Assembly (NCBI GenBank): GCA_945903545.1
Contig: CAMDOO010000037.1
Location: forward strand, 1-32,532
DNA: 32,532 nucleotides
Direction of reading: 5' to 3'
Origin: Opitutus sp. GAS368
GTDB taxonomy: Bacteria > Verrucomicrobiota > Verrucomicrobiia > Opitutales > Opitutaceae
Shown: one piece after another, positions 1 through 32,532 of the stretch
Layout of the letters: the number at the start of each line of letters is the position of its first letter
Position numbering within the stretch: position 1 is the first letter of the stretch
Position numbers and translations under genes: made by a program
Notes under the pieces: generated by a model
The model's database searches: none
Seen by the model: the letters and a program-made list of their open reading frames with translations, nothing else
What the model was told of the DNA's origin: nothing

Positions 1-265
1 GCGCCTCGGCGGACAGCGACTGGAATTCCATCGCGAGGCGCGCATGGGCATCCGTGGCCGCCGTGAGCTGGGCCGAGACCTGCGCGTGCAGGGCGGTGAG
101 GCGCGCGATTTCCGCGCGGGCCGCGGCCAGCTCGGTGCCGAGCCGGGAGTTTTCCTCCTCGCGCCCACGCAGGCGCTCGCGGAGGGCGGCCTGGCGCCCG
201 TGGAAATAAAGCCACGCAATTGTGGCACCAAACAGGGCGGCGGTGGCTGCGATCGTAAAATTCAC
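1..265 (-). CDS. rmuC: DNA recombination protein RmuC, N-terminal fragment
   Basis: The gene reads leftward off the window edge, so only about 88 N-terminal residues are visible. They start at a GTG (codon 265-263) with a short hydrophobic segment (residues about 3-20, ending AWLYFH). A long Ala/Arg/Glu-rich coiled coil follows, and the visible part ends with FQSLSAEA. A membrane anchor, a coiled coil and an 'F-x-x-L-S-A-E-A' lead into the nuclease-like domain is the classic RmuC layout. RmuC limits inversions at repeats and has a predicted nuclease fold, which is not visible here. No ATG lies in frame nearby, and the GTG has no clear ribosome binding site, so the start is tentative. It is divergent from the signalling operon at 485. 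The alternative is another membrane-anchored coiled-coil protein. Confidence 0.65.
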   Translation of the reverse strand, partial: MNFTIAATAALFGATIAWLYFHGRQAALRERLRGREEENSRLGTELAAARAEIARLTALHAQVSAQLTAATDAHARLAMEFQSLSAEA

Positions 266-484
266 GTAAAGCTTGGGCTGGAGGATCCGGAGTGCGCTCG
301 CCGCCTGCCTGCTACTTGACAGTGGGAAATGCGCCCTGCAATCCAAGCACATGCCATTGGGATTCCGCGGCGGGCGCAAGCGCCCTCGCACCGGCCGGAC
401 GGGAAGCGGTGGCATCTGAGCCGGCTGGACCGGCCCCCGGTCGTTGCCCATTCGCCCCTGAAGCACCCCTCCCCTCCACCACTC

Positions 485-1627
485 ATGGCCAAAGAATCCA
501 CCCCAGCCGATCCTGCGAGCGAGCAGAAGCCCTTGGTTTTGGTAGTGGACGACGAATATGGGCCGCGCGAATCGATCGCGTTCACCCTGTCGGCTGAGTT
601 CACCGTCGAGACCGCCGACCGCGCGGCGGACGCGATCGCCCGCATCCGGGAGCGTCCGTTCGCCGCGGTGGTGATGGACATCCGCATGCCGGAGATGGAT
701 GGCGTCCGGGCGCTGGAGGAAATGCGCAAGCACGACCGCGACGTCGCGGTGATCATGCTCACCGGCTATGGCACGCTGCTCACGGCCCAGCAGACGATGG
801 CGGCGGGGGCGAGCCAGTATCTGCGGAAGCCGCCTGATGTGAACGAGCTGATCGAAGCGGTCCGCAAGCAGACCGCCGCGACCCGGCTGCGCCGCCACCA
901 GGCCCAGATCGCCCGGGATGCCGTCGAGCTCAACACGGCCCTGAAGCGCGAGGTCGAGAAGACCGAGCCCCAGGTCTGGCAAGGCCGGGCCTCCGTCGAG
1001 CTGGTCCACGATCTCAACAATCCGCTGACGGTGGTGATCGGCTATGCGACCCTGCTGGTCGAGGAAGCGCGCCAGATCGCGGTCTCGGACCCCGAGCGTG
1101 GCCGCAAGCTGATGGAATATGCCGTCGTGGTGGAGCGGGCGGCCGAATACTGCCACCATCTCGCGGAAAACTGGCGGCGCACCTCGAAGAAACTGGGCGA
1201 TTACGAGCCCATCGATGTCGTGGAGGTGATCCGGGAGGTCCGGCAGGTGATCTTCTTCGGCAATGCGGCCATCCAGGTCGGCGGCGCCGGTTCCGCCCTC
1301 GTGCGCGGCTCGAAGTTCGAGTTAATGCGCATCTTCCAGAACCTTTTCAGCAACTCGCTCGAGGCGGGAGCCAAGCGCGTCGAGGTGGCCGTCACGGTTT
1401 TCGCTGACGGCATCGAGCTCATGGTGCGGGATGACGGGTCGGGCATGGATGACGACGACGTGAAGCGCGCCCTGCGCGGGGGCTTCACCAGCAAGGCCTC
1501 CGGGACGGGCCTCGGCCTCAGCATTTGCCGCCACCTGCTCGGCGCCCATGGCGCGACCTTCGAACTGACTTCCGAGCGCGGCCGCGGCACCACCGTGCGA
1601 AGCCGCTTTCCGGCGGCGGGCGCATGA
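485..1627 (+). CDS. Receiver-histidine kinase (response regulator fused to HisKA/HATPase)
   Basis: This 380-residue cytoplasmic two-component protein has no membrane segment. Residues about 16-130 form a receiver domain, with the acidic pair VDDE near 21-24, phospho-acceptor Asp65 in VVMDIRMPEMDG and Lys115 in YLRKP. A linker coiled coil leads to a dimerisation/phosphotransfer helix with His175 (VHDLNNPL). The ATPase domain has N-box Asn290, the G1 motif DDGSGM (316-321) and G2 motif GTGLGLS (340-346), so catalysis appears intact. The reading frame is open back to 329, but ATG 485 gives the natural receiver start. Its stop overlaps the next start (ATGA type, 1624-1627), so it opens a translationally coupled five-gene operon. 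It probably takes or gives phosphate to the kinase encoded at 2826; that is inference. Confidence 0.9.
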   Translation: MAKESTPADPASEQKPLVLVVDDEYGPRESIAFTLSAEFTVETADRAADAIARIRERPFAAVVMDIRMPEMDGVRALEEMRKHDRDVAVIMLTGYGTLLTAQQTMAAGASQYLRKPPDVNELIEAVRKQTAATRLRRHQAQIARDAVELNTALKREVEKTEPQVWQGRASVELVHDLNNPLTVVIGYATLLVEEARQIAVSDPERGRKLMEYAVVVERAAEYCHHLAENWRRTSKKLGDYEPIDVVEVIREVRQVIFFGNAAIQVGGAGSALVRGSKFELMRIFQNLFSNSLEAGAKRVEVAVTVFADGIELMVRDDGSGMDDDDVKRALRGGFTSKASGTGLGLSICRHLLGAHGATFELTSERGRGTTVRSRFPAAGA

Positions 1628-2832
1628 TGCAGCGGAGGGTCAAGATCACCGGGATCGGTCCGGTCACCCCGGCCGGGATTGGCCGCGAGGAATTCTGGAA
1701 GGGGATCCTCGAGCCGGTGAGCAGGGTGCGACCGTACACTAAGCTGGGGGAGGAATACGGGCCGTTGGTGGCGGCCTACATCGACGACCACGATCTCTAT
1801 CGGCACATCGACCGCAAGATCGTGCCCAAGGGGGCGGCCCGGCATACGGTGTTTGCCGTGGTGGGCGGAATGCTTGCCCTGCGGGATGCCGGGATCTCCC
1901 CCGGGGAGTTTGGGGCGGCGCGCAGCGCGATTGTCACCGGCTCGTCCCTCATGGATTTCGGCGGCATCGGTGGCTCGATCGAGGGGGTCACCAAGCGCGG
2001 TGCGCGGGTCGCCCAGCCGCGGCCGCTTTTTACGACCGGGGTGGGGAGCGTGGCGAGTGCCATCAATACCGTGCTTGGTGCCAAATCTCGGCTGATGTCG
2101 GTCTCGACCCAGTGCGATTCCGGCATGGATGCCATTGGACAAGCTGCCGACCTAGTCGCCCGTGGCGAATGCGACTTCGCCATTTGCGGGGGAACCGACG
2201 CACCCCTGTTCAGGTTCCCCATCCTGGAAATGAGGGTGGCGGGCCTGACGCCGGCGACGGACGCAAATCCCGCCCGGATCGCCCGCCCCTTCGACCGGTG
2301 GCGGACCACGGGAGTCGTGAGCGAGGGTGCCTGCATGCTTTTGCTGGAACCGGACTCGAGCCCGCGGCCGGCCTACGCTTACATCGAGGGCTATGCCTTC
2401 GCGACGGACAAGGGGGATGACATCTGCGGCGGCATGTTCGATGCCGCGAAGCTTGCGTTGGCCGAGGCCAAGATGCGGGCCTGCGAGGTCGACGCCATCA
2501 ACGCCTGGGGCCCGGGCCACAAGGAGGTCGATGTCGGCGAGGCGCGGGCGATGGTGCGGTTGTTCGGGGCCGGTCTCGCGGAAATCCCGGCGGTCTCCAT
2601 CAAGGGCGCCATCGGGACGGCGCTCGGCGGGGCTCCGGCAATTCAGGTCGCTTCGGCGGCGCTGGCCCTGCACGATCAGATCATTCCACCCACGGTCAAT
2701 TGGGACTATCCCGATCCCGACTGCCCTCTCCGGCTCAGCAACCGGGCCAGTCCCGTGTCGCATGAACGGACCTTGATCAACGCCCATGGCTTGGGTGGGG
2801 TGAACGCCGCCATGATCCTGCGTCGATGCTGA
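1624..2832 (+). CDS. Beta-ketoacyl-synthase-like protein lacking both catalytic His residues
   Basis: The 402-residue protein has a full-length FabF/KAS II thiolase fold. It opens with RRVKITGIGPVTPAG and keeps the nucleophile elbow with Cys164 (STQCDSG). The two catalytic His residues are replaced. The FabF 'NAHGT' position reads NAWGP (Trp295), and the 'TGHLLGAAG' position reads IGTALGGAP (Thr332). The C-terminal glycine loop reads NAHGLGG, where FabF has NSFGFGG, putting His388 where a Phe normally sits. Lys327 is kept. This differs from chain-length factors, which lose the Cys. Condensation or decarboxylation by the usual Cys-His-His mechanism is therefore doubtful; acyl binding, acyl transfer or a structural role are alternatives. 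No acyl carrier protein or other fatty-acid gene is nearby. It is sandwiched between kinase genes, overlapping both. ATG 1624 or 1627 could be the start. Confidence 0.85.
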   Translation: MMQRRVKITGIGPVTPAGIGREEFWKGILEPVSRVRPYTKLGEEYGPLVAAYIDDHDLYRHIDRKIVPKGAARHTVFAVVGGMLALRDAGISPGEFGAARSAIVTGSSLMDFGGIGGSIEGVTKRGARVAQPRPLFTTGVGSVASAINTVLGAKSRLMSVSTQCDSGMDAIGQAADLVARGECDFAICGGTDAPLFRFPILEMRVAGLTPATDANPARIARPFDRWRTTGVVSEGACMLLLEPDSSPRPAYAYIEGYAFATDKGDDICGGMFDAAKLALAEAKMRACEVDAINAWGPGHKEVDVGEARAMVRLFGAGLAEIPAVSIKGAIGTALGGAPAIQVASAALALHDQIIPPTVNWDYPDPDCPLRLSNRASPVSHERTLINAHGLGGVNAAMILRRC

Positions 2833-4874
2833 AGCTGGTCAATTACCCCGTTCCCCTGTTCGCGGCGATCACCGTGCTGATCGTCGGTTCACTGATCCTC
2901 TGGGCGAATCCGAAGCGGATGGTCAACCGCGTCGTTTTCACCTGTTCCCTGCATCTGGCCCTCTGGCTCGGCTGCCTCCACCTGGCGATCAATGCCGAGA
3001 ACTGGCCCAACGGCTTGTTCTGGCTGCGCTGGACCTGCGTCGTCAGCGCCTCCATCCCGGTACACTTCTGGCTTGTCCTGCGCGAGAGCATTTCGGCGCA
3101 CGCGGGTTCCACGATCTCCCGCTTCTTCCGAGGGAATTTGCCTTGGCTCATCGTGACCGCCGGCCTGAGCTTCCTCCCTTTCACGGGGTTCTTCATCCCG
3201 CCGGATTCGGCCCCGCCGGATATCAGCTACGGCGTGGGTTACTACCTCTACATCGCGACCGTCGGAGGGCTCTACGTTCTGCTGGCGATGACGGCCTACG
3301 CCGGCAGCAGGAAGCTCTCCGAGGCGCGGAAGATCGAGCTGCAGGTGTGGATGATCGGCGGCACCGCCATGACCACGATCATCGTCGTGCTCATGCTGCT
3401 TAACCTGGTCACCGGCAACCGCGACCTGGTCCGCATCTACCAGCCGATGGCGGTGATGATCTTTTATGCCGGCATCGCCATTGCCATCACCACCGGACGG
3501 CTCTTCGACGGAAGGCAGGTTTTCCTCGTGGTGATTGAGAAACTGATCCTGATAAGCAGCGTTGCCGCGGTCGCGTACCTGCTCGACACGGCACTGGCGT
3601 CGTTGCTGTCCGCCGACGCAAGTGCAGGCAGGTTCCTGCAATGGGGCGTGTGGATCGCCACCTCGGCCGTGACCCTCTGGTTTGCCTCGACCCTCAATTC
3701 CTGGCTCAACCGGCGCTTCCAGTTTTTCCCCGAGACCGCGGCCCGGCGCGCGGCGTTCGAGGCCGCGAAGGCCGAACTGACCGTCGAGGGCCTCGAGCAG
3801 GCCTTTCTGCCGGTTTTGCGCGGCTGGGGCCAGTCGGAGCAGGCGATCGTGCTTTCCGGGCCCAAGGAGGAAATCAAGGGCTGCGGCATCCGGCTGCCCG
3901 CGGACGCCCCGATGATCGATGTCCTCCGCAAGATGCGCTGGGCCACGCCCGAGCGGCTCTCGCGCGAGCGGACCGACGACGAGCGGGCCAAGATTGAAGA
4001 GTTCATGACCCGGCACAACCTGGGGGTGCTCGTCTGCAGCCGCGGCCTTTCGCTGACCATCCTCGTGGGGGTGGGCATCTCCATCTCCCGCCGTCCCTTC
4101 ACCTATCCGCAGGTCGTGCAGCTGATGGAGTTGACCGAGATCGTGGAGAGCGCGCTTGAGCGCGCGCATTTCTCGACCCGGGCGCAGCAGGCGGAGCGGC
4201 TCGCCACCGTGGGTTTGCTGGGGGCCGGCGTGGCCCACGAGATCCGCAATCCCCTCGTCACGATCAAGACCTTTGTCCAGCTCCTGCCCCAGCGGCACCA
4301 TGAGGAGGGCTTCCGCCGGAAGTTTTTCCAGCTGATCAGCGAGGAGATCACCCGGATCGACCGGCTCACGGAGCGCCTGATGGAGCTGGGGTCGCCCCGC
4401 TCCTATTTCATGGTGCCGCAGCCATTGCATCCCCTGGTGCGCGGCACGCTCGAGCTGGTCGAGCCCAAGGCGGCCGACCGCGGGGTCGACATCGCCACCG
4501 ATTTCCAGGCGGGGCCCGATGTGATCGTCACCGACGCCGCGGCCGCCCGCCAGGTCCTGCTCAACCTCTGTCTCAATGCCGTCCATGCGATTGAGAATGT
4601 GGCGGGACCCCGCCGGATCAGTCTGGCCACGCGCAATGTCCCGGGCGGCGTCGAGGTCAGCATCACCGACACCGGCCCCGGCCTGGCCTCCGAGATGCTG
4701 CCGCGACTCTTCACGCCGTTCCAGTCGACCAAGTCGACGGGCTTTGGACTTGGGCTCGCAATTTCCAGTGAGATCATGTCCGGTCTGAAGGGAACGATCG
4801 CGGCCGATCCGCCCCGCGCGGGAGAGGGCGCCACTTTCCGGCTGATATTTCCATGTCCATCACCTTCGTCCTAG
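2826..4874 (+). CDS. 7TM-type membrane histidine kinase (PrsK-like layout)
   Basis: The 682-residue sensor kinase has an N-terminal region (about 8-290) with roughly eight hydrophobic helices and little periplasmic sequence, as in the 7TM histidine kinase N-domain family. Residues about 310-440 form a GAF-like cytosolic module. A coiled coil leads to the phospho-acceptor His471 (AHEIRNPL). The ATPase domain has N-box Asn584 (LCLNAVHAI), G1 DTGPG (615-619), an F-box (LFTPFQSTK) and G2 GFGLGLA (639-645). All catalytic motifs are present, so it should autophosphorylate. The order 7TM, GAF, HisKA, HATPase matches PEP-CTERM-system kinase PrsK, but no exosortase gene is visible. It overlaps the ketosynthase-like gene by 7 nt and the following gene by 22 nt, indicating coupled translation. 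The ligand is unknown; a membrane or lipid signal is conceivable given the neighbour. Confidence 0.88.
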   Translation: MLKLVNYPVPLFAAITVLIVGSLILWANPKRMVNRVVFTCSLHLALWLGCLHLAINAENWPNGLFWLRWTCVVSASIPVHFWLVLRESISAHAGSTISRFFRGNLPWLIVTAGLSFLPFTGFFIPPDSAPPDISYGVGYYLYIATVGGLYVLLAMTAYAGSRKLSEARKIELQVWMIGGTAMTTIIVVLMLLNLVTGNRDLVRIYQPMAVMIFYAGIAIAITTGRLFDGRQVFLVVIEKLILISSVAAVAYLLDTALASLLSADASAGRFLQWGVWIATSAVTLWFASTLNSWLNRRFQFFPETAARRAAFEAAKAELTVEGLEQAFLPVLRGWGQSEQAIVLSGPKEEIKGCGIRLPADAPMIDVLRKMRWATPERLSRERTDDERAKIEEFMTRHNLGVLVCSRGLSLTILVGVGISISRRPFTYPQVVQLMELTEIVESALERAHFSTRAQQAERLATVGLLGAGVAHEIRNPLVTIKTFVQLLPQRHHEEGFRRKFFQLISEEITRIDRLTERLMELGSPRSYFMVPQPLHPLVRGTLELVEPKAADRGVDIATDFQAGPDVIVTDAAAARQVLLNLCLNAVHAIENVAGPRRISLATRNVPGGVEVSITDTGPGLASEMLPRLFTPFQSTKSTGFGLGLAISSEIMSGLKGTIAADPPRAGEGATFRLIFPCPSPSS

Positions 4875-6643
4875 CGACCGTCGACCTCCAGCTCGCGGCC
4901 CTTTGGGAAAACCAGGTCCCGCCCGGGCGGACGGTGGTTCGTCTCTTCTCGACGCGGGAGCAGCCGGTGATCCCAGCCGGGGTGTCGGCGGTTGTGGTCC
5001 TCGATGCCGGTTCCGAGCCCGACCTGCCGGCCTCGCTGGCCAAGCGGCCGACGATCTTTGTGGGCGAGCCGGGCAGCTTGCCCTACGAGCAGGCCCGTCT
5101 CGCGGGCCGGGCGCGCATCTACCTCGGCTACGAGGAAAGCGGGCAGCGCCTGCGGGAGTTCTTCCCCTTGCTGGAGGAAATCGCGACGAAGGAATCGATG
5201 CTCGCCATGCTCGCGGAGAAACACCGCAAGCCCGAGGCGCCGGGCGGTTCGCGGGCGCCCTTTCGGAGCGGGGGCGGGGCCGATCCCACCGAGCTTTGGG
5301 ACTTCTTCGAGGGTGCGGTCGAGAGCATCGATTCGCGCGACCGCCTGATCCTGGAGTTCCGGCGCGCCGCGCGCCACCTGCTGCGTGCTTCCCACGCGGT
5401 GTTCTTCCTCCGCGAGTCCGACGGGTTCCGGGCCGATCGCGGCACCTCCTTCTTTCCGCTCGATGATGTGATGGTGTCCTACCTGGAAGGCCACCCGGCG
5501 GTGATTGATGGATTGAACTGGGAGGGCCCGGCCGATCCCGTCGCTGAGCTGGCGGTCCGAAACCGGCTGGGCATGTGGGGCGCGCGGCTGCTGATCCCGG
5601 TCCACGATAATGGCCGTCTGCTCGGCTTGATCGCCCTCGGGGTGCGGGTCGACGGCCAGCCGTACGATGAGGGCGACCGCGAATGCGCCGTCGGGCTCGC
5701 CCGTCTCTTGCGCCAGCTGCTTTCCTGGAGCGCACAGCTCGGGACCCTGCAGTCCCTGGTCAACCAGTCGGCCGTGGGCGCCAAGTACCTGCCCCGCACC
5801 CTGATCCTCGGACCCGACGAACCGGCGCCGCGCCAGGCTCCGCTGGTCGTCCGGGACCTGGTCGGGCGAGTGCGCCGCACCCGGGAGACCGCCCGCTCGC
5901 GACCCGAGGAGGGCCAGCCCTTCCGCGCCAGCGCCGGACTCGTCCTCGAAACCGGCGGGGTTTGGGCGGTCTGGGAGGAAGTCAGCGGGGAATTGCACGA
6001 CGCGATCGAGCGGCGCCGGGCTGATCGCCTTCGCCTGCTCCACGAACTCGCCCTCACCCTGGCCCACGAACTGGGCAACCCGCTCGTCTCGCTCTCCGCC
6101 TTTCGCCAGACGCCGGATGAATTCGGCGTGCCCCCCAAGCTGCTGCCGGTGCTCAAGGGCGACATCGCCAAGCTCGAGTCCCTCGCCGAGCGCATCGGTT
6201 TGATCCACGCGCTGCACGAGCTGAGCCCCGCCACGGTCGAGCTCGACCGGATCGTCAAGGCGGTCGGCGAGGCGCGCAGCATTACGGTTGAAACCGGTCC
6301 CGTGCAGGTGCGGCTCCACGCGGTGGCCCGGCTCCTGGAGATTGCCCTCGGGGCGCTGGTGGACTCCGTGACGGAGAACCGGATTGGCCGCGATGGGATT
6401 CAGATTGTCATGCAGCTCCGCTCCACGGGCACCGGGGCGGAGACCACGGCGTTGCTCTCGATCCAAGGCAAGCATCTCGAGCTGGAGGGGGTCCTGCCCG
6501 AGCCGACTCCCGGCGCGACGCCCAACCAGGGCCGCCTCGGGGTTTTCCTCGCGAAGGAAGTCATTCGCCTGCACCACGGCGAAATCCACGCCGGTCCCGG
6601 CATGCTCGGCACCGAGATCCTCATCTCGCTGCGGGGCTGGTGA
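4853..6643 (+). CDS. Degenerate GAF-histidine kinase with pseudo-receiver N-terminus
   Basis: The 596-residue soluble protein seems derived from a receiver/GAF/kinase protein. Residues 1-110 have receiver-like alternating strands (ITFVLAT, AVVVLDAG, PTIFVGEP), but the acidic pocket and conserved Lys are missing. A GAF-like domain spans about 145-290. A kinase-like helix keeps His405 in TLAHELGNPLVS. The ATPase region is eroded: the N-box Asn is replaced (Gly500 in LEIALGALVDS), no DxGxG motif exists, and the G2 region is only NQGRLGVF. It may act as a phosphotransfer or scaffold partner of the intact kinase rather than an active kinase. Its start lies 22 nt inside the preceding gene, and its stop overlaps the next GTG (GTGA at 6640-6643). 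The function is not known. Confidence 0.8.
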   Translation: MSITFVLATVDLQLAALWENQVPPGRTVVRLFSTREQPVIPAGVSAVVVLDAGSEPDLPASLAKRPTIFVGEPGSLPYEQARLAGRARIYLGYEESGQRLREFFPLLEEIATKESMLAMLAEKHRKPEAPGGSRAPFRSGGGADPTELWDFFEGAVESIDSRDRLILEFRRAARHLLRASHAVFFLRESDGFRADRGTSFFPLDDVMVSYLEGHPAVIDGLNWEGPADPVAELAVRNRLGMWGARLLIPVHDNGRLLGLIALGVRVDGQPYDEGDRECAVGLARLLRQLLSWSAQLGTLQSLVNQSAVGAKYLPRTLILGPDEPAPRQAPLVVRDLVGRVRRTRETARSRPEEGQPFRASAGLVLETGGVWAVWEEVSGELHDAIERRRADRLRLLHELALTLAHELGNPLVSLSAFRQTPDEFGVPPKLLPVLKGDIAKLESLAERIGLIHALHELSPATVELDRIVKAVGEARSITVETGPVQVRLHAVARLLEIALGALVDSVTENRIGRDGIQIVMQLRSTGTGAETTALLSIQGKHLELEGVLPEPTPGATPNQGRLGVFLAKEVIRLHHGEIHAGPGMLGTEILISLRGW

Positions 6644-7530
6644 ACCCTCCCGTCCGCGCCTCTTGTTGCCGCTTGTCGATGACCCCGCCTGATCTCGGAG
6701 CGATCATGACTGCGTGGGCCCGGCGCCAGCCGGCCGTCAGCGGCCTGACCCTGATCGGCTCGCGCGTGCGTCCGGCCCGGGATCCGGTCTGGCGGCCTGA
6801 TGGGCACTCTGACTGGGACTTCCAGCTGATCACCTCGCAGCCGGAGGTTTTCCTGCGGCGCGACTGGGCGCGGGAACTCCCGGGCGTCGCGCTCCTCGCT
6901 TACGGGGTGCGGCCCGCCCGCATCGGCGGCGTACCAAAGGTCAACGCGGTCTTTGCCGGCGCCGAGGCCGACTTTGTGGTCCTGCCTGAGACGGTGCTGG
7001 CCCCCCTGCGCCGGGCGGTGAAGGCGGGACGCCATCGCCGCCTCGGCGCGGAACGCGGCGCGCTGCAGGATCTCGCGCTGGTGATCCGGCCCGGCTGGCG
7101 GTTCCTGCTGGGCGAACGTGCCTGGGGCCCGATGTTCCGACGGGTCGTGGCGGACATCCCTGACGCCCGGCCCGGCGATGCGGCCCTGCGCAACCTGGCG
7201 GAGTGTTTCTGGTGCGACCTGGTCTGGATCCGGCGCAAACTGGAGCGCGGCGAGTGTCTGGCCGCGCAGCGCCTGCTGCACCAGTCCCTCGCCGAGACGA
7301 ACCTGCGACTGCTGCACGAGTTGCGCCTGCGCCGCGGTGAACGGAGTTTCCCCGAGGGCCGCCGCTTGGAAATGATCGCAGCGGCCGCCGAGGTGCGACT
7401 GGCGACCGTCTCGGTCAAAGCGACGGCGCGGGCGCTCCGGGCCGCGACGGACCGGGCCGCGCGGAATTGCACGAAGCTGATGCGGATGCTGGTGGGTCCG
7501 GATTGGAAGCCTCCGGCGATCGACCGGTAG
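6640..7530 (+). CDS. ANT(6)-like nucleotidyltransferase-fold protein
   Basis: The 296-residue protein shows a polymerase-beta-type nucleotidyltransferase core resembling aminoglycoside 6-adenylyltransferases. It has a Gly-Ser motif (LIGSR, residues 38-42), a D-x-D pair (HSDWDF, Asp58 and Asp60) and a possible third acidic residue in EADFVVLP (Asp111). The rest is helical and Arg/Leu-rich, as in the C-terminal half of that family. All three acidic positions are present, so nucleotidyl transfer is plausible; the acceptor (drug, small metabolite or protein) is unknown. The GTG at 6640 overlaps the preceding TGA, which argues for coupling. ATG 6679 (MTPPDLG) is an equally reasonable start and removes 13 residues. 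It is the last gene of the signalling operon, so a role in that pathway is more likely than simple resistance; that is inference. Confidence 0.7.
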   Translation: MNPPVRASCCRLSMTPPDLGAIMTAWARRQPAVSGLTLIGSRVRPARDPVWRPDGHSDWDFQLITSQPEVFLRRDWARELPGVALLAYGVRPARIGGVPKVNAVFAGAEADFVVLPETVLAPLRRAVKAGRHRRLGAERGALQDLALVIRPGWRFLLGERAWGPMFRRVVADIPDARPGDAALRNLAECFWCDLVWIRRKLERGECLAAQRLLHQSLAETNLRLLHELRLRRGERSFPEGRRLEMIAAAAEVRLATVSVKATARALRAATDRAARNCTKLMRMLVGPDWKPPAIDR

Positions 7531-7556
7531 GGCGCGCCGCGATGTTCCCCTGCGGG

Positions 7557-7858
7557 TTTTGCCGCAGAGGCATAGGGCGGCGGAGCCGCAACCATAGCCC
7601 GGAAGAGTAGCCACAAAAAGGCACAAAAATTGCCGGGGCTGCGGATCGAGTCTCCCGCTCGCCTATAGGCGCAATGGCGACGTCGCCGGAGCCGGAGAAC
7701 TTCTTGGGCCTTTTCGTGGCCAAACCGGCTGGGAATTCGTCACGGCCCGCGAGGATTTTCACATACAGTAGTACAGAGGCGCAGAGGACGGAAGATTTCG
7801 GGGTTAGAAACCAATCCCGAAAACAACGTGGCTTGGGCTCCGTGCCTCTGGGGCAAAA
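7557..7858. repeat. Gene-free stretch bracketed by a 16-bp inverted repeat
   Basis: This gap lies between two converging genes and contains no credible gene. Its ends are TTTTGCCGCAGAGGCA (7557-7572) and its reverse complement with one mismatch (7843-7858). Inside lie one copy of the GCCACAAAAAGGCAC element (7610-7721) and a CAGAGGCGCAGAGG fragment near 7774. The outer repeats could fold in transcripts from either side, but no poly-T tract follows, so I do not call a terminator. Confidence 0.6.
7610..7721 (+). repeat. Dispersed intergenic element, copy A
   Basis: It begins GCCACAAAAAGGCACAAAAA (7610-7629), has a palindromic core GCCTATAGGC followed by GCAATGG (7661-7677), and ends GGGCCTTTTCGTGGCC (7706-7721). 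The same three-part arrangement recurs at 25457-25570 and, inverted, at 29630-29797. The ends are imperfect inverted repeats of each other. Confidence 0.7.
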
Positions 7859-7867
7859 CATCCGTCT

Positions 7868-8866
7868 TCAGCTCGACTGGAACAACTCGGCGATGATGTC
7901 CTCGAGGGGCACATCCTCGATCGTGATGTCGGCGACCGGACCCGCGCTGAGGATCTCCTGCGAGACGGCCCCGATGTTCTCACCGGGCACGCAGAGGGTG
8001 AATTTGCCGTCGGGGGCACGGGTGGTTTTGCCGTGGCGCGAGCTCCAGTCGTCGGGGAAGGCGGTGTGGCCGGACGCGTCGATGGCGCCGACCGCGGGCA
8101 TGAAGGTGATGATCTTCTTTTTGCTGCCGTCGCCCGACTCCAGCCGGGCCAGCGCGCCGTCGTAGATCTTCTTCCCCTTGTGGATCACGATCACGCGTTC
8201 GCAGAGCTCCTTGATGTCGGCCATGTAGTGGCTCGTGAGCAGGATCGTGACGCGGTGTTTCCGGTTGTACTCGCGCAGGAAGTTGCGGACGGCCTTCTGC
8301 GAGACGACGTCGAGCCCGATGGTCGGCTCGTCGAGGAACAGCACGCGCGGGCGGTGGAGCAGGGCGGCGATGAGCTCCATCTTCATGCGCTCGCCGAGGG
8401 AGAGCTCGCGGACCTGGACATTGAGCTTGGCACGCACGTCGAGCAGGTCGACCAGTTCGTCGAGGGCCTGCTGGTATTCCGCGGCGGGCAGGCCGTAGAT
8501 GTGGCGCAGCAGGACGAAGGACTCGATCGCCGGGAGGTCCCACCAGAGCTGGTTCTTCTGGCCGAGCACGAGGGCGAAGATGCGGCGGTAGGCGTTGTCG
8601 CGCTTGACCGGGTTAAAGCCCGCGACCTGCGCCGTGCCGCTGGTCGGGTGGATCAGCCCGGAGAGCATCTTCAGGGTGGTGGTCTTGCCCGCGCCGTTTG
8701 GCCCGAGGAAGCCCACAAACTCGCCCTCGGCGATGTTGAAGCTGATGTCGTCGGCCGCGCGCGTCTCCTCGAAGTCCCGCTTGAACAGCCCGCGCACGCC
8801 CCCGAGGAAGCCGGGCTGCTTCTTGTAGGTGCGGAAGACGCGGGTGAGATGGGAGACCTCGATCAT
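7868..8866 (-). CDS. ABC transporter ATP-binding protein (ABC-2 / NatA type)
   Basis: The 332-residue nucleotide-binding subunit would power an ABC-2 exporter. Walker A is GPNGAGKTT (residues 55-63). A Q-loop region reads LGQKNQLWWDLPA, the signature is LSLGERM, Walker B is VLFLDEPTIGLD, and the switch His is in LTSHY. The last about 80 residues form a C-terminal extension after the core. The start was placed at ATG 8866 (MIEVSHLTRVF); the frame is open 15 codons further upstream, but the sequence there is not family-like. No permease gene is adjacent: downstream lie a repeat-filled gap and a converging gene, so the membrane partner must be elsewhere. The substrate cannot be told. It is divergent from the lipoprotein gene at 8969, with about 100 bp between starts. 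Confidence 0.9.
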   Translation of the reverse strand: MIEVSHLTRVFRTYKKQPGFLGGVRGLFKRDFEETRAADDISFNIAEGEFVGFLGPNGAGKTTTLKMLSGLIHPTSGTAQVAGFNPVKRDNAYRRIFALVLGQKNQLWWDLPAIESFVLLRHIYGLPAAEYQQALDELVDLLDVRAKLNVQVRELSLGERMKMELIAALLHRPRVLFLDEPTIGLDVVSQKAVRNFLREYNRKHRVTILLTSHYMADIKELCERVIVIHKGKKIYDGALARLESGDGSKKKIITFMPAVGAIDASGHTAFPDDWSSRHGKTTRAPDGKFTLCVPGENIGAVSQEILSAGPVADITIEDVPLEDIIAELFQSS

Positions 8867-8968
8867 GGGGTGGGCGGGCCATAACCGGGCGCAGGCTCGG
8901 AAAAGATGCAAGTGGAAGGTTACGGTCCGGGCTTTGACGCCGCCGGGGAATCGGGCATTTTCGGCCGC

Positions 8969-9406
8969 ATGAAAATTTCCCCGCGGTCCACGGTCCTCGC
9001 CGGCGTTCTCGCCCTGTGTTTTTCCGCCTGCTCCGGACCGAGCACGATGTCGCGGGTCAACGCCAACCGCGCGATCTACAGCACCTGGCCGCCGGAGATC
9101 AAGGAGGCCGTGCTGGCGCAGAAGGCGATTCCCGGGATGAACCCCGAGATGGTGCGGGTGGCGCTGGGTAAACCCAACCAGGTGATCGCGGGCGCCAATC
9201 CCGGGGAGGAAGTCTGGATCTACCGGCGCGGTGCGGGCGAAGGTGGCAGCGGGACAAATGTGCAGATCGGAGCCAATCTCGGTGGCATGCAGATCGGCGG
9301 CAGCAACGGCGGCGGAAGTGGCATGGGCATGACTCCGGGTGACGAAGACTCCGGCGAGGTCATGTTCAAGGACGGCCTCGTTGTCCGCTCGAATGTGATC
9401 CCTTAA
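8969..9406 (+). CDS. BamE/SmpA-like lipoprotein
   Basis: The 145-residue exported lipoprotein starts MKISPRSTVLAG with a hydrophobic core and lipobox FSAC (Cys21 as the lipidation site). Residues about 48-85 contain GMNPEMVRVALGKPNQV followed by GEEVWIYRR, the helix-turn plus 'G-x-P' and 'W-x-Y' pattern of the SmpA/OmlA (BamE) domain. A Gly/Ser/Met-rich low-complexity stretch follows, then a short basic end. BamE proteins help assemble outer-membrane barrels, but this one is longer and Gly-rich, so it may only share the fold. The start is chosen so that the signal peptide begins at once. It stands alone on the plus strand and converges with the DUF4266 gene. Confidence 0.75.
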   Translation: MKISPRSTVLAGVLALCFSACSGPSTMSRVNANRAIYSTWPPEIKEAVLAQKAIPGMNPEMVRVALGKPNQVIAGANPGEEVWIYRRGAGEGGSGTNVQIGANLGGMQIGGSNGGGSGMGMTPGDEDSGEVMFKDGLVVRSNVIP

Positions 9407-9440
9407 GACCGGTCGAGAACGGGGCCGGGATCATTCCGGT

Positions 9441-9674
9441 TCAGTTGCAGCCGCACCCGCTGCCCCCGACCCCCGCCCCGCCGGCCGAGCCTTCGCGGGA
9501 GAAAAGGATGTGCTCGGCAAAGACGGCGTCCAGCGGGGCGCGCCGGGGATTCATCAGCTCGTCGGCCAGGGTCGCACGTTCCCAGGGTTGCACGCGGACG
9601 GGCTGGAAAGTTGCACAACCCCCGAGGAGGAGGGCGGCGAGGAGGAGGGCGGCGGAGCGAAGGGGCGTTTCCAT
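9441..9674 (-). CDS. DUF4266 family lipoprotein
   Basis: The 77-residue exported lipoprotein has signal peptide METPLRSAALLLAALLLGGC with lipobox LGGC (Cys20). The mature part has VQPWERATLADELM, a run rich in acidic and Pro/Arg residues, EHILFSREGS, and a Gly-rich tail ending GGSGCGCN. This arrangement (W-E-R near the N-terminus, 'EH-x-x-F-S-x-E' and a GCGCN terminus) matches DUF4266 as I know it. The function is unknown; the family typically sits beside DUF3570, thioredoxin-like and ApbE genes, as here. The two tail Cys residues could bind metal or form a redox pair, possibly with the upstream thioredoxin. Its ATG lies one base after the tlpA-like stop, so it is translationally coupled. Confidence 0.85.
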   Translation of the reverse strand: METPLRSAALLLAALLLGGCATFQPVRVQPWERATLADELMNPRRAPLDAVFAEHILFSREGSAGGAGVGGSGCGCN

Positions 9675-9675
9675 G

Positions 9676-10176
9676 TCAGTTCTTTTCGGCGAGCAGGGCC
9701 TCGATGGCCTTCCGCAGGGCGGTTTCCGTGGGCTTGCCCCGGAAACCCTCGTGGATGCTGCGCAGTCGGCCGGCGCGATCGATGAGGTAACTGGTGGGCA
9801 TGGCCGGCACCTTGACCTCCCGGACGAGCCTTTGCTCATGGTCGCGGACAGTGTCGAATCCCGGCTTGAACCGCTTCACGAAGCTTTCGAAGTCAGCCGC
9901 CTTCTCGTCCACGCTGACGGCCACGATGACGAGGCCGCGCGCCCCATAATCCTGCTGGAGCCGGGTGAAGAATGGGAACGAATCCCGGCAGGGTGCGCAC
10001 CACGAGGCCCAGAAATCCACGAGCACGATCTTGCCGGCGGTGGCGGGCAGACCGCCGGTGAACGCGGCGGACTCCAGGGCGGGGAACGGCGCGCCAACCC
10101 GCACCTCGGCCCGCGCACCGGCGCAGAGGACAAGGCCGAGCAGGACGAGGGCACTGAGTCTGGGGTTGCTCTGCAT
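9676..10176 (-). CDS. TlpA-like periplasmic thioredoxin
   Basis: The 166-residue exported thioredoxin-fold protein has a signal peptide (residues 1-23, ending AGARA), then VLVDFWASWCAPCRDSFPFF with the active-site CAPC (Cys60 and Cys63). The cis-Pro loop is VPAMPTSYLID. Length and motifs fit TlpA/ResA-type reductases that act on periplasmic or membrane-anchored cysteines. In this operon the only obvious extracytoplasmic Cys-pair partner is the GCGCN tail of the DUF4266 protein, so that is a candidate substrate; this is inference. It lies 39 bp after the DUF3570 gene and one base before the DUF4266 gene. Confidence 0.92.
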   Translation of the reverse strand: MQSNPRLSALVLLGLVLCAGARAEVRVGAPFPALESAAFTGGLPATAGKIVLVDFWASWCAPCRDSFPFFTRLQQDYGARGLVIVAVSVDEKAADFESFVKRFKPGFDTVRDHEQRLVREVKVPAMPTSYLIDRAGRLRSIHEGFRGKPTETALRKAIEALLAEKN

Positions 10177-10215
10177 GGGATGGGGAGGGCGGCTTCAGGC
10201 GGCGGGGTTCGGGCC

Positions 10216-11382
10216 TTACCAGGAGAACTTGAGCCCGGCGCTCGTGATGACCGCCTGGCTGTAGGCGCTGGCCGGGGTGGCGCCGTCGCGCCCCTGCAGG
10301 TCGTAGTCCTTCCAGGCGGCATTGATCTCCAGGCGGTCGGACACCCGCCAGCTGACCTTCAGGCCGAGGGTCAGGCTGTCGAGAGCGGAGAGGCGGTAGT
10401 CGGAGGAATAGAACGGACCCTGCGGGCGGGGGGCGCCGAAGACGGGGACGATGGGAGTCTGGTCTAGATTGTAGTAATAGAAGCGGGCCGCATCCTGCCG
10501 GTACCAGCGCACGAGCGGCTCCAGCGTGACCCGCGATCCGACCCGCTGCAGCCAGGTGAGGCTCAGGGTGTGCGAGGCGATCCCGAAATTGTCGTGGAAA
10601 AAGCGGTAGGACCCCTCGAGCGCCGCCCTGACATCGGGGAAGGCGCGGTTGACGGTGGCGAGGGTGATCCATTTTTCCCGCCGGTCGGGCCGGTTCTCGG
10701 GGAAGGTGAGGGGCAGGAAAATCCCGGGCACGATCTCGGTGGCCTTCTGCACCAGCTTGTACTGGTCGTTCAGGTAGCCGTGGGCCCGGCTGAAGGTGAC
10801 GTTGAAGGAGACCGAGGTGCGCGGATCGAGGACCTGGGTGGCGCCGACGATGACATCCAGGGTGCGCTTGCCCAGCACGGGCGAAGGAAACTGGTAGAAC
10901 GCCTTGATGTCGTCCGTCGTCACGGCCGCCCCCGCGAGCAGGGTGGTGTTCTTCTGGTTGAAGTCCGTCAGCGTGTTGAGTGAGAAGGCCGTGGAGACAT
11001 AGTCGCCCTCGCGACTGTGGGCGACGCCGAGCGCGGCGTTGAGGCGGGGGAACTGCCGCGCCATCTCCGCGTTCCAGGCCTTGCGGCGTTCCGTGAGCGA
11101 GGTGAGCACGACCTGGTCGGAACCGGCCGGGGCGCGCTGGCCGTTCGGCGTGGCCCCGGCGATGGCGTCGATCACGCCGCCCACCCGGACCGTGGTCGCG
11201 GTGCCGATCGTCCCCTCGAGGAGGGCGCCCTGCGTCTGGACGCCGATGCGCCCGCCCGACTCCTGGTAGTCCTCGTACTTGTAGGAAACGGCGGCCTCGC
11301 CGCGTCCGGTCCGCGCGGTGCCGGCGACGAGGGCGAGGGTGGCCAGCAGCGATTGCAGGGTGGATCGGCGGGGCGGGGTCAT
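10216..11382 (-). CDS. DUF3570 outer-membrane beta-barrel protein
   Basis: The 388-residue protein has a signal peptide (about 1-30) and SYKYEDYQESGGRIGVQ at the mature N-terminus. Alternating hydrophobic/polar strands with frequent aromatic residues follow to the end, closing with LKFSW, a C-terminal aromatic as in outer-membrane barrels. This matches DUF3570. Residues 72-78 read DAIAGAT (codons 11169-11149), which fits the D-x-x-(S/T/A)-G-A-(T/S) pattern that ApbE uses to attach FMN to a Ser/Thr; Thr78 would be the acceptor. A second D-x-x-x-G-A-T (DVIVGAT) occurs mid-barrel and may be chance. An ApbE gene lies in the same cluster. The start at ATG 11382 is 6 nt after the stop of the Ig-like gene. 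Confidence 0.85.
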   Translation of the reverse strand: MTPPRRSTLQSLLATLALVAGTARTGRGEAAVSYKYEDYQESGGRIGVQTQGALLEGTIGTATTVRVGGVIDAIAGATPNGQRAPAGSDQVVLTSLTERRKAWNAEMARQFPRLNAALGVAHSREGDYVSTAFSLNTLTDFNQKNTTLLAGAAVTTDDIKAFYQFPSPVLGKRTLDVIVGATQVLDPRTSVSFNVTFSRAHGYLNDQYKLVQKATEIVPGIFLPLTFPENRPDRREKWITLATVNRAFPDVRAALEGSYRFFHDNFGIASHTLSLTWLQRVGSRVTLEPLVRWYRQDAARFYYYNLDQTPIVPVFGAPRPQGPFYSSDYRLSALDSLTLGLKVSWRVSDRLEINAAWKDYDLQGRDGATPASAYSQAVITSAGLKFSW

Positions 11383-11388
11383 GGGGCG

Positions 11389-12981
11389 TTACTGACCGTA
11401 GAATTCGAGGAGGGCGACCCCGGTTGTTTCGGCCGCGCCGCGGGCGGTGGCGAGATAAACCCCGGGCGGAAGGGTGATGAACATCATCGCGTCCTTGCTG
11501 GCAAGGTCGGTCAACGGAAAGGCGCTGGCTGCGGTGTTGGCCGCCACGAGGTCCGCGGTGCCGCCCCAGTTGTCGTTGCTGCCCAAGAACGCATTGCTGC
11601 CCGCCACGGTGAGGTCGAGCTGCGGGTCGGCCATCGACCCGGGGACGTTGTGGGGGATTAGCCCCGGACCGACTACCTTGATGAGCACGGTCTTGGCGGT
11701 TGATCCCGCGATGACGAAGCCGGCGACAAAAATATCGGCGCCGGTGCCGATCCGGCCGCGGAGGGAAAGCGCGTAAAGGTTGGCCGGGTTGTCCAGCCCG
11801 TAGAATTCAACCAGCGAAACCCCGGTGGTGTTGCCGACCCCGCTGGCGGTCGCGAGATAGACCCCGCTGGACAGGGTGCGCAGCATGACGGCATCGCGGG
11901 TCGTGGCATCGGCCAGCGGGAACGCCCCGGCCTCCGCGTTGGCCGCGATGAGGTCGGTGGCGCCGCCCCAGTTGTCATTGCCGCCGAGCGCGAGGTTGGA
12001 GCCGGCGACGGTCAAATCGAGCCGCGGGTCGGCCATCGCCCCGGGGACGCCGAGGGCGGCGATCCCCGGCCCGACCGACTTCACCAGGATCCGTCCGCCG
12101 GCGCCCTCGAGGACAAAGCCGACGACAAACACATCGGTCCCGGCGCCCACATTGCCCCGGAGGGACAAGGCGCGGATATCACCGCGCGAAGCGGAGGAGG
12201 CCAGCACGGTGACCGTGCCGGCATTGGTGGTGGCTGTGGCCCCGGCGGATGTCACCGCGCAGGTGTAGTTGCCGGAGTTGGCGCTGGTGACGCCGGACAG
12301 CACCAGCAGCGGGTTGGTTGCTCCCGGGATGGGGCCGCTTCCCGTCTTCGACCACTGGTAGGTCATGGAACCCGCCGCCGTCGCCGTCGCGGTCGCGAGC
12401 AAGGCGACCTTTTGGCCTGCCACCACGGTCACGCTCAGCGGATGCCCCGTGATCGTCGGGGGCGGCCCGGTGCCGGCGGAAGCGATGACAAAATTGATCG
12501 CGTTGAACACGCTGTCCGTGAGGCCCTGGGGGTTGAAGCCCTGCACCCGCACCGTGAAGCTGCCGGCCGTCGTGGGGGTTCCCGTGATCGCCGGTTTGCC
12601 CGACGGGATTGTGTTGCCCGTGGGAGCCGGCAGGAAACTCAGCCCCGGGGGAAGCGTCCCGGTGAAGATGAACTGCGACGGGGAAGTCGGGGTGCCCGTG
12701 TAGGTGAACGCGACCGACAGCGGCGTCCCCACGGTGCCGTTGACGGGGTTGCCCGGGCTTTGGGCGAAGGTGGTCGCCCCGGCCCGGGAATGCAGCGCGC
12801 CGAGTGCCCCGACGATCAGGGATGATCGCATCACAGTGCCGGCAGCCGGGCCCGGGAGGATTTGTCCGGCCAGGGACAGCAGCCGCGGGATGGGCAGGCG
12901 CTGCAGGAAGGCGACCAAGAGCAGTGCCGGGAAGCTGACGCGGTGACAGCGGACCAGGAAAGACGTGAGGACTCTCGGCAT
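11389..12981 (-). CDS. Exported Ig-like protein with two NDNWGG repeats
   Basis: The 530-residue secreted protein has a putative Ig-type domain at about residues 70-168 (SVAFTYTGTPTSPSQF, TLPPGLSF), an Ig-like domain at about 175-260 (TYQWSKTG, NSGNYTCAVTSAG), then two tandem repeats of about 128 residues each. Both repeats share R-A/Y-LSLRG, FVxGFV, KxVGPG, MADPxLDLTVAGSN, NDNWGG and GVYLAT followed by GVxLxEFYG. The same repeat occurs twice in the M64 peptidase at 22278. I know it as common in Verrucomicrobiota exported proteins, function unknown. Two starts are possible: ATG 12981, or ATG 12831 (MRSSLIVGALGALH), which gives a cleaner signal peptide. It is embedded between ApbE and DUF3570 genes, an unusual place for such a protein. 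Confidence 0.8.
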   Translation of the reverse strand: MPRVLTSFLVRCHRVSFPALLLVAFLQRLPIPRLLSLAGQILPGPAAGTVMRSSLIVGALGALHSRAGATTFAQSPGNPVNGTVGTPLSVAFTYTGTPTSPSQFIFTGTLPPGLSFLPAPTGNTIPSGKPAITGTPTTAGSFTVRVQGFNPQGLTDSVFNAINFVIASAGTGPPPTITGHPLSVTVVAGQKVALLATATATAAGSMTYQWSKTGSGPIPGATNPLLVLSGVTSANSGNYTCAVTSAGATATTNAGTVTVLASSASRGDIRALSLRGNVGAGTDVFVVGFVLEGAGGRILVKSVGPGIAALGVPGAMADPRLDLTVAGSNLALGGNDNWGGATDLIAANAEAGAFPLADATTRDAVMLRTLSSGVYLATASGVGNTTGVSLVEFYGLDNPANLYALSLRGRIGTGADIFVAGFVIAGSTAKTVLIKVVGPGLIPHNVPGSMADPQLDLTVAGSNAFLGSNDNWGGTADLVAANTAASAFPLTDLASKDAMMFITLPPGVYLATARGAAETTGVALLEFYGQ

Positions 12982-13105
12982 GAGGCGGGGGTGCTGGACA
13001 GCTTCGGAGCGGACGATATCGCGGACCTGAGACTTGATCCCGGTTTCGGGCGGGGAGATCGAGATCTAATCAGTAACTAGCCGGTAACAGCCACCTCCAA
13101 ACGGG

Positions 13106-14101
13106 TTAGGCCATGGCCAGGTATTGGTAGAATCCCCGGGTCTGGGCGCGGGAATCTTCCGCCACCAGCAGACCCTCGGCCCCGGGGCACGACTGGATGA
13201 ACTCGAGACCCCGGGGGACCCCCAGGACAAAGGCGGTCGTCGAGAGCACGCCGGCCTGAAGGCAGGTCCCGGCGATGACGGTGGCCTGGATGCACCCGTT
13301 TGCCACCGGCCGCCCGGTGCGCGGGTCGATGATGTGCCCGTAGCGCCGGCCCTCGGCGACAAATGAGCGCTGGTAGTCACCGGATGACGCAATGCCCCGG
13401 CCGCTTAGCCCGACACTTTCCCGACAAGTTCCCGGACGGAAGGGATCCTCCAGCCCGATGTGCCAAGCCGGCCGCCCCGGGGGCACGCCGAGCGCGCGCA
13501 GGTCGTGGCCAAAATCAACCAGGACCGCGGACAATCCTTGTTCGGTCGCCAACCGCGCCACCATGTCCACGGCGTACTCCTTCCCGAACCCGCCGAAGTC
13601 GAGCGCCATGCCCGCCATCGGCAGGAAAACCCGACCGGGCTCGCGTTTCACCTTGGCCCAGCCCACGAGGGAGAGAGCTTCGGCCATCTGCGTGTCAGAT
13701 GGCACCGTGGGAGGCTGCCGTTTCCAGTTCCAGAGTTGGATGACGGGCAGCGCCGTGGGGTCGAGCACTCCCTGGGTCATGAAGTGGAGCGTCTGGCAGA
13801 GTTCCAGCATGGCCTCCATCTCGGGATCGACGGGAACCCAGTCGCGACCGGCGGCGGCATTGATCCGGCTGAGCAGGCTTGTGGGCAGGAAACGGGAGTA
13901 CTTCGCTTCGAAGGCCTGCACCCAGGCGACCGCCGCGCGCTCGAAGGCCGCAGCCTGGACCTCGCCGGCCGGCGCCACGTACTGCACCTCGCAGGCCGTG
14001 GCCATCGCGTGGAAGGCAAGTTTCCTCAGGGGAAAGGCGTGCCCATCGCCAGCCTCGTCTGGCGCGGGTTGCGGCTGCAGGGGCTGGAACGGCGGAGTCA
14101 T
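13106..14101 (-). CDS. apbE: ApbE-like FAD:protein FMN transferase
   Basis: The 331-residue protein belongs to the family that transfers FMN from FAD to Ser/Thr of target proteins. Visible family features are AMATACEV near residue 32, LDFGGFGKEYAVD (168-179), LVDFGHDLRALG, a GDYQR segment and YGHIIDPRTGRPV (254-266), then VLSTTAFVLG. There are two oddities. There is no signal peptide or lipobox (the start reads MTPPFQPLQPQPAP), although many ApbE proteins are periplasmic lipoproteins. The usual Mg-ligand 'A-D-A-L-S-T' reads AGVLST, so Gly284 replaces the Asp while Thr288 is kept. This may be a subfamily trait or may reduce activity. It starts 9 nt after surE and heads the DUF3570/TlpA/DUF4266 cluster. 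Confidence 0.88.
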   Translation of the reverse strand: MTPPFQPLQPQPAPDEAGDGHAFPLRKLAFHAMATACEVQYVAPAGEVQAAAFERAAVAWVQAFEAKYSRFLPTSLLSRINAAAGRDWVPVDPEMEAMLELCQTLHFMTQGVLDPTALPVIQLWNWKRQPPTVPSDTQMAEALSLVGWAKVKREPGRVFLPMAGMALDFGGFGKEYAVDMVARLATEQGLSAVLVDFGHDLRALGVPPGRPAWHIGLEDPFRPGTCRESVGLSGRGIASSGDYQRSFVAEGRRYGHIIDPRTGRPVANGCIQATVIAGTCLQAGVLSTTAFVLGVPRGLEFIQSCPGAEGLLVAEDSRAQTRGFYQYLAMA

Positions 14102-14110
14102 GGCTGTGCT

Positions 14111-14926
14111 TCAATGCCCCAGCCGCGTGTAGTCCAGCACCGTGTGGCTGATGTGGCCCGCGGCGAGGCAGGCGCGGTCCGTCAGCTTGCCCTCCGGTGA
14201 GAGATCCTCGCCGTGATTGTAGGCGAAGCGGTGCATGCCGTCGTCCTCCGCCGGGCTGAACATTCCCACCGCGGAAATTTGCGCCGGCACGGTCAGGTGC
14301 ACGGGACTGTCGGTGCGGCAGGGGAAGGGGAAGTTCACATTGTGCACGGTGAACGGGCGCCGGTCGCCGGGCGCGAGCAACTCGCCCGCGAGGCGGGCGG
14401 CATGTCCAACTGTGGCCGTGATCGTGGCGGAAACCTCCGGGGTCATGGCGGAGCCGGGTTTTTTCAGCGCGAGGAATCCGGGCGGAGTGAGTTCTTGCGA
14501 AAACGCCACGGCGGGCAGGCCGTGCAGCGCGCCCTCACAGGCGCCGCCAATGGTGCCGCTGGCGAGGATGAACCCGATGCTGGTGTTGCGGCCGGTGTTG
14601 ATGCCGGAGACCACGCCCTCGATTGCGTTCCCGGCGCCTTCGGCCAGCGCGGCCCGGCCGTCCGCGCCCCGCGGCAGCAGATGGGCGAGGGCGATGTTCA
14701 CGCAGTCGCTCGGCGTGCCGTCCACGATCCAGGTCGGGCAGCCGAGCCCGCGTTCTTCGCGCCGCGAGGGCACGGGGCGGTGGCGGGACTTCGCCGCGCC
14801 GATCCAGCTCTGCTCGCGCTCGGGGGCGACGACTGCCGCGCGGTGGCCGGCGGCGAGCAGTGCGCGCACCAGCTCATGGAGGAGATGGCTGTCGATGCCA
14901 TCATCGTTGGTGACGAGGAGATTCAT
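14111..14926 (-). CDS. surE: 5'/3'-nucleotidase SurE
   Basis: The 271-residue metal-dependent phosphatase removes phosphate from nucleoside 5'- and 3'-monophosphates. The N-terminus MNLLVTNDDGIDS carries the metal-binding Asp pair. VVAPEREQSWIG, DGTPSDCVNIAL and VVSGINTGRNTSIGF give the other family motifs, including the Ser/Asn metal and phosphate ligands. The length is normal. ATG 14926 was chosen because it puts the metal motif at residues 7-11; the open frame reaches 15109 but is not family-like there. It follows purE after 127 bp of repeat-rich sequence and precedes apbE by 9 nt. A nucleotidase downstream of purine synthesis genes is functionally coherent. Confidence 0.93.
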   Translation of the reverse strand: MNLLVTNDDGIDSHLLHELVRALLAAGHRAAVVAPEREQSWIGAAKSRHRPVPSRREERGLGCPTWIVDGTPSDCVNIALAHLLPRGADGRAALAEGAGNAIEGVVSGINTGRNTSIGFILASGTIGGACEGALHGLPAVAFSQELTPPGFLALKKPGSAMTPEVSATITATVGHAARLAGELLAPGDRRPFTVHNVNFPFPCRTDSPVHLTVPAQISAVGMFSPAEDDGMHRFAYNHGEDLSPEGKLTDRACLAAGHISHTVLDYTRLGH

Positions 14927-14940
14927 TGACCGCCCACGAA

Positions 14941-15040
14941 ACACACCAAGGACGCGAAAGGGAGGAAGAAAAAGAGCTTCCCGGCAGCAAACCGCCCGGA
15001 TTTGAACAGAAGCTAGCGAAGGTAACGAAGCGGCTAGGGC
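14941..15040. repeat. Repeat-like sequence between purE and surE
   Basis: The 127-bp gap holds an ACACACCAAGGACGCGAAAG stretch (14941-14960) and a TTTGAACAGAAG / GAAGGTAACGAAG stretch (15001-15030). Both resemble short dispersed repeats I know from intergenic DNA of this phylum. No hairpin followed by poly-T is seen on the minus strand, so read-through from purE into surE remains possible. Confidence 0.4.
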
Positions 15041-15053
15041 AGAATCGAGGCAT

Positions 15054-15563
15054 TCACCCGGAGATGGTTCGCTGGAGCTTCCGGTTGCGGTCCCGAGACT
15101 CCGCGGCAATCCGGGTCCGGAAGCGGGTCAGTTTCGCCATCAACCCAGGGTTCGTTCCTGCCAGGATCGCGATGGCAAGCAGGCCGGCGTTCCTGGCCCC
15201 GCCGATCGCCATCGTGGCAACCGGGACTCCGCCCGGCATCTGCACGATCGACAGCAGCGAATCGATTCCCTTGAGGGACTTGCTCTCGACGGGCACCCCG
15301 ATCACCGGCAGCGGGGTCAGGCTCGCCACCATCCCCGGCAGGTGGGCGGCCCCGCCGGCCCCGGCGATCACGACCCGCAATCCGCGCCGGTGGGCCGACT
15401 TGGCGTAGCGCACCATGTCCTCCGGCGTGCGGTGGGCCGAGAGAACTTGCACCTCGCAGGGAACCGCGAATGCACGGCAGACCGCATGAGCGGCCTCCAT
15501 GGTCGGCCAATCGGAGTCGCTGCCCATGATGATCCCAATCAGGACCGGTTTGTTGTTTTTCAT
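15054..15563 (-). CDS. purE: N5-carboxyaminoimidazole ribonucleotide mutase PurE
   Basis: The 169-residue enzyme converts N5-CAIR to CAIR in de novo purine synthesis. [13 protein letters not shown] (residues 10-22) is the substrate-binding P-loop, followed by [11 protein letters not shown], with the catalytic His in the SAHR motif. [12 protein letters not shown] and [20 protein letters not shown] are further class I motifs. The presence of PurK next door supports class I (mutase, bacterial type). The start ATG overlaps the purK stop (ATGA, 15560-15563), the usual tight coupling of the pair. Confidence 0.96.
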
Positions 15564-16753
15564 CGGTTTTCGAAACTAATCCTTCCGGCTGCCTCCTCCG
15601 CCGCCGTCCGCGCGTCGCCGGTGGAATCGCCGAGCGCGGTGACGTGGCCCATTTTCCGGCCGGACCCGCTCGTCGTCTTTCCGTAGAGGTGAACGCGAGC
15701 GCCGCGCACCGCGAGTGCATGCTCCAGGCCGAGCGGTCGGCCGGGGGCGGTGCCAGTGCCGAGCAGGTTTACCATCACCGCTGCCGGCGCGAGCATGCGG
15801 GGTGATCCGAGCGGCCAGCCGACAACGGCTCGCACATGATTCTCAAACTGCGAGCACTCGCAGGCCTCGATGGTGTAATGCCCGGAGTTGTGGACCCGCG
15901 GTGCCAGCTCGTTGATCGCGATATCGCCGGCGGTCGAGAGGAACATCTCGACCCCAAACGTGCCGATGGCACCGACCGCGGCCACCGCCTGCCGGGCAAG
16001 ATTAGCCGCGCGGACGGCGAGTTCCGGGGCGATCGCCGCGGGAGCCGATACGGTGTGGCACACATGGTCGCGTTGGAATGTCTCAACCACGGGGTAGGTC
16101 GCGATCTCGCCGTTTCTCCCGCGGGTGACGATCACGGCCAGCTCCCGGGAAAACGGGAAATAGGCCTCGACGTACAATGCGTTCCGGTCTCCCCCGAGCC
16201 CATTCCAGGCTGCATTCGCCGCCATGGCGGAGGACACCGTGGCGTTTCCCTTGCCGTCATAACCGTTGCGGCGGGTCTTCAGGACGACCGGCCAGCCAAA
16301 CTGCGTGCCCGCCCCGACGATGTCCTCGGGTGAGGCCACCGCGCAAAACCGGGGCACAGCCAGTCCGGCACCCACCAACGCCTCCTTTTGCCTCAACTTG
16401 TCCTGGGTGACGGCGAGGCATGCGGACGTCGGGAACACCGCGTGGCCGGCTTCCTCCAGGATCTGCAGGGCGCCGGCGTCCACAAACTCGTTCTCGAAGG
16501 TGAGCACGTCCACTTGGGACGCCATACCTGCCAGCACGGCGGGATCCGCCCAGTCGCCAATGATGACTCCGGGCAGGAGCAGCGCGCCCGGGCTGTGCGG
16601 ATCCTTTTCCAGTACGGTCACCCGGCATCCGAGTGCGTGCGCGGCCCGGGCCGTCATCGTGGAGAGCTGGCCGCCGCCAATGATCCCGATGCGGACGGCG
16701 GCGGTTGGCGCGCCGCGCTGCTGCTCAAAGTTGCGGTCGATGACTTCGTGCAC
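15560..16753 (-). CDS. purK: N5-carboxyaminoimidazole ribonucleotide synthetase PurK
   Basis: The 397-residue ATP-grasp ligase condenses AIR, ATP and bicarbonate to N5-CAIR. It shows the N-terminal Rossmann-like motif [22 protein letters not shown], the ATP-grasp loop [68 protein letters not shown] (listed here only as the conserved metal/ATP block around 'INELAPR'), and the C-terminal HLYGKT. The start is placed at GTG 16753, 7 nt after the sbtB stop. The frame is open upstream to ATG 16801 and 16840 inside sbtB, but those residues are not PurK-like. It sits directly behind a bicarbonate transporter and its regulator, and bicarbonate is PurK's substrate. Confidence 0.94.
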
Positions 16754-16760
16754 GTTGGCG

Positions 16761-17063
16761 TCAGAATTTATCGCGGCGCAGGACGCGAACGTCCGATTCA
16801 TGCGCGACCATGGCGAATTTCGGAAAAAATTCCCGCTCAAGGCGCAGGAGCAGCTGTTCCGCCACGGCGGGTGCGACGATCACCTCGACCTGGATGTTGG
16901 CGAATTCCCGGATGTCGGCCGTGCGGCGGCCCTGACGGCCGTCGCCTTCCACGGTGAACAGGATGTAGCCATGGGCGCCGACTTCATCGAGCAGCTGTTG
17001 CAGCGGCTTTCGGGCGAGCGCCTCGCATATGATGGTGACTAGTTTGACGGCGTGCGTTGTCAT
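16761..17063 (-). CDS. sbtB: SbtB-like PII signalling protein
   Basis: The 100-residue PII-superfamily protein has the ferredoxin-like order: strand KLVTIICEAL, helix KPLQQLLDEVGA, then GYILFTVEGDGRQGRR, where the Gly/Arg-rich segment is the T-loop. The strand VEVIVAPAVAEQLLLRL and a final strand VRVLRRDKF follow. It lacks the Tyr51 T-loop of GlnB and the redox CGPxGC tail of some cyanobacterial SbtB proteins. Known SbtB binds AMP, cAMP, ADP and ATP and inhibits SbtA. Its gene starts one base after the sbtA stop, so its identity as SbtB rests on both sequence and context. It is followed 7 nt later by purK. Confidence 0.85.
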   Translation of the reverse strand: MTTHAVKLVTIICEALARKPLQQLLDEVGAHGYILFTVEGDGRQGRRTADIREFANIQVEVIVAPAVAEQLLLRLEREFFPKFAMVAHESDVRVLRRDKF

Positions 17064-17064
17064 T

Positions 17065-18051
17065 TCAGGAGACTAAATACCGGGCAAACGCGTAGTAGAT
17101 CGGGATGCCGATCCCGACATTGAAGGGAAAGGTGACGGCGAGCGATGGGGTGAGGTAGAGCGCCGGATTTGCGTCGGGCAAAGACAGGCGCATCGCCGCC
17201 GGCGCGGCGATGTAGGAGGCGCTCGCAGCGAGGACGCCCATTAGGGTGGTGCCGCCGACGCTCAGGCCCGCATACTTGCCGACCACGACTCCGAGAAACC
17301 CGTGCAGCAAGGGCAGCACGATCGCAAAGGCGACGAGAAAGGGACCGACTTTCTTCAGGTCCTCGAGCCGCCGGCCGGCGACCAGGCCCATCTCAAGCAG
17401 GAACAGAGCGAGCACACCCTGGAAAGGACCAACGAAAAAGGGCTCAACCCGGTCCATGCCGGCCTTGCCGCAAAGCGCCCCGGCGACCAGGGTTCCGAAC
17501 AGCAGGAACACGCTCCTCCCCAGCAGGGCCTCATGCAGTACCTTCCGGAGGGAGCCGCCGAAAATCCCGGGCTGCGGACCGAGCGACATCTTGCCGAGGA
17601 CGACTCCCACCACGATGGCCGGCGACTCCATCACCGCGAGGAAGGCGGTGGCGTAATTCTCGTACGGCTCGTTGATGCCCTTGAGATAATTCGTCGCCGT
17701 GATGAAGGTAACTGCACTGACCGAGCCGTAGTGCGCCGCCACCGCCGCCGCGTCCACGGGCCGCAGGCGCCCGCCGAAGCGCAGCAGGGGATAAATCCAG
17801 AGCGGGATCACGGCGCCGAGCGCCATCGCCGCGACCGCGGGCAGGAACACGGTGGCAATGCCGGCCTCGCTGATCGCGACCCCGCCTTTGAAGCCGAGGG
17901 CCGCCAGCAGGTAGATCGTCAGGGTGACGTAAAGCGCCTCGGGAAACTTCAGGTCGCTCTTGAGCAGTGCTGCGATCAGCCCGAGGCCGAAAAACAGCAC
18001 GGCGGGCGACAGCAGATTGGTGGAGATTGCCTGGATGATGTCGGTGGCCAT
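17065..18051 (-). CDS. sbtA: SbtA-type sodium-dependent bicarbonate permease
   Basis: The 328-residue integral membrane protein has about ten hydrophobic helices with inverted-repeat symmetry. Recognisable blocks are LSPAVLFFGLGLIAALLKSDL at the start, AAHYGSVSAVTFITA (helix-break region of the transport core), AFLAVMESPAIVVGVVLG, and SASYIAAPAAMRLSLPDANP near the end. These match the DUF897/SbtA family, which imports HCO3- with Na+ in cyanobacteria and is found in many heterotrophs. The cytosolic loop between the two halves is present (SLGPQPGIFGGSLRKV). ATG 18051 opens the leftward operon sbtA-sbtB-purK-purE. A LysR gene is divergent from it, with a 195-bp shared control region. Confidence 0.9.
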   Translation of the reverse strand: MATDIIQAISTNLLSPAVLFFGLGLIAALLKSDLKFPEALYVTLTIYLLAALGFKGGVAISEAGIATVFLPAVAAMALGAVIPLWIYPLLRFGGRLRPVDAAAVAAHYGSVSAVTFITATNYLKGINEPYENYATAFLAVMESPAIVVGVVLGKMSLGPQPGIFGGSLRKVLHEALLGRSVFLLFGTLVAGALCGKAGMDRVEPFFVGPFQGVLALFLLEMGLVAGRRLEDLKKVGPFLVAFAIVLPLLHGFLGVVVGKYAGLSVGGTTLMGVLAASASYIAAPAAMRLSLPDANPALYLTPSLAVTFPFNVGIGIPIYYAFARYLVS

Positions 18052-18127
18052 GGGCTCAGTTCTGCCCGGCGGGCGTCTGGGGGCATGCGGGACCGGCCGG
18101 CGGCCGGGACCCCGGCCGGATGGCGGG

Positions 18128-18139
18128 CACGACGTCGTG
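18128..18139. promoter_or_regulatory. 12-bp perfect palindrome upstream of sbtA
   Basis: CACGACGTCGTG is a perfect palindrome in the control region between sbtA and lysR, 77 bp upstream of the sbtA start. It could be an operator half or chance in GC-rich DNA. No other copy was noticed in the window. Confidence 0.3.
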
Positions 18140-18213
18140 GCGGATGGATCGGGCGGTTCGTGGGCTCATGCGCCCGCAGACTATCAACGAGCCGTTGTTA
18201 TGAAAAACAGATT

Positions 18214-18244
18214 GTTCCTACAGGAACGTTCGGTAAAACCGAAC
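18214..18244. promoter_or_regulatory. Two abutting inverted repeats at the lysR start (likely LysR operator)
   Basis: GTTCCTACAGGAAC (18214-18227, 6-bp arms) directly abuts GTTCGGTAAAACCGAAC (18228-18244, 7-bp arms). Both have the outline GTTC...GAAC, and the second contains a T-N11-A LysR-type core (TCGGTAAAACCGA). The second repeat ends 2 bp before the lysR ATG, so regulator binding would block or autoregulate its own gene. The sbtA start is about 160 bp away on the other side. Confidence 0.55.
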
Positions 18245-18246
18245 AT

Positions 18247-19224
18247 ATGGACGCTGCACTCAAGACGCCGGAATGGCTGAATTTCCATCACCTCCGCAAT
18301 TTTTGGATGATCGCCCGGCACCGGAGCATGGCGCGTGCGGCGGAGGCGCTGAACGTTTCGCCCTCTACCTTGAGCGAGCAGCTCCGGGAGCTCGAGGCAT
18401 GGCTGGGCCAGCCATTGTTCGACCGCCGGGGCCGGCAGCTGCACCTGACCGGGGCCGGCCGGCTGGCGTTGCAGCACGCGGAGACGATTTTCGAGACCGG
18501 GCGGGACCTGCTGGCCCGGTTCCGGCAGTCGGGGCAGGGCGACCGGCGGGTCCTGCGCCTCGGCGCGGTCGGGCCGCTCTCGAAGAACCTGCAATTCGAT
18601 TTCATCCAGCCGCTGCTGTCGGATCCCGCGGTGCGGGTGGTGGTGGTCGCCGGGCCACTGGAGGAGTTGTTGCGGCAGTTGCGGGAGCACCGGCTCGACC
18701 TCGTGCTGTCGAATTTCCCGGTGCGCCCGGACCAGGAGAGCGACATCTTCAATCACTTGCTAGGGGCGGTGCCGGTGTATCTGGTGGGAGGCCGGCCCGG
18801 GCGGCGCCCCCGCGGCGGGTTCTTGGCCGCGGTGCGTGGCCAGCCGCTCTTCCTGCCGAGCCACCAGAGCCACGTGCGGTTGGATTTCGACCTGATCATG
18901 GCCAAGGCGGGAATCGAGCCGGAGATCCGCGCGGAGGTGGATGACATGGCGCTGCTGCGCCTCCTGGCGCTGTCCGGGCAGGGACTCGCGCTGGTCTCAA
19001 AGATCGTGGTCGAGCGCGACATCCAGGCGCGGAAGCTCCAGTACGTGCAGCGGGTTCCCGGGCTGGTGGAAAAGTACTTCGCGCTCGCCGCCCGCAAGCG
19101 GTTCGAGAACGCATGGATCGGCGAGATCGTGGAGGCGTTCCGGGCCCGGCTGGTCGAACTCTCCGCGGGTTCGCGGGCAGCAAAAAGCCGGGAACGCTCA
19201 GGCGGTCCCGGCTTGGGAAATTGA
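18247..19224 (+). CDS. LysR-family regulator, NhaR-like
   Basis: The 325-residue DNA-binding regulator has WLNFHHLRNFWMIARHRSMA opening the winged helix-turn-helix, the recognition helix in SPSTLSEQLRELEAWLG and the wing LFDRRGRQLHLTGAG. This opening resembles NhaR, the Na+-responsive LysR subgroup. A periplasmic-binding-like effector domain follows (about 95-300). It is divergent from the Na+/bicarbonate symporter gene, so regulation of sbtA (by Na+, HCO3- or a purine/carbon metabolite) is a reasonable inference. No ribosome binding site is seen; two inverted repeats run up to the ATG. The last residues (AKSRERSGGPGLGN) are encoded by the pnp terminator hairpin on the other strand. Confidence 0.9.
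   Translation: MDAALKTPEWLNFHHLRNFWMIARHRSMARAAEALNVSPSTLSEQLRELEAWLGQPLFDRRGRQLHLTGAGRLALQHAETIFETGRDLLARFRQSGQGDRRVLRLGAVGPLSKNLQFDFIQPLLSDPAVRVVVVAGPLEELLRQLREHRLDLVLSNFPVRPDQESDIFNHLLGAVPVYLVGGRPGRRPRGGFLAAVRGQPLFLPSHQSHVRLDFDLIMAKAGIEPEIRAEVDDMALLRLLALSGQGLALVSKIVVERDIQARKLQYVQRVPGLVEKYFALAARKRFENAWIGEIVEAFRARLVELSAGSRAAKSRERSGGPGLGN
19182..19214 (-). terminator. Intrinsic terminator of pnp, inside the lysR 3' end
   Basis: On the minus strand a 9-bp perfect stem (AAGCCGGGA / TCCCGGCTT, 19185-19193 with 19206-19214, 12-nt loop) ends in a T run (TTTTT). It lies about 40 nt after the pnp stop. The two convergent genes overlap in function here, because the stem is also read as lysR codons. 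Confidence 0.75.
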
Positions 19225-19253
19225 GCGGGGCGCCAGGGGCGCCGCGCCGTGGA

Positions 19254-21461
19254 TTACTGGGCCGGGGCCTCGGGCGCGGCGCCGTCGGCGGGCTGCTGGC
19301 CTTCCATTTCCTTCATCGCGGCCTTGCGCGAGAGGCGGACCTTGCCGGAGCGCTCGTCGATGCCGATGCACTTCACCCAGATCATGTCGCCCATCTTGAC
19401 GACGTCCTCGGTGCGGCGCACGCGGAAGTCCGCGAGCTCGCTGATGTGGACGAGGCCCTCCTTGCCGGGGGTGCACTCGACGAAGCAGCCGAAGTCCTTC
19501 ACGCCCGTGACACGGCCGTGGTAGAGCTTGCCGTTCTCGATCGGGGCGCCGCCGCCGCCGCCACCACCACCGGAACCGCCGCCGCAGAGACCGTCGATCT
19601 CGGCGATCGCGCGGTTCATGGCCTCGGCGTTGTTCGAGTAGACGAACACCTTGCCGGAGTCGTCCTCGGCGATGTCGATCTGCGCACCGGTCGTTTCCGT
19701 GATGCGGCGGATCGTCTTGCCGCCGGGCCCGATGAGCAGGCCGATCTTCTCGGGGTCGATTTGGATCGTCTGGATGCGGGGCGCGTACTTGGAGAGGTCC
19801 GTGCGGGGGGCGGGCAGGGAGGCGAGCATCGTGCGGAGGATCTCGATGCGGGCGTCGCGGGCCTGGAAGACCGCGGTCTTGGCGATCTCGAAGGGCAGGC
19901 CGTTGATCTTCAGGTCGAGCTGGAAGCCGGTGATACCCTTGGTGGTGCCGGCGATCTTGAAGTCCATGTCGCCGAAGTGGTCTTCCTCCCCGAGGATGTC
20001 CGTGATGGTGGTCCACTTGGTGATGGCGCCGTGGGCATCCATCTCGGTCATGAGGCCGCAGGAGATGCCGGCGACCGGGGCGATGATGGGCACGCCGGCG
20101 TCCATGAGGGCGAGGCAGCCGCCGCAGATCGAGGCCATCGAGGTCGAGCCGTTGGAGGCCATGATCTCGGAGACGACGCGGATGGAGTAGGGGAACGCAT
20201 CCTCCGGGGGCAGCACCGGGACGAGCGAGCGCTCGGCGAGGGCACCGTGGCCGATTTCGCGGCGGCCGGGGCCGATGAAGCGGCCGGCCTCGCCGACGGA
20301 GAACGGCGGGAAGTTGTAGTGGAGGATGAAGCTCTTCGATTTCGAACCACCGGTGAGGCCGTCCATGTCCTGGGCTTCCTTGGTCGGCCCGAGAGTGACG
20401 ATGGCGATGTTCTGGGTGTCGCCGCGCTGGAACATGGCGGAGCCGTGCACGCGGGGGAGGACGCCGACCTGCGCCTGGAGCGGGCGGAGGGACTTGGCAT
20501 CACGGTGGTCGGAACGGACGCCCTTGGCCAGGACGGTGGCGCGGTACGCCTTGTACTGGAGGTCCTCGAAGACGACGTTGAGGTCGACATCGGTGAACTT
20601 GCCTTCGCCGAGCTCCTTGAGGAGGGCCGCCTTGGCCTCTTCCTTGAGCGCCTTCACGTTGGTCGTGCGGACGTTCTTCTCGAAGCCGAAGATGGCGGCG
20701 GAAACACGCTCAGCCGGGACGACACGCTCGATGATGGCGCGGGCCTCGGGGGTGGCGCCGACGAGCTTGAAGGTGGCCTTCGGTTTGCCGGCGAGCTTCT
20801 GGAGCTCTTTGATCGCGGCGATGATCGGCTGGATGGCCTCGTGACCGAACGCGAGGGCCTCGATGAACTTCTCCTCGGAGATCTGGTCCGCGGAGCCCTC
20901 GATCATCAGCATGTCCTTCGTGTTGCCGACGTAGATGAGGTCGAGCGACGAGGAGTACATCTGCTCGATAGTCGGGTTGGCGACGAACTTGTCGTCGATC
21001 AGCGCAACGCGGACACAGCCGATCGGCCCGTTCCACGGGATGTCGGAGATGGCGAGGGCGGCGCTGGCGCCGTTGACCATCGAGATGTCGGAGTCGTTGA
21101 TCAGGTCGGCCGAGAAAAGCTGGCCGATGATCTGCACTTCATTGAGGAAACCCTCGGGAAAGAGCGGGCGGCAGGGACGGTCGCAGAGGCGGGAGATGAG
21201 GATCTCGCGCTCGGAGGGACGGCCCTCGCGCTTGAAGTAGCCGCCGGGGAAACGGCCGGCCGCGGCGTACTTGTCGCGGTAGTCGCAGGTGAGCGGGAAG
21301 AAGTCCTGGCCCGGGCGCATGGTCTGCGCGGCGCAGGCGGTGACGAAGACGTTGGTCTCGCCCACGCAGACATTGACGGCGCCGCCGGCGAGCTGGGCGA
21401 TGGAGCCGGTGGAGAAGGTCATCCCAATGCCGGGGACGGTGACGGAGTGTTTCTGATTCAT
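19254..21461 (-). CDS. pnp: Polyribonucleotide nucleotidyltransferase (PNPase)
   Basis: The 735-residue exoribonuclease degrades RNA with phosphate. It has two RNase PH domains (about 10-230 with the all-helical linker to 325, then 330-555), catalytic-core motifs [15 protein letters not shown] and [28 protein letters not shown], a KH domain with [15 protein letters not shown], and an S1 domain ([16 protein letters not shown]). Between KH and S1 the linker is [12 protein letters not shown], where most PNPases have an acidic segment. The tail ends with Ala/Pro/Gln. It follows rpsO in the classical order and ends at a clear terminator. Weak A-rich sequence (AAGAAAG) precedes ATG 21461. Confidence 0.97.
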
Positions 21462-21562
21462 ATGCTTTCTTGATTACGGATTACGGACAATGTGCCGCCG
21501 GATAGATGGGACCGGGGCTGCGGCACGCGCCCTGAGGTCCGGGTTTTCCCGTTGCGGGAAAT

Positions 21563-21588
21563 GCAGCGGGCCAATGTGGCCCCACTGC
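21563..21588 (-). other. pnp leader hairpin, proximal
   Basis: An imperfect stem of GCAGCGGGCC with GGCCCCACTGC closes on an AATGT loop. Next to it (21545-21561) TTTCCCG/CGGGAAA forms a perfect 7-bp stem. Both lie in the untranslated leader of pnp, 85-130 nt before its start. No T run follows, so they look like leader structure rather than terminators. Confidence 0.4.
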
Positions 21589-21640
21589 GGTTGGGTTTGG
21601 TTCTTGGAACCGCCCTGGTCACCTCGCCCATACGCGAGAG

Positions 21641-21696
21641 ATTTCTGTTTGTCGCCTTGGCCGGATTGGGTCCGGCGGGAAGAGGCAAACAGAAAT
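21641..21696 (-). other. Long hairpin in the rpsO-pnp intergenic RNA
   Basis: Perfect 11-bp arms ATTTCTGTTTG (21641-21651) and CAAACAGAAAT (21686-21696) enclose an inner perfect 6-bp stem GCCGGA/TCCGGC (21660-21665 and 21671-21676). In E. coli a long stem-loop in this position is cut by RNase III and lets PNPase repress itself; a like role here is inference. Confidence 0.5.
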
Positions 21697-21728
21697 GTCC
21701 CGGTCTGGATTCGAGTGTCGTAACGACA

Positions 21729-21757
21729 ACGGGCGATCCGCGGATCGGATCGCCCGT
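21729..21757 (-). other. Hairpin just after rpsO
   Basis: A perfect 11-bp stem (ACGGGCGATCC / GGATCGCCCGT) with a 7-nt loop lies 12 nt after the rpsO stop. On the minus strand it is followed by TGTCGTTACG, not a T run, so it is a weak terminator at best. It may stabilise the rpsO mRNA 3' end or allow partial read-through into pnp. Confidence 0.5.
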
Positions 21758-21769
21758 GTGGCTAAAGCG

Positions 21770-22036
21770 TTATTTGCGGAGGCTGAGCTTCTGGAGCATC
21801 TCGGAATACTTCGGAAGATCGTGCTTCTTGAGGTAGTCCAGCAGCTTGCGACGGCGGCTGGCCATCTGAAGGAGCCCGCGGCGGGAGTGGAAGTCCTTGC
21901 GGTGCGTGCGCAGGTGCTCGGTCAAGTGATTGATCCGGGCGGTGAGCAGCGCGATCTGGACCTCGCTCGAGCCGGTGTCCTTCTCGTGGGTTTTGTACTG
22001 GGCGATGATTTCGGGTTTAACGACTGTGGTAGACAT
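21770..22036 (-). CDS. rpsO: Small-subunit ribosomal protein S15
   Basis: The 88-residue S15 protein binds the central domain of 16S rRNA. The sequence includes [21 protein letters not shown], the family signature [25 protein letters not shown], and a basic end. The length is normal. rpsO before pnp is a widely conserved order. The 240-bp leader upstream is rich in short perfect hairpins, a possible site for S15 autoregulation. No Shine-Dalgarno sequence is obvious before ATG 22036. Confidence 0.97.
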
Positions 22037-22096
22037 GGTTTAGTGTTTGAGTTGCACGACTGTAGGGGCCCTCAGGCGACCCGTGGCGCCCGCTTC

Positions 22097-22186
22097 CACC
22101 CCCCCCGAAAGGGGAGCTTCCGCCGGCACCACCGTTCCAATCCCGCGGAAGCGGGACCAGTCATGGTGGAAGTCCACAACCGATGG
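22097..22186 (-). other. Structured leader upstream of rpsO
   Basis: Between the M64 peptidase gene and rpsO (22037-22277) no gene is seen. Short perfect stems occur: TCCCGC/GCGGGA around 22141-22156, AAGTCCA/TGGACTT around 22168-22188, and CCCC/GGGG around 22103-22115. S15 represses its own mRNA through leader structures in several phyla, so this is a candidate. No T run is seen that would end peptidase transcription. Confidence 0.3.
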
Positions 22187-22277
22187 ACTTTCACTAACGC
22201 AAGGAGCCACCATCCGCGGCGCGCCGGGGCCCGGCAAGCGTATTTTTCGGGGGTGAAACCCACCGCCTGCCCCAAAA

Positions 22278-24452
22278 CTAGGGGGTGTCGTAGACCTCGA
22301 CCAGCCCGATGCCGGAAGTACCGTTGAGGCCGGAAAGCTGGGCCGTGTACACTCCGGGCTGCAGCGTGACGAGCATGGCGGCATCCTTGGAATCCGTGGG
22401 GAGCGCGGCCAAGCCAACCGCGGCAAAGGCACTGGAAAGGAGCTGGCTGCCACCCCAATTGTCATTCGTCAGGATGCGCTGGCTGCTGGAATTATAGATC
22501 TCAAGCACGGGGTCCGCGATCGCCGTGCTGACCCCGGCCTGCAGGAGCGCCGGGCCGATGCCGCGGATGATCAATGTCTTGGGGCTCTCGCCGGCGACGA
22601 CCAGCCCCACGATCAACACACCGGATCCCGGTGTGATGGCACTGCGGACGGACAACGCATTCAAGCGGCCGGAGCCGCCCGGCGGATCGGAGTCATAGGC
22701 TTCCATCAGGGCAATGCCGCTGCTGCCCAGCGTGGTGACTTGGGCGGTATAGATGCCGGAATTGAACCGGGAGAGTAGCGCGGCATCGCGTGAGCCGATG
22801 ACGAGCGGGCCCAAGCCGACCGCACTGAAGGCGCTCAGCGTCGCAGGGGCCCCGTCCCAATTATCGTTGCTGTCGATCAACTGGCCGGAGCCGTTGAAAA
22901 TTCGCAGCACGGGATCGTCCAGGGCGTTGCCCACGCCCAGCAGCGTCAAACCCGGGCCGATGCCCCGCAGGACGAGGGACTTGGTGTTGTTGCCCGACAC
23001 CACCAGACCGGCGATGAGGGTCTGGTCCCCGGCCCCGGTCACGCTGCGGACGGAAAGGGCGCGCAGTCGTCCGGAGCCAAGGCTGACAAACGCCAGGTTG
23101 CTGCTGGCGACGCCAAGGTCGTTGCTGGCCTGCACCGAATACGCGCCGACGTCATTGGCCGTGACGCTGCTGAACGTCAGGGTCGACTGGGTGGCCCCGA
23201 CAATGGCCGTGCCGTTGCGGTACCATTGGTAGCGCAGCGGAGTGGCTCCGCTGGCGCCGACACTCAGGCTCACGCCGCCGCCGGGCGCCGCGTTTTGCGT
23301 GGCCGGCTGCGCGGCGATCGCAGGGAGGCCGGCGCCGGGAGCCGAGAGCACGAAGGCGTTGCTCGTCACCGGGCCGGAGGCGTTCCTGACCTCCGCGGTA
23401 TAGCTGCCGGTGTCCGCGGAGCTGAAGGAGGTGAGGGTGAGCTCGCTCCCGATCGCATCCGGAAGATAGGTGCCGTTCCGGGTCCAAAGGTAGGTCATGG
23501 GTCCGGTCCCGGTGGCCGTGACGCGCAGGGTAGTCGACTGGCCGAAGCCAATCGTGGTGTTTGCCGGCTGCTGGGTGATGACGGGCACGGCGGTAGACAG
23601 GTTGAGATTGAGGCGATGCACGGCCGCCGCGAACGCCTGGAGGTTCACGGCGCCGAAGGGGCCGTCCAGGACCCGCATCCGGCTTTCGAAGGTGGGACGA
23701 TAGAATCCGGTGGCGCGGAATTGGGAGCCTTCGTACATGCCCACGGTGGCGGGATTCGCCGGCCGCTCGCTGGGCACGGGGGTTGCCGGAAAGATGAAGT
23801 GCTTCCACGGCGAAGTCTCGCGCGTGGATTGCTGGGTGGAGTTGGGGTACTCCCGCGGCGGATAGATCGGTACCGCCTGGGCGTCGACATACTCGTCGCC
23901 CAGGAGGGCGAACGTGTGCCCCAGCTCGTGCAGCATGATGGCGAGCGCGCTGGGGTGGTTGGAAACCACAGCGATCGATCCGCCGGCGCCCCCATACTTC
24001 GTCGAGTTGACCAGCATGATCGCAAGGTCGTAGTCCGGGACAAACTGGCTGAGCAGGGTCAACGCCCGGTTGCGTCCCGCGTTGGTGCCAAACGCGAGCA
24101 ACCGGTCGATGCCCGAGACATTGAACGTGGTGCTGAAGTAGGTGTCGCGGGTGATGTTGTTCACCGGGTCGTCGGTCCCGGATTCGGCGCTGGGGGCAAA
24201 GATCGCAAACGCGTTGATGGAGGTACTGAAGCGGTTCCACGACTCGTCGTTCAGCATCCCGGCCAGCAGGGTGCCGGCATCGGTGTTGAATTTGGCGGCC
24301 TCGGCCGCGGTGTAACCGTCGCCCAGTAAGGCGATGTTGATCCGGTTGGCCCGCGGGCCGGTGTCGCGCAGCTGGGTGACGCTCTGCGCCCCGAGGTGCG
24401 CCGCGGATCCGCCCAGCAGGATGAGCAGCAGCTTGAAGACCGTTAATCTCAT
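22278..24452 (-). CDS. Secreted M64-type metallopeptidase with Ig-like and NDNWGG repeats
   Basis: The 724-residue exported protein has a signal peptide at residues 1-22 (ending AHLGAQ). The peptidase domain (about 25-285) has RINIALLGDGYTAAE near the start and the zinc motif LHELGHTFALLGDEY (HELGH at 175-179, catalytic Glu176), as in the IgA-peptidase M64 family. Two Ig-like domains follow (about 293-372 and 378-460, each with a Y-x-W-x-R-N-G and a D-x-G-x-Y motif), then two NDNWGG-type repeats of about 127 residues (463-590, 597-724). The substrate is unknown; the C-terminal modules suggest surface or matrix attachment. Its ATG overlaps the stop of the frameshifted gene upstream (ATGA). Confidence 0.88.
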   Translation of the reverse strand: MRLTVFKLLLILLGGSAAHLGAQSVTQLRDTGPRANRINIALLGDGYTAAEAAKFNTDAGTLLAGMLNDESWNRFSTSINAFAIFAPSAESGTDDPVNNITRDTYFSTTFNVSGIDRLLAFGTNAGRNRALTLLSQFVPDYDLAIMLVNSTKYGGAGGSIAVVSNHPSALAIMLHELGHTFALLGDEYVDAQAVPIYPPREYPNSTQQSTRETSPWKHFIFPATPVPSERPANPATVGMYEGSQFRATGFYRPTFESRMRVLDGPFGAVNLQAFAAAVHRLNLNLSTAVPVITQQPANTTIGFGQSTTLRVTATGTGPMTYLWTRNGTYLPDAIGSELTLTSFSSADTGSYTAEVRNASGPVTSNAFVLSAPGAGLPAIAAQPATQNAAPGGGVSLSVGASGATPLRYQWYRNGTAIVGATQSTLTFSSVTANDVGAYSVQASNDLGVASSNLAFVSLGSGRLRALSVRSVTGAGDQTLIAGLVVSGNNTKSLVLRGIGPGLTLLGVGNALDDPVLRIFNGSGQLIDSNDNWDGAPATLSAFSAVGLGPLVIGSRDAALLSRFNSGIYTAQVTTLGSSGIALMEAYDSDPPGGSGRLNALSVRSAITPGSGVLIVGLVVAGESPKTLIIRGIGPALLQAGVSTAIADPVLEIYNSSSQRILTNDNWGGSQLLSSAFAAVGLAALPTDSKDAAMLVTLQPGVYTAQLSGLNGTSGIGLVEVYDTP

Positions 24453-25038
24453 GGCAGGATGTGTGATCCCAGCGCGCGCCGCACGGCGTTCCCCGCGGCA
24501 TCGGGCAGGACTTCGGTGAAGACGATGCGCGAGGCGGGCAGATCGTCGGGCAGGCGCAGCAGGAACGATCCCTCGGGCAGGCTCAGGGCCACCGGGACGA
24601 GGCGTCCGGGCCGGGTGGCGTCCTCCACTTCCGTCTGCAGCCAGAGCGGGTGATCGAGGGATCCCGCGTAGACCCGCTCACCGGTGGCGGAGAAGACCTC
24701 GAATTCGAGCCGCGGGCGGTGATCGAGACCGGTGGCGCCTTGATCCGGCCGGTCGCTCGGGTCGTGGTTTTCAGCCGGGGGCCGGTCGCGTCGAAGTCAA
24801 AGAGGTGGGCGCGCAGCCGGAACGCGGGTTCGCCGTTGCCGGTCCCGGTGATGGCCGGTGCGGCAGCGGGCGCCGGGCTGGATGCAGGCAAGGCCGGCTC
24901 GTTGGTCGCGGCTCGCACCGGCGCGGGCGATTGGCCGGCCGGGGTGGTGGAGTCGCAGCCGCGCGGCGCGACGAACGTGAGCAACCCGAGGAGCAGGAAC
25001 AGCAGCGCGCCCAGCGATTGTTTGCCCCGGCGCTTCAT
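24449..25038 (-). pseudogene. Exported/membrane protein with a frameshift at a G5/C5 run
   Basis: The N-terminal part (25038 to about 24780) has a hydrophobic segment (residues 9-24), a Pro/Ala-rich linker and RLRAHLFDFDATGP. The C-terminal part in the -1 frame is clearly coding: it reads RLEFEVFSATGERVYAG, VPVALSLPEGSFLLRL and SRIVFTEVLPDAAGNAV, ending at a TGA that overlaps the M64 ATG. The -1 frame is blocked by a stop just upstream of the junction, so the two halves meet at 24777-24781, a run of five G (C on the coding strand). One more base there would restore a single protein of about 195 residues. It could be a real mutation, a sequencing error, phase variation or programmed slippage. 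The function is unknown; its place suggests a partner of the peptidase. Confidence 0.7.
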
Positions 25039-25041
25039 CGC

Positions 25042-25434
25042 TCAACCCGCCCGCAGCTGGATGATCTTGATGCCGGCGCAGCCGGGGAGCTTCTTGACCC
25101 GCTCCAAGAGGGTAGCGCGGTGGAAGAAGAGCTCGTTCCGGACCACCGCGTGGGCCGCGAGGACCACCAGCTTGCGGCCATCCTGCTCCAAGCGGGCGGC
25201 ATGGGAGTAGGAGGCGTTGGCCGCGCCGACCAGTTCGACCCAGTGGTCCCGGATGGTCTGTTCGGCGGAGTCGCGGCCGATCTGGTACTTGCCGAGGAGT
25301 TCGTCGAGCACCCCGGCCATGCCGACCGTGGGCCGGAGCTTTTGGTAGCGAGGGGTTTCCGGCGGGATATTGCGCAGGTCACCGATCAGTTCCTCGGCGG
25401 TCCGGCTGAAATGATGGGGTTCCTTGGGGGGCAT
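25042..25434 (-). CDS. dciA: DUF721/DciA-like protein
   Basis: The 130-residue protein starts at ATG 25434 (MPPKEPHHF). VLDELLGKYQIG followed by IRDHWVELVGAANASYSHA, then KLVVLAAHAVVRNELFFHRATLLERV, and a closing KIIQLRAG give the DUF721 pattern (helix, 'W-x-x-x-V-G', then strand-helix 'V-x-x-x-x-x-N-E-L'). DciA proteins help load the replicative helicase DnaB where DnaC is absent. The N-terminus is longer than the minimal domain. It is followed 3 nt later by the frameshifted gene, so they are probably cotranscribed. The frame is open 10 codons further upstream, but that includes repeat-adjacent sequence. Confidence 0.75.
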   Translation of the reverse strand: MPPKEPHHFSRTAEELIGDLRNIPPETPRYQKLRPTVGMAGVLDELLGKYQIGRDSAEQTIRDHWVELVGAANASYSHAARLEQDGRKLVVLAAHAVVRNELFFHRATLLERVKKLPGCAGIKIIQLRAG

Positions 25435-25456
25435 CGGGATCAAGCCACGGAAGGAT

Positions 25457-25570
25457 GGCCGCAAAAAGGCGCAAAAAGAGCCATGGGCTTCGCGAGAAGG
25501 ACTTCCGCGCGCCTATGGGCGCAATGGAGACCTGTCCGCAGCCCCGAACCCTTCGTGCCTTTTCGTGGCC
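25457..25570 (+). repeat. Dispersed intergenic element, copy B
   Basis: It begins GGCCGCAAAAAGGCGCAAAA (25457), has the core CGCCTATGGGCGCAATGG (25510-25527) and ends CTTCGTGCCTTTTCGTGGCC (25551-25570). It is the same plan as copies A (7610) and C (29630). It fills most of the gap between the glycosyltransferase end and the DciA-like start. Confidence 0.75.
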
Positions 25571-25588
25571 CAAATTCGATTGGGGTCC

Positions 25589-26374
25589 TCATGGCTTGGG
25601 GTCGCGCTGGTTTTCCAATTCGTACAGCCGGCTGTAGCGCACCAAGGCCCCGAAAGCCGTGGCCCAGGCAATGTAGAGGCCGGGGTAGCCGTCGAGAAAG
25701 CCGAGACGGAGCACATAGGCGCGGAAAAAACGCCAGGCGGGGCGCAGGATCGCGGCTCCCGCCGAGAAGCGCCCGCCCTTCGCCTGCTGCTGCTGCAGGA
25801 AGAGGTCGGCGAACGGGTTGATCTTCGCGACATGGCTCGAGAGCGTCGGGAAAGAAAAATGGTGCAGGTCGCCGCGGAGGGTCGCGATCGGTCCGTCACA
25901 CTCGAGCTTCTCGTGGACAAAGGCGTCACCGCCCCAGCGCGCGCGGTCGCGGCGGAAGAGGCGCAGGCTGAGATCGGGGTACCAGTCGCCGTGGGTGATC
26001 CAGCGGTCAATGAACCAGACCTTGCGCGGGAAACGCGCTGCGGCGAAGCGTTCGTGGTCGCCGGCGAAGAAACGGAGGAGGTCGGACTTGAGCGCCGGCG
26101 AAACCTCCTCATCGGCATCGAGCGAGAGCACCCAGGGTTGGGTCGCGAGGGCCGCGGCGGCGTTTTTGCTGTCGCGGAATCCCTGCCAGGGGAGGAGGTG
26201 CACGGCGGCGCCGGATTTCTTGGCGACCGCCTCGCTGCCATCGGTGGTGTCGTTCAGCACCACCACGATCTCCGTCACCCAGCCCTGCACGCTCGCGAGG
26301 CAACGCGGGAGGTTTTTCTCCTCGTTCCGGGCGATGATCACGACGGAAAGGGGGATGGCGGTATTGGAACTCAC
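25589..26374 (-). CDS. Family 2 glycosyltransferase, WaaE/KdtX-like
   Basis: The 261-residue GT-A enzyme likely adds a sugar to the LPS core. It starts PLSVVIIARNEEKNL and has EIVVVLNDTTDGS, WQGFRDSKNAAAA, and the metal-binding D-x-D in LSLDADEEVS (Asp86 and Asp88). Later blocks GDWYPDLSLRLFRR and HEKLECDG are typical of the WaaE/KdtX group. There is no signal peptide. The start is taken as GTG 26374, directly ahead of the conserved first strand. ATG 26443 is possible, but its extra 23 residues are Pro/Arg-rich and abut an inverted-repeat element. It is the last gene of the leftward glycosyltransferase group; the acceptor is unknown. Confidence 0.85.
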   Translation of the reverse strand: MSSNTAIPLSVVIIARNEEKNLPRCLASVQGWVTEIVVVLNDTTDGSEAVAKKSGAAVHLLPWQGFRDSKNAAAALATQPWVLSLDADEEVSPALKSDLLRFFAGDHERFAAARFPRKVWFIDRWITHGDWYPDLSLRLFRRDRARWGGDAFVHEKLECDGPIATLRGDLHHFSFPTLSSHVAKINPFADLFLQQQQAKGGRFSAGAAILRPAWRFFRAYVLRLGFLDGYPGLYIAWATAFGALVRYSRLYELENQRDPKP

Positions 26375-26445
26375 GGGGACGGCCCGACGTTGTTGACGAG
26401 ATTCGCCGTGGCGTAAAGGCGGGGTTGGGGAGGTCAGGTTCATCC

Positions 26446-26579
26446 AAGGTAGGGGCCGACGTCCCGGCGGCCCGGGTTTGAAAGGTAGGGGCGCGTGTCC
26501 CCACGTGCCCTCCGGAAGGACGGCTGGGGACAGTCGTCCCAACCCCAATCCGGCCCGCCGGGACGTCGGGCCCTACCTT
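26446..26579. repeat. Inverted-repeat element between two glycosyltransferase genes
   Basis: A 28-nt arm AAGGTAGGGGCCGACGTCCC... (26446-26473) is repeated in inverted orientation at 26552-26579 with two mismatches. Inside are further GGTAGGGGCGCG and GGGGACA stretches. The right arm contains the stop codon of the neighbouring glycosyltransferase (TAG at 26573-26575). Confidence 0.75.
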
Positions 26580-27499
26580 TTCCCGAGCAGCGAGCGTGGA
26601 ATCTGGTAAAGATAACCGCAGGACCGCCACGCCCGCACCAACGCCTTGCGGGCCTCGCCGCCGCGGCCGATGACGGCGTTCAACCCGGCGGCCAGCGTAA
26701 AACCGGTGGCCTTGAGCAGGTTTCCGGGCAGCCGCGACAGCAGATAGCCGGCGGCGGCGCCTTCGCTCACCCGGTCGATCACACGTGAGCGCGCCGAGTC
26801 GAAGGCGTGCCGACGCACATAGGCGAACGTCGTGCGCCCGGCGGGCATCTGGTGCTGCACCACCGCGGCCGGCGCGAACCAGATCTCCCGGCCGGCGGCG
26901 CGCAGTTTCCGCGTGAGCACGTTCTCGTCGCTGCTGAATTGCTTGCCGCTCTCGCGGGTGACGGCGGTGTCGAACAGGCCGATGCCCACCAGCGCCTCGC
27001 GCCGAAACGCGAGGTTGGCACTCATGGGCACTTGCCCGTCCCGCGTCGGCCCCGCGTCGGGACGCAGCGCCTGCGGGCCGTGGAAGCCGCGCACCCAGTC
27101 GGGACATCCCTCGGGAAAAACCGGCACGACCTCGCCGCCGACCGAGGCGATGCGGCCCGCGGTGTCGGCGACAAACGGCGCCACCATCTCGCGGAGCCAG
27201 TCCGGCCGGACGAGGATGTCATCGTCGCCAAAGACGAGGATCTCGCCGGTGCTCTCGTTCACCCCGCGGTTGCGGGCGAAGTTGGCGCCCTGACGAGTCT
27301 CGAGGACATGCCGCGGGGCCTTTTTGGCGGCGGCGAACTCCGCGACCACCGCCTTGGTCTCGTCGGGCGAGTTGTTGTCCACGACCACGATCTCGAAGCA
27401 ATCCGCCGGGTAATCCTGTGTGACCAGAGTCAAGAGCGTCTCGCGCAGCCACCGTGCCCGCCGGTAGGTCGGGATGATGATGGAGACGGTGGGGGGCAT
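26573..27499 (-). CDS. Family 2 glycosyltransferase
   Basis: The 308-residue GT-A fold enzyme starts MPPTVSIIIPTYRRARWL and has FEIVVVDNNSPDE, RQGANFARNRGV and the metal motif FGDDDILVRPDW (Asp92-94). ANLAFRREALVGIGLFD and SSDENVLTRKLRAAG are acceptor-side motifs of rhamnosyl/galactosyl-type GT2 enzymes. A C-terminal amphipathic or membrane-associated helical part follows (about 240-300). ATG 27499 was chosen over the open frame to 27583 because the family begins at 'VSIIIPTY'. It ends within the inverted-repeat element at 26446-26579. The sugar donor is not determinable. Confidence 0.85.
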   Translation of the reverse strand: MPPTVSIIIPTYRRARWLRETLLTLVTQDYPADCFEIVVVDNNSPDETKAVVAEFAAAKKAPRHVLETRQGANFARNRGVNESTGEILVFGDDDILVRPDWLREMVAPFVADTAGRIASVGGEVVPVFPEGCPDWVRGFHGPQALRPDAGPTRDGQVPMSANLAFRREALVGIGLFDTAVTRESGKQFSSDENVLTRKLRAAGREIWFAPAAVVQHQMPAGRTTFAYVRRHAFDSARSRVIDRVSEGAAAGYLLSRLPGNLLKATGFTLAAGLNAVIGRGGEARKALVRAWRSCGYLYQIPRSLLGKR

Positions 27500-27572
27500 G
27501 GCGCCGGTTGAGGTTTTAAGGGGAAGGCTGAAGGGTGGATCCGGTAACGCGAGGAAAGGGGATTTCCGGCTC

Positions 27573-28478
27573 TTAAACTTCAACTTTCAACTTCGACTGG
27601 CGCGCCACGATCTGCAGGACGCGCCATACCCAGCCGCTTGGCAGGAAACTCAACGGGATGCGCCGGAAGCGCAGCGTGCGCGCCAAGATGGCGGGCTTTT
27701 CCGGAAACCGCCGGGAGTACGCGCGCGCATCGCGACCACTGTAGAACCGCGCGAGCCAGAGGGCCAGCGACCGCCGGCCGAGCTGGTCGATCGCCACCTG
27801 GCGGCGCAGCAGGTGGACCTGGCGGAGCATGTTTGGCCAAGTGCGCGCGGTCCATTGCTCGGGATTGCGGCGATAGAAGGCGGCGACACAACGCACGACA
27901 TCCACGGCACCGGCGCAGTTGAGGCGGTACCAGAACTCGTAGTCGGCGAGCGGGCCGTGGCGGACATCGAACCCGCCAAGGCGCAGGGCCAGCTCGCGCG
28001 GGAACAGCACCCCGGGAAACGGCGTGAACGAGCTCTTGATGAAATGGACCGGCAGGTAGGGGCGGACCGTGGTGAGATCCGCGGGCCTCGACAGTGGGGG
28101 GGGCGTCTCGCCCTGGACGACCCGCGTGCAGACCGCGGCGAGGCCGTCGCGCAGGCGCGGCACCACGGCGTCGAGGTACCACGGGTAAAGGGTGTCGTCC
28201 TCGTGCAGCACCATCATCCATTTGCCCCGGGCCTGGCGGATGCACTCGTTCCAATTCGCGACGGGTCCGCGCCGCGGTTCGTTGCGGATGTAGCGGAAGC
28301 GGTCTGCGGGGTATTTTGCCACGGCCGCCGCGGTGGAGGGGAGACCGCCGTCGTCGCAGACCACCACCTCGTAGTCCGCGCCGGTCGTCTGCGCGGCGAT
28401 GCTGGCGAGGGTCTCGGCGAGCATCTCCGGCCGGTTGTAGGCGGGGATGCCGAAGGTGATCAGGGGTTCGCCGGGCAT
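27573..28478 (-). CDS. Family 2 glycosyltransferase
   Basis: The 301-residue cytosolic GT-A enzyme starts PLITFGIPAYNRPEML and has YEVVVCDDGG, GPVANWNECIRQARGKW and the metal-binding LHEDDTLYP (Glu93-Asp94-Asp95). GGFDVRHGPLADYEFWYRL is the acceptor-site motif with the likely catalytic Asp, and VVRCVAAFYRRNPEQWT follows. A basic C-terminal region (ARTLRFRRIPLSFLPSG) may touch the membrane. It lies between the heptosyltransferase and the second GT2 gene, separated from each by short gaps with repeat sequence. Probably involved in LPS or other surface glycan assembly; the specific sugar is unknown. Confidence 0.85.
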   Translation of the reverse strand: MPGEPLITFGIPAYNRPEMLAETLASIAAQTTGADYEVVVCDDGGLPSTAAAVAKYPADRFRYIRNEPRRGPVANWNECIRQARGKWMMVLHEDDTLYPWYLDAVVPRLRDGLAAVCTRVVQGETPPPLSRPADLTTVRPYLPVHFIKSSFTPFPGVLFPRELALRLGGFDVRHGPLADYEFWYRLNCAGAVDVVRCVAAFYRRNPEQWTARTWPNMLRQVHLLRRQVAIDQLGRRSLALWLARFYSGRDARAYSRRFPEKPAILARTLRFRRIPLSFLPSGWVWRVLQIVARQSKLKVEV

Positions 28479-28491
28479 CGCACGATCATGG

Positions 28492-28594
28492 TTTCACACA
28501 GAGACACAGAGGGCACGGAGGAAGGGAATGACGAATTCCGAATGAAATCGATCGGTGGTTTGGGTCTCTGTGTTCTCAGCGTCTCTGCGTGCCA
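28492..28594. repeat. CACAGAGACACAGAGG-type repeat pair
   Basis: TTTCACACAGAGACACAGAG (28492-28511) continues to GGGCACGGAG, and an inverted partner TCTCTGTGTTCTCAGCGTCT (28565 onward) ends GCGTGCCA at 28594. The arms are imperfect inverted copies. The right arm supplies the last codons and stop of the heptosyltransferase gene. Confidence 0.65.
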
Positions 28595-29616
28595 CCATTC
28601 TGGGTGCCTTGCAGTTTTTCCCGCACGGCCACGACCACGCGGTCGACCGTGATGTTGCGCACGCAGAAGTTCCGGTACGAGTCGCCCGGCACGCACTGGT
28701 TCGCCGCGACACACGCCGTGCAGGGGAGGGGGGGCTGGAGCAGCGTGTGACCGGCGCCGACGGGCGCGAACGGCACGGGATTCTGCGAGCCGAAGAGCGC
28801 GACGACGGGGGTGCCGACGGCGGCGGCGACGTGCATCGGGCCACTGTCGTGGCAGAGCATGAGGTCGAACTGGGCGGCCAGCGCGGCGAACTGCGGCAGG
28901 CCGAGGGCGGCGTTGATCGTGACGACATGCGACTTGGCGGCCGCCTTGATGCGCGCCACGGCGTCCTGCTCGCCGGGTCCGGCGATGACAAACACCTGGG
29001 CATTGAGCTCGTCCTGCACGCGGTCGCAGACCTGCGCGAAGTTTTCCGCCGGCCACATCCGGAAGGCGCTGCGGCTGCCGGGATGGAGCAGGATGCGCCG
29101 GCCGCCGCCGCGGATGAGCTGGCGCGCCGAGGCGACATCGGCCTCGCGGGGCACGAGGCGCACCTCGCGGCTGGTGATCGGCACGCCCGCGGGGGCGAGG
29201 GCGGAGAGGTAGTACTCGATGATCGAGCGGTGCTCGTGTTTTGCCGGATCGGACTGCACGGCCGCGGTGTAGACCCAGGGCCAGGCGTGCCGCACGTACC
29301 AGAGCGCAACGCGAACCGGCGCGCCCGTGAGGCGGGTGATGAGGGCGGTGCGCTCGGTGTTGTCGAGGTCGAGCACGTGGGTGTAGCGCCCGCGGCGCAG
29401 CCGGCGGATGAAGCCGGCCCATTCGCCCAATCCCCGCGGGAGCACGAGGGTCTCGTTCACATCGGGATTGAGCGCGAGCAGCGGGGCGAAGGCCGGCTCG
29501 GCCACCGCGTCGATCCGGGCGTCGGGCCAGTGCAGCCGCAGGTTCCGGAACACCGGCCCGAGCAGGACGATGTCGCCGAGATACCGGCGGCGGATGACGA
29601 GGACGCGCTGGCTCAT
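28576..29616 (-). CDS. GT9 heptosyltransferase-like protein
   Basis: The 346-residue enzyme resembles ADP-heptose:LPS heptosyltransferases. It starts MSQRVLVIRRRYLGDIVLLGP and has ILLHPGSRSAFRMWPAENFA, and the donor-site block CHDSGPMHVAAAVGTPVVALFG. A Cys-rich segment near the end (LPCTACVAANQC, then a further Cys) is typical of the family. The end, GTQNGGTQRR, is encoded by a dispersed repeat and is not family-like. ATG 29616 was chosen because the open frame upstream (to 29721) is repeat sequence. It heads the leftward glycosyltransferase group, consistent with inner-core LPS assembly. Confidence 0.88.
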   Translation of the reverse strand: MSQRVLVIRRRYLGDIVLLGPVFRNLRLHWPDARIDAVAEPAFAPLLALNPDVNETLVLPRGLGEWAGFIRRLRRGRYTHVLDLDNTERTALITRLTGAPVRVALWYVRHAWPWVYTAAVQSDPAKHEHRSIIEYYLSALAPAGVPITSREVRLVPREADVASARQLIRGGGRRILLHPGSRSAFRMWPAENFAQVCDRVQDELNAQVFVIAGPGEQDAVARIKAAAKSHVVTINAALGLPQFAALAAQFDLMLCHDSGPMHVAAAVGTPVVALFGSQNPVPFAPVGAGHTLLQPPLPCTACVAANQCVPGDSYRNFCVRNITVDRVVVAVREKLQGTQNGGTQRR

Positions 29617-29629
29617 GAGCAAGAAACCG

Positions 29630-29797
29630 GGTTGGCCGCAAAAAGGCGCAGAAGGCGCAAAACGATCCCGGGCATGATTGGCCACGAGAAATACGAAGAT
29701 TTCCTTGGCTGCGGCTGACACTGCATTGCGCCGATAGGCGCGCGAAAATCAACGTCGCGAAGCCAGCGTCTCTTTTTGTGCCTTTTTGCGGCCAACC
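29630..29797 (-). repeat. Dispersed intergenic element, copy C (inverted)
   Basis: The ends GGTTGGCCGCAAAAAGGCGC (29630-29649) and TGTGCCTTTTTGCGGCCAAC (29777-29796) are near-perfect inverted repeats of 21 bp with one mismatch. The core CATTGCGCCGATAGGCG (29724-29740) is the reverse complement of the core in copies A and B. It lies in the divergent gap between the heptosyltransferase and methyltransferase genes (29617-30015), which holds no gene. Confidence 0.8.
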
Positions 29798-29824
29798 TTC
29801 CGTGGGTTCGGGTTTCTTCCGAAC

Positions 29825-29909
29825 CTCCGCGCTCTCTGCGTCTCTGCGTGAAACCGGTTTGAAAATGATCATCCGGAGTTTGGCACGCAGAGACGCAGAG
29901 GGCGCGGAG
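29825..29909. repeat. Inverted repeat of GCAGAGACGCAGAGG type
   Basis: A 26-bp arm (CTCCGCGCTCTCTGCGTCTC... 29825-29850) faces its inverted copy (29884-29909) with one mismatch and a 33-nt spacer. It would form a very stable hairpin. Related sequence occurs at 28492-28594, 30763-30795 and near 7774. Confidence 0.8.
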
Positions 29910-29955
29910 CCTGAGGATTTGGGGAAGCAAGGCGGGGCCAGTGTTTTCCCTGCGC

Positions 29956-29994
29956 GGAACCGGTCAAGGTGGTTCCGGCTTGGCGGCAAGCCGG
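29956..29994 (+). other. Two overlapping hairpins ahead of the methyltransferase gene
   Basis: GGAACC/GGTTCC (29956-29961 and 29971-29976) and CCGGCTTG/CAAGCCGG (29975-29982 and 29987-29994, GCGG loop) share bases 29975-29976, so they are mutually exclusive. They lie 21 nt before ATG 30016. This could be leader structure, or another short dispersed repeat. Confidence 0.35.
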
Positions 29995-30015
29995 CAGACC
30001 CGCACGTTTGCGCGC

Positions 30016-30684
30016 ATGAAATACGTCGAGCCCGCCTGGCTGCCGCCCCCCGAGCAGCGTCGCACCGACTACTACGCCCACCTGCGGCGAGAGATCATCG
30101 AGGCCGTGCCCGAGGGCTGTGAGGTGATTCTCGATGTCGGCTGCGGCAAGGGCACGCTCGGCCGCTGGTTCAAGGAGAACGGCGTGGCTCAGGTTTGGGG
30201 CGTGGAACTGATGGCGGGCCCGGGCGAGGCGTCGAAGCAGTGGCTCGACCGCGTCGTGATCGGCAACGTGGAGCAGACGGCGCTGCCGTTCCCGGCCGGA
30301 TCGGTCGACTGCATCATCTGCGCGGACCTGCTCGAGCACACCGCCGATCCGTGGATTGTCGTCGCGAACCTGAAGAAACTGCTGAAACCCACCGGCTGCA
30401 TCATCGCGAGCATCCCCAATGTGGGTTTCCACCGGAACATCCGCCGCATGATCCGCGGCCAGTGGCTTTACACCGACGAAGGCCTGCTCGACCGCACCCA
30501 CCTGCGCTTCTTCACCTTCCAGACCATCGAGGAAATGTTCGCCCGCAACGGCATGGCGATCGAGGCCGTCTTCAAGAAAGTCGACGCCGGCGTGAACATC
30601 CGCGTCCTCAACGCCCTCCTTCTCGGCTACCTCCGGCACACGCTGTATCTGCAGTACATCGTGCGCGTGCGGATCATGTCCTGA
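30016..30684 (+). CDS. Class I SAM-dependent methyltransferase
   Basis: The 222-residue cytosolic enzyme has motif I VILDVGCGKGTLGRWF (37-52), binding SAM, an acidic ribose-binding residue Glu64 (WGVELM), ALPFPAGSVDCIICADLLEHTADPW covering motifs II to IV (Asp/His), and LLKPTGCIIASIPNVGF for motif VI. A mostly helical C-terminus follows. This is the methyltransf_11/23 type common beside glycosyltransferases, where such enzymes methylate sugars or lipid carriers; the substrate is unknown. It is divergent from the heptosyltransferase, with a 399-bp repeat-filled gap. ATG 30016 is taken as the start; upstream in-frame codons are repeat sequence. Confidence 0.85.
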   Translation: MKYVEPAWLPPPEQRRTDYYAHLRREIIEAVPEGCEVILDVGCGKGTLGRWFKENGVAQVWGVELMAGPGEASKQWLDRVVIGNVEQTALPFPAGSVDCIICADLLEHTADPWIVVANLKKLLKPTGCIIASIPNVGFHRNIRRMIRGQWLYTDEGLLDRTHLRFFTFQTIEEMFARNGMAIEAVFKKVDAGVNIRVLNALLLGYLRHTLYLQYIVRVRIMS

Positions 30685-30762
30685 GGGACGGGGTGAAAAA
30701 GCTTCGGACGGCGATTTGCCCTGGCAGGGAGGTTGCTTGCCAGAACGGAGTCCTCAGCCGGT

Positions 30763-30795
30763 CTTCTCTGCGCTCTCTGCGGTCTCTGTGTGACA
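30763..30795. repeat. Single arm of the CACAGAGAC-type repeat
   Basis: TCTCTGCGCTCTCTGCGGTC continues with TCTGTGTGACAC, matching one arm of the repeats at 28492 and 29825. No inverted partner is seen in the 197-bp gap between the methyltransferase and the PLP enzyme. Confidence 0.55.
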
Positions 30796-30881
30796 CCCTC
30801 CGAAAGCATGGCCGTGGTTCATGACGCGCCCCGCACTTGCCAAGCGGCGCGGCGGCGCACCAACCTCGCGTTTTCGCCGTC

Positions 30882-32381
30882 ATGTCGTCCATCGTTCCGC
30901 TTCCCCTTGGTCAGCGCATTCCGTCCTCCGTGCACGCGGTGTCGTGCAGCCTGCCGACGATGCGCGCGGTGCGGGGCTATGAGGAGAAGGACCCGGAGGT
31001 CGTTCGTCACCTGACCTCGGGGTACCCGCGTTTTGTCGTCCACCCGCTCCTGCGCGAGCTCGCGGAACATCTGGCCAAAACCAGAGGGCTCACGGGTCAG
31101 ACGCTCTGGCTGACCTCGTCCGCGCGGACGGCCCAGGCACTCGCGGCACAACTCAAGGATGTTCCGGGTGTGACGCTGCTCGATCCCGCCGTGCCGGGCG
31201 TGGCCCATCCGGCCAGCTCCGATGTCGCGGGCCGCGCCAAGGTTTTCCTCCAGAACGTCGGCGGCTTCATGTCGTCGCGTTGTGCCGAGGACCACCTCGT
31301 CCGCCTCGGGGTGCGTGCGTCCGCCGCGCCCGAGAAGCTCTACTTTGGTGATCCGCTGGGGGAGATCCACCGCGTGCTGCGCCCGGTCTTCCCCGGCTGC
31401 GCTCCGGCCGATCTGCATCTCGCGCACTGCGGCATGAGCGCCATCCAGGCCGCGTTCCAGGCCGCGTCCGCGTTGCAGGCCGCCCGGGGCCGCACGATCT
31501 GGGTGCAACTGGGCTGGCTCTACCTCGACACCATCGCGATCCTGAAACGATTCACCGCGACGCCGACGGACTACGTTCACCTGCCCAACATCTTCGACCA
31601 CGCCGCGCTCGAACGGCTCTTTGCCGCGCAGGGCTCGCGCATCGCGGGCATTGTTACTGAGCTGCCCACCAATCCGCTGGTGCAGACTCCCGACGTGCCG
31701 CGACTCGCGGAACTCGCTCGCGGCCACGGGGCGATGGTGATCCTGGATCCCTCGGTGAACTCGGTGTTCAACCTCGACGTGCTGCCGCACGCGGACGTCG
31801 TCGTCGCGAGCCTTACGAAGTACACCGCCAGCGAGGGCGACCTGACCGCCGGGCTGGTGGTGATCAACCCGACCTCGCCGCACGCCGCCGAGCTGCGGCG
31901 CGACATCCCGCCGTGGCTCGATCCGCTTTACTCGCGTGACCTCGCGCGGCTCGCTTTCCAGATCGGCGAAAGCTTGGCGGTGATGGCACGGATCAACGAC
32001 AGCACGCCACGCATCGTGGATTTCCTCTCCGCCCAACCTGCGGTGAAGGAAATTTACTGGGCGCTGCGGGGCGACTCCTGCGGCAACTATTACCGGCTCG
32101 CCCGCGGTCCGAAGGCGGTCGGCGGCATGATTACTTTCACCCTCCGCATCCCGCTGGAGAAATTCTACGACCGGCTGCGACTGGCCAAGGGCCCGAGCTT
32201 CGGGATGAAGACCACGCTGATCAGCCCGTTCATGTACCTCGCGCACTACGACCTCGTGACGACCCCCGCGGGCCGCGCCGAGCTCGCCGCGAGCGGGATC
32301 GATCCCGATTTACTCCGGCTTTGCATCGGCACCGAGCCGGTCGAGGAGATCATTGCCGCGCTCGCCGAGGCGCTGGGATAA
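30882..32381 (+). CDS. Cystathionine gamma-synthase-like PLP enzyme
   Basis: The 499-residue PLP-dependent enzyme is of the Cys/Met metabolism family. It resembles the longer cystathionine gamma-synthase form seen in fungi and some bacteria, with N-terminal PLGQRIPSSVHAVSCSLPT and HLTSGYPRFVVHPLL. The C-terminal half shows the PLP fold: AHCGMSAIQAAF (phosphate site), ELPTNPLVQTPDV, ILDPSVNSVFNLDV with Asp289, and VVASLTKYTASEGDL with the Schiff-base Lys313. It probably joins an activated homoserine with cysteine (methionine synthesis), though related lyases cannot be excluded. ATG 30882 was chosen; the frame is open 15 codons upstream. It is a single gene here, with no other sulfur-metabolism gene nearby. 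Confidence 0.85.
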   Translation: MSSIVPLPLGQRIPSSVHAVSCSLPTMRAVRGYEEKDPEVVRHLTSGYPRFVVHPLLRELAEHLAKTRGLTGQTLWLTSSARTAQALAAQLKDVPGVTLLDPAVPGVAHPASSDVAGRAKVFLQNVGGFMSSRCAEDHLVRLGVRASAAPEKLYFGDPLGEIHRVLRPVFPGCAPADLHLAHCGMSAIQAAFQAASALQAARGRTIWVQLGWLYLDTIAILKRFTATPTDYVHLPNIFDHAALERLFAAQGSRIAGIVTELPTNPLVQTPDVPRLAELARGHGAMVILDPSVNSVFNLDVLPHADVVVASLTKYTASEGDLTAGLVVINPTSPHAAELRRDIPPWLDPLYSRDLARLAFQIGESLAVMARINDSTPRIVDFLSAQPAVKEIYWALRGDSCGNYYRLARGPKAVGGMITFTLRIPLEKFYDRLRLAKGPSFGMKTTLISPFMYLAHYDLVTTPAGRAELAASGIDPDLLRLCIGTEPVEEIIAALAEALG

Positions 32382-32383
32382 AT

Positions 32384-32400
32384 CGGTTTTTTAAAAACCG
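32384..32400 (+). terminator. Possible weak terminator after the PLP enzyme gene
   Basis: CGGTTTTT and AAAAACCG form an 8-bp, AT-rich stem starting 3 nt after the stop codon. No T run follows on the plus strand, so strength is doubtful. Confidence 0.35.
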
Positions 32401-32532
32401 CGAAGAACGCGAAGGTCCGCGAAGAAACGTCAATCGGCCCTTGCTTCCGGCCTGCGGGTCTAAGCCAAGGAGGCTTCTTTCGGTCGTGGTACGTTTCGGA
32501 ACTGTAGGAGCGGCTTTACGCCGCGATCGGTC
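32399..32532. repeat. Right-edge intergenic repeats
   Basis: CGCGAAGAACGCGAAGGTCC (32399-32418) continuing GCGAAG is a short tandem-like repeat. CTGTAGGAGCGGCTTTACGC (32501-32520) with CGCGATCGGTC is a REP-like sequence whose GCGGC/GCCGC arms pair; it runs to the window edge. No gene is seen between 32382 and 32532. Confidence 0.5.

Follow-up and report, generated by a model that had tools for sequence, protein, structure and literature searches.

The window analysed here is a stretch of 32,532 nucleotides of Opitutus sp. GAS368 (contig CAMDOO010000037.1), in which a DUF3570 gene belongs to a run of genes on one strand, transcribed in the order apbE, a gene for an Ig-like-domain protein of 530 aa, DUF3570, a thioredoxin-like gene and a DUF4266 gene (Table 1). 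The ApbE, thioredoxin-like and DUF4266 genes all lie inside positions 9441-14101, on the same strand as DUF3570, and the profile scores of the DUF3570 protein (PF12094, 224 bits against a gathering cut-off of 25) and of ApbE (PF02424, 245.6 bits against 25.6) bear out the presence of an ApbE in the same cluster, as claimed in an earlier note on this DNA. Translation of the DUF3570 reading frame likewise confirmed that the segment DAIAGAT, proposed in that note as a flavin attachment motif, spans Asp72 to Thr78. The DUF3570 protein begins with a signal peptide of about residues 1-28 (N-terminal hydrophobic segment of 2.07 on a hydropathy score), and by the same score the thioredoxin-like protein also has one (hydrophobic segment of 2.86). 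The product of the DUF4266 gene, whose start we infer to be an internal Met, is a small lipoprotein, and its CxC end is retained in all relatives shown.

Table 1. Features of the DUF3570 locus in the window
Feature	Position	Strand	Basis
DUF4266 small lipoprotein, LLGGC lipobox, GCGCN (CxC) end	9441..9674	-	PF14086 1.2e-19
TlpA/ResA-like thioredoxin, WCAPC active site	9676..10176	-	PF13905 4e-16; NCBIfam ResA-like matches
DUF3570 outer-membrane barrel (predicted), 388 aa	10216..11382	-	PF12094 E 3e-66; AlphaFold2; Foldseek and VIA
Candidate FMN-attachment motif D72-A-I-A-G-A-T78 of the DUF3570 protein	11149..11169	-	Translation; Ser/Thr acceptor in 76/76 relatives
Codon of the predicted acceptor Thr78	11149-11151	-	Translation
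530-aa protein with Ig-like domain, between apbE and DUF3570	11389..12981	-	PF13927 8.6e-09
Putative FMN transferase of the ApbE family, 331 aa, Glu175/Gly284 clade	13106..14101	-	PF02424 8.5e-73; alignment; tree
Gly284 codon of ApbE, metal/catalytic Asp position	13250..13252	-	Active-site alignment
Glu175 codon of ApbE, GKE for AKG	13577..13579	-	Co-variation with Gly284 (alignment)

Among relatives the usual gene order is DUF3570-apbE-Trx-DUF4266. In a sample of 76 non-redundant DUF3570 proteins, drawn from genomes of Verrucomicrobiota and from one Vibrio plasmid, apbE was present within the fetched stretch in 65 cases, mostly directly downstream of DUF3570, and in two genomes (G284 and G291) it was absent from the DUF3570 stretch and located elsewhere in the genome. 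One record that bears the title Proteobacteria bacterium WB5_2B_004 (L040) is probably mislabelled, since a search centred on it yields the same genomes as the phylum of the window. Since apbE directly follows DUF3570 in most relatives, the 530-aa Ig-like protein probably stands outside the core module. This protein contains two internal repeats, and the same separation of apbE and DUF3570 is found, as judged by spacing, in an Opitutales sister locus that is 88% identical (L032). Several genomes, for instance G170, G182, G558 and G723, have two complete or partial DUF3570 modules each; those of G558 lie side by side and are accompanied by thioredoxin and DUF4266 genes only, apbE being absent from the 16 kb that were read.

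Clusters of ApbE, DUF3570, thioredoxin-like and DUF4266 proteins, often accompanied by DsbD, were described by Meheust et al. 2021 in eLife (PMC8238504), who identified DUF3570 as an ApbE substrate. DsbD is thus frequent but not constant in the published clusters, and it is absent from the window, the single DsbD_TM match of the own genome being on contig C2. The plasmid of Vibrio sp. THAF191d (L045) shares with the window the Trx, DUF4266, DUF3570 and apbE genes, the last of the same type and also devoid of a detectable signal peptide, but they are arranged in a different order and DsbD is found in the same run; in a plasmid search, DUF3570 appeared in three near-identical Vibrio records only. 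No RNA families were found in the window by an Rfam search.

Conservation of the DAIAGAT segment in DUF3570 proteins

The minimal target motif of ApbE is D-x-x-[S/T]-G-A-[S/T] (PMC12052999), and the fit claimed for DAIAGAT in the earlier note turned out to be partial: Asp72, Gly76, Ala77 and Thr78 match positions 1, 5, 6 and 7, but position 4 is occupied by Ala75 and lacks the published Ser or Thr. By composition the bare pattern is weak evidence, given that D..[ASTV]GA[ST] appears in 0.9% of 20,000 residue shuffles of the DUF3570 protein and that the protein has two further GAT segments, DVIVGAT (176-182) and DGAT (366-369). It is conservation that sets DAIAGAT apart from these decoys. Both were rejected as FMN sites, the former because A181 is present in 3 and T182 in 35 of the 76 proteins, and the latter because it is not conserved among relatives.

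Conservation among homologues had been named as one way to check the idea, and a motif not conserved among DUF3570 proteins that co-occur with ApbE as a refutation. The idea withstood this check: in the alignment the acceptor column 78 holds Ser or Thr in all 76 DUF3570 proteins (Thr in 57, Ser in 19), including the 65 with apbE in the fetched stretch. The neighbouring positions are also well retained, with Gly76 in 73, Pro79 in 71, Ala77 in 66 (otherwise Ser in 6, Thr in 2 and Met in 2) and Asp72 in 65 proteins (otherwise Asn in 9 and Ser in 2). Position 4 of the motif is Ser in 46 of the 76, in agreement with the D-x-x-S-G-A-S/T segments that the earlier note gives for DUF3570 relatives, and Ala, Thr or Val in 16, 12 and 2, respectively.

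An experimental precedent comes from Chlorobium luteolum, whose DUF3570 protein is flavinylated with its cognate ApbE; ApbE-associated DUF3570s carry two conserved [S/T]GA[S/T] motifs, and flavinylation of the C. luteolum protein was abolished only when both motif serines were replaced (PMC8238504). The window protein shares with it the Pfam family, a motif of this general type and a described gene neighbourhood that includes apbE, a thioredoxin-like gene and DUF4266, but, compared by the published description, it has one conserved site instead of two and Ala at motif position 4 in place of [S/T]. The proposal that the DUF3570 protein itself is the flavoprotein of the module is therefore correct for the family, yet already published in principle, as flavinylation had been shown for the C. 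luteolum protein. For the window protein this precedent and the distribution of the matching ApbE clade, described below, support the same conclusion by analogy, and DAIAGAT is very probably the covalent FMN attachment site of an outer-membrane barrel, as in that relative.

A divergent group of DUF3570 proteins (L117, L128-L131) carries D-x-V-S-S-A-S at the place of the window motif, followed after some 14-17 residues by a second site, [S/T]-G-A-S. Only the first of the two is present in the window protein and in its clade.

The ApbE partner and the proposed place of flavin transfer

The window ApbE matches PDB sequences with E values down to 5e-33 and shares with the canonical periplasmic ApbE/Ftp proteins of V. 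cholerae, E. coli and T. pallidum, and with FmnB, the family and the conserved His, Ser and Lys, but it differs from them in having Gly for Asp and GKE for AKG, and in that no signal peptide or lipobox was found. The exchanged Asp (V. cholerae ApbE Asp285, FmnB Asp301, E. coli Asp280 and T. pallidum Asp284) is a metal ligand and, in V. cholerae ApbE, part of a Ser-His-Asp centre composed of Ser241, His257 and Asp285 (PMC12052999, PMC4767422, PMC5655446), and Ala substitutions of the Mg ligands of FmnB greatly reduced or abolished activity (PMC8906456). In the alignment, the window ApbE has Gly284 at this metal/catalytic position and Glu175 where Gly is the rule, while the Ser and His equivalents and Lys174 are retained. 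Because Glu175 falls two residues after a backbone metal ligand (Thr166 of E. coli ApbE, whose backbone oxygen binds the metal; PMC4767422), it could replace the lost carboxylate.

The two exchanges go together, as 70 of 101 ApbE rows have Glu175 with Gly284 and the other 31 combine Gly175 with one of Asp, Asn and Glu at position 284, with no mixed case. The 70 Glu175/Gly284 proteins form one clade (support 100/99), the Vibrio plasmid protein included, and are the ApbEs of single-site DUF3570s; two Glu/Gly ApbEs that had been entered as controls (L145 and L148) were considered as rule-breakers and rejected, since both directly adjoin a DUF3570 gene. When 37 Opitutaceae genomes were compared, an ApbE of the window type, with an identity of 52% or more to that of the window, was found in 18 of 18 DUF3570-positive and in 0 of 19 DUF3570-negative genomes, which are related and hence not independent observations; the best ApbE match among the latter had an E value of 1e-19. 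In some relatives the Ala of the DUF3570 motif is replaced by Ser, Thr or Met, as in DTITGST, DTITGTT and DSLTGMT, and given that these variant motifs (L035-L038, L010, L021, L100, L101, L105, L113) still adjoin a Glu/Gly ApbE, the clade may accept a wider target motif.

Export signals were assessed with a hydropathy score at a cut-off of 1.9, not with SignalP, applied for ApbE to the in-frame sequence of up to 70 residues upstream of the domain. No hydrophobic segment of at least 1.9 precedes the domain in any of the 70 clade members, the window ApbE among them, and the Vibrio plasmid ApbE has about 13 residues before its domain, whereas such a segment was found in all four ApbEs of the two-site DUF3570 group, which are of the canonical Gly/Asp type. 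Since 56 of the 76 DUF3570 proteins pass the same cut-off and 20 fall below it, the score misses some signal peptides; despite this, the contrast in predicted export signal between the two ApbE groups is clear. The simplest reading of these sequences is that the window ApbE would be cytosolic and would act on an exported protein before its export. A partial parallel is the ApbE of Klebsiella pneumoniae, cited in PMC12052999 as cytosolic (Bertsova 2014), which according to that citation also has no signal peptide and a dedicated partner, but which acts on a soluble fumarate reductase of the cytosol and not on an exported outer-membrane barrel as proposed here. For C. luteolum, the methods of PMC8238504 mention a signal-peptide-truncated cognate apbE for DUF2271 and a similar strategy for the C. 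luteolum protein, a wording that hints at an ApbE of the exported type.

Alternatively, the flavin could reach Thr78 in the periplasm through an exported ApbE of the canonical kind, and the Asp-less protein could be a regulator, a flavin-binding chaperone or an enzyme for another target. We consider this unlikely. It would account for a linked ApbE devoid of both catalytic Asp and signal peptide and would agree with the canonical, signal-bearing partners of the two-site group, and the own genome does encode two further ApbEs, one of the Gly/Asp type that adjoins an FMN_bind protein (G000:C9:11177-12252, L135), the other having Asn in place of the Asp (G000:C59:13966-14694, L136). However, in three DUF3570-containing genomes (G060, G269 and G291) the sole ApbE found is of the Asp-less type, which argues that any flavinylation of DUF3570 in these genomes is due to this type, and the Asp-less clade tracks DUF3570 across the Opitutaceae. 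The linked ApbE has moreover kept its other active-site residues, with the gain of Glu fixed together with Gly. As for the full cytosolic reading, namely that single-site DUF3570s are flavinylated before Sec export by the Asp-less clade with Glu as a metal ligand, we consider the case for and against it to be about evenly balanced.

Predicted barrel fold and position of Thr78

The AlphaFold2 model of the window DUF3570 protein, built from 71 sequences with the plasmid row left out, has a mean pLDDT of 94.3 and a pTM of 0.86 and shows 16 long strands following an N-terminal helix. Together with matches to solved outer-membrane barrels obtained with Foldseek and VIA, it supports the barrel assumption made in the earlier note. 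The VIA Z scores were 22.5 for BamA, 21.1 for PelB, 20.2 for a polysaccharide export barrel (4y25) and about 18-19 for the porin-like barrels CymA and OmpG; by sequence, no solved relative of DUF3570 was found up to E 1. A shared barrel fold shows no function, and what the modelled fold points to is a location in the outer membrane.

In the model, the segments between strands measure 2-4 residues after even strands and up to 37 residues after odd strands. The side of outer-membrane barrels that bears the long segments is usually the outside, so that the ends of the odd strands are placed there. Strand 3 (residues 63-79) thus ends on the outside, with Thr78 at this end and an outer loop of 13 residues after it. 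The hydropathy alternation in this strand makes the even residues, including Lys/Arg66, Asp72 and Thr78, the more polar side, which suggests that they face the barrel lumen. Outer strand thirds and outer loops hold 34 of the 45 most conserved DUF3570 columns, and the conserved FMN-carrying site would thus be situated where the lumen has its outer rim. In a model of one member of the two-site group (pLDDT 80), the first site is also at a strand end and the second is in the following outer loop, a low-confidence region.

It is highly improbable that DAIAGAT is conserved for barrel structure, as the outer end of strand 3 with its PTG turn, and not for modification, because even though conservation is as high or higher at many residues of the barrel's loop ends (Thr78 ranks 33rd of 388 columns) and the P-x-G after the motif is conserved as well, position 78 accepts Ser or Thr only, the motif fits ApbE targets, a member of the family needs its motif Ser residues for flavinylation (PMC8238504) and DUF3570 genes are linked to apbE.

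Proposed flavin loading and electron relay

We regard as quite probable a model in which the DUF3570 barrel carries FMN on Thr78, loaded before export by its dedicated ApbE, and terminates an electron relay at the cell surface. The barrel would be made as a Sec precursor, and the cytosolic, rearranged ApbE would use FAD of the cytosol as the FMN donor for Thr78 of the unfolded chain. Export and folding of the chain would then bring the FMN to the outer rim of the lumen, to serve as the surface end of a thiol/flavin relay. In this relay electrons would pass between an inner-membrane thiol system and the flavin by way of the periplasmic thioredoxin-like protein and the DUF4266 lipoprotein with its CxC tail, and in many relatives DsbD may feed it. 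Passage through the thioredoxin-like and DUF4266 proteins is suggested by the gene partnership and by the work of Meheust et al. 2021. Several points count against this model: the Ala at motif position 4, an ApbE that lacks the Asp needed in FmnB (PMC8906456), an absence of signal peptide that was judged by hydropathy only, and the absence of DsbD from the window.

As regards the literature searched, we found no description of the fold, the FMN place or the enzyme type of a flavinylated DUF3570, and two things seem to be new: a dedicated clade of ApbEs in which active-site residues are exchanged and export signals were not detected, and the prediction that the flavin sits on the outer rim of the barrel. 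If the model is true, bacteria would possess a flavin bound covalently to the outer rim of a barrel in the outer membrane, a heme-free electron route to the cell surface; if the cytosolic reading is also true, an exported outer-membrane protein would already bear its covalent cofactor when it crosses the inner membrane. The ApbE clade thereby raises the questions of how flavin is transferred in the absence of an Asp thought to be essential and whether a bulky covalent cofactor is placed on an outer-membrane protein before export. As for the substrate outside the cell, iron is a lead, on account of the VIT1 neighbours described by Meheust et al. 2021 (PMC8238504).

Some DUF3570 relatives (L003, L004, L005, L015, L022 and L027) carry, in the outer loop that follows strand 3, a long insertion of low complexity with a recurrent [K/R]-A-G-A-T that resembles the AGAT of the window motif and is possibly a second FMN site.

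Follow-up and report, generated by a model that had tools for sequence, protein, structure and literature searches.

A predicted bicarbonate transporter, its PII-like partner and purK-purE form a recurrent gene cassette in Opitutaceae

The sbtA-purE locus

The window analysed here (32,532 nt, Opitutus sp. GAS368) carries a minus-strand row of sbtA, an sbtB-like PII gene, purK and purE behind a divergent lysR. The gaps read off the sequence, 1 nt between sbtA and sbtB, 7 nt between sbtB and purK, and a 4-nt overlap (ATGA) between purK and purE, confirm the tight packing described in the initial annotation, and the row is probably a single transcript. The divergent lysR, which that annotation left out, is part of the cassette block. 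No known RNA element was matched in the window at the Rfam gathering score, and no foreign base composition is seen (GC 0.64-0.70 all along).

18247..19224, plus strand: lysR, NhaR-like LysR-family regulator, divergent from sbtA (HTH_1 and LysR_substrate, Pfam; predicted start codon)
18175..18246, minus strand: putative lysR/sbtA promoter-operator region (conserved inverted repeat and ACAATCTGTTTTT)
17065..18051, minus strand: sbtA, predicted Sbt_1-family Na+-dependent bicarbonate transporter, 328 aa (PF05982, 385.6 bits; matches 7cye)
16761..17063, minus strand: sbtB, SbtB-like PII protein, 100 aa (PF00543, P-II, 59.2 bits; matches 2cz4 and cyanobacterial SbtB structures)
15560..16753, minus strand: purK, N5-CAIR synthase, GTG start (TIGR01161, 383.8 bits, cut-off 318.4)
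15054..15563, minus strand: purE, N5-CAIR mutase, AHLPGM motif by alignment (TIGR01162, 216.7 bits, cut-off 149.6)
14939..19258, no strand assigned: whole cassette, absent from the same-genus genome G030 (blastn)
14111..14926, minus strand: surE, flank outside the cassette (in G030 and G195 it adjoins pnp and no cassette intervenes)
19254..21461, minus strand: pnp, flank (TIGR03591), the same flank in G183 and G030

An empty site marks the cassette as accessory

In G030 the cassette is absent, and 192 nt separate the blastn match to pnp from that to surE: window positions 14111-14938 align with 4980-5807, and 19259-21461 with 6000-8205, of the corresponding locus (L482). This adjacency without the 4.3-kb block identifies the block as an extra cassette and surE as a mere flank. 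In the window, surE starts after a 127-nt gap downstream of purE, and it lies downstream of pnp in 7 of 11 genomes, within the fetched stretches, at up to ~3.4 kb. Since surE adjoins pnp in both G030 and G195 with no cassette between them, surE is rejected as an operon member, and its proposed place in a bicarbonate-purine system is not borne out. Another genome, G103, keeps a cassette-type purK-purE pair and lacks sbtA.

Two types of PurE in one family

The window purK is the only gene over the TIGR01161 cut-off in its genome. None of the 14 linked family genomes (G145 and G189, placed by coordinates, included) showed a second purK over the cut-off; in G193 the purK is a fragment on another contig. 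Besides exceeding its TIGR01162 cut-off, the window PurE has the SAHRTP and AHLPGM motifs, which we take to be class I PurE motifs and which both occur in E. coli PurE; the alignment also shows a 2-residue deletion within AIGKAGA. As in the canonical bacterial PurK-PurE route, both enzymes surpass equivalog cut-offs and PurE has AHLPGM; unlike in that route, the pair adjoins a predicted bicarbonate importer, and a different PurE is encoded elsewhere in the genome.

This second PurE is of the AHLAGV type found in purK-less relatives, where it occurs in 17 of 19 genomes with a PurE (three extra copies were also read in the alignment). Some genomes carry the AHLAGV PurE together with sbtA-purK-purE genes. 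Methanogens and other archaea are reported to have a class I-like PurE without PurK (PMC3261824). The purK-less relatives of the window genome are in the same situation, but they have a specific AHLAGV variant, and some genomes with that variant also carry sbtA-purK-purE. The second PurE is presumably a housekeeping enzyme that depends on CO2, on top of which the cassette would have been added.

Recurrence and specificity of the linkage

Genes within 4 kb were counted at 154 non-redundant sbtA loci. purE occurs in 27 loci, purK in 23 and either gene in 28. Each of eleven further purine genes occurs in 0-2 of these loci, and each of five genes encoding other HCO3- enzymes in 0-4. The proximity of sbtA to purK and purE far exceeds that of the other purine genes tested.

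Besides the window, 11 of 60 fetched family loci are linked, as are 5 of 20 Planctomycetota and 9 of 19 Deinococcota sbtA loci (within 4 kb), and the linkage appears in named genomes such as Thermus parvatiensis. L199 and L172, whose genomes are themselves linked and served as search centres, are left out of the counts. Gene order in linked loci varies by lineage among Verrucomicrobiota, Planctomycetota and Deinococcota; in G056, PEP carboxylase, purK, purE, sbtA, sbtB and a beta-carbonic anhydrase gene follow one another on a single strand. The sbtA-purK/purE link recurs beyond the window in several orders and phyla, which is the outcome that the proposal needed in the conservation check suggested with the initial annotation. 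Linkage is nevertheless a minority state, found in none of 60 Pseudomonadota loci sampled and in none of 20 Verrucomicrobiota loci outside the window's family in the phylum sample.

A single frozen arrangement is rejected, as no fewer than 19 switches between linked and unlinked are required on the SbtA tree (FastTree), in which 245 of 250 rows carry a label, a count inflated by loci on contigs that end early and were scored as unlinked. For the 54 rows of the PurK tree just 4 changes suffice, which shows that linked PurKs cluster; with 33 linked rows and 21 unlinked ones, E. coli among the latter, this tree tells little about how often linkage arose.

Genome-level context

Among 200 genomes of the window's family (Opitutaceae), purK is present in 67 of the 69 with sbtA vs 68 of the 131 without it (Fisher p 1.3e-12; genus-stratified p 2e-5); no linkage is known for 53 of the genomes with both genes. 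The RuBisCO large subunit (PF00016) has no match in the window genome, which is one of 22 without a match among 26 linked or near-linked genomes, and the bacterium does not appear to fix CO2. The proposed connection of HCO3- import with PurK, and not with autotrophy, gains from recurrence, step specificity, co-occurrence and the lack of a RuBisCO match, while the substrate itself stays a prediction.

The window genome, one of 171 of the 200 family genomes with a match, encodes a beta-carbonic anhydrase in which no signal peptide is evident by eye; the profile model used gave none in the linked genomes G042 and G078. The idea that SbtA replaces a missing carbonic anhydrase is rejected for the window genome, which has this enzyme.

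A proposed bicarbonate supply for purine synthesis

The reading we favour, at a probability of roughly 60%, is that the accessory cassette imports HCO3- to secure PurK-dependent purine synthesis at low CO2. SbtA would import HCO3- with Na+, PurK would convert AIR, HCO3- and ATP to N5-CAIR, and its partner PurE would convert N5-CAIR to CAIR. Recurrence of the pairing in varied orders in other phyla is suggestive of a module that provides the building blocks of DNA and RNA under scarce CO2. A further, tentative proposal, which we hold to be somewhat doubtful, is that lysR-sbtA-sbtB-purK-purE is a transferable cassette gained whole by lineages with a PurK-independent, CO2-using PurE, which would thereby switch to HCO3--fed, ATP-driven carboxylation, with SbtB throttling HCO3- entry in response to adenylate end products.

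Several observations count against the low-CO2 reading. Interconversion of CO2 and HCO3- is already in place through the beta-carbonic anhydrase, which would drain HCO3- that has been imported. The minority status of the linkage, the 5 of 37 linked loci without sbtB, and G103 with its purK-purE pair all weigh on the same side, and a shared low-CO2 habitat alone could explain the co-occurrence of sbtA and purK.

SbtA might instead supply HCO3- to every carboxylase of a cell living in low-CO2 or alkaline surroundings, with purK and purE linked through a shared habitat need and the row kept by co-transfer, not by a specific feed into purines. Of the 154 loci, 17 have a beta-carbonic anhydrase gene near sbtA, and just 2 of these 17 also have purE or purK nearby, so that many SbtAs do look like general suppliers. 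The same enzyme is a neighbour in 13 of 60 Pseudomonadota loci, biotin-carboxylase genes are neighbours in 4 (one with a pyruvate-carboxylase-type pair), PEP carboxylase (ppc) lies near 4 of the 154, and most sbtA-bearing family genomes lack the linkage. Against this, purE and purK are by far the commonest neighbours among the HCO3- consumers tested in the 154-locus set and are linked to sbtA in several orders. We regard a general role as unlikely.

Substrate of the transporter

The Sbt_1 domain of SbtA is full length (profile positions 1-307 of 308), and sbtA is the only Sbt_1 match in the window genome. The HCO3- contacts in the cyanobacterial SbtA pocket are Ser114, Tyr140, Ser324 and Ser327 (PMC8352866). 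Aligned with 7cye, the window protein keeps two of the four, Ser112 (=Ser114) and Ser279 (=Ser324), and departs from the cyanobacterial transporter at the others (Tyr140 to Leu138, Ser327 to Ala282). HCO3- is the probable substrate and import the probable direction.

The two changed contacts also count against the low-CO2 reading and bear on the suggestion that the SbtA of this clade carries something else, such as formate or another small anion, or is an exporter, the purine link then having another chemical basis. The relative SO_3758 of Shewanella is reported to give formate phenotypes, with formate a possible substrate and the direction of transport unknown (PMC12093963). The recurrent neighbours, however, are HCO3- users or carbonic anhydrase, and such a carrier seems improbable.

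The predicted PII-like sensor

The 100-residue SbtB has a PII domain, matches SbtB structures and is encoded 1 nt from sbtA; its best solved relative is the Thermus PII-like protein TTHA0516 (PDB 2cz4). A C-terminal CGPxGC redox loop (R-loop) is conserved only in some SbtBs; the window protein lacks it, as do all 93 SbtBs compared. Arg43xxArg46 is reported as the phosphate-contact motif of SbtB (PMC10117731). In the alignment, Arg46 corresponds to Arg47 of the window protein (Arg in 89 of 93 SbtBs) and Arg43 to Gln44 (Arg in 48 of 93). When bound to AMP or ADP, this predicted PII-like adenylate sensor probably restrains SbtA, the weakest step of the proposed mechanism, and uptake would then track the energy state.

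An sbtB-like ORF was found in 32 of 37 linked loci. It is very improbable that SbtB acts on PurK instead of, or besides, SbtA, with adenylates feeding back directly on purine synthesis: sbtB adjoins purK in the window, G183 and G159, but in purK-purE-sbtA-sbtB rows it comes after sbtA and is separated from purK, purK is kept and sbtB lacking in two loci of the same type as the window's, and many sbtAB pairs have no purK nearby.

A divergent regulator and its putative operator

NhaR is the best NCBIfam match of lysR, below its cut-off (scanned stretch 18232-19206), and the gene falls inside the block absent from G030. The putative operator comprises an inverted repeat, TTCGG-N5-CCGAA, at 18243-18229, followed by ACAATCTGTTTTT at 18215-18203. 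Its sequence is conserved in 8 of 9 lysR-sbtA spacers, the exact 13-mer being missing from L135; two of the eight (L035 and L040) have no purK or purE nearby. The window contains one match vs zero expected, and among 501 loci matches occur at lysR-sbtA loci only. The divergent LysR protein would control the row by acting on this putative operator.

Relation to known systems and significance

The window pair shares with cyanobacterial SbtA-SbtB (Synechocystis slr1512-slr1513) the transporter family, a PII-like partner and the order sbtA then sbtB. It differs in its linkage to purK-purE and lysR, in an SbtB without the R-loop, and in a genome without a RuBisCO match for a CO2-concentrating mechanism of the autotrophic kind to supply. 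TTHA0516, labelled hypothetical, is near-identical to the product of the Thermus parvatiensis sbtB, which adjoins sbtA and has purE-purK nearby; in Thermus sbtAB and the purine genes are divergently oriented, and in the window they are co-directional. No paper on the sbtA-purK/purE arrangement was found in searches of an open-access library, with hits judged mostly by titles and abstract openings, PMC3610870 (which holds 'sbtA' and 'purK') included.

To our knowledge, the use of SbtA-like proteins in heterotrophs is little studied. Numerous heterotrophic bacteria are reported to own such proteins (PMC10117731), and the physical and phylogenetic link to a single HCO3--using step gives a heterotroph SbtA a concrete, testable role. 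How SbtB affects SbtA is a debated question that the linked row also allows one to approach outside photosynthesis. Within the single family Opitutaceae there are two alternative set-ups for AIR carboxylation, and the importer is almost confined to PurK bearers. If the transferable-cassette proposal is true, a transporter and sensor of the carbon-concentrating type would serve nucleotide synthesis.

The sbtA-purE row and its neighbours

The initial annotation described four tightly packed leftward genes, and the reading of their junctions confirms this packing. In the list and below, G, L and C numbers denote genomes (G000, the window genome), sbtA or purine-gene loci, and contigs.

17065-18051, minus strand: sbtA, first gene of the leftward row
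16761-17063, minus strand: sbtB, 1-nt gap to sbtA
15560-16753, minus strand: purK, GTG start, 7-nt gap to sbtB
15054-15563, minus strand: purE, ATGA overlap with purK
18247-19224, plus strand: lysR (LysR-family), divergent from sbtA; best NCBIfam match NhaR, below the model's cut-off

G000 (3.08 Mb, 98.6% complete) contains one Sbt_1 match, one over-cut-off PurK and one beta-carbonic anhydrase (beta-CA) match; no RuBisCO large-subunit match was found in it.

Neighbours were surveyed by tblastn (1e-8, within 4 kb; E. coli queries for the other genes) across 154 non-redundant sbtA loci. purE is near sbtA in 27, purK in 23 and either in 28, against ppc in four (three from a single genus), purF in two, and purM, purL, purB and purD in one each; purH, purN, purC, purA, guaA, guaB, accC, accD, carA and carB are within 4 kb in none of the 154. 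beta-CA is near sbtA in 17 loci, of which L067 and L135 alone also have purE/K. The bicarbonate step therefore stands out alone among the purine genes tested as an sbtA neighbour, and carbonic anhydrase is a second partner, mostly separate from purE/K. At L067 (G056, ~2400-9220, minus strand) the row reads PEP carboxylase-purK-purE-sbtA-sbtB-beta-CA (PF00311, 696.6 bits). Of the 37 loci where purE/K is no more than 1.5 kb away, 32 have an sbtB-like ORF, the exceptions being L033, L051, L185, L381 and L388.

Two further arrangements were observed. At L135 (~1340-4056), lysR is separated from the sbtA of an sbtA-sbtB-purK row by a beta-CA-like gene, and PEP carboxylase lies 0.5-0.75 kb downstream of sbtA at L076, L079 and L085, in three genomes of genus g21.

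Linkage and co-occurrence in the family

The 200 sampled family genomes are taken to be Opitutaceae, because the sbtA of several loci also occurs in records under the names Opitutaceae, Opitutus or Opitutia. sbtA is matched at E 1e-3 in 71 and over the cut-off in 69. Of the 60 loci examined, 11 besides the window have purK, purE or both no more than 4 kb from sbtA. The order lysR-sbtA-sbtB-purK-purE is common to the window, G183 and G159; G014 and G185 have lysR-sbtA-purK-purE without sbtB; and G114, G029, G081 and G056 have purK-purE-sbtA-sbtB. G193 shows purE-sbtA-sbtB at a contig end, G042 has purK-purE divergent from sbtA with ~0.77 kb between, and G078 reads purE-purK-sbtA. Two genomes linked by match coordinates, G145 (sbtA piece C208:1-423, purK C208:812-1891, one strand) and G189 (short sbtA match C4:7959-8150, purK C4:8370-9446), bring the linked genomes to 14. 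In G189 (C4:7959-9446) just the end portion of sbtA is matched, shortly upstream of purK and away from the contig start; it is possibly a decayed gene.

Of the 69 sbtA-positive genomes, 67 have purK, against 68 of the 131 sbtA-negative ones, with fragments in G193 and G033 scored as present and some genomes incomplete (Fisher p 1.3e-12; 2.9e-10 without the 14 linked genomes). Because related genomes are non-independent, the value to trust is the genus-stratified p of 2e-5 (14 informative genera; 2 of 200 genomes without visible genus omitted). The two exceptions may be assembly gaps, since the PurK-type PurE of G148 lies close to the end of a contig and G195 lacks any PurE match.

Linkage outside the family

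Searching the family and beyond, the sbtA-purK/purE adjacency recurs in Verrucomicrobiota, Planctomycetota and Deinococcota. Outside the family, the phylum sample (387 genomes) yielded no linked locus among the 20 examined; a single additional full-length place lies beyond this count. A scan of named genomes took the best 80 of 588 candidates and is therefore skewed to window-like SbtA; it yielded linked rows in Verrucomicrobiota MAGs labelled Pedosphaera, Limisphaera, Akkermansia and Rubritalea, in one Planctomycetota MAG and in MAGs labelled Pseudomonadales and Betaproteobacteria (labels that may be wrong), and in the complete genome of Thermus parvatiensis, where sbtA is linked to purE-purK.

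In Planctomycetota, purE-purK lies upstream of sbtA on the same strand in 5 of 20 loci (from 23 non-centre full-length places), with the purK match ~50-90 nt from sbtA in four; the control gene purN is near in 2 of the 20. For Deinococcota, 20 sbtA-bearing genomes were chosen for spread and 19 loci examined. purE is within 4 kb of sbtA in nine, eight of them with purE upstream on the opposite strand, ~0.04-2.4 kb off; at L399 sbtA sits between purE and purK, on the opposite strand. No control purine genes were found near sbtA in these loci.

purE/purK linkage is found in none of 60 Pseudomonadota sbtA loci, where beta-CA is a neighbour in 13, biotin-carboxylase genes in four and the control purC in one. 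L332 (1151-8317, minus strand) encodes biotin carboxylase, a PYC_OADA/biotin subunit, sbtA, sbtB, glutaminase and carbonic anhydrase. L326 and L328 have a biotin-carboxylase match and sbtB near sbtA; the full row was read in L332 only.

Two PurE types and the empty site

PurE motifs were surveyed in 30 genomes, of which 8 have an over-cut-off purK and 22 do not. Three of the 22 have no PurE match; the remaining 19 carry AHLAGV in 17, AHVAGM in G072 and AHLPGM in G148. All eight PurK-partnered PurEs read carry AHLPGM, as does E. coli PurE. Both kinds occur in G000, G183 and G014, with AHLPGM by purK and sbtA and AHLAGV elsewhere (one further G014 copy fell outside the motif reading). Class I-like PurE is known to occur without PurK in archaea, where this is connected with the availability of CO2 (PMC3261824). 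The AHLAGV type presumably uses CO2. Two residues of the conserved AIGKAGA are missing (AIG--GA) from the operon PurE (15054-15563), as they are from its G183, G014 and G114 relatives.

The second PurE of G000 (AHLAGV; C9:58-501, L466) is 93% identical to the only PurE of G030 and 91% identical to that of G069, both of the same genus, and neither sbtA nor purK was found in these two genomes (G069 is just 75% complete). In blastn against the G030 pnp region, window stretches 19259-21461 (95.6%) and 14111-14938 (89.0%) match stretches 192 nt apart; in the window, the lysR-sbtA-sbtB-purK-purE block occupies the intervening 4.3 kb. The block likewise sits between pnp and surE in G183, of another genus. 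At the matching place G030 also lacks ~4.7 kb beside surE (9406-14110), including an ApbE-like gene.

PurKs of the window type group as one 15-member clade of the PurK tree; 14 members are linked, and the clade covers several verrucomicrobial family labels. G103 keeps PurK-PurE of this clade, with sbtA absent from the surrounding 11 kb and from the genome. The distribution of the block may reflect either gain by transfer or repeated loss.

Putative control region and protein features

Eight aligned lysR-sbtA spacers have in common an inverted repeat, TTCGG-N5-CCGAA, and the stretch ACAATCTGTTTTT, which has one match in the window versus 0 expected and is confined to lysR-sbtA loci among 501 loci; the exact stretch is absent from the longer spacer of L135, the ninth examined. 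Neither purK nor purE is nearby in L035 and L040, two of the eight, so the element tracks lysR-sbtA, not the purine genes. Its conservation supports a single promoter for the row, with the LysR protein as its putative regulator.

Aligned against published SbtA (PMC8352866), window SbtA keeps Ser112 and Ser279 as equivalents of Ser114 and Ser324, with Leu138 and Ala282 replacing Tyr140 and Ser327. Window SbtB matches solved SbtBs, best Thermus TTHA0516 (PDB 2cz4, labelled hypothetical), which is near-identical to the product of T. parvatiensis sbtB, a gene beside sbtA and purE-purK. The redox loop is missing from window SbtB, as from all 93 SbtBs read, and Gln44 occupies the Arg43 position; apyrase-type control is therefore unlikely and adenylate binding plausible.

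Bicarbonate uptake and the PurK step

HCO3- is a substrate of PurK, and cyanobacterial purK mutants require high CO2 (PMC10880623). The initial annotation proposed that HCO3- import feeds this step, with adenylate gating through SbtB. No description of the arrangement was found in the literature searched. Restraint is warranted mainly because G000 has a carbonic anhydrase that looks cytosolic, many sbtA genes are unlinked, and SbtA has a separate partnership with carbonic anhydrase. The mechanism behind the link is one that we infer; at the genomic level, the association of HCO3- uptake with PurK has good support from its recurrence, specificity and co-occurrence.
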